64,000 nt of DNA, taken from the NCBI RefSeq assembly GCF_004210375.1, contig NW_027467782.1, forward strand, positions 24,655,276 to 24,719,275. Direction: 5' to 3'. Origin of the DNA: Tachypleus tridentatus (lineage: Eukaryota > Arthropoda > Merostomata > Xiphosura > Limulidae). The translations under genes and the position numbers were made by a program. This document shows positions 1-64,000 of the stretch, piece after piece; within the stretch, counting starts at the first letter, position 1, and each line of letters begins with the position of its first letter. The notes beneath the pieces are model-generated. The model had not been told where the DNA came from. It ran no database searches and saw only the letters and a program-made list of their open reading frames with translations.

Positions 1-178
1 ATATTATTTACAATGAATATGCATTCTCATTCTTCCTGATTTTTTTAGTGAAGTGTACATCTTTTAGTCTCAAAACTATGGGATGTGGTCTTTTATATGT
101 TGCTTCTGGCTATTTTATTTCAATTTTCAGCAATAATCAGCCATCATGCTGATGTTCCACCTTCCCTTAAATCTTGCC

Positions 179-300
179 CCCCAGTGGCTCAGAGGTATGT
201 CTGTGGACTTACAACGCTAAAAACCATGTTTCGATACCCATGGTGGGCAGAGCACAGATAGCTCATTGAGTAGTTTTGTGCTTAATTCAAAACAACAACC
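179..300 (+). repeat. tRNA-derived SINE, family B
   Basis: This is a short interspersed element whose head resembles a tRNA. It has a box-B-like segment (gtttcgatacccatggtggg), a body with 'gcagagcacagatagc', and a tail ending in 'cttaattcaaaacaac'. The same layout recurs at about 26233, 39955 (-), 41855 (-), 43893 and 51341 in this window, which is what identifies it as a repeat family. It would be copied by a LINE reverse transcriptase in trans and has no coding capacity. Confidence 0.7.
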
Positions 301-699
301 TTAAATCTTTGTGCCAGCAGTGAAATGGACATGAGATACAAGAAATTAAATTTGAAATTCATATTGCAATCTAACTCTTTGCATTTATTGAAGATGCTAT
401 AGAAAATATATTCATAATTTGGGTCCTTGTTGTACTCTAACAATTTGTTAATAACCCTTTCTGTACAAATTGTGAAAATTGCCACATGTAGCGTAAAATG
501 ATTTTTACCCACCTACCAATAAAATAATTAATTTTTATACACTTTGTTTTTATGAGTGTATTACTTATATAATATGTTCTTGAAAAATATGCGAGTATAT
601 TAGTATATAACTTTATTGAATTGTAATACTTACGTAAATGGAAGAATCCTATTTATTATGCCATATTTCAAAGTGTCTGTACTGCATTGACCTGGTTTT

Positions 700-1790
700 T
701 CAGAGCATTCATTACAACACTTTCTTGTTTCCTTCCATTTTGGATATCACACTCTGCATCACTTTTTTGGATGCATATTTCAACCACCAGGCAAGGGTGG
801 AATAGAAACTAAAGCATGGACAGTTTTTTTCCAGGCTATTGCTTGCAACCTGCATGAGGATTGCTAGCAACAAATTTCTTTTTAGTGGCAATTCCATCTG
901 AATTATGCATTTCCACCAGTTGCTGTGTGACCATTACGACATACCTCTTGAAAGTAAATTTTTTTTGCAGTATTTTTGTAAACATGAAAACTATTTAGCA
1001 GCATACATGTCAGCAAGTGTAGGTCTAGCTTCTTAAACCATGCATGGGGTTTATGACTTGGCTCATAAAGCTTCAGCAACTGTTCTGCTTTATCAACTGC
1101 TCCCATGTTTTCATTAAACTTTTCTATATAACATAGTTTTTTTGTAAAATTGTCTGGTCACCCCCCCCCAAAGTAAGTTTTATCCTTTTCAACGAAATTA
1201 GCTGAATATTTTGTGGTTATCACATATACTGCTCTTCTGTCTTCCCATTTTACTATCAGAGCGTTGTCATTACGAACGAAAGCTGTGTCATGACTCTCCA
1301 GATGCTCATTAGCGAGCTCTTTTGGGATTTCTCTATTAGTGTGAATAGCAGTCATCCTCATTATATTTTGAGTTTTCAAAAAATGTGCCAATCAAGTACT
1401 TGTATACCAGTTGACTACAGTTACATGACACCCTTGTTCAAGAACAGATTCTAATAAATGGACAGTTATTTATTTTTTCACTAGATGTAAGCTTATTTAC
1501 TCCTTCAACATCAAGTAAAGAATATTGATTGTTGGGTATTCTCTGTAGTACGCCCTTAAGCTGTATTCACACCAATTGTTTTCACTGTTGCACGTGACAA
1601 ATAATTTGATGCCTTGTACATTTAGTTTTTATGAATTGGCGAAAGCCTAGTCATCCTTTCCATAGAACTAATGCTTCATCAATTAAAATATGTTCTCCTA
1701 CATCCACATTTTTCATCAAAAATTTTCTGAAAAGCTCACCAATAGCATCCAAGCTTGTATAAGTTACATTTTTTGACATCATTTATTTTA
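700..1790 (-). pseudogene. piggyBac-like DDD transposase relic
   Basis: Minus-strand translation gives a broken piggyBac-type transposase, a DNA cut-and-paste enzyme. Reading from high to low coordinates, there is a segment with GEHILIDEALVLWKG then a stop and GFRQF (about 1630-1720), matching the region around the first catalytic Asp. Next comes VTVVNWYTS (about 1400-1430), the second catalytic block, where the expected Asp before NW is Val (codon 1413-1415). Then come a segment with KWEDRRAVYVI and the third block MGAVDKAEQLL (about 1070-1106), followed by the C-terminal WFKKLDLHLL helix. There are several stops and frameshifts. No terminal inverted repeats were recognised. The element is dead, from both the broken frame and the lost catalytic residue. 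Confidence 0.8.
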
Positions 1791-1994
1791 GTAAAGCATA
1801 AAAATTTTACAAATGACATGCACGTCTCTACTTGTTATGGCAGCCCATAAAAAAATGAATACCTGTTTCGTAGGGCATTCTTGCCCAATACTGGTTCATA
1901 TTGTTATATTTACATATTCTAGTTTAAAAATGAAGAGTAAAAATTGTAAATATATCAATTTAAACGACATCTTTACACTGGATGCCATTTACAA

Positions 1995-3050
1995 ACAGTG
2001 ATAGTACGACCCAAGGAAACACGGATGGCAACGGCCTTGAAGGGTGTGTAGAGTAGCATATGTCAGGCAACTATGATGTGACGTCTTTAAGTGACTGAAC
2101 CTCTGACACTGGAAACATCGGAGAAGGTTTGGAATGTACGGCCATTCCCTGCAATTTATATAACCTGCCTTGATGGTGACAGGTGCAGGTGATGATGTAA
2201 ATGTCAGAATGAGGATATTGTTCGGTATTGTAACTCCATCTTTGTGAGTGGAGATACGCCTCACTACAGAAACTCGAGTGGAGAACCCAGCAAAAATCTC
2301 TGACTTGGGGATGTTCTTCAAATCCCTCTCAACAATAACTGTTGGATGTTTCCACTGATATGTCTCTAGATCAAAGCTTCTTTTCTGACTTTGGAGAGCT
2401 AGCAAGTCCCTACAGTCCCTTCTGAATAAAAAAGGAGGACATTTGCCCTCAAGGTTTCTCTGAAAGAGAATGTAGGATAATAAAATGAGGTACAACTGGT
2501 GGTACAGATGTTGAACATTGCTGATCAGAATCTTCAAGACGTGATTGTTTTCCTATTGACTGTTTTTTCACTATTTTATTTAAATGTTTGTTTGGAGGAT
2601 CCATAAGAGAAAAGAAACTTTTGGTGCCCTCTGATCCCACCCACCATAGAGCCCTATAAGGAGACGCACTACAATGTCAAGCAAGGACACTGCAGCAACG
2701 ACAGGGTTTTGTGAGCACTACACCCAAACACCTACGTCAGACACAAAGTCCACAACACCTGTTAAGAACTTTCAACACTGGTACCTGGTTGACCATAGCC
2801 CAAGTGGACCAGCTGATTGATCCAAGGGGGGCCACCCCAAGGCTGCCTGTCTATAGGAATTCAAGGTCAAAGTGGTGTGTTATGGTTGGACCCCAACCAA
2901 CAGGATCCTATCCTCCCCTTCACGGTTCACCACACATGGTAAACACGTGGGTGGATGTTTAGATCCCAGAAGAGGTAATCTGAAAGAACAGAACCTTCCC
3001 TGGGAGTTCCCTTCACCACGTACAGGAGTCCACACTGAGGGGTGAGAATA
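1995..3050 (-). pseudogene. LINE ORF1 (gag-like) and 5' leader, I/Nimb-like RNase H-bearing type
   Basis: On the minus strand an ORF beginning with MDPPNKHL (ATG at 2604-2602) leads into a gag-like ORF1. That ORF1 holds RDLKNIPKSEIFAGFS, a segment on VRRI..DG..IP.N..ILTF, then YIPNLLRCFQCQRFSH, where the CX2C of a CCHC zinc knuckle begins. This order is typical of ORF1 nucleic-acid-binding proteins in RNase H-bearing LINEs of the I/Nimb group. The frame breaks near 2450-2540, and the knuckle loses its spacing after the first Cys pair. The sequence up to about 3050 looks like the element's leader. ORF2 does not follow: the copy stops near 1995. Clade assignment is from memory of related elements. 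Confidence 0.65.
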
Positions 3051-3738
3051 AGAAGTGCAGTAAAAATTAAAATAAAGAAATAAAGTTGTTGTATGGAATA
3101 AAATACAGAATGTGAAATATCAATTTTTCAAATCAATTATATACGAGTGTGCGTGTATAACAAATATTTAAAGAAACACATTAGGGATGCTGCAAACACG
3201 AAAATTGTGACCATAGTGATGACTACCAGAGCACAAAACTTTAATGATACAAAGAATTATCACAGAGAAAATTAGATAGAAAAGTAAATAACGTTTTTAT
3301 GCAAAAAGTTATCATTCGGTTTGAGGAAAAGAACTTGCAAATTTATGTCAATATTTTAATATTTGAAGCAATTCAAAGTTGACTCTGTGAGAAATGGCTC
3401 AACAGCTCCATGTAACAATCATTACCTACATCTACGAAATTGGAAAAGTTTCAAAACTTGGACACTAGGTTTCGGATAATTAACATGTTGAGAGAGTCAC
3501 TATTTGTTAATCTTTGACAACAAGAAATGCTCATGAACCAATTCTGGTACTGCTCCATCTGATTATCATGTTTTAAGATCCTCACAGCATTACTAAGATG
3601 AAGAAAGGTTTGTAAAAACGAGGAACTCAAAACTGACTTAAGATTGTTTTTTAAATCCAAATTCAAGGAATTTTGTTCACGTGGAATCCATAACTTACTT
3701 AAAATATGGAATAATGGCATATAAAATGAAGTCAAATA
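3051..3738. other. no gene seen; AT-rich spacer
   Basis: I see no coding frame with recognisable similarity here. Poly(A)-signal-like 'aataaa' words near 3070-3085 sit beside the LINE leader but nothing ties them to a gene. Confidence 0.4.
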
Positions 3739-4555
3739 CAGTGGTATCTTCTTGAATGACTCCCTTCCTGAACTATTTGGTTTTTGAACATATTGTTTGA
3801 GAAAATAATGTCTCGGTTGTCGAACATAAACTCGGTTCCCAAACAAAGTTGTTTAGCCTGAACCCCTGAAATAGCCCGACTGATGAGCTGAACGACCCTT
3901 CGACCATTTTCGGCCCATGCCAAGTTTGCCCAAAACATTTTGCTCACACGTCGCTCAGTCCACACCCCCACTAAAATCTGTTGTGAACGTTTTCGTTTTT
4001 TTTTTAAATATTCTGATTAAATAAGTCATCATGAAGTCAAAGAAGGATAATGAAAGCGGCAAACCAAAAAGAAACGTTGTAAGAGCCACAATAAAGGAGA
4101 AAAAAGATCTTGTAACGAAGTATGAGAGTGGTGTTCGCTTGTCTGACCTTGCTGCACAGTTTGGAATGGCAAAGTCTGCAGTCTGCACCATACTGAAAAA
4201 TAAAGGAGGTGATGTTGCAAAAGGAGTGACAGTGCTTACGAAACAAAGATCACAAACAATGGAAGAGGTAGAAAAACTGTTGTTGATTTGGGTAAACAAA
4301 AAACAGTTAGCTGGTGATAGCATTTCTGAGACCATCATTCGTGAGAAAGCAAAGCAGTTGCATGCTGACCTCCTGAAAAACACCCCTGGAACGAGTGCTG
4401 ATACAAGTGATGCCTTTAAGACTAGTAGGGGGGGTGGTTTGAAAACTTTAGGAAGAGAAGTGGCATACATAGTGTGGTGAGACATGGGGAGGGTCCCAGA
4501 TGGAAACAAGCTTTATTAGACAAGTTTTTAGTGACAAGTAGGTCCAGTGAGTCTC
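3739..4555 (+). pseudogene. Tigger/pogo-family transposase, N-terminal part
   Basis: The stretch starts with a terminal-repeat-like sequence (cagtggtatcttcttgaat at 3739, preceded by TA), then an untranslated leader, then an ORF at 4031-4480. That ORF has an N-terminal psq-type helix-turn-helix (KEKKDLVTKYESGVRLSDLA..FGMAKSAVCTILKNK) and the start of a CENP-B DNA-binding domain (EEVEKLLLIWVNKKQLAGDSIS). This matches TIGD1-type transposases. Within the G run near 4428-4437 the frame slips, and the neighbouring frame continues with FENFRKRSGIHSVVRHGE, as family members do. The DDE catalytic domain is absent because LINE sequence begins near 4555. No matching 3' terminal repeat was found downstream. 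Confidence 0.8.
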
Positions 4556-5206
4556 AAGATACCTTTGGCATTTTTCTTTGTACAGAAATGACAGGTCGTG
4601 TGACGGACAAAGGCATGTTGGTCGATCAGCATGTGCCCACCCTGTCTTTGCCACTTAACACACCTTTTCAGTATTTGTTCTTATACTTATTTTGATGCAC
4701 CTGGTCAGTCTTTTACTGCTATTGGTTTCAGTCTGCTCTCCTTCACCATTTTCCCACTTTTGATGGAGGGTTGACATCAACCCATGAAATAGTGATAATT
4801 TTCCTATCATTTTGAGAGAGACTGGCTGTGGTCTGTGCCACCTGACCATCATGCCTGGTGGAAGCTGGATCAAGCCCACTGGTTATCTTTCACTGCTCTC
4901 ATGGAACTTGATCCTGCCATCGACAGCTGACTGGGTGGCAGAAGTAACTGACTGTAGCATATAGGCAGCTGTTCAATGTATTCCTAAGTCCTGGACATGT
5001 TTCCATGATATCCTCGTCCGTGGTGGAATCTTGCCTGCCATATGGCATAGAAGGCTCAAAAACTTCCTGGGATAACTTTTGTAGGTATCTCACACTCTCG
5101 AACCACATCACTTTCCAGCAGGCTCATGAACATGCTCGGCAGGTAAAACGTCAAAGCCAGAACGAATCTTGGATTAAATTTACAACCAGCATATCTTCTA
5201 GCACCA
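4556..5206 (+). pseudogene. RNase H-type LINE ORF2, endonuclease and linker fragment
   Basis: Broken + strand frames carry pieces of a LINE ORF2 N-terminal half. They include GRVTDKG and LVDQHVPTLSLPLN (endonuclease), then after an internal deletion a segment around WWKLDQAHWLSFTALMELDP, then YPRPWWN and FCRYLTLSNHITFQQAHEHA followed by QSQNESWIKFTTSISSST. The last two belong to the linker between endonuclease and reverse transcriptase. The sequence passes abruptly into Penelope-type sequence near 5207. The matching reverse transcriptase half resumes at about 6172, so this is probably the left part of one interrupted LINE. Stops and frameshifts are frequent. Confidence 0.72.
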
Positions 5207-6171
5207 TATATATAAGAGACATTAATTCCATTAAAAACCTAAAACTAGACAAAAACATAAAAATTATAAAAGCAGATAAAGGAAATGCTATAGTCATTAC
5301 AAACACCAATGAATACATCCAAAAATGAAGAACATCCTCTCAGACACCAACAAATTTAAACCAATACACACAAATCCAACAAAGACATACGAAACACAAC
5401 TAAACAAAATACTACTAAAAATGAAAAAAGCCAACGCAATTTTAAAAACTTTATTCCTACCTATGCAAGACCGACTCACGCATACCACAAATATATAACA
5501 TCCCAAACCTCATAAACCAGATTATCTATTACAACCAATAATGTCCACATATGAATCGTTTAATTACAATCTTTGTAAATACATAGCATGGGCATTCACC
5601 AAATATGTAACATCAGCCAGCTCATTCATCAAAGACTTTTAATTTTAAGTTTAATCTTAATCAACTTAATCATAAAGCCTTAATGGCCAGTTTCGATGTT
5701 ATATCCCTCTTACAGAAGTTCCAACCACTGAAGCCTGCAAGATAGCCTTAGAACTCTATATCCGAGACCCTAACCCAACTATAGACATTCCCAGCAACCA
5801 ATTAGCAACCGTCATAGAATTCACCACGATGAAGACAAACTTCGTGTTCAACAACCACAACTATATACAAACAAATGGCCTAAGCATGAGCAACCCAGTA
5901 TCACCAGTTCTAGCTAATATTTTTATGACACAAGTTGAAACACAAGCACTTAATACAGCATTACATCCATCATTATACTGGTACAGATATGTAGACGACA
6001 CAGTTGCGGGATTCACATCTATAGAACACACACTTAATTTTTTCAATCACATTAACTTTATACATCCCAACATTAATTTCACATGTGAACAGGAAGAAAG
6101 AAATCAAATATCATTTCTTAACCTCAGAATTATAAGAACTGATACACAATTTAAAACAGAAATACACCGAA
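5207..6171 (+). pseudogene. Penelope-like retroelement reverse transcriptase, partial
   Basis: The + strand encodes a Penelope-like (PLE) reverse transcriptase in broken frames. It begins with IKIIKADKGNAIVI..N.YIQK (5240-5330), the characteristic ADKGN block. SFDVISLL follows near 5690, then a 183-aa ORF from 5829. That ORF holds NGLSMSNPVSPVLANIFM and WYRYVDDTV, with the catalytic YVDD intact at 5988-5999, and then FTCEQEERNQISFLNL..I. The piece ends near EIHRK (about 6170), just where a family member would move into its C-terminal region. The GIY-YIG endonuclease is missing here. It sits between two parts of an RNase H-type LINE, which suggests insertion into that LINE. Confidence 0.85.
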
Positions 6172-8507
6172 AAATCTTGAGAAGGCTTATGATACTACGT
6201 GGAGGTATGGCATTTTGCAAGACCTACACTTATATGGGTTATATGGCCATTTGCCTATTTTTATTAACAATTTTTAATGGGCAGGCAATTCCAAGTTTGT
6301 GTGGGTTTGACACTTTCCTGTTCTTTCCTACAGGAACTTGGAGCCCCTCAGGGTATTGTTTTGAGTGTCAAACTTTTTAGTATTAATGCCATCACTGAAC
6401 AACTCCTTCGATGTCGACGACTTCCATATCTGATGTCAGTTGTTGAACCAGAGGTATATTGAGCAGCAGCTACAGACTGCCCTCAATTACTTACTAAAGT
6501 GAACCACACCAATTGGTTTTCACATCTCTCTTTATAAAAACCATTTGCATGCACTTTTTCTGCCAATGGGGTATTCTCCCTGATCCTGAACATCGTGTTG
6601 GCAAATTTGTGCTCCCGCGGTCCCTGAGACAAAGTTCTTGGGTCTTATCTCTGACCATAAGCTGACCTTTATATCACACATCAAGCAGCTAAAAGTCAAA
6701 TGTACAAGAGCACTGAACATACTCCATGTCTTCTTTTTCACCACTTGGGGAGTGGATCGATGTTCTATGCTAAAGATATATTGTGCTCTTACTTGATCAA
6801 AACTAGACTATGGGTCTCTGGTCTGTGACTCTGCCCAGGACCTTGGCCTTGTAGATGGTGGACCTCGTTCATCATCAGGAACTTTGGCTCTGCACTGGAG
6901 CTTTCTGCACTTTTCCAGTCCAGAGTTTGTACACAGAGTCTCATGAACCTCCTCTATACCTCTGCTGTTTGCAACTGTCTTTACTGTATGCTTCTAAACT
7001 TCAATCCTTACCACAGCATCCCACCTGGGGATGTGTTTTTCTTCCTCAGTGGGCTATGCTTTTTCAGAACAGATGATCAGCCATTGTTCCTTTTGTTTTT
7101 CGTATCCAGGTGCAGTTGGATGAATTGGGTGTGTCCTTGGATAAAATTCCTGTATCCACGGGTTAGCCCATTCCACCATGGATTATTACCATCCCAAAAT
7201 GTAACCATTCTCTAAATCATCTGAGAAAATTGGATACTACAGATTGGAAATAATGTCTTTTATTTGCTGAACATCTTTTGAACCACCCCTTCATTCCCAT
7301 TTATACAGATGGTTCAAAATCAGGTGACTGTGGGCTTTGCCATGGTTTGTTGTGGTTCAGTGGTTGCACACAGAATTCCCTCTACAGTTGCTCTGTTCAC
7401 TGACGAACTCTATGCCATTTCTCTTGCCCTGGATCACATAGAAGCTAAGCAGTACTCGAATTTTACTATTTATTCTGGCTGAATTAGTTCTCTGTGTGCT
7501 CATTTCTCTTTAACATCCACTTCTATCCAGTTCTTCTGGGTACCAGGTTACATTGTTGTTCGTGGGAATGAGCTTGCAGACACTGCAGCTAAATCTGTCT
7601 GCTCTGGTGCTATCACTGCTGTGCCTGTTTCATATCTAGACTGTGGTCTTGTATTCAATACTTGACTCTGTGCCAGTTGACAGCTGACTTGGAATGAGTA
7701 ATGTCAAAACAAGTTTTCCAGATAAAACCCTCTATTGGATTTTGGCCATCTTGTTTCCATAAGGATGGGAAAGAGGAAGTTGTACCAACTAATCTATGCA
7801 TTGGTCATAGTTTTTTAACTCATTGTTTTGTTTTGTTTTTGTCTGGGACTAATGCACCAATGTGTGGTCTGTGTGAAACTCAGGTCACAATAGGCAACAT
7901 TTTACTGTCATGCTACCATTACAACTCTCTATGATGGCACCATTTTAAACACATTTTGTCCCAAGATTTATCCCTAACATTAGACAGTGTCATTGATGAT
8001 GGTGACACTGTCCTCCTTACAAATGTTTTTTTAAAGGCCATTGGCCTTTTTAATGCTATTTAAGTTTTTTAATTCATAAACTAGATTTTTAACATGATTC
8101 TTTTTTATGAATTAAAGTAAAAGTAATTCATTACAAAATTAGAAAATGGCCATTACATCGAATAGCTTGAAACCAGGACTGGAGAGGCCAACTTCAGGTG
8201 ACTCATACTGACGTTTGAACTTACCTGTTAATCATCTTGGCATGTTACAATAATTAAAATTATGCTACAGAAAGCCTTTTAAAACTTGTATTGCTTTACT
8301 TTCTCTCTAATTGCTATTAACTAGATTTAAAAATTGGATTTAATGCTATTTAAGTTTTTAATTCAAAAATTAAGCTTTGTTTTGTTTTACCTTGATTCCT
8401 TTTTACAAATTTTAATGACATTACTTTACTTTTAATTTTTTTACCAGTTGTTTGGTGCAGATAGCCTAGTTACTTTGCACCATAAAATGCCAAACAACCA
8501 ACCAACC
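6172..8507 (+). pseudogene. RNase H-type LINE (I/Nimb-like), reverse transcriptase, RNase H and 3' end
   Basis: This is the 3' part of a non-LTR retrotransposon. Reverse transcriptase motifs are visible in shifting frames: LEKAYDTTWRYGILQDLH (about 6175-6230), LGAPQGIVLSVKLFSI (6330-6380), and a catalytic VDDF box near 6405-6425 with Asp where Tyr is usual. A thumb segment with CTGAF follows near 6895. An RNase H domain then shows YTDGSKSGDCG (7297-7330) and DELYAISLALDHIEA, but the third acidic position reads Gly-stop. FWVPGY..VRGNELADTAAKS follows near 7530-7590. The 3' end is gtgcagatagcctagttac and an (AACC)n-like tail at 8507. There are many stops, so it is inactive. RNase H places it outside classic Jockey. 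Confidence 0.82.
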
Positions 8508-9300
8508 TCTTCAGGTTATCTGTTCTCCATCCCTTGGCCCTGGCTCTTCCTACCTTCTGCCTGGTCTGACCATGTTGCTCACCTCCTTTCTAGACTTTAC
8601 CTTGGGCCATGGCCTTAACTAAGACACTCCTTGTTGTTTATTCTTGGTGGTATGGTATCCCTTAGCAGGTTTGACCTTGGTTCTTTGCTATCTGTCAACC
8701 AAACCCCTCTTCTCTGTGTCAGGGTTTTGGATATGCAAGTGTGGACTTGGATTCATCTATAATAGGTGCCTATAATTTGTTAGTGATAAATTTTAACATT
8801 AAATGGACAGCACACAACCCACTAAAATGATATATTAAAACAAGTCAAACATGAGTAAAAAAATTCTTAATAGGATATCACATTTGTATCTAAAATTCTA
8901 AATTTTCTTGTCAAAAATCCATACAGGTTGATTCAATTACTTTAGAATCCAACTGACAATAATATTTTATTTCCTCTATTCTATTTCTTACTATACAATC
9001 TGATATAAATTCACTCACACTACTTTGTGGATTACCACAGTCATATCTCAAAAGTTAAATAATTATTGACTTGTACAGAGTTGCATAATGAAATTTCTCA
9101 CAACTAATACTTAAAATAATCAATCTTTAACACTTCTGTCTTAAAAACTAAACAATCATTAAATATTAAATCACAAAATAAACTAAATAAAAATGCATCA
9201 GTCAGTCTTATATATCCAACACTCTGCCAATTATACACTATTACTTCTACTTATACCACCTCTATTCCAACATTGAATCTTGTTCTTTCACCTTTACATT
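8508..9300. other. no gene seen; C/T-rich block then AT-rich spacer
   Basis: A pyrimidine-rich block at about 8508-8760 has base composition unlike its surroundings and may be old transposon sequence, but I could not name it. The rest is plain AT-rich DNA. Confidence 0.35.
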
Positions 9301-9439
9301 TGATTTAGGGTAATCCTTTACCTGGTTAAGCCAGACTTTACCATCTGCTAATCTCTTCCTTATCTGCGCATCATTCCACCTAGCCCTTTTACCTGTGGGA
9401 GGTGGCTTTTTACATTAGTCAATCTTTCACCATTTTACT

Positions 9440-9970
9440 CGTTAGTTCTACCATCAAACACCTCCCTTCCATTTACCAGGATGTTCAATAGAATTTGCTG
9501 CCTCCGCCTTTGCCAATTATTGGATGGCACCTTCTTCATTTTGCCTGCTTGATACTGCAAAGTGTTTCCTCTTTTGTTCTCTCATCATGGTCAGATCCTT
9601 TTCTTGTCTATACATAAATTTGCCCGATTCCTGAGCCCACCTGGGATCTTGGTGTCATCCTATGTGCTCTTGTTCCTAACCATTCAAACCACTAGTAACT
9701 TGCAGCTTCAACCTTCTTTTCATCAGACATATTTTGTATGTAATTGCAGTTCTCTCTCTATGCTACTGACTTATCCTGTACCATTTATGTTGTCCTGTTA
9801 TTCTTTTTTCCCCTTTCCAGTACCTCCTGCCTCAGTCTTCAGCCACTTGGAGAGAAGATCTCCATCCTTCTTCTCTTCTCTCTCATCCTTCTGTTTCACT
9901 CTACTGTGTTTTTTTTCAAGCTCAGACAGACTTCTCTGTTCATACCATTTGTTGCCACTTAGTTCATAAC
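9440..9970 (+). pseudogene. possible tyrosine-recombinase retroelement relic
   Basis: In this C/T-rich stretch two neighbouring frames resemble parts of a tyrosine recombinase of DIRS/Ngaro/PAT-type retroelements. The first is EPTWDLGVILCALVP (about 9630-9680), like the WDL..VL.AL motif. It is followed after a frameshift by PFKPLVTCSF..L (about 9680-9720), like PFEPL..CS...L. A later FSSSDRLLCSYH piece (about 9905-9950) recalls an SSDRLF motif. No catalytic Arg/His/Tyr set can be laid out. The match is piecemeal, and a pyrimidine-rich stretch of another origin would also produce Leu/Ser/Phe-rich frames. Confidence 0.3.
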
Positions 9971-10154
9971 TATTGTTTTCTGGGGTTTTATCTTCAACCC
10001 TTCATTCTCTGAGATTTCACTTCCACAAAGGACATATCTCCTTCTGCCTTTATTGATTTGGTTTGACACATATTTTGTTTGGTTGTCTCCTTTTAAGAGT
10101 TTTTTGCTTCCAGATGGTTTACATTTCACCTCCGCTCTTGTTTTTTTCACTATT

Positions 10155-10253
10155 TTTCAACTGCTGCTGGACAATTTTATTCATGCTGTGACATGCAGAC
10201 TACCTCAAATACCTTCATTGCTCGTAAAATTTGGAAACCAGAGTGTAAAAAAG
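10155..10253 (+). pseudogene. ZC3H15-like locus, candidate upstream exon
   Basis: A reading frame with FIHAVT and then VKFGNQSVKK ends at 10253 directly before a splice donor (gtaggc). ZC3H15 has a corresponding basic stretch (FIKAVT.., VKFGQQ..) just before the charged segment matched by the next exon, and a phase-0 boundary would fit that exon's start. About ten residues between the two matching blocks have no counterpart. The 5' boundary is not resolved. The case rests mainly on position and on the VKFG block. Confidence 0.4.
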
Positions 10254-10456
10254 GTAGGCTTAAGTGTGAAGATTGGATATCAGGAGTGTAATAATGTATT
10301 GAGTGATCATAGGCAAATTTTTAGTTAGTAAAACAATTATTCCTACAAAACTGTGTATTCATACACCATGTAACTTTATGATATATATCTGTAAGTTCAT
10401 TATAATGTTATGAATTAATTTAAGAAGATAAAATGCATTTGGGAGTATACTTATAG

Positions 10457-10630
10457 ACCCGGCATAGCCAGGTGATTAATGCACTCGACTCGTAATTGTT
10501 GGTAAAAGAGTAGCCCAAGAGTTGGCAGTGGGTGGTTATGACTAGCTGCCTTCCCTCTAGTCCTACACTGCTAAATTAGGGATGGTTAGCATAGAAAGCC
10601 TTGGTGTGGCTTTCAAAACACACCAAACCA
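10457..10630 (+). repeat. tRNA-derived SINE, family A (internally deleted)
   Basis: It begins with the tRNA-like head (ggcatagccaggtgattaat, 'ctcgactcgtaat') and continues with the family body 'ttggtaaaagagtagcccaa' and 'gactagctgccttccctc'. The box-B part and the segment after it are missing between about 10498 and 10500, so this is a shortened copy. Confidence 0.75.
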
Positions 10631-12347
10631 GCATACTTATAAATAAACTTCATACTCAGGTAGATATATGGATGTGAAAGATGCCTTGTTGTAAACTACA
10701 TATGATGTTATGATATGAAAATGTTTAAATGTTTTCAAAGAAATTCATATTCTTCCATATTTACAAATATGTAGTGCTTGTGGCCATTATCAAGTGAGTA
10801 AGTATTTCTGTACCATATTTGAGGTAGGTGAGACACAGCATAAGTTTTTTTTCAAATAGGTCAAGTCAAGGCATGATTGGAGCTATGTCGGTAAGAAAGG
10901 AACCAAAATTATATACCATTGGAGCTTAAAATACAACAAATGCTGTTAAACTTTGTTTAACATAAATAAAATACCAGTTGAAACATAATAGTTATTATAT
11001 GTAACATCCTGCTGAAAGATGCCTTCAGTGTGTCTGATAGCACTCTAATTAATAGAAGACTTGAAATTAGCAGAAACCTAGGAGCCAAAGACTCCTGCAA
11101 ATGCAGGTGAGCCCATAAAAAGTGTTACCTAGGTAGCCCTGTGGCTTCTTGAAAGGATCTATTTTATGATATATTCTGAAATGATATAAAACTGTTATTG
11201 ACTTGTTTCTTAAAAAAAACACACATGCACTAACTAAACTTTTCAATTAGAGAGCCATTTCAACTAAAATTTTGTTAGGAACTTTCCCTAATGATGGTAA
11301 AGAATTAACCAACTCAAAATTAAATTGTGGAGAAGTTTTGCAGACAGAAGGACACTAGCCTTTTATCTGTATAGATAAAAATCCTAAGTGCTGTGAAATA
11401 AAATGGTTTGACTGGTGTTTTGTTTTTATAAAATAAGAGTTCACAGCAAAATTAAATGATATGTTGATATCTTTAATTTCTTTTTAAGTTACATGACAAC
11501 TACTGCTTTTTTTAGTGATTTTTCTGATAACATTCACTGTAGAGTACATTTCACAATGAACTATAGGATTGGCCCCCAAAAATGCATGTTTTGGGGCCCT
11601 GGCTAGCTCCATAAAAGAGGTTAAGCATGAGTCCTGTTAATATAATAAGTTAAGAAATGGGAAGCAATTAGTTGTGGTTAGCCATTGTACTTTTTCTTTG
11701 TCGTCACTTACATAAGAGTATCAGTCACAGCTAACACCAGTAGCAGTTGTAAATATCTATTGCAAATGAGAAGTTATTTATGTCATGCCAATATGTTATA
11801 TATGTATATATTATCTAAAGTACTGTTTCAGCACACCTTGAGAAAGAGGATTTGATGTTCTGCTTAAGGAATCTAGTTTTAATAATGAAAGTGTCTGTGT
11901 TTTGTTTTAATAACAATCATAATGATTCTTGACACAAACTTTTGCCACTCTTGGGTATTAGTTTAGAGTCTGTTAGGTATAACAAACCATTGAAGAATTA
12001 TTATATAATTATTAGTAGTAATTGAACTTAGTCATACATATAATTATTTTTGTGAATGTTTCCTTAGTTGGAGGAGTTTTCATATTTAGTGTGACCTTTG
12101 CCAACCTGGAATTCAGAATTTACAACCATGATAGTATGGCCTAAATTTCTCTAATTTTAATTTCTTGTTGACAGCCCACTTTTTTAACTAGTGACAGATT
12201 ATGTGTTCATGATATTATACATGGTTAATACTAGTAAGAGAAGAAAAATTTCACTGGGATAATTTCTCCAGTGGATAGTTTCATTTCTGCTGCTGTAAAC
12301 AGTTTGATTAGATTGTAAAGTTTATTTCATTGGTTATACATCACCAG

Positions 12348-12597
12348 GTGGTTAGGCCACTTGCAATATGAGGTTGTGGGTTCAAATCTCTATCCCACCA
12401 GACATACTTGCTCATTCAACTGTTGGAGCATTATAATGTGATGGTCATTCCCAATATTTGTTGGTAAAAAAGAGTAGCTCAAGAATTGTCAATGGGCAAT
12501 GATGACTAGCTGTCTTTTCTCTACTCTTTCACTGTTAAATTAGAGATGACAGCACAGATGGCCCTTGTGTAGCTTTGCACAAATTTCAAATCAAACT
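12348..12597 (+). repeat. tRNA-derived SINE, family A
   Basis: A full-length but diverged copy. It has the head 'ccaggtggttaggcc', box B 'gggttcaaatctc', 'gcattataatgtgatggtca', 'gttggtaaaaaagagtagc' and the 3' part 'tagctttgcacaaatttca'. Confidence 0.8.
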
Positions 12598-13371
12598 ATA
12601 AATTTGTAGTAATCAACTATGAGTCAAAGTATTAACTAAATGTTTTTTTGAGGTCACTTGCAAATTGAACTATAGGAATGTTCTGCTATTGAACATTATC
12701 TGTTCAATTATCCCACCCACCCACCCAAATAGATCAGTTGTATTTAATGTGGGTCTGGTAAAGGCAAATTCTGGGTGTTTGTATCTCATTTTACTGCTTT
12801 AATATCATGCTGAAAAGGTGTGGACGTCTTATAAACTTCACGAAGAAGACAGTGTATTAGCATTCAAAATATTACAGTATAACAAGGTATCCAAGGCTAC
12901 CTTAACTTTTACCACTGTGTGAAAATATAAACAAAAAATATTGCACTTTATACATAAACATGAGCCATGTAAAGCCAACAGTTTGGCCTTTTAACATGTT
13001 TTTTAACACTTTGTACTTTTGTAATTATCATCAACATTGTCTGTAGGAAAGTAGAAAGAAAAACAGTAGAGTATGAAGGGCTTTGTAAAATGATACTTCC
13101 ATGCAGCAATCTTATAAGTACCACATTAAAAGTCAAATTCATAAAGTGCAGTTTTCATCCCAACAGCTGTCACATTTTCTTTATTTTTAATGACCATGTA
13201 TTAGATAATGTTTTGAATGTTATAAAACTTTAATTATCTTTGTAATGCATAATTTGTTTACTTAATTGATGAAATAGTATGCCATGTTTATTAAAGTTAT
13301 TGATACAAAGGTTCAAACAAATTGTCAGTGGTAGAAGAGTAATCACACTCTACTCACATTACCTCAGGTAG

Positions 13372-13465
13372 ATCAACAAGCAGGAAGAAAAAGATGAGAA
13401 AAAGAGGGTAGTTGAGGATCTGAACTTGATATTCAAACCTTTAACAACACAGAAAGTTAAGAAAG
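13372..13465 (+). pseudogene. ZC3H15-like locus, exon (charged helix before first zinc finger)
   Basis: The frame reads INKQEEKDEKKRVVEDLN then LIFKPLTTQKVKKG, ending in phase 1 at a GT donor (13466). It lines up with the lysine-rich helix and the ELNELFKP segment that precede the first CCCH finger in ZC3H15. The acceptor is either the AG at 13370-13371 (in frame, chosen here) or the AG at 13366-13367, which would put a TAG or a frameshift at the exon start. It is about five codons shorter than the animal norm. The phase-1 junction joins exactly to the next exon, giving KKG followed by TDPKSV. Confidence 0.7.
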
Positions 13466-15188
13466 GTAAAATACAAATATATATATTATGAAATAGCTTT
13501 TTTCTGTCACCTTTCCTTCCTTGTGGAGAATGAAGTTAATGTTAGATAATTTGTGTATGGAGTAAAATGGTTTATTATTTTAATTTTACCTAATAGAAAT
13601 GCTAGATTAGACTAGCTTTCCTGTAAGTTATTTCTGTGTAATTTAATAGAGAGTGTGAGCAAGAAACTCTGGAATTTCTATATTCCCATTGTTGTATGAC
13701 TTTCCAGTAACATAACAAGTACGTGATATGTATCGCATGACAACTGGTTATACCAAAATAAAGCTGAGAACAATGTTTTGCCCTTCTTAGGTCATCTCCA
13801 AATTAACAAAGAAGGAGTTTGCAACAGTTATTCTGAGATACATTTTTACTTCAAGTTGGTTTTTTGCCATCACGAAATGCGTGATATATTGTTAATCACT
13901 TAACCACCCCAATACATGTTGATATGGCGTGTTTTTGTAAACATATAAATACAAAAATGTTTATTTTTTTCCATTATTGCTTTTGCTTGTTTTGAAATGG
14001 TTTAAATGAGCAGGAGAATATGGCAATGTGAGGTTTAATAGTACTAAAAAACATAGGATTTTATAGTTAACTGAAGACTTTTAAGAATTATTACAGAAGT
14101 GTTATTAATACAGATTATCTTTGGATATGTTAATGAGCTGGCTGTCTAAGTAGGTCATGAAGGTTTTTAAGATTTTATTTCTGAGAAATAGCAAATATCA
14201 ACATAAGTTGAATCTTTCAAACTGAGTTACTCAGGAAAAGGTTAAAATACCTTCCAGAATTATTATAATTTTTATACCTTATGTATTATATAGAAACTGA
14301 AATACATCATGATGTATTCTACCATATTAATATTACTCTTGATATACAGTCTTAAATGTGTTTAAAGAAGGAACCTCTTTGCTTTCTACTTTTAGAGATA
14401 CAATTCCTTGACATTGAAATCCTGACATAAGTAAGTAATTTTTTAGTATTAGTATTTTTTTTACATATATAAATATAAAAGAATTTCTGAAGTACAGAAT
14501 ATCAGGTTTACAATTTCACCCACTTAAGGTTCTAAATATTTATTTTTCAGTATTTTTTTTAAGGTCTGGCACTAAAATTGTACTAATGTATAACTTGTAA
14601 TTATAAATATTTATTCTTTATCAGTGAGAGTTAAATATTTTCTTTAAGAGTGGTCGGAAAGAAATACAGTTCTATTACATATGAGTTATGTAGTTATAAC
14701 ACTCAGCAGAGACATAAATCAGGTAGATAATCATTGACTTTATAAGTACAATGAAATTTTTTACATAGCTAAAAGTCATTCAAAACAAAAGTGTAAGCTA
14801 TTATATTACTGTAGCTTTATTGAATGTTATTTTTATACATTTAAAAATGTATAATGGTAAATTTTATCTGTTTTTATAACTTAAAAATTAAAACAACTTA
14901 TGTAACAAGTGTGTGGTGCGTGTATTGTGAACATATTAACTGAAAGCATGAATTCTTGTACTGTACATAACCATCTTTAATATTATATTAGTTTTCATAT
15001 TTTTTGTGATTTTTTCTATAGTTAGGTCATTGATATTCTTAGGGTGAATCAAAACAAGTGTTCAAAGTCTGCTTTATGTAAATCACACACCACAGCATTG
15101 AAGTGTTTTGTCTTGTTAGTCTCAACATGGCTACAGTTCAGTTATATTCATCTCTTGCAAAAAGGTGATATAACTATTTTAATTTCAG
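13466..15188. other. intron of the ZC3H15-like locus
   Basis: AT-rich DNA bounded by a GT donor at 13466 and a TTTCAG acceptor ending at 15188. I see no repeat or exon inside. Confidence 0.5.
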
Positions 15189-15326
15189 GAACTGATCCTA
15201 AATCTGTACTGTATGTTTTTTATAAGTAAGGACAGTGTAAGAAAGGTGACAAATGCAAGTTTTCCCACGATGATGTTGAAAGTAAGAGTGAAAAGAAGAG
15301 TTTTTACGTAGACTTGCAAAATGAAA
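15189..15326 (+). pseudogene. ZC3H15-like locus, exon with first CCCH zinc finger (disrupted)
   Basis: After a good acceptor (aatttcag) the frame reads TDPKSVLYVFYK, a stop, then GQCKKGDKCKFSHDD and a KKSFYVDL segment. It ends in phase 1 before GTAATG. ZC3H15 has DPKSV-x-C-AFFKQ-GQC-x-KGDKCKFSH here, a CCCH finger that supports its role as the DRG1-stabilising partner DFRP1. Two lesions fall in the finger. The first zinc-binding Cys is Tyr (TAT at 15212-15214), and the conserved Gln codon is TAA (15227-15229), a single C-to-T change. The other two Cys and the His remain. With normal splicing the product would stop before the finger, so this looks like a pseudogene exon. Confidence 0.85.
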
Positions 15327-18300
15327 GTAATGTAGTTTATCTTTTTATCTATGCATCTATTACCTACTAAAAATGTAAAGTATAAAGGTCTTTTAAATCA
15401 ACTTTATGGTTTTCTGTGTTTGCATTATTAGTGCTAAACTACTGAAGTGTTTTAAGAGTTTAAAAGCAATCTTCTGTTGTACCTTTTATAAAATTAATGT
15501 AGATAAATCTAATTCTGTTAAGGATTCATATCTTTCTTTTCAATTATAAAAAAATTAAATTCTATATTTTTTGGTCAAGATGAATTTCTATCTAATAAAT
15601 AATTTGGATTTCAGTCAGTTATTTATTGCATACTGCACATGATAAACCAGAATAAACATATGATATCATAGAAGAATATTCCTGCAGCTTTCAAATAGTG
15701 AGAAATATTTTCAGAAATAAAACCAAAACAACAAAAGACACAATAAAAATTCCTGTCCTCAGTATTTTTCTTATTTTCCCTGAGCTTTACATTAAGATCA
15801 TTGAGAGCTCTGGGTATCTAATATGTTGACAAACCAAATTACTGCTGCAGTAATATATGATCAGTGTATTGACTTTAGAAATTCACATTATAGCTGAACA
15901 TACTAGTGGTAAGATTTCCCAGGAATTTAGTTCAACTTTATATGCAGAGAAGGTACAGGCTTTAATTCTCAGGAAATTAGATTGATGGGTTTGGCCAGTG
16001 ATTTCTTTTTCTTTTCAGTAAAACAATCCATAGACCACACTCCACTGATTCTACAAGATACAGCAGAGAAAGGTTTCCTAATGACAGTGGGGGAAATCCA
16101 TTCTTACCTCCTCCCAATAACCCATTCATTTGGGGTAGTTTTCTTCTTTCCAACCTCATTTGGGCCTGGCCTTTTCCTTTTCAGGTTTGGAGCAAGCAGT
16201 TCACATGTTCTTCACCTCACATTTCATGCAGTTAAATGTGTTTTATCTTTGTGGGGATGTGAACTATGGATCAAACTTGTGTGCATTCACTTTAGTGGGA
16301 ACTGTGAGATCAGTGAAACTTCTCACCTGTACACACTGCCTGCATCCATAAACTAGTAACAACATTTACTAGTTCATGTCTTACCTTGCATATTGTATGT
16401 TATAAAATGTTTTTCATTTTAACTTGAATTTTCTTCATTAGTAAAACTTGTGATTTCTTTGCTAATGTGATATTAACATGCATCTGCTTACAGAAGAACT
16501 GAGCCATTTAACCAATATAATTATTTACATAGGAGCAGTGATTACATCAATTAGTGTACCATAAAACAATTTATATCATAAAAAATAATTAACCAATCAA
16601 AATTAGTCTTTGTCATAATTACTTTAGCAATCAATCAAAATTATGAAATTATTGTTTCCAGTTATTCCAAATTTCCAAATGATCAAAATATTTGTTAAGT
16701 TCAAACTTACATAAGAGGCAGGTGTGGGGATGCTTTATGACTTCCATTGCCATTAAATTTACGATTTCTGTCATTGTTATTGCAAAGCTACAGATGCTAT
16801 CTGCCACTGCACCAATTTTGAACTGTTGATTGTCAACTCTCTGGCTATTTAAATAATTAGGTGTAAATTTATTGTATTTTGATTTTTTTTCTCAACACTG
16901 TGTAATGTTTTTACATTACAATTGTATCACTATTATTTAAGGTTGTATAAGCATGAGCAGATCAAAGCTAGGAACCCAAGTGGTCCAGTCATTCATATTT
17001 TTAGTAGTTAATAACTTTATTCTTCAGTTTTGTATAAGAGAATGCAAGTGAAGTGAAGGGATCCATTGGGGTAAACTTTATACACATTTTTCAGAGATTA
17101 ATAATTATGTTGTTTAATATTATATTTGAATAGGCATGAATTTAAGGTAGAGATCAAGGGAGTTGAAACCCCATCCCTTCTAGCTCTTCCTTTTTAAAAA
17201 GTAATACCTGTGTCATTTAATGTTTTTTATAAATAGGTTCATATCTGTGGGGTCTTAACTCCTCCCTCTCCTTTTCCCCCCTTAATTTGATATTGAAAAC
17301 AGTGAATAGTATTGAAAATAAATATTAGGTTTCAATATCTGTTTGATAGGTCTATTAATTACCTTTATTATTATTTATTTGAATTTAGTTTATTTTGAAT
17401 CTATAACAGTCAGGTGTAGCTTCAGCCATTAACTTATGAATACAATAATATGAACATCAACTGAATGTTTCCCTGGTAAATTATCAGGCCTTGGCTTTTT
17501 TCCAGAAATTAACAGTGTGCATGCATTCTAGACTTTATGGAGATTTGTTTTCATTAAAGTTAGCATTATTTTTCAGAATTTATAATGTATAATGGAGGGG
17601 TTTAGACATTTTCATTGTTGGTTGGTTAGCTTGGCATTTTATGGCACAAAGCAACTAGGCTATCTGCACCAGACATTTTGGTTTTTGGTAATGAAGTTAG
17701 AAAAAATTTACCTTTTTTCTCTAAATGATAATAAAAAACTTTATTTCAACAAAAATTTTGAAATAACTATTTATGGTTATTATTTCTTACATAATTTGTA
17801 ACCCTTATATTTATGACACCTGTAGCTCTTATAACATATGCCTAATTTAAAATCTGTTTTTCATTGTTTGAATGTTATAATGCTATTGACAAAAATGTTT
17901 TAGTACTGTTGATATCCAAAATAAGTAAAAATGCAAGTGACAAAAAAGAATTGAAAACAGACTGATGTTTGGAAACACTAAAATGTGAATATAGGTGTAG
18001 ACATGGTTTTCCTTTCAAAATATAATAATTTATTTCAATTAAAGTTTAAAATGTTTGTTTTTATTTTCCAATTGATCACATTAGTAGAAATAAAGATATA
18101 GATTTTAAATTGTTCATTACAACCTATATGAACTAATAATAATAGACTTTCTAATTAATTTTATCACTAATGACTTGTAACACAGGTATAAATAATAAAA
18201 ACAATGAATGTGATGTACACTTATTAATTAAACTACTAGAAGTCCAATTAGACCCCTCTTCATAAAAGAAATAGAGAAACTATTCTTGCTATGATAACAA

Positions 18301-19294
18301 TTGTTGAGAAAGTTTAAATATGCTTGGATATAGCACATAGACTATCATGTGTTGATAAAGTTAAAATATAGGTTGTTTTTTATAGCTTTGTAAAATTTCT
18401 TTTGTTGTGAATTCTGAATGTATTTGTGTATAAAATTATATTTTAAAGCTATAGAAATTTTCTTCAAAGAGAAAGTATATGATAACTTTACATAAGGTAA
18501 GTAAGCTTATACAGTTTAAAGATGGGTTGAACTGATAACAAATCTTATTAAAAGTTTAACATGATAATGAATGTATAGTGTTTGGAAAAAGTTTTGTCAT
18601 CATCAGGTTTAATAATATACTTATACACTGAAATATATATTGTATGCAACAAAGAGATTGCTTAAAGCATAATAAAGTTATTTTGTTGATACTTTGTTTA
18701 TAATTACTGTTTTTACTTTTTAATAGACACATTATGATTTTATTAAGTTGCAGTGTTTGCAAACATATTTTTTAATATGTTCACCAAATAAAAAACTGTC
18801 ATCAAATTGTACAAGTTTACTATTTAGTGAATATGGTAGAAAATTGCAAGATATTGTGATGGTGCAAATATTTATTAAATAATGTTCTAGTGTGTTTATT
18901 TTGTTCAAATAATGAAGATAAATAAATTGTTTAACTAAAAATGGCAACTGTTAAAGAGATAAAGGCTATCATGTGAAATTAAGGGTAATTTGAAAATTAG
19001 TGAAAAAAAAAACCCAGAGTGAAAGAAAAAATTAAAAATGATACTACGTTAGAATAATGCAGAGGTTGAAAAAGTTAAGGAATAAGCATGTGCCTTTTTT
19101 TTTGTATGGTTTGTAAAAGGTGTGGAACTAATGGGTTGAGTGCAATTGACCAGTTCAAGGAATCAGTTATTACTTTCCACAAAATAGGGTACACAATTAT
19201 TATCTAATGAGATTAATAGGGATTTAGTAACAAAGAAGGGAAGAGGAACATTATTTAATGTTGTCCTTTGTATAATTTTTGCTTCTTTGACAAG
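15327..19294. other. intron of the ZC3H15-like locus; one LINE tail
   Basis: Mostly AT-rich DNA. A LINE 3' tail lies at about 17615 (listed separately). A 375-base open stretch at 15982-16356, following a pyrimidine tract and AG, encodes a Phe/Leu-rich sequence that I do not recognise and do not call as an exon. Confidence 0.45.
17615..17715 (-). mobile_element. 3' tail of the RNase H-type LINE
   Basis: Read on the minus strand, this matches the 3' end of the LINE ending at 8507: gtgcagatagcctagttgc, then a 'gccataaaatgcca' block and an AACC-rich tail. It is only about 100 bp long, as expected for an extremely 5'-truncated retrotransposition. Confidence 0.7.
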
Positions 19295-19404
19295 TACTCT
19301 CAACTGGTGGTTCTCAAATGGAAAATTGGGATGAAGCTAAATTAAAAGAAGTCGTTAAAAAGAAACATGGGAAAGATGATAAGAAAAATTCCCCCACTAA
19401 TATA
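19295..19404 (+). pseudogene. ZC3H15-like locus, exon between the two zinc fingers
   Basis: An acceptor at 19293-19294 (cttctttgacaag) opens an exon containing MENWDEAKLKEVVKKKHG and then KDDKKNSPTNI. It ends in phase 0 before a strong donor (gtaagt). ZC3H15 has the same MDNWDE..L..VV.KKHG block between its zinc fingers. Phase 2 at the start pairs with the phase-1 end of the previous exon, and the phase-0 end matches the next. This exon is open and the match is clear. Confidence 0.85.
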
Positions 19405-20535
19405 GTAAGTTCAAATACGTGTTACTCTACAGGAAATCAAGATTTTCTAACTTGTTTACTGTGCCACTTGGATGGAAAGTACCTAAGTTATACAAGACTG
19501 TTGTTTTTAAGCATTAAACACACAGAAATTACATTTTTTTCCATTTAAAAATTTTAACAGCCCCTTAAATAAACTTGACAGTCAGACATGTATAGATCAT
19601 ATATAAATTTGTAACTGTAAAAGGTGATATATTTGGTTTGTTCTCTCAAAACATATAAGTGATGTTACACTTAACATGTGGTGAAACTTGTGGTTACCAT
19701 GAAACACATTCATCTATTTAAAAAGACAATGATACTGACACTCATAATGTATAAATATTAAAAACAGACTTATTTGTGAGCTTTCTGATATTTTAGTAAT
19801 TAAACTTTCTACATTCCAGTTGGTAACAAAACATTTTGTTGTATCCTAAATTTAATACCTGTTCATTTTAATAACCTGACTGTATTCAAGAAGTATTATC
19901 TTCAAGATTGACTTACTAAAAAAGTATCTTATCATGAAAGACTACTAACCATTATGGTATTATTTTTGAAATAGAAATCATGTAACCCAAGCACTTTTGA
20001 AATGTTGACTTTTCTTCTTCAGGGGCAAAATGAGTGTGGTGGTATAGTCAAAGAGTGATATATATTTGGTTTTCCAGGAAACATTTATTTTTCTATGAAC
20101 TATTGTAAGCGTTTTATTTCTGGTACAATGTAGCCTTTGGCAAGAATGTATGTGAAAAGGTGTTATGGATATTTTGGTTTAGAAATATGTGTATATATAA
20201 AATTATGCTTAGGTATTTAAGTAAAATAAATATGACACCTGGAGACTGACTGATAAAAATATACTAATCAGTTTAAGTATGAAAAATTATGTTAAAAAAT
20301 AGTAAGTTTTAGGAAATTTGACCTTCATAAAACTAATTAATGAATAAAGTTATTTTTGATGAAACCAATGAATGTAGATCACTGATTCCAGGATCTGTGT
20401 TAATTACAAAAGGTTTAACAGTATTTAGATGAGCAATCCTAAGTAATACTAAACTTTCAAATAGAATTTCCCTTATTATTACCTATCAGTTTAAACTCAA
20501 ACATTTCATGGATTTTGAAGAAACATTTTTATCTT
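19405..20535. other. intronic AT-rich DNA
   Basis: First part of the intron between the third and fourth well-supported ZC3H15-like exons. I see no element in it. Confidence 0.45.
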
Positions 20536-20965
20536 CTACAGCTCAATCATTGTCATAAACAGATATTTCCTGAAGTTCTTGTTGCTTCCTTCTAAAAAAA
20601 CAGAACTCTAAAAGGTATCCTTGTTCAAACAAAAGTGAATAACATCCTACTCAAAAATGATTGTCGTCCATGCACTAAAGCCTTTTGTCAAACCTGCAAG
20701 TTCATAAAAACCACTAACTCATTTTGTGACATACACAAACAAAGAAACTTTGTTTAAAAAAAACACCATTTTTATTACACAGTGTAAACAAATGCAGTCA
20801 TCAATATGTAGGACATAACCTTTAGAGAACATTTCAACAACCATAAATCTTCTATTAACACTGAAAATGATCTCCCAGTTGCTCAACACTTTTACCAACC
20901 CACTTGGGTTATAGGATTTTCCATTTCATTTCTATCAAGACTTCTTAAATCTCTGTGTTTTTCTC
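20536..20965 (+). pseudogene. Penelope-like element C-terminal region (zinc linker and GIY-YIG part)
   Basis: Broken + frames give RTLKGILVQTKV, then CRPCTKAFCQTCKFI, a C-x2-C-x4-C-x2-C linker, then TFREHFNNHKSSIN and LPVAQHFYQP. In Penelope-like retroelements the reverse transcriptase is followed by such a cysteine linker and a GIY-YIG endonuclease containing the R..FNNH.S.I motif and PVA.HF. The GIY-YIG opening itself (about 20740-20820) is eroded. It sits inside a ZC3H15-like intron. No reverse transcriptase part precedes it, so it is a 5'-truncated copy. Confidence 0.75.
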
Positions 20966-22700
20966 TCATGAATGATATGTTTAAAATGCTTTAAGTTTCT
21001 CAATGACCAACTATTAGAGCTGTAAGAATGAATGTTGCTTTCTTGTTGCTTTGATTCTGAATTTTTACTATATGATATATATAGTAAATATATATATGAT
21101 AAAAACTTATTTTAATTTTTTTGAGTGATAATATAATCATTTTTAAACAATCCACTTAACTCTGCATACAATAGTAATTCTTGTGTACCTACTCTTGAGT
21201 TTTTGCTCATGCTACTAACCTTGAACTATTTCCCACCTAAATCACATGTTTTGACATGAATTGCACTAGTACATAACGTGGTCATCATGTAGTAATATCC
21301 CTCCACCAGTAAGAAGGTGATACATCCTCCATGCTCATGGGTCCCCACAAGAACTTACACTTGAAATTATCTTTGTTCTTAATTTAGGCACATTCATTTT
21401 TTAATTTTGAAAGATTTTGTGCAATCTTTGTGATTCCTTTATTAATATTTATTATCAAGTTACTATCTTTTTGATAATATCTTATGACTTTCATGAAATT
21501 TATAATTGTTTCTTTTCATGGTTTCTGTGCAAGTGAGATCTGTTTGTGTGTGACACCCTTTTCTCTGTCATTTACATTCCCCAGTCTTCTGTACATGACT
21601 TATGTCTTGCTCCACTCATTTGCCACGAGGTCTTCAAGATGCTTTTCTTTCCTTGGAGTCTTGGGTGGAAGTTTCTTGCCATCATTTTATCACGTCTTTA
21701 CTCTATCATCGTTACCATTCCTTGACCCATGTACACTTGTTATTTCATAATTTCTTCTTCTCACTTTCTCTGCCTCCTCTGACCATACTCTCCTCCCAGG
21801 GGGTTATCCTTTGTCTATTCTACTGGTAGCTACCTATAACCTTTGAACCTAGTTGACATGGTTCCTGTTGAATTGCTTTTTTTTTTTTTTCTTTTCTACT
21901 CACTTCATAACTGATCTTTGCATCACTTTGGTTTCTGCCCTTTGTCTATCGTCTCTTCCTCCTATTCTTCTTTCCCTGTTGTTTTTCTTCTATTTTCTGA
22001 TCCTTAGCACCATTGTCTCAATGACACAATGTCAGAGAACCTTCTATGCTTCTTTACACATTTATCTAATATCTGTTTGAAACCTTAACCACTTGTTCTT
22101 TCACCTTTACATGAAGCCTCTTTCCTTCTTCCTTAGGCTTACGGTCATCAGGTTTCTAATATTTATGCCTTATATGCCTCCTGTACTCTGCTTCACAAAT
22201 CTTGCTCCATTTTTTTTCCCTTACTGCTCTTTCTTTTTGTATGTATAAGCAGCTTGGACAGGTGGTGGGTCATTTTTTTCTGATTCTCTTCCATTATTTT
22301 CAGCTCATTACGATGTCTTTTATACCCAATTCAAGCAATCTAGTTTTGCACTGCTCTCTTTCAGGATGCATATACCTATTCTTGCTTTATGATTCCTCCT
22401 TATTCATGGATCATGAGTCAACTATTCTTAGCAGGTGGGTTCAGGTCTTATCTGGGTTATTTGTTTTTCCAAGAAGATGACATTCTCAAATTCTATTATT
22501 TCACTTCTCATTAGATTTGTACTTTGATTCACTCTGATGTCACTGTTTTGAAAACCATTGGATTGAATCTTACAGATGACATGCACGCCTTCAGTATCTG
22601 GCATTTATCTTCAAACAGATATATCATCCCTCCAAGTGCTATTTTTCAACCTACTTGCCAATCTTAATGGGGTAAGCACCTAATTTATATCTTTATACAC
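20966..22700. other. C/T-rich block of unknown origin, within the intron
   Basis: From about 21480 to 22640 the + strand is markedly pyrimidine-rich and gives several overlapping Phe/Leu/Ser-rich open stretches of 60-90 codons. The composition resembles the possible recombinase relic near 9.6 kb, but no motif is convincing. I treat it as unclassified, probably old mobile-element DNA, and not as genes. Confidence 0.35.
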
Positions 22701-23259
22701 TTATCTCCAGAACCCATTCAGTGGCTACTATACTTGTTTTCCAAATCCACATAATGATAGAGGTAAAGGAAAGCCCATCCAACCTGATTTTTATGTAACT
22801 ACTGTTGAGATGGTGTTTTCCTGCAAGACCAGTATGGTTGTATATGCGTGCATGTGTGTATCCATTCCAAAACACATCTTTCATGTAATATCATGTAAAA
22901 TGCCAGCATCAGGGGAGTATCTGCCTAATTTACTGACTCATGCATGCCAGGTTTTCAAAATAGGTTTCTCCTGTATTTTTGCAATGATCAAGATAAATGG
23001 GGCTCAGGGAACCTTTCCAAAGTGTACCCAGTGTGACCACCCCAGAATGTATTTGAGTGAAATTCTGGACAGTTCCTCTCTGTTGGTGTGATCTTTTTAG
23101 AAAAAGTCCAAGCAGGCAGTGTAGTGCAGTGCAATGGGAAATAAGGGAGGGATATCCATGTCAGTGTAGCATAGGCCACCCACAGTTATATAGTATGACA
23201 ACTTTTCAGTTGTTTTGACCAGCCAAATGGGGCAAAAGTGTTCTTGTTGGGAGTCAGTC

Positions 23260-23304
<45 letters not shown>

Positions 23305-23813
23305 GGTGAGTAACTTGTACATATAAATCATATGGCCTGATTATTGCACTAGTTACACTACACCTCGTGTCCACCTGACTTGTTAAGTGCTGATAGTTCG
23401 ACTGGTCACATATTTTACCTGACTTAATTTTGCTTTCCTTCTTTCATACATCTACCCAAGCAAAGAGTATACTGTCTCTTCTAATAATCTCTTACTATGA
23501 AATATCCTGTTTCATGAGCTTTTTGCCTCTTGATGCCTTTTCTGAAGTACTGTGTGAAGAGAGATAAGTGGGTTATTTTGGAAGTTAACATTTTCCTTAC
23601 TTGTAAATGTATTTTAGTTTTCTTATTTTTATTCCATTTCCTAAAGTTAAGGAATATGTGAAATACATGGCACAGTAAATTTATAACTTGAGAACAAGCT
23701 CTGTTGACCACAATATTTTTCTTTCCTTGTGAAAGATTTGAATCTGATGTGGATATCTTTGAAAGTTTGAACTTTAACTAATATTATATTGTTGGCTTTT
23801 CATATCCTTGTAG
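22701..23813. other. intronic DNA with a TG/TA microsatellite
   Basis: No exon or element is recognised apart from the microsatellite at about 23259-23304. The stretch ends at the acceptor TAG at 23811-23813. Confidence 0.4.
23259..23304. repeat. (TG)n(TA)n microsatellite
   Basis: A run of TG dinucleotides passes directly into a run of TA/AT dinucleotides, about 46 bp together. Any reading frame over it is an artefact. Confidence 0.9.
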
Positions 23814-23999
23814 ATTTGTAAATATTTTTTGGAGGCACTTGAGAATAATAAGTATAGTTGGTTCTGGGATTGCCCTAATGGAGGAGACAAGTGTCATTAC
23901 CAACATACACTCCCACCATGTTTTGTTCTTAATAAAGACAAAAAGAAGAACCAAGAAAAGAAAGATGACATTTCCATTGAAGAACTTGTAGAGAAAGAG
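23814..23999 (+). pseudogene. ZC3H15-like locus, exon with second CCCH zinc finger
   Basis: A 62-codon open exon lies between an acceptor (ccttgtag) and a donor (gtttgt). It reads [18 protein letters not shown] then [17 protein letters not shown], followed by an acidic/lysine-rich stretch and [12 protein letters not shown]. This is the second CCCH finger of ZC3H15 (C-x-F-LEA-ENNKY-WFW-CP-GGD-C-Y-H-LPP) and the start of the DFRP region. All zinc ligands (C, C, C, H) are kept. Splicing from the previous exon in phase 0 gives TNI followed by ICK, as in the family. I could not find the following exon (LESFLAWK-type segment) in the next several kilobases, so the locus appears to lack its C-terminal half. 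Confidence 0.88.
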
Positions 24000-26900
24000 G
24001 TTTGTTCAAGCATTGTAAAACTGATTTATATTTCACTCAGATCTCATCTTTAAAATAACCAAAAGTTTAAAGATAATAATTCAGTGAGATAGCTAACTGT
24101 AAAACTGGAGTGTTTATGTTCACAGCTATTTACTGTAGATTATGTATGAAAGCAAATATTTAAAAAAAAACTTCCATGGATTGACATCATCACAATACTA
24201 TGGAACTCTGGATGTGTATCTTATTGAAGGAACTGTTTGTACAAAATGTATTGTTTATTATTATTGTACTACAGTGATAAATTAACAAAATGTACTTCAT
24301 ATACCACCTCAAGGATTGGTTAGATTTTATAATTGTTGTGAGAAAAAAGTTGTCTTTAAAATGTAAAAGAATTAGGAGACGCCTTCTCCAGTTCCTTGAG
24401 AACTAATGAAAAGAAATATTTTTTTACAGAACCAGTATATTAAGAAGAATTAAGAATAAATGTTTCTAAATTTCTCAAAATATCTTTTCATAATTAATAG
24501 CCTTTCTGAAAACTGCACTGTGAATATTATTTTGTCTCATTTTTAAGATAATTTTTTAAACTTGTATTTTAATTTTAACACATTAGTGACACTCTGCAGC
24601 CTAAATAATGATTAATCCATTTTTTATAAAAACTAAATAATTTTACATCAGTTTGAAACTGCAATTACATTTCTTTATAGGACTGTGATATAAAATCCAT
24701 TGGTTCATTAAATAAATTTCTCCACTTTGACTAACTGTAAAATGAGTTAGAGAATGAGATATTACTGTTATTTACCAAATGAGAATGCATCATGATGCAA
24801 TAGTTGATACCTGTTATTTTAAGATGCTCCAAAGCTTCTCTTTTGTACTTTTTTTAATGTAAGTATTAACAAATAATTCTGAAAAAGTCGAAAATTTATC
24901 TGGCTATAGGTCTAACCACATATGGCTTGAATTAAGTCATGTTAAATTTCAAGAGCAAAATTAAATCATTGAATTAAAAAGAATATATAAAATAAACTTG
25001 TAGTTATTCTTCTACACTTTTAAAAATACATCAGAATTGAAATGTATTCAATAAAGTTTATTATGAGACATTACTATTAAGGTAAATAATGCCATATGTT
25101 TCCAGCAATATTCTTTATAAACTATATATTTTACTGTTACAACATTATTAGGAGCTATCAGTATTTTATAAATTCACCAATCTATTTGAAACTGGATTAG
25201 TGAACTAGTAGGATGTTTAATAGCTTCTGAAAAATCTCACGTTAGAAATCTGAAGTTCAATTCCACGTGGTGAACATATCAGCTATCCCACTGCAGCTCT
25301 GCTCTATGATAGCCAAGCTTCTGAAAAACTATAATAGCAAAGTGTTAAGCTAATGAAGATACATTCTAGAGATATAAAGCATTATCTTATTTGTCTTAAT
25401 GGAACTAGTTTAGTATTTAATGCCTATTTGGGCCAGGTGTTGGTTTAGTGTTATTTTTTTATCATGATATCCTCTTGAAACATACAAGTGAAAGGATCTT
25501 TTGTGTTGGAAGTGTAAAGTTTTTAGTGGATAATTCTGACACTTTGACATAAGCAATTAGATTATTCTGTACTACCCTGTCCAGAAATATTGCACTAAAC
25601 TGGTGATGTAAGTAAATATTTTAGATGTAACTTTTAAACATGGAGAATGAACTAATGTATCAACAAAAGCCAAAGCATGGGTTTTATGTACAATAGCTGG
25701 AACTCCTCCTCCTAAGGCATGAAGTTATAACCATTTATTTATATATGGTGTAGTTTCAGTACTTAATTTTTAGTTTCTGAGAATATTAAGGTTTAAACTA
25801 AGTGATAAGTGTTTTAACCAAATATGAATACATTAATTTATTGATGATTATTGTTGTAAACTTACTTTCTATTAGTGTGTGTGTATGTAATGTAAATTTA
25901 TGGGTATGTCGGGTTAATGATTCTTCGACAATAAATCTCTAACTTGTTGGTGATAAATGTGACAATAAATGAACAGTATGCACTCCTTGTCTTTGTAATA
26001 ATGTGTGTGTATATATATATTCAGAAAAAGTTAAATTTATGTATAATATTCTTTGTCCTATGGAGATCATAGTTGCATCTTAAACATTATACGTTTCTCT
26101 CTTTCTAGTCAAAAGTTCACTTTGGCCAATTCAATTGCTCTAGAATTCAGCTGGCAAGCCATTTATTTTTCTTTATTTTAATCACAATACTGTCCACTAA
26201 ACATAACAGTGTTGTGTCACCTGCCATTTTCAGGCACCCAAGTGGCGCAGCAGAATGTTTGCAGACTTAGTTAGAAACCTTATTTTGATACCTGTGGTCA
26301 GCAGAGAACTGTCTAGCATTGTGCTAAATTACAAACAACTAAACAAATGTATAAACACAGAAACAAACCACTGTCAGATGGGAGAGGTAGAACTAAGGTG
26401 TGTCACAGAAGAGTGGGAGGCTTTTCCATCACGTTGTGTGGATGTGTTGAAGTGAGTATGAGGTTATTTTCATTTTTTACCATAAGCTCACATTTCTCTC
26501 TAATGTAGAATGGATGAGCACAGTAGTTTCAACTATTATTTATTGTTTAACAAAAGCAAAGTCCTAAACTTGTATTTGAATTGCGTGGGTGTTTTGTTGG
26601 AGATTGAGGTGGAAAGTAGATGTTTTTAGCATTTGTCTCTTGGACAAGGTTTTGATTCCAAAGATTTTATGGCTCCTGTTGATTTAAACACACTTTTCAT
26701 ATAAAATAGGTATTACATTTATGTACTGATAAATATGAAAAAAATTATATTCAAATACTTAAGATATAGTAATCATATTAACACACACAAACCACACTTA
26801 TACTTTAGATTTAGAAATCTTTGTTTAGTGTGACACAACACAAAATATAAAGTTTATTCATTACATTTCTAATTATTTTCTAGTTTGTTAAATAAATATA

Positions 26901-27180
26901 TTAGACGTATTTCTGCATTTCCAAACTTAGTAACTTCTAAAACCAGATGATTTTAGTATTTTGATGAGAATGTGTTAAAGTTTTATTCTCTACTTTGATC
27001 TCACTGTGGTGTATGTTTTTAGTTTTAATACTTTTCTATAATTCACTGATGTATATTCTGTTTAACATTTTACATATATCACTTTTTTATGTCATAATTT
27101 TCTATTTCAGCAACTATCTTGATCTTTTAAATCTACTATAACACCAGTCAGTTTAAATTTCTCAAATTTATATTGTGTTT
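24000..27180. other. no gene seen; AT-rich, one SINE
   Basis: I searched for the C-terminal ZC3H15 exons here by eye and found none. Only the family-B SINE at 26233 is recognisable. The 66-codon open stretch at 26255-26455 runs out of that SINE and is not called as a gene. Confidence 0.45.
26233..26345 (+). repeat. tRNA-derived SINE, family B
   Basis: A diverged copy: 'ggcacccaagtggcgcag', 'tttgcagacttagtta', box-B-like 'ttttgatacctgtggtc', and the tail 'gtgctaaattacaaacaac'. Confidence 0.65.
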
Positions 27181-27189
27181 GTTTTTCTA

Positions 27190-28720
27190 AATATTATTCC
27201 TTATATCCTTAGAGCAGTGACTTCAAATAATTGATCTGTATATTTCTCATCAGATATTTCTTGTCAAATCCCTTCAAAATGTGATGTTTTGATATTCTAA
27301 CCAAAATATTATTATTCCTTATCTTCTCACGGACCACAAAGTAAACTTAATAGAGCAATGATCACTTGCACCCAGATGTTACCTGATTTCCACCCTTTCA
27401 ACCATTTATATGTTAGAAATTAACAGTAAATCTAAAATAGCATTGTCCTAAGTAGTTTTCTCAATCAATTGATGAAGAAAAGCCATTTTGAACAGTTTAT
27501 GGTTTGATTCTAATATTTCCTAAGTTATATAGATGAAATTAATTTTCCATAATTATAACCTCATTAACAGCTGAAATATTAATTCCACTCTACAGTTTCT
27601 CATAAATTTTGCCAGTATTATATGATAGTCTGTAACAAATTCCCACTAAAAGCCTTTTCCCTTTATATTTGCTAACAGAAATACAAATGAATTCTCTCTC
27701 CTCATCATTATCTTTGATATTCTTAACTTTAATAGTATGTAACACATTTTACATATACAGTCACTCCTACCTCTTTCTTCAAAAATGTCTCCACATTAAA
27801 TAACCTATAACTTATTAGACGTGTTATCAAAACTATCTACATGTAATTTTCTTTCAGTTATTCCTATTATATTAAAATTCTACATTTATACCAGTGCTCC
27901 AAAGTCATCTCATTTATTTCTTATACTTGTAGCATTACAATAGTGACAGTTAAGCCTACATTTAGAGCTATTACTGTACTTTGTTCCTATGCTTAACTTT
28001 CCTCTACATCTTACATTTAGTTTATCGTGGGCCACAGTACTGTCTAGTCCTAGTTTAAATCTTCCTTTTCAGCTGTGTTAATACCCCTTACAAACAAACC
28101 AGCTTTTGTGCTATTTAAATGTAAAGTCTCCTTTTGAAAAAGCTCCTTTCTCCCATTAAACTGATCCTAGAAGTCAAATCAGTTAATCTGCTCATTTTTA
28201 CATATTAACCTAGTATTCAGCCCTAGTGACCTACTCACATTTTCAGCCCCATCATTAGTTCTCAATGGTATTCCTGACACAATTGTTATCACCCTTTGAT
28301 TTAAATACCTTTTTAGCCCCTTTTTCTTATCAGTTAGTTCCACTGATCTGCCTTTCCCTGCAACATTAGCTTCTATGTGCACATTAAAAATTGCATCACT
28401 ACTAACCTCTTTATTAAATCTTCTATTCTGTCAGTTATATTTTCCACCCATTTCACTGAATGATGTAATCCAAACCTTTTTCCCTATTTATCCCACAAAC
28501 TATCTTATCCACTGAACTTTATAAAGGTCCTAATGTATATGCTCACTTTTTTCACAACCCCTCCAAGAACAAAATTGAATTGTGATCACTATCAAGTGAA
28601 TAGTTAAACATTTTAAAGTGTAATTGAATATCTGAAATTTATTTCAATTATTTTGTAGTTAACAACAAATCTATACAATGGGCTATCTGTTCTATAATAA
28701 CCAAATTTACCACTTTGTTG
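27190..28720 (-). pseudogene. CR1-like LINE relic (SGNH ORF1 end and endonuclease)
   Basis: Minus-strand sequence is collinear with the copy at 53.2-55.3 kb, including shared stretches such as the 'acaaattcccactaaa' region and the 'gaaattaacagtaaat' region. At 28180-28382 the minus frame reads GIPLRTNDGAENVSRSLGLNTR..CKNEQIN, which resembles the C-terminal end of the esterase-like ORF1 of CR1 elements. The endonuclease part is recognisable mainly through the paralogue at 54 kb. At 28430-28720 an extra piece with a GSDH-like motif suggests a second fragment. Stops are frequent and no reverse transcriptase is visible. Confidence 0.6.
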
Positions 28721-29019
28721 GAGGAGGGGCAGATGAATATACACAGATGACTTTGTAATTGTGCATAAAACAATTCTTCTAAACAATTAAATTATAGTTA
28801 AGTGAAAAGCTATATTAACATGTTTGTGATCTGGAATGTTCAATATTTATTTTTATGAGTATTAGATGAAAAGTTTTTTATTTTAAATATTTCAAATTAA
28901 ACTTGGTTTTAAGTCTTATTCACAGAGTCGACTCAATTTGCTTGGATTACATCTCCGTTTATAGTGAAATAATTTTTCTTCAGAACACCTTAACTAAGAA
29001 TGGGTATCTTCATCATTAG

Positions 29020-29990
29020 GGAGCTAAGAAAGGAAACAGGGACAAAAACTTGGAAAATATTGCATTGAAGAGTAAAGATGGACTTGAATTTAAAAATAAA
29101 CACTTGATTACAATCACTTACTAATGATGAGATGGAGCAGGTAGGGGAAACAGATGAGATAATAAGTGTAAAAGATAGGGAAATTATAGTTGTAGGTGAA
29201 TTTAGTTAGTCACATAGATTATAAAAGTATGTGGAGTAAACAGAGTGAAAGAATCTGTTTATATTATCTAGGAGAAGGGGTATAAGATATAAGTGACAGA
29301 ACTAGAGATAGTTAAGGGTACTAGTAGCAATGCACATTATGTGGCAATTTTGGGGCTAATGATTTATGGAAAGATGAACCTGAGGAGCTTATTGGTAAGT
29401 ATGGAACACTGATAAGATCACATTTAAGGAAAGGGTTTATAGTTTGATTTTGTCAAATAAATTGTCGGGAAGAGAAACTAAGTAGGTCATTGGGGTTGAA
29501 TGCCAGGCTTAGACCAATATGTAATGATAAGCAAACAGGTTGATTAGATTTTTGAATAATTTAATGGAAAAATTAATCTTGTTTTGAATTGACAACATAC
29601 ACTTAAAGAAGGGTACGTTAAAGAAAATAGCAATAAGCTCGAGTCAATCTGGGTTAGTGTTAGTGGACATAAAGGGAAAAGCCTTGTGACTGGGATTTCT
29701 TATAGACCACCAGGTCAAAATTTGAAAGTCGACAAAAAACTGTATAATGAAATTAGATTGGGAGCTGAAAAAATGTTGTATTATGGGAGATTTTAATTTC
29801 AGGGAATTGATTGCAAAAATTTTGGCTCTGAGAATGAGGAAGAGGTTTTCAAAAATTGTTCAAGATACTTTTATACACAAACTGGTGGCAGAATCTACAA
29901 GAGAGGAAGCTGTATTAGATTTCATATCAGCATCTGAAATGAAGGTAATACAGCATTGTGGTTAGAGAGCTTTTAAGTAGCTGTTTCATT
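29020..29990 (+). pseudogene. CR1-like LINE relic (SGNH hydrolase ORF1 and endonuclease)
   Basis: Broken + frames give IIVVG (about 29185), then a segment around HVAILGANDLWKDEPEELIGKYG (about 29335-29405), and SLGLNARL.. (about 29490-29515). These are features of the SGNH/GDSL-type esterase in ORF1 of CR1 LINEs. After a gap the endonuclease follows: GKSLVTGISYRPPGQNL (29675-29725), MGDFNF (29783-29800), then REEAVLDFISA (29903-29935). The catalytic SDH motif and everything after it are missing, because Tc3-like sequence starts at about 30020. Confidence 0.75.
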
Positions 29991-30019
29991 GTTAGGTTTG
30001 GGATTTTACTATGTATATA

Positions 30020-30812
30020 ATTTAACTTGGATGGTCCAGATGACTTCCAATGTTACTGGCACGACAAGGATATCCCACCGGAGACATTTTCTACATAACG
30101 CAGTGGAGGAGGTTCCATCATGATCTGGGTGCTTTCCCCTTCCATGGAACAATGGAGCTTCAGGTTATACAGGGGCATCAAACAGCAGTTGGCATGTTGG
30201 AGAGAGCATCCTTATTGACTGAAGGCCCTTGCTTGTGTGGAAATGACTGGATCTTTCGGCAGGACAATGCTGCAATCTACAATGCCCGCAGGACAAAAGA
30301 CTTTTTACTGGCGAATAACGTGATTCTTTTAGACCATCCAGCGTGTTTGCCCAACTGAACCCCATTGAAAATGTTTGGGGTTGGATGGCCAGGGAAGTCT
30401 ATAGAAATGGATGTCAATTCCAAACAACACATCATCTTCGTGAAGCCATCTTCACCACTTGGTATAACATTTTAGCCAGCCTTCTGCAAACGCTTGTATC
30501 AACTATGCCAAAGTGAATGTTTAAAGTTATTTATAATGACGGCCATGCAACTAACTACTGAGAACTCTTGTTGGGCATTTCCTACCCTGTTGAGGACGTC
30601 TTTTTGGTATGGTTTTAAACTTTTGACTAGCTAGTATTGAGGCTAATTTCCTGGTTTCACATTTTCCCTATTAAATGCTATAAAGTTGTTTTTTTTCCCT
30701 TTTCTTATTTTTATCTTTCAAAGCTCTACTGAAATGAGTGGTTGAGTCTAACAATGCAAAATGCATATTTTTTTCTTTATGTTCATTGGCCTTAAAAGTT
30801 TGGTCAGCAGTG
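30020..30812 (+). pseudogene. Tc3-like transposase, C-terminal half with 3' inverted repeat
   Basis: The + strand encodes the C-terminal half of a Tc1/mariner superfamily transposase. It shows LDGPDDFQCYWHDKDIPPE, GGGSIMIWGAFPFHGTMELQ (frameshift nearby), FRQDNAAIYNARRTKDFL with the second catalytic Asp (about 30255), then LNPIENVWGWMAREVYRNG with the catalytic Glu (about 30360-30400), and SMPKRMFKVIYN-like ending with a small lesion. The N-terminal DNA-binding half and first Asp are absent. The 3' end (aaagtttggtcagcagtg, to 30812) is followed by TA, the family's target site. The left junction abuts the CR1 relic without a left inverted repeat. Confidence 0.85.
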
Positions 30813-32130
30813 TATATATATGTCATCTGAATAAGGAATTAATGCATATAAATGCAACATTTAGGTAACGATAGTAAATATATGGAACTGTAAGTATCTA
30901 TTGTTTCTGTTTAGTAAAATACAGATCATCTAGATTCAGTAAACAAACAATAATACCTGTATGTAGAACTGTAAGAATTTATTGCTTCTTTATGAATTGT
31001 GTAGTTTTATCATCTGAACAAAGCATCAACACAACTAGATCCAACAATCAGCCTTTTGTGGGAGAAAACTTCGAAGAAGTATTACTACTACAGCTTCATT
31101 ACACTTGCGTAATGTTATGTTACTCATTAGATTATTTTGTTTATTCTGGTACAAAATTAATATTTTGTGTTTCATATGATTAACCTTGTTTTATATTGTT
31201 TAAGATGCACTTATAAATTATCATCAAAATACTGAACGAACCTAACCTAATATGTGAACCTGAATAAACAGTATGGCTGTGATATATTTGTCTCTGAGGT
31301 TGCCTCAGTGATTTATGATAGTTATTTTCTCATTTCATTGTAAGTACTTATACTATCTATTTACTTACTTAACCTTAACTTTTCCTGTACACAAACACAA
31401 TGTAATCAGTGTTAGCTGAAAATAAGTAAGAAGCCTATTGAAAATATATTGTTGAATTAATTAATAAAGGTAATTTTTTTTATATCTTCTATGATAAATT
31501 CAGTTTATTTTACACTAAGATTCTGGTAACAGACATGTAGGCATATTAAAACTGTAACAATGGAATAAAACCTACTCATTTGAAAACCTTTGATTACAGT
31601 TCTCACAAAACTAAAATGTTAGTTAAAATGGTAAACTAACTATAGTTCTTAGTCTAGTTCTTGAATTTTACTTCATTACTCAAATCGCATCAAAAGTAAC
31701 AGTGAGCATAAATATCCACTATCAGGACTGTTTGGGAAAAGTTATGATTTGACAACCCTACAGATACACCTATAGTATAGAGATGTTTGGATGTTTCAAT
31801 ACTCGTTTTAAAAAATTGTTAATGTTACATCATATAATAAATTACTTTTCAATTTGAAATGTTAGTAACGATTTTACACTTACATGGGCTCATTTCATAA
31901 AAATAAGGGTTACATAACAATCAGAATAAATAACTTGAAATATGAAGAAGACTAAAAAATCACAAAGTAATTTAAATATAGATAAACTATTATCAGGGTA
32001 TGCTTATGACAACTGAAATTAACATTATCAGAAATTATGTCATATGAATTAATATGCGAGACCAGCTCCATCCAAAAAAACATTTGTAGCAAATTATAAC
32101 GTTTTCTAAGAAGCGAGAATAAACAAACAG
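30813..32130. other. no gene seen; AT-rich spacer
   Basis: I see no recognisable exon, repeat or mobile element here. Confidence 0.45.
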
Positions 32131-32354
32131 TTTGTTTGTTTTTGAATTTGGCGCAAAGCTACTCGAGGGTTATCTGCGCTAGCCGTACCTAATTTAGCAG
32201 TGGGCTACTCTTTTACCAACGAATAGTGGGATTGGCTGAACATTATAACGTCCCCACAGTTGAAAAGGTGAGCATATTTGATGGGACGGGGATGCGAACC
32301 CGCAACCCTCAGATTACGAGTCGCACGACTTAACCCACCTGACCATGCCGGACC
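32131..32354 (-). repeat. tRNA-derived SINE, family A
   Basis: Complete copy on the minus strand. On the + strand the A-rich tail appears first as tttgtttgtttttgaatttg, then 'gcgcaaagctactcgagggt', 'ttaccaacgaatagtggga', 'cattataacgtccccac', and finally the tRNA-like head with box B ('gggatgcgaacccgc') and 'ccatgccggacc'. Confidence 0.85.
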
Positions 32355-32924
32355 TAAACAGACAAATCCAGAATCAGTAGCAAATTCGTCTTCGTAAACT
32401 AGACAATAGTAAGCAACATAATAAAGTAGGATCTCTGTCTGGAAATGAGGTCAACAGTGTGAGAGCTTATCAAGATAGGGCTTCCAGGTATACCTCCTGT
32501 TCAACCTTGACATACTTCAAGCATCTGGAAAATACATGTAAACATGTTATTCCAAGCGAAAACGTTGGGCCATGTTGCTAGACACAGAGCATCTTTGAAT
32601 TTCTATTTGATTCTGTTGTTGAAAATGCTGCTTATAAACCATTGTCATCCTAAGTAAGATGGATTATGGAACGTTATAGCTTCAAGTCCATGCCTTTTAC
32701 AATGACAGTTACGCTTCAGGGCTGTTTGTAAAGTTCACAATCATTAGGAAAAGCGTAACCTGACGTGGTGACAAATGCGGGGGAAGTTCCAAAAGCATTT
32801 TGATGTAACGTACAATACAAAATAGCTTTGAAAATGTTTATATTGCACTAAATACTGATAAACAAAAACTCTGACAAATTTATATAAATGATACTCACCT
32901 ACATATAGTTTGTTGTTTACCTTT
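32355..32924. other. no gene seen
   Basis: Spacer between a SINE and the truncated 3' side of the Jockey-like LINE. The missing C-terminal part of that LINE is not recognisable here. Confidence 0.4.
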
Positions 32925-34210
32925 GTTACGATTGTTTACCAGTTATAGTCTTTAAATATGAAATCCTTTTTCTGATTGATGAGTGTATATTGTTTATATG
33001 TTTTTTCCATGTTAGTTTTGTGTCGAAAGTGACGCCAAGGAATGTGATGTTTTTGCTCATGTTAATGGTTGTGTTTCCAAGTGATAGTTTTATTTTTTCT
33101 AGATTTTTTCTTTGCTTCTTTAGTTTTCTATAGAAGGTGATTGCTTGTGTTTTTGTTGGATTTAACACGACTCTCCACTTGTTGCTCCATGTTGAGACGT
33201 TGTTTAGTGATTCTTGTACGCGCGACATGGCCATTACTGGGTTTCTGGAGGTGCTCCAGATTGCGATGTCGTCTGCGTATTGTGAATTGTGTGTGTATGT
33301 TAGATTTGGAAAAGGTATGTCACTGACGAAAATTATGTATAGAAGTGGAGAGAGGACTGATCCCTGGGGCACTCCTGCCGTTATATTAAATAATTTGGAT
33401 ATAGTTTTATTGACTTTTTACTCGTGCTGTTCTATTGGTTAAGAAATTTGAAATCCATATGACTATCGTGGGGTTTATTTGCAGATGATTTCGTTTGTAT
33501 ATGATGGCGTTGTGCCATACGCTGTCGAATGCTTTTTTGACGTCTAGGAATACCCCGATGGTTACTTGATTGTTGTTGTATGCTTTGTAAATTGATTCGG
33601 TGAGTCGTGTGAGGTGATCCGTTGTTTGTCTATTTTTTTCTGGAGGCATTTTGAGTTTCTGGAAGGATGTTGTTCGATTCGCAAAAATGGAGGAGTCGGT
33701 TGGAGATAATTCTCTCCATCAGTTTGCCAAGGCAGCTTAACAGACTGATGGGGCGGAAATTATCTGGATTTGTTCTATTAGTTTGTTTCTTGGGGATCGT
33801 TGTTATGATGGCTTTTTTCCACGTGTCAGGGTAGTATCCGGTCGCTAGTGAAATGTTCATGATGTTCGTGAGGTGTTGTAGTAGAAGAGTGGAGCATTTT
33901 TTCAGAATAATATTTGGTATTTGGTCATGTCCGGGGGAAGTGTTCTTCAAGTTTTTGATATTAATTTTTAGTTCGGTTATTTTTCTATTGATTGAACTTG
34001 AGTATGCTTCTAGTGTCTCGCCAGGGAATCGTGGTGAGAATGAAGCTTGGTTTGTATTTATGAAGTTGTTGACATGGTGTTGGTTTTGTGTGTCGAAATC
34101 TACTGAGTTTAAATCGCTAAAAGAGGATTTGTAATAGTCAGCTAATAAGTTAGCTTCCTCTTCGTCCGTCCTTGCGATTTTATTGTTGTGTGTGATATGT
34201 TGTAGCATGT
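32925..34210 (-). pseudogene. Jockey-like LINE ORF2, reverse transcriptase domain (frameshifted)
   Basis: Three overlapping minus-strand frames together make a non-LTR reverse transcriptase. Frame one (34208-33630) has the N-terminal motifs TSPGHDQIPN, WKKAIITTIPKK and NFRPISLLSCLGKLMERII. Frame two (33649-33407) has NRQTTDHLTRL and motif A, FLDVKKAFDSVWH. Frame three (33372-32926, open further upstream) has GVPQGSVLSPLLYIIF (motif B), QYADDIAIW with YADD intact (33279-33268), and ITFLGVTFDTKLTWKKHI. Slips near 33640 and 33405 separate them, so only two small lesions disable this part. The frame ends in ISYLKTITGKQS at 32926, about 200 residues short of a Jockey ORF2 end. There is no RNase H. 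Confidence 0.88.
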
Positions 34211-35500
34211 GATTTGTGTTTTAGTCTCAAGCAATACTCTTGAATTTTTTCCAGAATTCTTTTGGATTGTTCTTGGTTTTTTCTAAGTTTTTACAGAAGT
34301 TATGCCAATTGTTTTCTCTGACTTTTTTAATTTCTTGTTTAAATTTTGTATTTGTTCTATTGATTTCTGTTTTAATGTGTGGATCGCGTGTGACGTAGTG
34401 TGTTCGTCTTAATTGTCTGCGTTTGATTATTAGTGCGTGAATTTCTGGTGTTAGAGTCCATTGAATAAGTGATTGTTTTCATTTTGATGTAGGAATTGTG
34501 TTTTTTATGGCTTCTTTAATTTGATGAACATAGTTGTCTAGTTCTGTTTTGTTATTTACATGTTCGATTGGATGGGGTAGGTATGAGTCCAGAGAGGCAT
34601 TAAAAGTGAGCCAGTCTGTTTCTGTGAAATTGTATGCGGAAGGAGTCACGTACGCCACGGCAGGGTGGCGCGGGTGAATCATACATAACATGGGGAAGTG
34701 GTCACTAGTGATTTCATCATGTTTTCATCAAGTTAGATATTCTGTTTTCCATGCCCTTGGGTACGATGATGAAATCGAGTGCATCGTATGAGCCGTTTGC
34801 AGCTGAGAAGTGTGTAGGTGTATGGTCATTAATTAGGTGCATTTTATTACTAGAGATAAAATTTTTTATGCACGATCCTCTGCGTATGTTTCTGTTTCCC
34901 CTTAGTTCTGTATGCGGAGAATTAAAATCCCCAATAATAATTGGTTTGGGTTTGCGATTAACTCATTTTTGAAGGAAGTTAATGTCGATATCTTTAGTTG
35001 GTGAACAATATATGGCTAGAATCGGAATAGTTAGCCGGTTGTTAAAGTGTATATTACAAAAAAATGGTTTCATTTATGTTAGATCTAAAGGAATCTTCTA
35101 TTGAGATTAAATGCGATATTTTCATACTAAAGTAAGCTATTATACCTCTGTTGTTTTCTGAGTGAGGTATGCTGTGTGTGATGAATCCGGGGATTGTGGT
35201 GTTTTGTATCTATGTGCAAAGTGTTTCTGAAACGATGATTATGTTGGCGTTTATATGTTTGTTTATGTTGTATATTTCTATCCTTTTGTCTTTGAGATTT
35301 CCTTGGCAGTTGATGTGTAAGATTTTAATGTGTTGTTTTATTTCCCTTGCATGAATTTTGAGTGAAAGATGGTGTGGTTTGAGGTGAGGAAGGTTAAAAT
35401 AATAACTTGCAAGGCTGCAAACAGCCTTGAGTGACTCGTGCCTCGATTCGAATGAGGGGAGATCACTCAATTCTATTAGCATTGCTAGCAAGTTTGTGGT
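34211..35500 (-). pseudogene. Jockey-like LINE ORF2, endonuclease domain (degraded)
   Basis: This continues the same element toward its 5' side. The endonuclease begins with LKIHAREIKQHIKILHINCQGNL-type sequence (from about 35350), with the conserved N of HINCQG and an ETL motif near 35215. After a long broken stretch, a SDHFPMLCMIHPRHP-like segment appears (about 34700-34670), holding the catalytic SDH region, then the linker with FTETDWLTFNASLDSYLP and TIPTSK. Multiple stops fall between 34212 and 35210. It belongs to the APE-type endonuclease that nicks the target for retrotransposition. Confidence 0.72.
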
Positions 35501-35541
35501 GAAATCTGTGGGGTTGAATGCTTGTGTTGTTTTCGGGCGTG

Positions 35542-36804
35542 TTACGTCCGCGTAAGTACGTGTTGGTTGAGGTTGTGAGTGTTTAATTTGCGAGTCAGCT
35601 GGAGTTGGTAGTAAAGGTTGTTTGGTGTTGTTTTGGTAGCCGTGAGTTTGATTATTGTTGTTCGTGGTTTTGAAAAGGAATCTGTTGCGTATTTGGGGCA
35701 GCCTTTGTAACTGGCTGCGTGGGGGCCCTGACAGTTAGCGCATCTCACTTGGTTACACTCGTTAGAACACTGAGCGACCTCGTGAGATCCGCCACATCTA
35801 ACACATCTGTCCTTGGCCATACAATTAGTTTTTGTGTGTCCGAACCGTTGACATTTGTAGCATTGGATAATGGGTTTTTGGTGTGTTTTTTCCGGTTCGG
35901 TCGTGTGTCTTTTGAAAAATAAAAAGCAACCGTTTTTTAATAATTTGTCCTGATCGTCTTTTTTGTTGACGGTTACCTTGATCAGTGGCGTTTTTTGTTT
36001 CGTTCTGAATGAGATAATTCTGTTTGATGATACAATGTCGAAGCCTTGAGTTATTAGTTCGTCAATGATTTCATTATCTTCGATGTCGAAATCGACATCT
36101 CTGATAATGACTGTTAGTTTTGGTGTGTTGGTTTCTGGTGTAGTAATAGTGGCTTGAACCCCAAAGGCATCCTTGGGCCAGTGGGCCAAAATATATGAAA
36201 ATTCTTGTGGTTCAGAACATTTAAGCATGATTCTTCCATTAGGAAGACGTTTGATGTCTTTAAACTGAATGCCCGGGTAATAGGCCCTCAGTTGTTTGAC
36301 AATCTGTGGGATGCGTGTTGTGTTATTTACTCCTTCGATGAACAGAGTTGGGATTCTGTAGTAAGGAGAATCGTGTGTTTGTGTGACAGTGGTGGTGTTT
36401 TTAGAATTAGTGGCGATGGTGGTGTTGTTAGTATTCAGGTTATTTTCGTTATTTTTGTTAGAACAAGTGGCTTTGTCGTTATTAACATGGGTTATGTTGT
36501 TAACACTTTGATTTTTAGTACTATTAGTAGCGTCGTTAAGGTTGAGGTTAGTAGAATTGTCGGAAACTATACTTACCATGTCCTTTTTCTTCTTCAGCCT
36601 CCTCTTGTTTGATGTCGCGTTTGTTTCTTGAAATTCTCGTCTCGGTGATTCTTCAGCTCCTGAGTGTTCGCTTTCAGAACTCTCTGTTGAACTACTCAGA
36701 GATTCTGAGGCTGGTCCTTCGATCGCTTTGTTAAGCATATCCATTATCTCTTCGTTCGAAAGGGCTTTTCCGTTGGATCGCGTTGCGATCTTCCTTCGCT
36801 TCAT
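35542..36804 (-). CDS. Jockey-like LINE ORF1 (gag-like, three zinc knuckles), intact 420 codons
   Basis: An uninterrupted 420-aa frame, the longest in the window. Residues 1-150 are disordered, rich in Ser/Glu and then Asn/Thr. About residues 155-300 resemble the RRM-like region of Jockey-superfamily ORF1 (RIPTLFIEGV.., LPNGRIMLKC, ILAHWPKDAFG, PKLTVIIRDVDFDI). Around 315-370 lie CCHC knuckles: CYKCQRFGHTKTNC, CVRCGGSHEVAQC, CANCQGPHAASYKGC. The protein would bind the element RNA and form the retrotransposition particle. The start Met has a short upstream leader to about 36830. ORF2 on the same strand is broken, so the copy could not move alone, but its ORF1 is open. Homologous to the broken ORF1 near 57.7 kb. 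Confidence 0.85.
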   Translation of the reverse strand: MKRRKIATRSNGKALSNEEIMDMLNKAIEGPASESLSSSTESSESEHSGAEESPRREFQETNATSNKRRLKKKKDMVSIVSDNSTNLNLNDATNSTKNQSVNNITHVNNDKATCSNKNNENNLNTNNTTIATNSKNTTTVTQTHDSPYYRIPTLFIEGVNNTTRIPQIVKQLRAYYPGIQFKDIKRLPNGRIMLKCSEPQEFSYILAHWPKDAFGVQATITTPETNTPKLTVIIRDVDFDIEDNEIIDELITQGFDIVSSNRIISFRTKQKTPLIKVTVNKKDDQDKLLKNGCFLFFKRHTTEPEKTHQKPIIQCYKCQRFGHTKTNCMAKDRCVRCGGSHEVAQCSNECNQVRCANCQGPHAASYKGCPKYATDSFSKPRTTIIKLTATKTTPNNLYYQLQLTRKLNTHNLNQHVLTRT

Positions 36805-36869
36805 CTTGTTTTACTAGTCCTGATAAGGACTAAGGGTTAACCTTTTTGAGTAAAACTTGGGAGTTATGC

Positions 36870-37400
36870 ACTTCAACAAATACCTAGTCTTCAATGTACG
36901 TGTCTCGCAGCTCTTGACTTAAACGTCTGCTCTGCTTGACGGCGACCTTGAAAACTCCAACTCTCTTTACATTGTCTGATCTGTCACTTATATCCTCCGT
37001 GTGTGTCACTGGGTAGCATAATCTTACTCTCTTCTCCTTCCTTAACACACTGGTTATTGTACACACATGTCTATTCAAAGAATCACCTATAACTATATCC
37101 TCCTTTAGTTTTTCTTCCATCCAATAGTTCCTCATCTTCAGATTTAACATAATTGGCACATTGTAACTAACTTCATTACGTTTTACTTTGATACTGTTCG
37201 TTTTACCTTCCTGAAAGTTACTGTTAGTTGATTTATCCCTTTTCATGCAAAACTTAAGCTCCTCCTCAAATCCTGCTGTCATTTCTCTTTATCTATTGCC
37301 TTAACTTTATTAAGATGGCCTCTAATTTCTCCTCCAACCTAGAAACGCTACATATAACTTGTATATGTTCATCACTAGTTATCTTAAAGTATATGATAGT
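36870..37400 (-). pseudogene. CR1-like LINE ORF1 fragment, SGNH-hydrolase start
   Basis: On the minus strand, a short helical piece (RLEEKLEAILIKLRQ, about 37350-37300) precedes a 132-aa frame (37282-36884). That frame holds DIVIGDSLNRHVCTI, then RVRLCYPVTHTEDISDR. The GDS block with nucleophile Ser and the CYPG.. block are the opening of the esterase-like ORF1 of CR1 LINEs; here CYPG has become CYPV. The piece ends where the 5' leader of the Jockey-like LINE begins, so the Jockey-like element probably landed in, or beside, this older CR1 copy. The rest of ORF1 is not recognisable on the other side. Confidence 0.7.
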
Positions 37401-38128
37401 TTCAAGTTCCAAAATAAAACACACACAATGTACTCAATACATGTAACAGCTGTGAACACTTAACTCCTACAATGGTCTGAACCACTGTATTTATAATTAT
37501 GGTCTGACAATAAATATTCAGTACCAAATACCCTTAGTCTATTGTTAACACTAATGTTTAAAAAACAGTTATTAAGGACGTATTCACATGACAACGTTTC
37601 ACAAGAAAATCATGAAAAATATCTTTATTATATCTGTGGGATCCAAATTTAGACAGTGGTTTCTGTTTCAACGCGTCGACCACAATGATAAACATAGTAT
37701 ATACAATATTGTCAATACTCTGAGAACTACAGTACGTCTTGGTTGTAAGTTCACCTTTCACAGTTCTTCTTCACGAAGATTTTTATATTATATGGAGGTT
37801 ATCCTGATGGGTTAAAATACTCTATTTTTTGATTTCATCGAAAGTAAACATAAACCCAGTAGTGACTACTGGATTTATGGCTCGGATCCAGGTTGACGAT
37901 TATAACTGTTTTTCTGCATGGTCAGGTTGGTAATCACTGGTAAATATATGCCCTCAAACTTTTTTATGTACATGAATCTTGTGTGAGTATGAAATATATT
38001 TCTAATTTCATAGCTTTTACATATCGGATACAATGTTTCTAGACATAGAGACTTCTAAAACTGAATGAAATTCTGCATATCTTAGAACATTTATAATATT
38101 TCAATTTGTAAATTTCCATGTTACACCA

Positions 38129-38180
38129 AGTTAAAGTAAAAATCTGAGGAAGATAGATGGGCTGTAAGATCAAAGGCAAC
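38129..38180 (+). repeat. 52-bp direct repeat, copy 1
   Basis: Starts 'agttaaagtaaaaatctgag' and ends 'gatcaaaggcaac'. It is base-for-base identical to 38786-38837, with unrelated flanks. It matches no element I recognise. Confidence 0.9.
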
Positions 38181-38785
38181 GAGTGTATATCGTCCCGTGT
38201 ATTCGTCATATCTTATATCGATTTCTTGATCTTAAAATTGTTTTCTGTTGCATTAAATATTTCATAAAGCTCTTGTCACGTTGTCTCTCCCTCCATAAAA
38301 GGCACCTGGTAGATCAAGGCATGAAAGTACTGCCTCGTCCCTAAAGAAATTCATTAAATCTGTATAATTAGACTTCATTTTCTTAAACATTATCTCCAAT
38401 ATTGTTATGACCTCTTATCCTAAAGTTTTCCATAGTTTACATTTATCAAATATACGATTTCAACTAAACCACATGGGTCCATTTAGAACGACATTCTTTG
38501 TGTCAATGTCATAACATTTATTACAGCCATGTTAGTGGCACCCGCAAAACTCGCGTATCATATTTTATTCCATGCAGAAACATTCTGGTCTATAATTCAA
38601 GATTTGTTTCTCTTCACAGTTATGAACATGTGGTATATTTACTTCACTGGGCTTTTGTAAACAATCTAACCATTGAATATTTACTTGGCTGTACTTTTTG
38701 GTGGTAAGGTATTAACGATTAGGTATGAGAGCTATCGACCGTAGTGACATAAACCTCTGAATCCAGTCATACATATGGTAACAGT

Positions 38786-38837
38786 AGTTAAAGTAAAAAT
38801 CTGAGGAAGATAGATGGGCTGTAAGATCAAAGGCAAC
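38786..38837 (+). repeat. 52-bp direct repeat, copy 2
   Basis: Identical to 38129-38180, same orientation, with starts 657 bp apart. The sequence between holds no recognised gene. Confidence 0.9.
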
Positions 38838-39954
38838 TGCTTCAGAAAACTAGATAGGTGTGTGGTCATATAGAATTCCAGTTTCATCAGCCACTTATCC
38901 TATGAACGTATGCAATCGTTAAACTGTTTCTGTAAATTTTTTTTTCAAAGTCATTTAAAATCAACCAGTCGTGGCGCCACTTCTCAAATATTTGGAGAAA
39001 CAAGATTGCGTTAACATTTAAATAAGACTTTCAAATAAAATGCAATTAATTTTTCATATATAAAAGAAAAGGATTTAAGGCCTAAGGGTGAAAACAGGTC
39101 TTCTTATTGAATGCATTTTTATTTTTTATCGTACTTTTCAAGGGTGTCATTGTTTAATGGTTACTGTTTTGGATAATCGAAAAGATGCAGTTTCAAAGTC
39201 TTCCTGCCTCTAATGACAAGTCATTGTGCCCTTAATCAATAAGTTTTGCCCCAAATGTGCTTCAGTCTATCAAAATGTAAAATTTGTCTTACAGTTAACA
39301 GAAGGACCAACATCCGTCCAGGAGGAACGTGTAAACATTTCCATCTGCTCTCGTTACAGAAAACTGCGGCTAAACATCCAATCAAATCAAATCCTGGTAT
39401 GTAGTCAGAATTTAATTGAAGTTTCTCTTCGCTTCTTCATTGAATTGTGCAATAAATAAAACTCAGGAGACATTACTATGTTTTTCGTGTTCTTTATTTC
39501 CTTTACTGGGTTCCCGAGAACAAGCGAGAAGAGAAGCCGATAAGCCAGACCAGAAATGTGTCATCTTCCTCATGTTGAAGTGAATAGAAACTTTAAGGCC
39601 GAGAAAAAACATAAGAGCAGAAACATTGTTTATTAACAATTCAGAGTTACAAAAACGATGAATCTTACAGAGAACAATCAATAAGAGGAGAGATTACAAT
39701 TTAGCAACAATAGATACGACAAGTCAATAACTTACAAACTACATAATTATTCAACTCGTATTCTATTCTGTATTCCTAGCAATGTGTATGAGCAGTTGTA
39801 TTTATACACAAGTTACTTGTTTAGATGGAAAAGCTATTGAAAAAATAGGTTACCTACCCCACTGCTTAGTGCTCTTTATTTATAGCCTGAATAGCAATTT
39901 TATGCTTCTAGTGGGGGGAGATACATATAATAAAAAGAAAATTGATATTATTTT

Positions 39955-40032
39955 TGGAATTAAGCACTAAGCCACACAATTGGCTAGCTGTACTCTACCT
40001 ACAACGGGTATCAAAACCCGGTTTCCTAGCGA
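39955..40032 (-). repeat. tRNA-derived SINE, family B (fragment)
   Basis: On the minus strand it reads 'aaaccgggttttgataccc', the family-B box-B-like core, then 'agccaattgtgtggct' and 'tagtgcttaatt'. Only the central and 3' parts are present. It is directly followed by a family-A copy in the opposite orientation. Confidence 0.65.
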
Positions 40033-40033
40033 T

Positions 40034-40252
40034 ATGAATCCTCGTCACACCAAATGTGCTCGTCCTTTCAGCCGTGGAGGCGTTATAATATGACGGTTAA
40101 TCCCACTATTAATTGGTAAAAAGAGTAGCCCAAAAGTTGGCGGTGGATGGTGATGAGTAACTGTCTTCTCTTTGGTCTTACACTGCTAAATTAGGAACGG
40201 TTAGCGTAGATAGCCCTCGTGTAGCTTTGCGCGAAATTAAGAAACAAACAAT
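40034..40252 (+). repeat. tRNA-derived SINE, family A (5'-truncated head)
   Basis: Begins within the head ('aatcctcgtcacaccaaatg'). It continues with 'tttcagccgtggaggcgtta', 'ttggtaaaaagagtagccca', 'ctgctaaattaggaacggtt', and ends 'gctttgcgcgaaattaagaa' with an A-rich tail. It is closer to the family norm than the copies at 10.5 and 12.4 kb, so probably younger. Confidence 0.85.
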
Positions 40253-41208
40253 AGTATGACGGATTAACTGTTGCATATTTATTTTCATATCGATGCTTTT
40301 TCAGTTAAATATATATTTAAAAACGCATAAAACTTATACTGTTAAATTTATATTGCAAAATTCCCGCCTATTCATTAAATTTGTAGAAGGTTCTTGAGTG
40401 TAAGAATCAACAATATATTACGTGAATATGTAAAATAATAGTGATCGCCAGCATTGTTATTTTAGCTAAAGTTTCTAGCAATTCTCCTCTCAAGCTTATA
40501 AAAGATAGTCAACGCAATACGCGAAGAGAAAGTATATAATCTTAGTTTGCTACAACTGGTATACGATAAACCTCGGAAGCTGTAACTGTGATTAACGCTT
40601 ATTAATCGGAAAACTACAGATATTTGACCAGAAAATTTATAGATTTCGAAATTTACAAGCCGTTTAACTTCAGAGGAATACCATCGAACGTTAATATTTC
40701 TACGAAGACATTATATAACTTTGGTGTGATTAGTGAAGAGCTAGCTAATTCCTCGTTAAGTGAACTGTACCGATACCAACTCGAAATTAATTTGTTCATC
40801 GTAAACTGTCGATGAAATATTCAGTTCCAGACCAGATAGAAGCCTCAATATTGTTTGTAACTTTGTAAAACATTTATATATAAATCATTATTTGTAATAA
40901 CAGTTATTATAAATTATATTATTACTTGTATATTAAAATATTTTTGTATCAAGAAAGAAAACTGTGTGTATCAATCTTGTTGAAAAGTAACATAAATTTA
41001 ATGCATATGAATATTTAATTAACTACTAAATTCAAATTAAAATGACTGGTTATTTGAAATAGTAATGTGTAACGTACGTAACATAATAAATCGGATACTT
41101 GTCAGAAATAAATTATAATATGTAGCAATAGGGACCCAGTGTTTTAAGAACTGTAAAAGAAGAAAAAAAATACGAAAGCATACAAGACCTGATATTCGAG
41201 ATGTTTCT
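40253..41208. other. no gene recognised; one unexplained open stretch
   Basis: An open frame at about 40600-40815 (+) reads through FIDFEIYKPFNFRGIPSNVN and ends in IVNCR. Its composition is less low-complexity than most open stretches here, but I recognise no domain and see no clear acceptor at its left edge. I do not call it as a gene. Confidence 0.25.
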
Positions 41209-41476
41209 TTGTGTGAATTTCGCTCAAAGCTACACAAGAGCTATCCGCGCTAGCCGTCTCTAATTTAGCCGTGTAAGACAAGAGGGAAGGCAGCTAGTTA
41301 TCATCACCCCCCGCCAACTCTTTGGCTACTCTTTTATCAACGAATAGTTGGACTTACCGCAACACTATAACGCCCCCACGGCTGAAAGGGCGAGCATGTT
41401 TGGTGCGATGGGGATTCGATCCTGCGACCCTCAGATTACGAGTCAAACGCTTTACCCCACCTAGCCATGCCGGGCC
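41209..41476 (-). repeat. tRNA-derived SINE, family A
   Basis: Full copy on the minus strand. On the + strand it starts 'tttgtgtgaatttcgctcaa', passes through 'gagggaaggcagctagtta' and 'cgcccccacggctgaaagg', and ends with box B 'gggattcgatcctgcg' and the head 'ccatgccgggcc'. Confidence 0.88.
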
Positions 41477-41854
41477 GTATTCGAAATTAACTGCTAAAAG
41501 TCATGGTTCATCAGATTATTTGTGACGTCATCCATCTAAGATATTAAAAATCATCTGGTAAACTCTGAATCATAATTGTTAAAACAATAGACACTGTTAG
41601 ATATGTCGACGTAACTTTTCGAGCCATAGAAGCATTTTTGAACTTTTATATAATACCTCATACGTTAACAGAGACAATACTACACACACTTGGATATGTA
41701 TTTTACAGGAATGATACATCTGTTCCTTCATTCCGAAGTCATTGTTATGATGAAAAGGCTTCGATGGTATGGCAGCACAGGTCAATGAAGTTGGGAGGAG
41801 GGCAATTTATACTTATTGTTATGGTCCTGTGTTAAAGCTTGCCTGTGTGTGTGT

Positions 41855-41968
41855 TTTTTTCTTATAGCAAAGCCACATCAGGATATCTGCTGAGCCCACC
41901 GTGGTGAATCGAACCCCTGATTTTAGCGTTGTAAATCCGTAAACTTATCTCTGTACTAGCGGGGAGCA
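41855..41968 (-). repeat. tRNA-derived SINE, family B
   Basis: Minus-strand copy. On the + strand: 'agcaaagccacatcaggat', 'gagcccaccgtggtgaatcg', 'gattttagcgttgtaaatcc', 'actagcgggg', the mirror of the family-B order. Confidence 0.7.
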
Positions 41969-43266
41969 AACCTTGCCTGTAAGGACATCTGTAGCAAGCT
42001 GTTATTATAAAAAGTTGTTTTTAACACTGCATAGGAAATCATTAAGCTGGTAAAATGAATCTATGAAATAAAAACAATTTTAAGCAAATAAACCAAGATG
42101 GTGTTGGTATCACAATATTCTGTCAGGTGGATAGCAAGTGATGTCTGTCAAATCTTGGGAGATTCACATTGACCAAATTACTGGAATCCAGAAATCAGTT
42201 TAATGATATCCATGCATGAGTGAAGTGCGAAGGACAAAAAACATGCCCCCCCCCGAAAATGTTGTCAACTTGTTATATCTTTTATTTCATAACAGAAAAA
42301 TGTGTAAAACTATATGTTTTTAGAACGCATTCGACGAGACCTGTTCAAATATGATCTCAAATCTTACTTTTAACACCGGCTTTCGTAAATACCTGAACTT
42401 TTATTATTTTAGTTACATTTTTTCATATGAAGTGTTGTCCACCTACTGTAGTTTCTTTTTAGAAATAATTCCAATTATTCTACAAAATTAACAGACAAGC
42501 TTCTCTGCAATAATCTAACATAAAAATGAAATTCAAAATGACACAAACCAATTTCACAATGTCATTTATAAAATTCTTAAGTGAAAATATAATTCATGCA
42601 ACTGCAACAATTTCAAATTCTAGGCAAGGAAATATCTATTTTGAAATAGTTGAATAATAACCACTTGATTTATAACTAAAAACCCTTTTACAGTCATGAT
42701 TGTCAACTGTTTTTGGATATGGTTATTTGAAAAATACGTGTTTTATACTTTAGAAGACCAATAAGGTTAAATAATATATTGTACACATAGTGAAATTTTG
42801 AAAGATACAGAAATATAACTTCTGGTTTTTCTGTGAATTTACTTGCTTTAGCCTAAGGCGAATACATGGGTCAAAGCTATCTAAACTTGCCTTCAGCTGA
42901 TATGCTTCGGTAATATGTTGAAATAGCCCACACTATTTGTGTGTGTGAAACAGGTTATTTGGTCTCAAAATCGTTTGATGGCAAACATATAACAGAAAAC
43001 AATGGTAAGTGTTACTTATGTAAAGTTGTATATGATCACTTTTGGCAATCAGGGTTCATCAAGCTTTTAGCCTAGATGCAAATACTTTTCAATCAGCAAG
43101 AATCATAATCTGTTAAGTTTCCTACAGAAAGTTATGAACATAGTTTTATAATGTTTTACTTGTAAAATAGGAAGAGAAGGTGCATTAAAATCCTACAAAA
43201 CAATAGAAATATTGTCCTTTGTAACACTGACCGCCTCAAGTAACATTATCAATAGTAAGACTTTCT
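41969..43266. other. no gene seen; AT-rich spacer
   Basis: I see no recognisable feature apart from a short C run near 42246. Confidence 0.45.
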
Positions 43267-43488
43267 GGCATGGCCAGGTGGTTAGGGCGCTCGACTTATA
43301 ATCTAAGGGTCGCAGGTTTAAATCCCCTTCGCATCAAACATGCTCTCCTTTTCAGCTGTGGGGGCGTTATAATGTTGCGGTCAATTACATTATGAGTTGG
43401 TGAAAGAGTAGCTGAAGAGTTGACGGTGTGTGGTGATGGCTGGCTGCCTTCCCTCTAATTTTACACTGCTAAATTAGGAAGGAGGTAT
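43267..43488 (+). repeat. tRNA-derived SINE, family A (3'-truncated)
   Basis: Head 'ggcatggccaggtggttagg', box B 'gcaggtttaaatcccc', 'tgggggcgttataatgttg', 'ctgccttccctctaatttta', ending at 'gctaaattagga' without the usual 3' part. Confidence 0.85.
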
Positions 43489-43509
43489 AATATGAGCAAC
43501 ACCTACATT

Positions 43510-44450
43510 GAATATATATATAAACTGAAATTTGCTGTTTGCATAAGTATTAAGCCCCTTCAGTTAGTACTTTGTAGAAGTACTATGTGAGCATTTCTGG
43601 ATAATCCTCTGCCAGCTTTGCAATACAAGATGTTTTGACAGTTTCGTTGGGAAATATTGATGGAAAGCAATATTTAAGTCTCACCAAACATCTTCTATTG
43701 GATTGAAGTCAAAATTTTAACTGGATTATTCCAGAACATTCACATTCTTCTTTTGAAACCGCTCCAGTGTGGCTTTTATCTTGTGCTTCAGGTCATTGTC
43801 CTGAAATGTAAATTTTTGACCTAGTTTGAGATTCTTTGCTGACTTAAGCAGGTTTTTATTCTAGAATTTTTCTGTACATTGCATCATTTATTTCTTACCC
43901 TCCTCAGTAGCACAGAGGTAAGTCTGGGGACTTACACCACTAGAAACCGGGTTGTGATACCTGAGTGGTGGGCAGAGAACAGATAGCCTATTGTATATCT
44001 TTATGATTAACTTGACCAAACAAATATTTATCTCAATCCTGACAAACTTTTCAGTTCCTGCATCCCCTTCATTACATTCTGCTGCCACCATGCTTGACAG
44101 TTGGGATGGTGTTGAAAGGACGATGTGCTGTGTTGTGCTTGCTCTAGACGTAATGCTTTTAATTTAAATAAAAAAAAAGACTCAATTTGTGTCTTGCCTG
44201 ACCAAAGAAAAAAAAGCAAAACCCGCGACATGTTTTCAATATCATTTACATGCTTTGCTACAAACTCAGTACTAGATTTCAAATGGTTCTTTTCAGTAAC
44301 AGCTTCTTTCTTGCCACTTGCCCATCAGGTCAGTTTGTGTAAGAACCGGATATTGTCGATGTATGAACACTAAATCTCGTATCATAAATGGAATTTTGCA
44401 CATCTTTCAAATTCACTGTTAGCTTCATAGTGACATCTTAATTTAAAATG
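43510..44450 (-). pseudogene. Tc1-like transposase relic, split by a SINE
   Basis: Minus-strand frames show a Tc1/mariner-type transposase. Near 44110-44030 there is SMVAAECNEGDAGTEKFVRI, corresponding to the VWGCMAA.GTGKLV block. After the SINE come a NDAMYRKIL-like piece and then KNLLKSAKNLKLGQKFTF, QDNDLKHKIKATLERFQKKN with the second catalytic Asp (about 43800), and FNPIEDVW.DL with the catalytic Glu (about 43690), plus a C-terminal tail to about 43540. The SINE at 43893-44015 interrupts the frame and may be flanked by short duplicates of 'atttattc'-type sequence. Many stops are present and the N-terminal DNA-binding part is not clear. Confidence 0.75.
43893..44015 (+). repeat. tRNA-derived SINE, family B, inserted in a Tc1-like relic
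   Basis: 'tcctcagtagcacagaggta', 'ggggacttacaccactagaa', box-B-like 'ggttgtgatacctgagtgg', 'gcagagaacagatagcc', then a degenerate tail. It interrupts the Tc1 transposase frame. The flanks 'catttatttc' (left) and 'tatttatctc' (right) look like diverged target duplications. Confidence 0.72.
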
Positions 44451-44496
44451 GCCGTATGATCTCTGTAGTTATGAAGCGGTCTGAAGCACATTCTAC

Positions 44497-44536
44497 TTTG
44501 TTTGTTTTTTTAATTTTGCGCAAAGCTACGCAAGGA
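44497..44536 (-). repeat. SINE family A, 3' tail fragment
   Basis: On the + strand, 'tttgtttgtttttttaattt' then 'tgcgcaaagctacgcaagga': just the tail end of a family-A copy. Confidence 0.6.
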
Positions 44537-44559
44537 CATCAGAATAAAAGCATCATCTG

Positions 44560-44705
44560 TTCAAGCCACAACTCACATTGTGAAGATCAAGAAACTTTCT
44601 AAACAAGTCATGGATAAAGTGGTAAAGAAACATTGATCAGAAGAAGGTTACAAGAAAATTTCAAAGTTGCTAATTATTTTTTCGAGTACGACAAAAGTCC
44701 ATCAT
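44560..44705 (+). pseudogene. Tc1-like transposase N-terminal fragment
   Basis: The + frame reads KIKKLSKQVMDKVVKKH, a stop, then SEEGYKKISKLL, the opening helix-turn-helix of Tc1-type transposases (ELS..+..V+.H..G.GYKKIS). It lies in the opposite orientation to the Tc1 relic to its left, so it is a separate fragment or an inverted end. The hAT-like frame begins directly after it. Confidence 0.6.
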
Positions 44706-44717
44706 TAACAACGTGGA

Positions 44718-47290
44718 ATGTTTTTCAGACCACTTAATAACTACAGAAAATTGGCAAAAAAGAACCAACAAAAGGCTTTGGTTTTAGTGGTCAAGACTGA
44801 AAAGCTGACTACTTTTTTCACACTACTTACACAACATGATTTTCCAAATCACAACTTATCTCTGCCATCAGAAGTCACTTACATTGCATCTGTCTCCAAC
44901 AAGATTGAAGTTGAACCAAGCTTCACACCTACAAGTACCCTTTGTTCACTTCAAGGTCAGAACATAATGATGACGTTGAGATGTCACAGGTTGGCTCAAC
45001 TGGCACAAGTCTCACAAATGATCTCACTTTGCCTGTAAATTCTCCTGATATCTCTAGTGTTAATGTTGATGCAAGTTGCTCTACAAGACAGTCTGAAGTT
45101 GAAATAATTGCTGAAAATGAAATTCTACTGACTATGGTAAAATGCTCCAGTCTACAAAAGATGAAGAAACTGAAGCAAAAGATCCAGGGTTGTGGCTCGA
45201 TTTCTCTGCTGATGATGTGGCTTATTGGATTGTTTGTGGAGCCACTGATTGTCAACACCACAATGGGCCATTTGGCAAATCTTGCCAGACTTTCAATAGC
45301 GGCAAACCAAAAGTATGCTGTTCGCAAAAACATTTCTTTGTGGTAAAAGCCAATGGTGAGCAACACAAGAGAGTAGTTATTGTATTCACCATCAGCAGGT
45401 AAATTTACAGCTTTGTTTGTAATCTTTTGGCCCTAAATTTTCCTCTCGTTTTGTTGAAACAGACTGGCAAAATACTACTGTAATTGATCGTTATGAAGGA
45501 AGTACTACTCACTTAGACTATACTAATATATTAAATCGCAGACAATGTTTAGGCTTGCGAGAAGAGTTGGAAAAACAAATTAAAGAAGAGTGCAATTACT
45601 GGGAGCATGTCTTAGAGCGTCTAATAGCTGTTATTCGTACATTAGCTGAATGTGGCCTGGCTTTTTGAGGAACAGATGAAAAATTTGGTTCACTGCAAAA
45701 TGGGAATTTTTTAGGGCTGCTTGATCTCGTAAGTCAGTTTGGATCATTTTTAGTTGAGTATATTTCGAAATATGGAAATTCTGGTAAAATAAATCCCTCT
45801 TACTTGTCCAAAACCACCTGTGAAGAACTCATTGAACCAATGGCTCAGAAGGTCCATGCATTCTTTGTTGATGAAGTAAATTCTTCTGGTTATTTTAGCT
45901 TGTCATTTGACTCGATGCCAGATCTATCACATATAGATCAGTGTTGTACTTCGATACTTAAAAGATGGGCAGCTTATTGAACGCTTTTTAACCTTTCTGG
46001 AACTGAAAATCCATACCGGTGAGGAATTGACAAAACAGGTATTGCAGTACTTGCATGAAGTTTGCAAACTTAATTTTTCAACATGTAAGGATCAGTCTTA
46101 CGACAATGCTGGTAACATGTCTGGGCATAATAAGGGGATGCAGCAAAATATTTTAGAAGAAAATAAGTTTACCATATATGTGCTCTGTGTAGCCCATTCA
46201 CTAAATCTGGTAGGCCGAAGTGCTGTTGACTGCTGTCAAGTGGCAGTTAGTTTGTTCTCTGCAATACATTTCTTTCAGCCTCGCCCAGCCGGTGGAAAAT
46301 TCTTAAAGCTTGTCTTGGAATGTGTGTTAAAATCCCTATCTGATACCAGATGGGAGGCACATTTATGGAAACAACAGCAATTTTGAAGCCTTTATTTAAG
46401 ATTTTGGAAGCTGTATAAGTCTAGTTGAAGACCAGTCACAAAAGGGAGACACTAGAAGAAAAGCATACAATATTACAAATAAGATGCAAGAGCTATAATT
46501 TGTTTTTATGTTGATCATATGGGATGAGATTTTGTAAAAGTTTCATAAAGCAAGTCAAGCTCTGCAAAATGAGGATTTGAACTTAAAAATACGTGCAGAT
46601 CTGTACGGATCATTAGCTGACCAGATACGCACTTTAAGGGATGACTTTGAAAGATTTGAAGCAGTTGTAAAGGAAATATTACCATATGTTGATTACAATG
46701 CAGCTCAAACTCACAAACACGTCAGAAAGAAGGTACTCAATGACGGAGATTCACAAGAGGTAGATCTGAATGCCAGAGATAAATTTTGTATCACCACCTT
46801 CTACACAATTGTTGACAAACTAGAAACCCAGATGAGAAGGAGAGGAGAGGTGTACAAAGAAATAGCAAACAGATTTTCTTTCCAAAATGATGTCACTTCA
46901 TCTGCTGACACTGAAAGGTACTCTCAGTATTCCCAAAATCTAATTGATACCCAGAGGACTTGGACACTAATATCTCTGCCGAGCTTCAGCAGTTTCACTC
47001 ATATGTGTGCCATAAGTTTAGTGCAACAAAAACTGTAAATACAAGATTCAGTCATGCTGAACTTTATAAAATAATTTCGGAAGACAAAATTGAGTGTTCG
47101 TTTCCAAACGTATACATTGCATTACGTATATTTTTAACATTAATGGTCACAACTTGCACAGCTAAGCATTCATTTTCTCAAGTCAAGCATATTAAAAATC
47201 CCAACAGAATAACTATGCGACAAGACAGGCTAAATGCCTTCATTGTCTCTGCTGAGTATAGAAGCAGATTTGTTACGCCAAATTAGTTTT
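44718..47290 (+). pseudogene. hAT-family transposase relic (ZMYM1-like, TTF zinc finger)
   Basis: A broken + strand transposase. The N-terminal part has FFRPLNNYRKLAKKNQQKAL (44718). A TTF-type zinc finger region at 45142-45402 shows DFSADDVAYWIVCGATDC and FNSGKPKVC. The DUF4371-like core includes QSYDNAGNMSGHNKGMQQNI with the conserved DNA.NMSG block (about 46090-46140), then YVLCVAHSLNLVG and SLSDTRWEAH (catalytic-core W). The C-terminal hAT dimerisation domain gives FPNVYIALRIFLTLMVTTCTAKHSFSQ (47100-47180) and ends NPNRITMRQDRLNAF. Stops and frameshifts occur at about 45400, 45670, 45980, 46385 and 46980. ZMYM1-like hAT proteins are sometimes domesticated, but this copy is clearly dead. 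Confidence 0.85.
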
Positions 47291-47649
47291 AAGAACTTGA
47301 TCAAAGACTTTGGGATTAAAAAATATAGAAGAAAACTTTTTAAAATTTTAATAAATATTAAGGTATAAGTAGATAATTTGCTTACAAGGGTTTAAGTTCA
47401 AAGTGAGAAATTGTTAACTCAGAGTGAAACAAATATATAGTAAAAATAGTTCTTAAAGTCAACATTAATCAGAGAAGTGATTTCCCTCATCATTTCTAAA
47501 TAAAAGGTCTCAGCCATTGCTTGATTTTGACCTATGTCCAATCTGTTAAATAAATAAACAAGTTTTTATTTAATATAGTCGTGGGTTCTGACTTGGAAGA
47601 AAACTGAAGAACGGTTATAAATTTTCAAACTTTTATTTCACTTTCACCA

Positions 47650-47760
47650 CTTATTGAGTCTTAATGTCTTGTCAGTTAAGCAATGGAGGATCCGAGGGAG
47701 CACCATTGTTGGGATGTGCTTAGGGCATCAGTTGCCCTTAATTCAGCCCTGGTTATGAAT
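47650..47760 (+). mobile_element. probable 3' terminal region of the hAT element
   Basis: The sequence 'caatggaggatccgagggag' through 'gcccttaattcagccctgg' resembles the terminal stretch of ZMYM1-type hAT transposons as I remember them. A matching 5' terminal repeat was not found in front of 44718, so the element's limits are unconfirmed. Confidence 0.4.
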
Positions 47761-48738
47761 GGTGACTTTTGATCTTTAACATAAAGAGTTATTGATGCTT
47801 GTGTTTCCACTTTTTAGTTTTCGAATTTTCAAAATCACTTAAATAAGATTGAATCCACCAATTAGAAGAAAGTTACGATAGTTATCAGGTTGCACAGGAA
47901 GTTTTGTAAACAACATTAAAAAATGTAGCTGTTGGTTATTAGAATAATATCAAATGTTAGCGCACATAAAAAGGTGTACTAAATCACTTTCAAAACAAGT
48001 AATTACAAAGGGTATCTATCTATTAATAGCGGGATACTGTCTTATAGAAATTTATCTTTTCTCCTTATTTCTGTGACAAGCAACATTTTGTACAACTGTG
48101 ACACGTACATGTGTATGACATTATCAAATTATGATTGAGTGACTATTTAATGTTTCACATCAGTAATAGTTTGATTGTAACATCGTGTTTATAACTTGAT
48201 AGTTCTATCAAAATTTGTTTTCGCATGAGGAAAGTCTGACACAGTCAGCTTAAGGACAAATAACGAATGCAGTTGTCTATGGTTATAATTAAGTTTTTGA
48301 CTGCTGTATTGTTAAGTGCCATAGTTTTGTATAATGTAATACATGTGTTTATGTGTATTTGTGTATCAGCACATATGTTGTTGAAACCTTGACAAGTCTG
48401 TCAAATTTCAAACTTCTCCTCTCATGTATGAACTTTCACAAGACTTCAGGATAAACAAGTAGAAATGTTAGAAAGGATTTGTGTTTGTGCCTGAAGAGCA
48501 GTCTTATCTATTCAGCGAGCATTTCTAAAATACTGTATGAATTATTGGTGTCAAGAGCTCGCTGATTCCATGACAAGCGAAAAGCAACTTTATCGATGCC
48601 TCACTGAAAGATCGAGCCAGTTATCGTCTATCAACTACAACTCAGCAAAGTCCAGCACTGAACGATAATACAGAAATATATTAAAGTACCAAACAATCCA
48701 TTAAGAAAGGTGTGGAAGCTTCTCCAATACGGGGGAGA
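47761..48738. other. no gene seen
   Basis: Plain AT-rich spacer. If the PDZ gene extends upstream, this would be part of its intron. Confidence 0.4.
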
Positions 48739-49806
48739 AAAACAGTGTTGGTCTTTACTTTAACTGAGTGTTTGAACGGAGTAAGTCTTCAATCTCACCG
48801 TATGTATCAACACTATTGGTCTTTGGTTTCTCTGACTGTTTGAACAGTGTTGGTGTTCAATGTCAATCTATTTCAAGAGTGTAGGTCTTCAATTTCACTC
48901 TCCGTTTCACCAGTATGGATCTTAGCATTCAATGACTGTTTCTACAGTGCTTAAATTCATTTTATCTGACTGTTTAAACACTATTAGTCTTCAGTTTCAC
49001 TGACTGTATCACCACTGTTGACCTTCACTTTCATTGACTGTTTCTACACTGTTGGTCTTCACTTTAACTTCTGGGTAAACACTACCAGTCTTCAGTTTGT
49101 TTGTTTTCACAATGTTGGTCATACCTTTCACTGTCTGTTTCAACACTACTGGTCTTCAATTTCAATGTCTGTTTTAACACTATTGTTCTTCTCTTTCACT
49201 GTGTGTTTCAATACTAATGGTCTTCAATTTCACTCTGTTTCAACAGTGTAGTCTTAATTTTCAGTCTGCTACAACAGTGTTGATCTTCACTTTCACTATA
49301 ATTTAACACCACTGGTCTTCAATTTCACGGTATGTGTCAACAGTGTTGGTCTTCACTTGCACTGCATGTTTCAACAGTGTACGTCTTCCATTTTATTAAC
49401 TTTATCAACACTATTGGTCTTCGTTTTCACTGATGGTTTGCACGGTGTTGGTGTTCAATCTCACTGTGTTTCAACAGTGTTGGTCTTCACTTTCAATGAC
49501 TGTTTCAGTAGTGTCGGCCTTCAATTTCATGGTCTGGTTCAACAGCGGAGATCTTCAATACCACAGTGAGTTTCAGCAGTGCTGGTTTTCAGTTTCAATG
49601 TCTGTTTTGAACAGTGTTGGTATTTAACTTGACTGTGTGTTTCAACAGTGTCTCTTTTAACACAACTGATTTTCACTTTCAATGACTGTTTCAATAGAGT
49701 AAGTCATCAATTTCACGGTCTGCTTCAGCAGTGTTGGTTTTTACTTTAACTGAGCGTTTGAACAGAGTAAGTCTTCATTTCACCGTCTGTATCAACACTA
49801 TTGGTT
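48739..49806 (+). repeat. minisatellite A, about 34-bp units
   Basis: About thirty imperfect units follow the theme 'tgtttcaacagtgttggtct' plus 'tcactttcactgac', roughly 34 bp each, with variants (aatttcac, actattggt). The unit pair near 48750-48820 (ttactttaactgag...gtatcaacactattgg) recurs almost unchanged at 49738-49805, so both ends of the array carry the same variant module. Open stretches across it come from its composition. It ends about 100 bp before a PDZ exon. Confidence 0.9.
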
Positions 49807-49905
49807 AATAGTTAATGGAATTGTTAATCCATGTTAAAATAAAAGGAAAATATCAACCTGTACATTAACTTATTTATTCACATGACGTATTACACCACAT
49901 TTCAG

Positions 49906-50075
49906 TCACTCTACGTCTGAGGAATCTGAAAACAGTTCCCTACCTCTTTCCGACTACACGTGTGGTCGATTCGTTCAGTTTCTCTCGGATGAAACACGTG
50001 TTGTGGAAGTAACAAAACCTCCACATAAGCCCTACGGATTTTTTACCGCTCGGAGAAAGGTCGGAAACAGCAAAG
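49906..50075 (+). CDS. PDZ-domain protein, penultimate exon (partial gene)
   Basis: After an acceptor (cacatttcag) a 170-base open exon encodes a Ser/Glu-rich start (HSTSEESENSSLPLSDYTC), then GRFVQFLSDETRVVEVTKPP and HKPYGFFTARRKVGNSKG, ending in phase 1 at a strong donor (gtaagc). The second half is the first two strands of a PDZ domain, a module that binds C-terminal peptides. PYGFF occupies the carboxylate-binding-loop position (GLGF-like). It joins in frame to the exon at 52206 to complete one PDZ domain. Earlier exons were not recognised. I cannot name the protein; the domain is at its extreme C-terminus. Confidence 0.72.
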
Positions 50076-50247
50076 GTAAGCATCCTCTTGTTTGTACCAG
50101 AATATCGTTTCTTTTCTTATTACTATTTTCGCAAAGGAGGTCCAAGACCGCCTAGAAATATTACCTGTTGTTATCATTTGCACCGCCGTACAGTTGTTTT
50201 CTTCTCTGTTTGTTTATCAGTCTGAAGGCACTAAAATTATGTCATGG

Positions 50248-50515
50248 TCCAGCATGGCCAGGCGTGTTAAGGCGTGCGACTTGTAACCTGAGGGTCACGG
50301 GTTCGAATCCCCGTCGCACCAAACATGCTCGCCCTTTCAGCGGTGGGGACGTTATAATGTGACGGTAAATCCCACTATTCGTTGGTAAAAGAGTAGCCCA
50401 AGAGTTGGCAGTGGGTGGTGATGACTAGCTGCTATCTTACACTACTAAATTAGAGACTGCTAGTGCTGATAGCCTTCGAGTAGCTTTGCACGAAATTAAT
50501 AAAAAATAAACAAAC
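50248..50515 (+). repeat. tRNA-derived SINE, family A
   Basis: The best-preserved copy in the window. Head 'gtccagcatggccaggcgtg', box B 'gggttcgaatccccgtcgc', 'caaacatgctcgccctttca', 'tcccactattcgttggtaaa', 'aagagttggcagtgggtgg', and 'gtagctttgcacgaaatta' with an A-rich tail. Confidence 0.92.
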
Positions 50516-51340
50516 GATGATGTAATATGAATGAGACTTAACATTATGATTTGTATTGCCGTGATATTAGTAAAACGTGCACATGCCATGAATCATGAGA
50601 ATAATTATGCACTCTATAACATGCATCATGACACGTGAACTTGAAAAACAAGAAATAAAAATATTTGTTACTCTTCATTTTGTTTTTATCTACCCTTGAA
50701 ACAAAACACATTAGAGGACCCTTCAGTAAGCATCAATTTTTTTGAATATATTTCATCGGTGCAAATCTAACCAAAAATGAAAGGATTATTTGTTATTTTC
50801 AGGTTAATTCATTGTAGGGGAAACAATATTGTCCTGACAATTATCATGACAATCTTAAATAAAATAAAGTAACCGTTAATTTGAAAATAGAATTACAACA
50901 ATTTTAACTGATGATGGTACCATGTTAAAGGTTCAAACGATGTAGTTATTAAAAGTGAGGATTTACTTCATGTCGAAGTTGTTGCTATTGTATTTTGAAA
51001 TAAATTATGTGGTCGAGCAAATTCATAACTAAATATCAAGACGAAGCTTGTTTCAGCGCAACATAATATTTTATCAATTAGTTATTTTTTTATTTCAGGA
51101 GAAAGTAAAAATCACCTGTATTAACTGATTTTGAAATGATATAGATTAAATGTTTTATATCGTGACTGAAACGATCTCATCTGAACTTTTTACAATTTAC
51201 CTTTACCAGTTGTTCCTTTTGGGATAAAGGAAGAAGGTTTCAAAATAATGTTTGGAAAATAGCTATGGTGGACATAGCGCAGATAACTGATAACGTAGGT
51301 GGGAGTTATTCACGGAATTACACTCACCAACAACTACTGC

Positions 51341-51457
51341 ACCCAAGAATGGCATCGGTGTGCTTGTGGACTCACACCGCTAAAAATTGGGTTTTGATAT
51401 TCGTGATGGGTCGAGCACAGATAACCCATTGTGCATCTGTTCTTTAATCCAAATAAG
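51341..51457 (+). repeat. tRNA-derived SINE, family B
   Basis: 'cacccaagaatggcatcggt', 'tgtggactcacaccgctaaa', box-B-like 'gggttttgatattcgtgatg', 'cgagcacagataacccattg', degenerate tail. Confidence 0.7.
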
Positions 51458-52205
51458 CAATCCAACTCTTAAAACGTTATTTTCTAACCGAATAAGTGTG
51501 ATTTGACTTTCATTCTCAAAGCATACCCACAGCCTTAAATATTGAAGTATCTTCTTATGGCGGTGAGATATGAACTTTTATACACGCGGGTCCACTTTCC
51601 TTTTCTGCTAACTCTAAGGTCAAGCCCTGTCCACTTAGCACTTTCAACAGGAAAAAAACATAAAATTATTCGATATGACCTTGTGTGTTGCCTCTCTTCA
51701 GTAGTTAAAAGCCTGAAAAAATGTCTGTGATTTAAGATATAAGTCAGGGAAAAAGGATGCGAAATTGAGCATGGTTAATAATGACCCATTTGCTCCAGGA
51801 CACGTTGTAATACTAACAGTTATACAACAAACCTCATTAAAAGAAATGGGATAATTACGCCTATATAATTGTAATTCGCTGTTTCGCATGTTTTTAATTT
51901 ATTTGATGTTGCTTTAAGCCACAATGAGTTATTACTTGTTTTTCTGCCAAAAATAGTTGAATAAATTTCAGGATAACTGATATATGATTAATATATTAAA
52001 AACATTGAGTTGTTAGTTTGGGAAATCCTTACCTGTAGAAAAAACGCAATCTAATTTTTCATGTATTTCGACAAGCATAGTCGAACAAATCAAATTAGAT
52101 ACTAGTGGATGAATTTTAGTTGGGCAGGTAAAATGCAATAACAATGCAAATTCACTACAAATATTTTACTATTCCTATATATATGTATCGTTTTGTTGGT
52201 TTCAG

Positions 52206-52390
52206 GAACATTTGTAACCCGGATGAGAGATTGTGAATCATCGATTTTTCTCTCTGGGCTTCTCGACGTAGGCGATGAAATTATAGAGGTTGACAAGATA
52301 AATGTAAAAGAAAAAGACATCGACGAGGTAGACCACCTAACAATGAAGAAAAACAAAGTACTGTTGAAAATACTACCTCGATCAAAATAA
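52206..52390 (+). CDS. PDZ-domain protein, terminal exon
   Basis: The acceptor TTTCAG precedes a 185-base open exon that finishes the PDZ domain: TFVTRMRDCESSIFLSGLLD then VGDEIIEVDKINVKEKDIDE, a helix with VDHLTMKKNK, and VLLKILPRSK before TAA. The GLL..GDEI.EV.....V block is the hallmark of PDZ strand 4, and the following helix lines the peptide groove. The domain ends about ten residues before the stop. There is no lesion, and intron phase matches the previous exon, so this looks like a live host gene. The pattern recalls Par-6-type PDZ domains, but the rest does not match well enough to name it. Confidence 0.8.
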
Positions 52391-52455
52391 CAACTAACAA
52401 TACAGAAAAAAGTTCATCGACCATTGCCAGCGTTTTTATTATCAAACATACTTTT

Positions 52456-52655
52456 GTAAAATAAACTTAAATTCTATATTTACTGTATTATATGTGTATT
52501 ACAAAATTTTATTTTACATCATTGTTTCTCAGTATTAATCTTTAAGTCGTAGCATATATACATATGTACAGATTAATACTGAGAAACAACGGATGTAAAA
52601 TAAACTTAAATTCTATTCTTATTCTTTATTATATGTGTGTTACTAAATTTTATTG
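52456..52655. repeat. duplicated poly(A)-signal segment enclosing an inverted repeat
   Basis: 'gtaaaataaacttaaattc' starts at 52456 and again at 52595, and the following 35 bases stay similar, giving a direct repeat 139 bp apart. Between lie inverted arms: 52511-52541 (ends 'ttctcagtattaatct') and 52570-52601 (begins 'agattaatactgagaa'). They pair over about 31 bases with one small mismatch and a 28-base loop. It lies in the presumed 3' UTR or just past the end of the PDZ gene. Confidence 0.85.
52460..52465 (+). promoter_or_regulatory. poly(A) signal of the PDZ gene
   Basis: AATAAA lies 70 bases after the stop codon. A second AATAAA at 52599-52604 lies in a duplicated copy of the same sequence. 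Confidence 0.5.
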
Positions 52656-53165
52656 GTCAATAAACTGAATCATACCCGCAGAATAGCTATAGATGAATCA
52701 ATCGATGAGAGATTTAAGTTCTGTATAAAGTTTTACTGAGACTAAAGGGTTTCAGTCCCTACAACCAGAATAATTAAACAATGTAACTGTCTTTACCAAC
52801 AGATCTTACGTGGTTGGCAGCGCTTTAAAGATAAATCACTGTTGAAAACAACATAAACAGTAAAAAACAACAAAGGTTATGTGGAACATTGCATACAGAA
52901 ACTTTCTACTCAAATTATAACAAAAATTATAAACTCTAGTTAACTGTTGTTCATTAAAAATATTTTTGTATGACCGAACTTTTATTATATTTTTAGTTTT
53001 TTCCATGCAACTTCTAACTTTATGTAATAGTTATGAAAAACAAAATATAATACCCATAACTAGTTACTACGGCTCTTGTGCAAGCATGCAGCCTATTTGT
53101 CCATCTTAACTGTTTCATTCTCTAAACTAAATTAAAACAACTTTAAGAATTATAGTCAGCCGTTG
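52656..53165. other. no gene seen
   Basis: AT-rich spacer between the PDZ gene end and a CR1 relic. Confidence 0.45.
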
Positions 53166-55330
53166 AGCATCTGAAGGTAACCCATTTCAAACGCCAACCA
53201 CTCTCTTGGAAAATTGAAACTGTGAGCTGAATATGACTTCTACTCTGTCAAAACTTATATTTGTGTACCATATTTCAATCAGATCTACCATAACTCTTCT
53301 TTTAGCAAGAGAAAACAATTTCAGAAGATTTAATATCTTCTTGTATGACAACCCCTTCATCTCACTGTACTAGTAACGCTTCTGTGAACCATTTCCAACA
53401 ATTCAATGTCTTTCTTAAGGTAAGGATCCCAAGACTGAACACAATATTCCAAATCTTACCAAACTTGTGACAAGTTCAATGAAATCATAACCTCTTTAGA
53501 CTTATGTTCAATATTTCTGTAGCTACAATTTAAATTTTTATTTGCCCTATCACAAGCAACATCTCACTACTTAGAGGGAGACTGATCAATCATTAAACCA
53601 CGCTCCTTTTCTTTCATGATATTGATAAGGTCGTTCCCATTCAAACTATACTTATAATAATATTATAAATACTCACATGTAATATTTTTGTTTTCCATGT
53701 TTTTTGTTCAAAATGTAGAATACTGCTTAAATATTCGTAAATAAAAATCGAAGAAAAACAAATTTTAGTAACCCAGCCATCTCATAATCACGATATACTA
53801 AGCTTTCTAAATCACCCTTGAAGGGCCCGAACTAACAGCATTCTTACATTTTGTTTACTCTTTATGTACGTAAAGAAATCTTTACTGTTAATTTTTAAAT
53901 TTCCACCCAGTATTTTATCACACATCCTTTCCGATGTTCTAATTTCGTGTTTCACGATTTTTTTATCTTCTATAATCCTGTGAAACTCTTGTCATACAAG
54001 TCAATTTATTATGCTTTTCTTCGAGTTTATCTCTTAAACCCTTTCTGAGCCAACTTGTTCTTTTTTTTTTTACCTCCGGCTACCCCTTTCTTTCTCTGAG
54101 GAATATATTTAACATGAATATTGAAAAATTATCTTTAAAAATATTCCACATTTGGGCAGTGTCGCCACATAACTTGCATGACAAGTTAACAACAGATAAT
54201 TCTTGTTGCATCCTCTCAAAACATTTTTTGAAACTTGTAACCAAAATATCTTTATCATTTATCTCCATTTGTACCAAAACATTAAAACTAATAAACCAAT
54301 TATCATTTGCATCGTGATGTTCTCTAGCTCCAACACTCTTGATCATTTCCATATTTGAAATTAACAATAAATGTAAAATAGCATTGTTTCTGATAGGTTC
54401 CTTGACTATTTGGTAAATAAAGTAATCCTGAAAAGATTCCAAAACATTTGTCTTCATGGTTTGACCCTAGCAGTTCTCAATATATATGCCTAAAATAAGA
54501 ATTGTCCAAAATTATTACTTCATTAACAATTTAACTCGTAATCGCATTGTAGAGATTCTCAATTATTACATCAGCATCATTTGGTGATCTGTAAGAAATT
54601 CCCACTAAATAGCTTTTCCCTTTTTATCCACTGATACAGACCGTAATGGATTTAATCTTCATACTATTATCTTTAGTATTTTCAATTACAACAGAATGTA
54701 ACCTACATTGTGCATATACAGTCACTCTTCTCCTACCTCTTTAATACTCCATCCCTAATAAATAGCCATAAACCCTCTACTTCAAAACAACCTCTATATC
54801 AAAATCATCTAGGGTTAGTCGTGTTTCGAATATTTTCATTATATAAAAATCGCCCATTCCTACCAGTACTCTAAGTTATCTTTTTCATTTCTTATACGTC
54901 TAGTATAACAATAATAACGATTAAACTTATCCTTATAACTCCTTCTATGCTATTACATATCTAAAACATTTATTTGCCTCTTATTTGTTTTGCATTTAGT
55001 TTTTCTGATCCTTAATATTGTTTAGACCTAATTAAAATCTTCTCTTACAGCTGAGTTAATAATCTTAGTAAGCAAGCCTGCCCCTACCCTATGTAAATGT
55101 AAATCATCCATTACAATAAATCTCCCTGTATCCGCTGAACTGATCCCATAAGTCAACTAGAATATCTGCTTATTCTTAAACCTAGCACTTAACCCTAGTG
55201 ACATATTTATAGCTTCATCACTACAATTAATTTTTGGCAGTATCTATGATAAAACTAACTTATGGCATTTTTTTGTTAAATGATTCTACAGCTAACTGCA
55301 TCTCTGCAGGCTCTCTTTACATACTAACTA
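53166..55330 (-). pseudogene. CR1-like LINE relic (ORF1 end, endonuclease, reverse transcriptase end)
   Basis: Minus-strand order is that of a CR1 LINE. Sequence at 55060-55330 corresponds to the end of the SGNH ORF1. Near 54610-54480 lies VGISYRSPNDADVIIENLYN (endonuclease). A 125-aa frame at 54457-54080 has FQDYFIYQIVKEPIRNNAIL, ISNMEMIKSVGAREHHDAND and LCGDTAQMWNIFKDN, the end of the endonuclease and the linker. At 53460-53230 the reverse transcriptase thumb appears as FSLGSL..KKDIELLEMVH and LSYKKILNLLKLFSLAKRR. The central reverse transcriptase is eroded or deleted (53500-54000). It is collinear with the copy at 27.2-28.7 kb. Confidence 0.78.
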
Positions 55331-56028
55331 AACTAAACTAACGTGGCAGGGGTTCAGTTTAGAGAGAGAGAAATCAGAAGAGTTCTCCCCCCAACCGGGG
55401 TGTTCAGGAACGTTGTGGTTCCTCTTCGTCCCCTTTCGTGGATTGTTATTAAGATTAAGTGGTGGTTTTGTTTTTTTTAATTTAATAAATTAATTATTGT
55501 TATTATTCTTGACTTTTTGGGTGGAGGATGTCTCTCTAAATGTTGTCTTGGGTGGAGGCAAAGGCAGCAGCGGAAAGAAAGGCCGGGACCTGTCCCGAAA
55601 GGAAGAAGTTGAGCAGATGTGAATATGAATATAATTCAAATCCAGATCAAATCAAACGGCACGGTTCGGGGTCTGGCAAAAGAGTTGCCTGGGCTGGGAT
55701 CTAGAAATCCAATGCCTAAAGATTTTGATGTGGGGGGAAACGGGAGTGCCTCGAGAAAACCCACTTTCACAGGACAGGCGCCGAAAGTTTTGCCTGTCGT
55801 GTGCCCTGTATCTGAAAAAAAAAGGAATTCATGTTAATGACATGGATTTTATTTATTTAGATTCTTTGTTGAGTGGATTGTGATTCTTGAAATATGTTGT
55901 AAGGTGATATGTATTTTGTTGGTGCACTTGATAATTTGTGTAGTGATGCCGTTAGTTTATTTCTATTTTCTGCTTTTAGATAATATTTGAGAGAAAGTTC
56001 TGTTATTCTATCTCTTATAGTTTGTAAA
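55331..56028. other. GC-richer segment of unknown nature, then spacer
   Basis: Base composition rises sharply at about 55335-55840. On the + strand an open frame ending at 55837 contains SNGTVRGLAKELPGLGSRNP and APKVLPVVCPVSEKKRNSC. I recognise no domain. It could be the 5' part of an unlisted mobile element or a non-coding transcript. The remaining part to 56028 is AT-rich. Confidence 0.35.
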
Positions 56029-56741
56029 TTACTAATGTCCCAAGCAATGGGAGGGAAGCAGTGGGAAGAATGTCCCTAACAACGGGGGTAAGCAGTGGGA
56101 GAACTTTACATAGCAATGGTAGTAAACAGTGGAGGAAATGTCCCTAGCAACGGGTAATAAACACAGGGGAAATGTCGATTGCAACTGGTGGTAAGAAGTT
56201 GAGGATATGTCCCTAGCAATGTGGTAAACACTGGGGGAATACCCCTAGCAACTGGGGTAAACAGAGGGAAAAATGTACCTAGCAACGATAGTAGAAAGTG
56301 GGTGAAATGTCCTTAACATCGGGGTTAAGCAGTGTCGGAAAAGTCCCTAGCAACGGGGTTAAAGAGTGGGGGAAATATCTTTAGCAACGGGGGTATGCAG
56401 TGGGGGAAATTTCCATAGCAATGGGGTTAAGAAGTGGGAAAAATTTCCCTAGCAACGGGGGTAAGCAGTGTCCGAAATGTCTGTAGCAACGGGGGTAAGA
56501 AGTGGGGAAATGTCACCAGCAAGGGGTAAACAATGCGTGAAATGTCCCTAGCAACGAGGGGTAAGCAGTGGGGGAAATGTCCCTGACAACGAGGGAAGGA
56601 AATGGGGGAAATGTCCCTAGCATCGGGGGATAAGCAGTGAGGGAAATGTCCCTATCAATGGGAGGCAAGGAATGGGGTAAATGTCTTCAGCAACGAAGTG
56701 TAAGCAGTGAGGAAATCTCCTTAGCAACGAAGTGTAATCAG
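56029..56741 (+). repeat. minisatellite B, about 33-bp units
   Basis: About twenty imperfect units on the theme 'gggggtaagcagtgggggaa' plus 'atgtccctagcaac', with unit length 32-34 bp. It is strongly purine-biased on the + strand. It ends where a SINE begins. Unrelated in sequence to minisatellite A. Confidence 0.92.
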
Positions 56742-56912
56742 TAATCATCACTACTCTCCGCCAACTCTTGGGTTACTCTTTTACCAACGGATAGTAGGAT
56801 TGACTGTGGGATTGACCGTTACTTTATAACGCTCCCACGGCTGAAAGGGCGAGTATGTTTGGTACGACCAGGATTCGAACCCGCGGCACTAAGTTTTTGA
56901 GTCAAACGCCGG
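56742..56912 (-). repeat. tRNA-derived SINE, family A (3'-truncated)
   Basis: Minus-strand copy: 'ctctccgccaactcttgggt', 'ttaccaacggatagtaggat', 'cgctcccacggctgaaaggg', box B 'ggattcgaacccgcggc'. A short duplication of 'gattgaccg'-type sequence lies near 56795. It abuts minisatellite B directly. Confidence 0.85.
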
Positions 56913-56919
56913 GGACTTT

Positions 56920-59216
56920 TAGCGAGTGTGAGCTGAGATGTAGGAGAGTTTTCTGCAAACTCTTGAGTTTATATGAATAGTGTAGGAAAAACTTATAACC
57001 CTTTCCCAGCGACAACCACCTTCACTTATCTGAACAAAGATAAATTACTATACTCACTTGGATAAAACTAATTACCCATACTGAAAAAAACAGCACCAGT
57101 TGAATGAGAAGAAAAAAGAAATGGATCCAACTAGGTCGACGAAAGTGTGGGTCGCCAAGAACAAAGCGATGCTGACCACTGAAATACAACCATGACTCTG
57201 GAAAACGAAGAAACATCTACAACGAGTGGCCTGAAAAACAAACAAAGATGTCTACTTCGCTTGGTGGCCAAAAACTATGAATAATTTAGAATTTAGAAAA
57301 AATTCCCCATTAGTGGCACTTTGTAATATTACAAAAGCAAAATTAACATATCTGGAATGTGATAAAGAAAACAATAAAAGAATATAAAAGAATAACGAAA
57401 ACCAGAAAGAAAAATAGTTAAGTAATTCAAGTGAAAATTCTGAAGATGAAGGTGAAGAAACTTCTCATACAGAGGTGGAGATAGTTCCTTCCTACACTAA
57501 CAATAATACGAATGATGTTACTAACTTAAACAAAGCCTTGGATGTCGATAACGCAAAAACTAATGAAGAAGAAAAAATCTAGAACAAAGCGATGAACAAA
57601 CAAATAAAAATGAAGAGTTTACTCTGGTAGTGTCGAAAAGAAAAAGTGGAAATTTATTACAAAATGAAACTACAAACCAAAAAATACACTACTTAAAACA
57701 AAACACCCAAATATTCTATTATTATTGAGGCGAGCCTGGCACATATAATCAACCGCAACAAGCAGCGGAAGTTACCAGATGTAAACCAGGTGTTGAAACA
57801 GCTAGTGTCAAGCGTTTTCCTTGGGGCGGTATCATTGTCCGAAGTCAAGGAACTGCTGACGTAAATAAACTACTTAAAGAATGGCCCAAGGACGCCTTCG
57901 CACCTGGGAACATGAATATATATTTACCAGGAACTAATCCACAGCCTAAGGCAATAGTAATCCGTAGGGTGTACCACTCCATAACAAAACAGGATATTGA
58001 GCAAGCATTACATAAACTAAATATACCATACTCCTAAAGTAGAAAGAATTATCTCCAAGGTCACTAAGAAACCAACAAATTTAGAAAGAGTTTACATGGA
58101 ACAACATTACAACATCTTGGAACTGATAAACAATGGTATCATTTTGTGGTACCAAAATTCCAAGTTGATCAGCTTAAAACACCAGCAGTAGACATTACAC
58201 AATATTATTGTATAATTGCCAACGATATGAACACGTTTCAGCGGCATGTCTAGCAACACCGAGGTGTTGCGGATGTGGCGGTAAACACCACATATCTGCA
58301 TGTAAAAAAGAACAAGCTACACCAAAATGCTGTAACTCTGGGGAAACACATAAATTACAAAGGATGTGAGAAATAAAAGATAAAACAACGCATTTATGAT
58401 ATAAAACAATAAAACCAACACAAGATATCACACCTAACACAACAAACACACACAACTACAGGTTCATTTACATATGCACAAATGTTGAAGGAAACTCTAC
58501 ACAACCAAAACCACCAACAAAAGAACAACAAACCTCAACCAAAACAGTGAGCAATTTACAAGAACTTAACAAAATCACAGATACAACAAACAACCAAGAA
58601 AATAACAATCTTACAGTAAAAGAAAACACAAATGATGAAATAAGTCTGACAGTAAACTTAATTAAAAACATTGTTACAGAGTTCATTACAGAATGTACAA
58701 AACCGACCCAATCGAAATATAGCACAGACCTATTCATAGACATAGCTAAAAAAACACATAACATCACATATTCCACAACAAATCACAACAATCACAGGAT
58801 ACATGCTAAAATTTTAATTTCACAGTTCTAAGTATCAACATCCAAGGTGCACTTGCTTCCAAGAAACACGAGATCGAAGACTTAATAAATGATATTAACC
58901 CTGTTATTCTTATTGTAAGTGTAACACTAATTTATCCTCAGAATAGATTCAAAATATGTAACTATACGTCAATAAGAAGAGATAGAAGAAATAATCAAGA
59001 CACCAACAGAATAATTATGTTATCATATAAAGAACACCTTTCCGTTACTGAAATCCAAATGAACAACAGCAATGAAAATATAATGGTTGATATCCTCTAA
59101 TAAAACCACTCGATAATAACAGTAGCAGGAATATATTGTTCTCCAACAAAAATGTATAGACATAAATCTCATCTGCAACATCTTTTATCATCACCAAAAT
59201 ACACTTGTAATAGGTG
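56920..59216 (+). pseudogene. second Jockey-like LINE: ORF1 and start of endonuclease (broken)
   Basis: A leader (56920-57270) precedes a broken ORF1 on the + strand. An acidic/Asn-rich part (57430-57650) is followed by CKPGVETASVKRFPWGGIIV, LLKEWPKDAFAPGNMNIYLP and PQPKAIVIRRV (57780-57970). These match the ILAHWPKDAFG and PKLTVIIRDV region of the ORF1 at 36 kb. Zinc knuckles follow at 58210-58370: YNCQRYEHVSAACLATPRCC, GCGGKHHISACKKEQ and CNSGETHKL. Endonuclease traces begin near 58820 (VLSINIQGALASKKHEIEDL) and reach NTLVIG at 59205. It stops there without reverse transcriptase. Many stops and frameshifts. Confidence 0.75.
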
Positions 59217-59776
59217 AAGTGGGTTTCTCGTCATCCCGCATAAACTGCCCCAATCCTTTAAAATTATTTATGTCAATTAAATAACTTATTAATAGCAACA
59301 TTGACAATTTTGTGCTTTTAACTATACTTATGTGAAACTTTATATATGTTTTTAATTTTACAGCTTGTTAGGATCCGGATTATCGCCAGTAGAAGTGATA
59401 TTTTGATACTTTTATTTAAAAAACAATCCGAAGGTTATACAGTGCAAGAAAAATGTACATTTGGCATTACTGTAAACTTAATTAGGAAATAAAACTCTGC
59501 TTGAAACTTAGTTTGATTTTTTTTCGCAATAAAAACATAAAACAATAAACTGAATTAAGTAAGAAATAAAGTATAATTTATTGTTAAAAGAAAAATTTCG
59601 TTAATCTGTCTGTCTGTGTGTTTCTCCTGTTCAAGGAACACGATTTGATACAGAATCGAATGCTTGCTTAGGTTAATTTCTGTAGAATAAATATCGAGTG
59701 TTGACAGTTCGGAAAAGAAATGCTGTAAAAGAAATATTACTACATGGTCAAATCAGTGATGACGAGAAACCCACTT
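59217..59776. mobile_element. possible small inverted-repeat element or retroelement end fragments
   Basis: The 19-base 'aagtgggtttctcgtcatc' at 59217-59235 reappears inverted, without mismatch, at 59758-59776. The left copy cuts the Jockey-like endonuclease frame exactly after NTLVIG. This fits a 560-bp non-autonomous inverted-repeat element. However, the right copy continues into the palindrome segment next door, so the two may instead be separate fragments of one repeat family. No coding content. Confidence 0.45.
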
Positions 59777-59788
59777 GTTGAGAATTTA

Positions 59789-59953
59789 TATGCAAAAACG
59801 GCTCGTTTGGGCTGAGAAAACACTTTTACATAGAAGAGCGAACAACGTTTCGACCTTCTTCGAGAACCTGACGATGACCGAAGAAGGTCGAAACGTTGTT
59901 CGCTCTTCTATGTAAAAGTGTTTTCTCAGCCCAAACGAGCCGTTTTTTGCATA
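59789..59953. repeat. near-perfect palindrome, 74/75-bp arms, 16-base spacer
   Basis: Left arm 59789-59862 (begins 'tatgcaaaaacggctcgttt', ends 'cgaccttcttcg') and right arm 59879-59953 are exact reverse complements except for one extra T in the right arm. The 16-base spacer is 'agaacctgacgatgac'. The 13-mer 'tacatggtcaaat' occurs at 59741-59753 and 59959-59971, flanking the structure like a target duplication. Transcribed, it would form a hairpin of about 74 bp. The arm sequence resembles the terminal repeats of Penelope-like elements that I associate with this kind of genome. Confidence 0.92.
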
Positions 59954-59971
59954 GAAATTACATGGTCAAAT

Positions 59972-62900
59972 GTTTTACCCGGATATTTATCTTGTATCTG
60001 TACATTCTCTGTTATCGATATTTAATCAATAAGACAGTTGTTTACATGTCATGAAGTTTTAAGCTTGTTGGTATTCAATCTTTTGTAACTTTTTTCTCAC
60101 ACTGTAGTGGTGTCAATCTATCATAGTTTCTTATTGGTTGAACCCTTTAGTTAATAGCGTCAACTAATTACAGACTAAACGCTAAACGAGCAGCAAAATT
60201 TTTCTCAACATGTTTAATTCAAGCATTGTTGTTCTAGGATCATCATTGTTTTATATACGTGTCTAATGATACTTCACTGTATTCTGTATCACAATTATCA
60301 TTATTAACCAATATTATACGATACTTCAAAAATATTCAGCGAGGCCTCACTCCTACTTGCTTTATAAAAATCTCTGATAAATATTTACTCGTAAAAGCTC
60401 ACTTTTTCGATCCTTACATCTTACATCCATCACCATTTACAATTTAATATTAATAATGTAAATAAATGTATATATATAAACATATGTACCATAAATTCAT
60501 TACACACCTGTTCAGAGATATAGTGATATATAGTAAACACACTCAATGATAATACATAATCACATAATATTCATTAGCCATATAACACTTAACCATATAA
60601 TACTTATCGTAAAAAAAACAACTCCAAATTAAGAAAAGAGTGATTAATATGGTACACGTTATATTATTTAAGTTTAATTAATACAACAAATTGCAGTCCA
60701 TCCGTAACAATCAAGACACGTCTCATTGGTCTTCATTTCACGATTAGTTCTCTCCTGGTCGTCTCTTTGAACTCATAACAGAAATGTCTTCTCGGAAGAG
60801 AACATTGTAACAACTCTCTCACTTAACTGTTTTACAGGCACTTCGATGTATCACTTAACACTTCATCGCTCAAGTTGTTTTCTTCTGGAATAACACTATC
60901 GTAATGTGGGTTTTATTTTATTTGTCATTCATTAACTGTTTTGCTGTAATATTTCATAACTTCTTTTGTTATCGTCTGTGGGAAATTAATCTTGTTCTTG
61001 TACGCCTGTTTTCGAACATTTCATTTTTGGTTTCTCAAACATATGTATATATATATATTAATTGACTCTATTAATTTTGATCTGTATATTTAACTGATAA
61101 TTAGGTAACTTCGCCAATTATTTACAAATTCAATATTAATGTTCAGCTATTATAAATCACTCTATATCAAAATCAGCTGAGATATCATCACATAATTCAA
61201 CCACTTCAGTGGCCTGTAAGTAAGACAACCTTTTATTGTTGCCCGCGCCTGATTTGGTTTTATTCTTGAATAAGCGTATCTAACTTACAATATGTCATTA
61301 AAGCCAATTTTTCACGTACTGTGTATAACACCATAGTTACAAACATAACTACCAATCACAATGTTATCATTACTGAATCAGTCAACTTCCACTTAAACTG
61401 TAGCTCTCCTGTGATGTACATGTTGTTAAAATTCCTTGATACTTTACCCAGCTCTCGAACAGGGCAAGTTTCGGATGTCATCCTTTAAGATTGATAATTG
61501 TTTAAAATTTAAATCTATTTTTATATTTTGAATTAACTATAACTCTTTTATAGGCAATAGCTTTTGCTGGTAGGGTACTCTTATATTCAAAGGAATTCAT
61601 GTATATTTAGTTTTACTTCTAAAACAAGAGGACAACGTAGTTTCTTGGCTAGGAGCTGACCAATCTAAGATATCAGCTATTCTTTAATTTAATTACTTAA
61701 GTTCGATAAAAAAAAAAAACAATTTATATTTCATTGAGAGCATAGTATCGATTAGGTAAGTTCATATTTTACACATAAAATAACCAAGTTATTGGTGTTT
61801 TAATTTTGTAACAATAAAATAATGTAAGTATAATTATTCTATTTTTAAAATGTTCAGGGTTATGTACTTTAAGGGGACCTTCTACACATTTCGGGATATC
61901 TTTCTCTTTCATTTCCACACTTAGAGCTAACGAACGGTTAAAGTTTGAGGTTAAGTATGCAATCCTATATAATTTGAACATTCTATTCGTTGCTTTCAAA
62001 TACATCTCTGTAAACACCCTAAGTGTATCCTATGCTGCAGCTGTCTTTATATAAGTTCATTTGTAATACTTATAAATCTATTCACTATTAGTAGGTTTCA
62101 TATATTGTAAGTACGGAAGTACTTTCCTATCAATTTCATCCACTATTTGTTTCTAATATATTTCGATGTATAAAGTATGAACTAACTTTCTATCTTCAGC
62201 TACATGCATAATACTTGTTCTAACCTAGATAACTCAGTCTCACAATTTCCAACTGTAAATAATAATTTTTATTAGTTATTTTGAATTCTAGAATTGAAAG
62301 CTAACAGATAAGTTCCTGCTCTATGAAGTTCAGACGGTCTGATTCTGGTATCAAAATGTGTTCTAAGACTTAGGACACTTTCCTAAATTTCTGGTCATCT
62401 AATTGAAGAGTCTGGTTTAATTAGTTCATTACAGTGACCTGTTAAGTTAACTATTTGTATCTATACCTGTCTTTGTTGTTCGATTTTTTTTGTTTAATTG
62501 ACGTAAATCGTATGTTTTTGCTTATGTGAAGAAAAATTTAAAAAACATTTCTACTTGCGTCTTTTAAACCACATTTTGTGGAATCCGATCGGAAATCGAG
62601 ACGCTATCTTTAATATAATTTAATTATAATTACAAAACTTCTGTCTTGATAAGATATCGTCTAACTAAGGTGTTATAGTTCTCAGTTCCTTCCTGTATGA
62701 TTCTTACTGAACATTAGATTGCTATTACTTGATTTGTCATATAAATTGACGTAATATTTTCCGAACCACCGTCATTGAAACTGACACGACAACTTACGAG
62801 AAAAGATTTTGCGAACAATATTACTTCTTCTCGTAATCAAATTATTAATCGAACATACTGTAAAAATGGTATATCTTCGAAAATTATTCACTTATTTCAT

Positions 62901-63590
62901 GATAATATAAGATTTTCTTTTTCAATAGAAAGCATACTCGTTTTATTTCTTTCTGGTAAAATACATTATTTTCCGCCATGTTTCCACTCACCAAAAGAAA
63001 AATGATCGTAGTAAAGCTACAGATATTTCTACAACTAAAACATATAAAGAGAAATGTCCGATAACCACACAGACACAAAGATATATGTATATAAAATATT
63101 CAATAATTTTTATACACATCCTATATTGTCAACTTAAGTCTAATTACAGTTACGACTACGGCTTAACATATTGTGAAAAGCTTCTTCAACAGAGCTAACA
63201 ATAACTCTATTAATGTCATTTGTGGGTCGATTTAAAAGTACTTGGGGTTAAAAGTTCACTTGTCTTTTAGTAGAGGTAAGGATTACTTCTTGTTGAGTTG
63301 GTACACGACCAGTGATCTAAGGTTATAATTATGGGTAACAGTATCATCTTACGTCGTTGTAGATGTTCTTGATACATGGTCCCTTGGTACAGGGACGTTA
63401 ACGTCACTAGAGAGGGTATACGTCGGTATATGTTATCTATGTCAACACTTCCATCACCTAATGTAGTATTAACGTTCTATAAATTTTAATTTTCTATACT
63501 GGCTTCACAATCTCTTCATTATCATAAGATAAATCTAGCTTATTCAACTCACTGGATTCCACTTTAATATTAACTTTTTATCAGTTGTGT
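59972..63590. other. no gene seen; AT-rich
   Basis: I see no named domain or repeat. Part of it could be the 3' LTR and downstream end of the gypsy-like relic to the right. The open stretches of 60-80 codons at 60259, 61769 and 62775 have no recognised features. Confidence 0.4.
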
Positions 63591-63599
63591 GGTTTTCAT

Positions 63600-63990
63600 C
63601 AGTCATATATTCGGAATGATAGGGTTTCTTTTCTTCAGTTTCTTTAATCTATTAACATGTACCAACTGTTTTCTTTTTCCACACATTTCTTTATTCTCAA
63701 AATAAATTAAACTTGTTTCTTTAAGGACTCTGAAAGTGTCTTTCCACAGTTTTACTTGTTTCTTGGTGTTTTCTCTCTTGACGACAAGGGTATAAAAAAT
63801 AATTTATATGTTAATTTTAAATCATCGGTTTCGCCTTTTTATTTGTTTTTTTATCTCTATGTAGAGCAGGTTTTGTTGAATGTTTTTTATTAATCTCAAA
63901 GGCTAACGGCATTCTCTGTAATAATAATCATATTGTAATCATAACCTTCTGCATGATAAAATATTTTGTGGTCATTATCTCTTGCCTAGG
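63600..63990 (-). pseudogene. Ty3/gypsy-like integrase C-terminal fragment
   Basis: Minus-strand frame near 63800-63630 reads KKQVKLWKDTFRVLKETSLI and then GKRKQLVHVNRLKKLKKRN. In Ty3/gypsy polyproteins the integrase ends with a similar chromatin- and DNA-binding tail (W.GPFRV......Y.I...GK....HVNRLK). Weaker traces of the preceding integrase (FEINKKHSTKPAL) extend to the window edge. The rest of pol would lie beyond the window. Stops are present. Confidence 0.6.
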
Positions 63991-64000
63991 CAGCAGTACA

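Follow-up and report, generated by a model that had tools for sequence, protein, structure and literature searches.

A truncated, non-functional ZC3H15 copy in Tachypleus tridentatus, probably one of many places reached by a whole-gene DNA unit that multiplied in a transposon-like manner

The window analyzed here is a 64,000-nucleotide stretch of the Tachypleus tridentatus genome, located on contig C19. We found that it carries a segment derived from ZC3H15, which the sequence-only reading had confined to 10155..23999; homology to the ZC3H15 gene on contig C9 really spans about 4557 to 26196. In tblastn, a human ZC3H15 protein matches four of the five pieces proposed by that reading (E 2e-25 to 1e-3), the first piece reaching an E of 33 only, and piece five matches yeast Tma46 (PDB 7rr5_T, E 8.5e-20). 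The features are as follows.

about 4557..26196, + strand: ZC3H15-derived segment (blastn chain, collinear with the C9 gene from intron 1 to intron 6)
4557..12586, + strand: part that is 97.95% identical to a copy on contig C8
10155..10223, + strand: C9 intron-1 sequence, previously read as an exon, lying 957 bp from the exon-2 part in C9
10224..10259, + strand: exon 2 remnant (3' part), with the acceptor and the DKTFGLKNKKG portion deleted
12361..12586, + strand: SINE-like repeat in intron 2, end point of the C8 copy
13368..13465, + strand: exon 3 remnant, frameshifted (+1 nt compared with C9)
15189..15326, + strand: remnant of exon 4 (encoding the first CCCH zinc finger), with a TAA stop, a Cys-to-Tyr change and a 3-nt deletion
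19318..19404, + strand: exon 5 remnant, acceptor and first codons gone
23814..23999, + strand: remnant of exon 6 in an open frame, with the second CCCH-like motif
26197..26360, + strand: 3' breakpoint flank, SINE-like by eye; C9 homology stops at 26196

The repeat at 12361..12586 is one that we take to be tRNA-derived; ARAGORN found no tRNA in the window. The C8 copy extends 5' into exon 1 and terminates in the SINE-like repeat.

An intact ZC3H15 locus had been anticipated elsewhere in the genome, and C9 indeed carries an apparently intact gene, with exons 1-10 and their splice signals. Pfam analysis of the spliced C9 protein model detects both DFRP_C (2.5e-22) and zf-CCCH (1.4e-7) in an open frame, as in ZC3H15/DFRP1. 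For a second locus, on C7, two exons were matched. Its exon 6 differs from that of C9 with a dS of 1.06 and a dN of 0.047 (33.5 synonymous sites), and intron sequence of the two loci up to 1.5 kb from exon 6 cannot be aligned. C7 is thus an older paralog of the C9 gene.

Compared with the C9 gene, the collinear blocks of the window copy, introns included, are 83-90% identical, apart from one block at 77.5%, and unaligned stretches lie between them (e.g., 4870-6799 and 16022-17426). Non-exon divergence is 0.106 (K2P, 17,380 sites), which is about a tenth of the C7-C9 exon-6 dS, so that the window copy is far younger than the split between C7 and C9 and falls short of the age of an ohnolog. Since the introns are kept and collinear with C9, the description of the locus as an intron-bearing, decaying copy rather than a retrocopy holds. 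In agreement with that description, comparison with the C9 gene confirms the TAA at 15227-15229 and the lost zinc ligand, a cysteine codon changed from TGT to TAT at 15212-15214, and a tblastn search with the human protein detected neither exon 1 nor exons 7-10 in the window. The five pieces had further been described as ordered, with compatible splice sites and phases. The order on the + strand stands, but the splice sites and phases do not, given the additional nucleotide in exon 3 and the missing acceptor of exon 5, where 6 nt (19312-19317) stand in place of C9 22357-22734. Moreover, the first piece is not an exon: after a 957-bp deletion, intron 1 runs directly into what is left of exon 2, which begins at 10224. 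The FIHAVT likeness noted in this piece looks like chance, because the C9 exon reads FIQQVQHQ. The deletion junction in exon 2 is common to one place on C8 and four on C6.

The genome search scored its best candidates only; the counts that follow, and the share of C19, are thus biased samples. Gene-region queries identified 107 places (merged within 30 kb), two of which are the gene loci, leaving 105 others. A junction probe alone added 11 places and an upstream probe alone 18 (later tallies merged within 40 kb), making 29 places with only tail or upstream sequence. The total among these best-scoring candidates is 136, or 134 besides the two gene loci, excluding two 59-61-bp matches on C10 and extra rows at loci already counted. 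The dispersed places, more than a hundred, are spread over 17 contigs, and 60 of the 134 scored lie on C19, which represents 3.2% of the genome. A protein search of the genome with exon 6 returned 27 rows, and all 18 fetched exon-6 loci besides C9 and C7, the window included, show C9-like intron flanks. A tree built from these loci and C9 has mostly short backbone branches, the long exceptions being 0.253, 0.233, 0.159 and 0.047, and backbone supports are weak. At five of nine places compared in this respect, exon 1 and exon 10 lie inside a single collinear span of 12-21 kb. Some places are plainly segmental duplicates: two C6 places match each other at 98% over 23.7 kb, a further C6 pair reaches about 98% in 8.7 kb of overlap within the fetched sequence, and the exon-6 copies of C4 and C19 are 95-100% alike, C4, C19 and C1 forming one group.

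Many of the dispersed copies share a 3' stop of gene homology. This homology ends at C9 38078-38080 in 16 of 24 places outside C9, and the shared end at 38080 overlaps an AATAAA at 38077. Where homology stops, some 615 bp downstream of the stop codon, a 61-bp tail is joined, and this junction is common to 40 scored places (62 candidates). In 35 of the 40, matching stops at position 77 or 78 of the C4-derived probe, right after the tail; the probed C4 copy alone was read. The 35 places could have a longer common sequence that is absent from the C4/C19/C1 group. At the single 3' junction read, that of the C4 copy, there is no poly(A). The tail ends in ATCAA, and a DNA fold compared with shuffles revealed no significant hairpin (z -0.91).

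Internal junctions are also shared. The 5' junction of the deletion derivatives joins C9 4519 to 15876 in all three copies read (C4, C1 and C19), and the 3' junction joins 26068 to 31337 in both copies read (C4 and C1). The restart at 15876 lies directly past the counterpart of the window's 12361..12586 repeat. Positions 15876 and 26068 were considered as ends of the unit and rejected, as they are internal deletion junctions. On the other side, copies extend some 2 kb ahead of the ATG and beyond the C9 sequence fetched, and matches to the adjoining upstream probe are likewise widespread. The upstream query did not reveal a 5' end of the unit: because this query begins at a SINE border, the common start q3 is an artefact of the query cut and says nothing about such an end. 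Among ten window ORFs scanned, RT fragments and a CENP-B/Tc5 piece were seen, with no transposase, Rep/helicase or integrase. No relatives were found in viral contigs.

Based on these data, we consider it probable, at roughly 63%, that a DNA unit comprising the whole ZC3H15 gene multiplied in a transposon-like manner and left a truncated, non-functional copy in the window. Besides ZC3H15 with its introns, the unit would include the upstream region and the 3' flank of the gene. A gene copy of the C9 lineage, which we infer to be the source, would have become joined to the 61-bp sequence, which resembles a mobile unit's 3' end and may be its true terminus, with a transposon as the putative vehicle. 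DNA-level copying would then have spread the unit to some hundred places or more, followed by internally deleted derivatives, mostly on C19. The window copy lost both ends, so that only sequence from within intron 1 to within intron 6 is left, and gathered the deletion, the frameshift, the stop, the lost zinc ligand and the lost splice acceptor.

The same observations could be approached without a transposon, if parts of the C9 region, or of one early copy, were serially duplicated by ectopic recombination between SINEs or other repeats and recopied on C19. Breaks at SINE-like repeats (the end of the C8 copy and the C1:81.1 flank), gene-internal breakpoints that vary among some copies and the near-identical C6 and C4/C19 blocks all speak for such segmental duplication, and sequence past the tail could be common to most copies, as only the C4 copy was read there. 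It fits less well with a spread over 17 contigs and more than a hundred places, connected mostly by short backbone branches, and with one 3' stop in 16 of 24 places and the same tail in 40 scored, and we regard it as a possible but doubtful explanation. Retroposition of an unspliced ZC3H15 RNA by a LINE, which would place the common 3' end near a polyadenylation signal, draws on the AATAAA overlapping C9 38080 and on LINE-like fragments seen by eye in intron 1. We judge it very unlikely, given that the junction read runs without poly(A) into the tail of 40 scored places and that the copies, like the adjoining probe, extend upstream of the ATG. A processed pseudogene was rejected on the kept introns and on the same C4 junction. 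Helitrons have a 3' end with CTRR preceded by a hairpin; such an element was rejected as well, since there is no CTRR end and the fold is not significant despite a possible stem with RNA parameters. This rejection presupposes that the unit really ends with the tail.

The sequence-only reading had proposed a decaying duplicate from whole-genome duplication. The kept introns and the existence of an apparently intact partner are what such a duplicate would have, but the introns align with C9 at a divergence of about a tenth of the C7-C9 exon-6 dS, there are about a hundred or more sister places, and C7 fits the role of the older duplicate. This origin thus appears hardly credible for the window copy. 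For the same reasons, the copy is unsuitable as a dated example of duplicate loss, because it is only 0.106 from C9 and has about a hundred or more sisters. For genome duplication in horseshoe crabs (PMC7815833, PMC7210998), the idea is that one of two duplicates decays; in contrast to such ohnolog decay, the window copy shows about a tenth of the divergence between C7 and C9 and is high-copy. That the locus is a functional ZC3H15 gene disturbed by assembly errors has next to no chance of being right. In its favor, the reading frame of exon 6 is open, and this exon differs from C9 at only 6 of 186 sites. Against this, the copy combines several types of lesion (stop, frameshift, lost cysteine, lost acceptor) with undetected exons 1 and 7-10, its exons 3-5 diverge from C9 at 0.094-0.103, in step with the intron rate of 0.106, and its exon-2 deletion recurs at five other places.

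The transposon-like multiplication that we favor resembles Helitrons and Pack-type elements in that intron-bearing host DNA was multiplied, deleted forms were multiplied in turn and one end appears to be shared. It differs in that those elements carry gene fragments, while here an entire gene region was involved, at least 38 kb long in C9 coordinates. There is also no CTRR end and no significant hairpin, and neither a 5' end nor, among the ten window ORFs scanned, an enzyme was found. The source gene, ZC3H15/DFRP1 (yeast Tma46), encodes a CCCH finger and DFRP_C; the window copy, lacking both ends, cannot encode this protein. A comparable dispersal is described for EPSPS in glyphosate-resistant Amaranthus palmeri, where an intron-bearing gene is dispersed across the genome in tens to about a hundred copies and the introns were argued to speak against a retrotransposon mechanism (PMC5240378). 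The amplified EPSPS gene described there is functional and confers resistance (PMC5240378), whereas the ZC3H15 copies examined here are broken and about 10% diverged. Among the open-licence papers listed for ZC3H15 with pseudogenes and for horseshoe-crab sex chromosomes, no report of such copies appeared. A bolder version, which we hold to be improbable, is that a large, undescribed animal transposon took up the complete ZC3H15 gene, a host gene for a translation factor, from its upstream region to its 3' flank (at least 38 kb in C9 coordinates). It would have delivered this gene to over a hundred places and recently invaded, above all other chromosomes, the 70-Mb C19, which would be non-recombining and possibly sex-limited. 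Information on horseshoe crab sex chromosomes is, according to a 2020 genome paper, lacking.

Taken together, these results show that, even where a genome may have doubled, a pseudogene with introns can have another origin than the doubling, and that kept introns are not enough to tell an ohnolog from a copy dispersed at the DNA level. A transposon, if it is the vehicle, transported the gene region with its upstream part and introns, at least 38 kb in C9 coordinates. To our knowledge, such a cargo would be unusually large for an animal transposon. The crowding of copies on C19 among the scored matches provides a lead on the nature of this chromosome, and such copies may mislead gene annotation and ohnolog counts.

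The ZC3H15 pieces in the window belong to a decayed gene copy; an apparently intact ZC3H15, its putative source, lies on another contig, C9, and we found it by searching the genome containing the window (2.17 Gb in 205 contigs; the window is C19:24655276-24719275). This gene is:

C9:121455001-121495000, minus strand, ZC3H15 gene, ten exons found with plausible splice signals

The model is incomplete in that a further exon may lie between 9 and 10, and "intact" here means that the exons found carry no lesion; its spliced protein contains DFRP_C (2.5e-22) and zf-CCCH (1.4e-7). Collinearity between the window and C9 begins near 4560, within intron 1, and ends at 26196, within intron 6; introns are kept, and some stretches do not align. 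The human ZC3H15 protein matches four ordered window pieces at E values of 2e-25 to 1e-3, and the longest piece, used itself as the query, matches yeast Tma46 in PDB (E 8.5e-20).

The sequence-only reading of a decaying gene was borne out in part: the pseudogene is real, and has more lesions than had been described. Exon 4 contains the reported stop codon (15227-15229) and Cys-to-Tyr change (15212-15214), together with a 3-nt deletion relative to C9. In addition, a 957-bp deletion fuses intron 1 with mid-exon 2 sequence, exon 3 has a +1 nt frameshift, and in exon 5 six bases stand in place of C9 22357-22734, removing the acceptor and first codons, so that the exon phases, contrary to what had been claimed, are not mutually compatible. 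The proposed first piece matched the human protein at E 33 only, and its exon start, "FIHAVT," is intron 1, the real exon in C9 reading FIQQVQHQ. Other elements were noted in the window:

4025-4477, plus strand, transposase-like ORF piece with HTH_Tnp_Tc5 (5.8e-7) and CENP-B_N (2.2e-4)
5676-6377, plus strand, RVT_1 reverse transcriptase fragment
32929-33417, minus strand, RVT_1 fragment, the only one of the three passing Pfam's cut-off
33633-34220, minus strand, RVT_1 fragment
35545-36810, minus strand, 422-aa ORF with CCHC-like knuckles at its end and no Pfam match

The 422-aa ORF lies upstream of both minus-strand RVT_1 fragments on the same strand, and by eye looks like a LINE ORF1.

The copy had been taken to fit a whole-genome duplication, an origin that the comparisons do not support. 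A second ZC3H15 locus, on C7, is known from exon 6 (84% against the piece in the window) and exon 2 (an 85% match in DNA). No alignable sequence was found between C7 and C9 within 1.5 kb either side of C7 exon 6, and this exon differs from that of C9 by a dS of 1.06 and a dN of 0.047, over 33.5 synonymous sites only, as would be expected of an old, constrained paralog. The window copy diverges from C9 by 0.106 over 17,380 non-exon sites and by 0.073 over all its exons pooled; values of 0.094-0.103 in exons 3, 4 and 5 indicate no visible constraint there, and those for the exon 2 remnant (36 sites) and exon 6 (six changes in 186 sites) are 0.059 and 0.033. One published account (PMC7815833) dates a genome duplication in horseshoe crabs to roughly 135 million years ago. 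If that date holds and C7 and C9 were the pair then formed, the plain proportion of 0.106 to the dS of 1.06, itself taken from one exon, would set the split of the window copy from C9 near 13 million years ago.

The window copy is one of many. Its exon-2 junction recurs on C8 at 99% and at four C6 places at 94-95%, and its exon 6 gave 27 matching rows among 30 candidates scored. Twenty of these loci were fetched; 18, the window included, are neither C9 nor C7, all 18 are flanked by C9-like intron sequence, and 11 contain a stop within exon 6 alone. A tree of these 18 and C9 (about 3 kb each, 2,646 columns) has a mostly short backbone (0.002-0.012) with weak supports, many tips of 0.03-0.06, long branches of 0.253, 0.233, 0.159 and 0.047, and a stem of 0.091 to C9, a shape like that of a burst, short of proof. 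The C9 upstream region with exon 1, exons 3 and 4, intron 5, and the stretch from exon 7 through exon 10 into the 3' flank also recur widely. Gene-region queries gave at least 107 places (104, then three from a 3'-side search), both gene loci among them; a junction probe added at least 11 and an upstream probe at least 18, for at least 136 places on 17 contigs. These counts are lower bounds for matches, only the best candidates having been scored, and 29 of the 136 places come from the junction (11) or upstream (18) probe alone. The upstream probe (204 bp, taken from one of the C6 copies) gave 187 candidates at first look. Along part of C6:45510001-45540000, weak matches repeat every ~667 bp, suggesting a satellite array adjoining the C6 copy there.

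Nine places, a selection of rows, were compared by coordinates, and in five of them exon 1 and exon 10 lie within one 12-21 kb span collinear with C9, with internal parts absent:

C4:58.05, exon 1-to-exon 10 span
C6:123.9, exon 1-to-exon 10 span
C13:142.7, exon 1-to-exon 10 span
C13:144.4, exon 1-to-exon 10 span
C2:43.5, exon 1-to-exon 10 span

C9 positions 15876 and 26068, considered as unit ends, both proved to be internal junctions: in the junctions read, 4519 joins 15876 on C4, C1 and C19, and 26068 joins 31337 on C4 and C1. Such shared internal junctions indicate that deletion derivatives multiplied in turn. Many dispersed copies also lack, in reverse-complement C9 coordinates, 610-1016 (609 joins 1017) and 20825-20944 (20824 joins 20945), which may be later insertions into the source gene; the former has 92-97% matches on C6.

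At the 3' side, gene homology ends at C9 38078-38080 in 16 of 24 non-C9 places, ~615 bp beyond the stop codon. This common stop overlaps an AATAAA, which had suggested a retroposed RNA; the one junction read, at C4:122.33, has no poly(A). With a 90-bp probe from this junction, 40 places were scored of 62 candidates: 35 cease matching at probe base 77 or 78, after 61 common non-gene bases, and five, 98-100% like the probe, continue to base 90. Against the C9 stretch, this 61-bp tail has weak AT-rich matches only, elsewhere in the gene (best E 2.7e-4, 71% over 59 bp). A common tail followed by loss of homology looks like the end of a mobile unit, the flank letters coming from one copy; alternatively, the tail could lie inside a longer block absent from the probed group. 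The tail is unlike a Helitron in end motif and in fold, and we identified no enzyme for the putative mobile unit among the ten window ORFs scanned, nor its 5' end, as copies extend past the fetched C9 stretch. Copies on C4 and C19 are 95-100% alike around exon 6, and C4, C19 and C1 copies share flank beyond the tail; these groups, probably recent large duplications between contigs, are:

C4:122.31-122.49 Mb
C19:40.77-41.22 Mb
C19:43.79 Mb
C1:179.59 Mb

C19, at 69.8 Mb, makes up 3.2% of the genome but accounts for 43 of the 102 non-gene places in the gene-region tally, where 3.3 would be expected, and for 60 of the 134 in the full tally (4.3 expected), shares that come from a best-scoring sample of matches, so the crowding is suggestive only. 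It provides 28 of 40 rows with the upstream probe and 21 of 40 in one intron 5 search, many with identical scores, which suggests recent spread on C19; the excess is weaker with the junction probe (9 of 40 rows) and in the 3'-side search (4 of 24 places). Shingate et al. 2020 (PMC7210998) note a lack of information about horseshoe crab sex chromosomes, and a sex-chromosome identity for C19 would be speculation. Taken together, the window copy is best read as one truncated example of a repeat that is present in high copy number, retains introns, carries ZC3H15 and behaves like a mobile unit.
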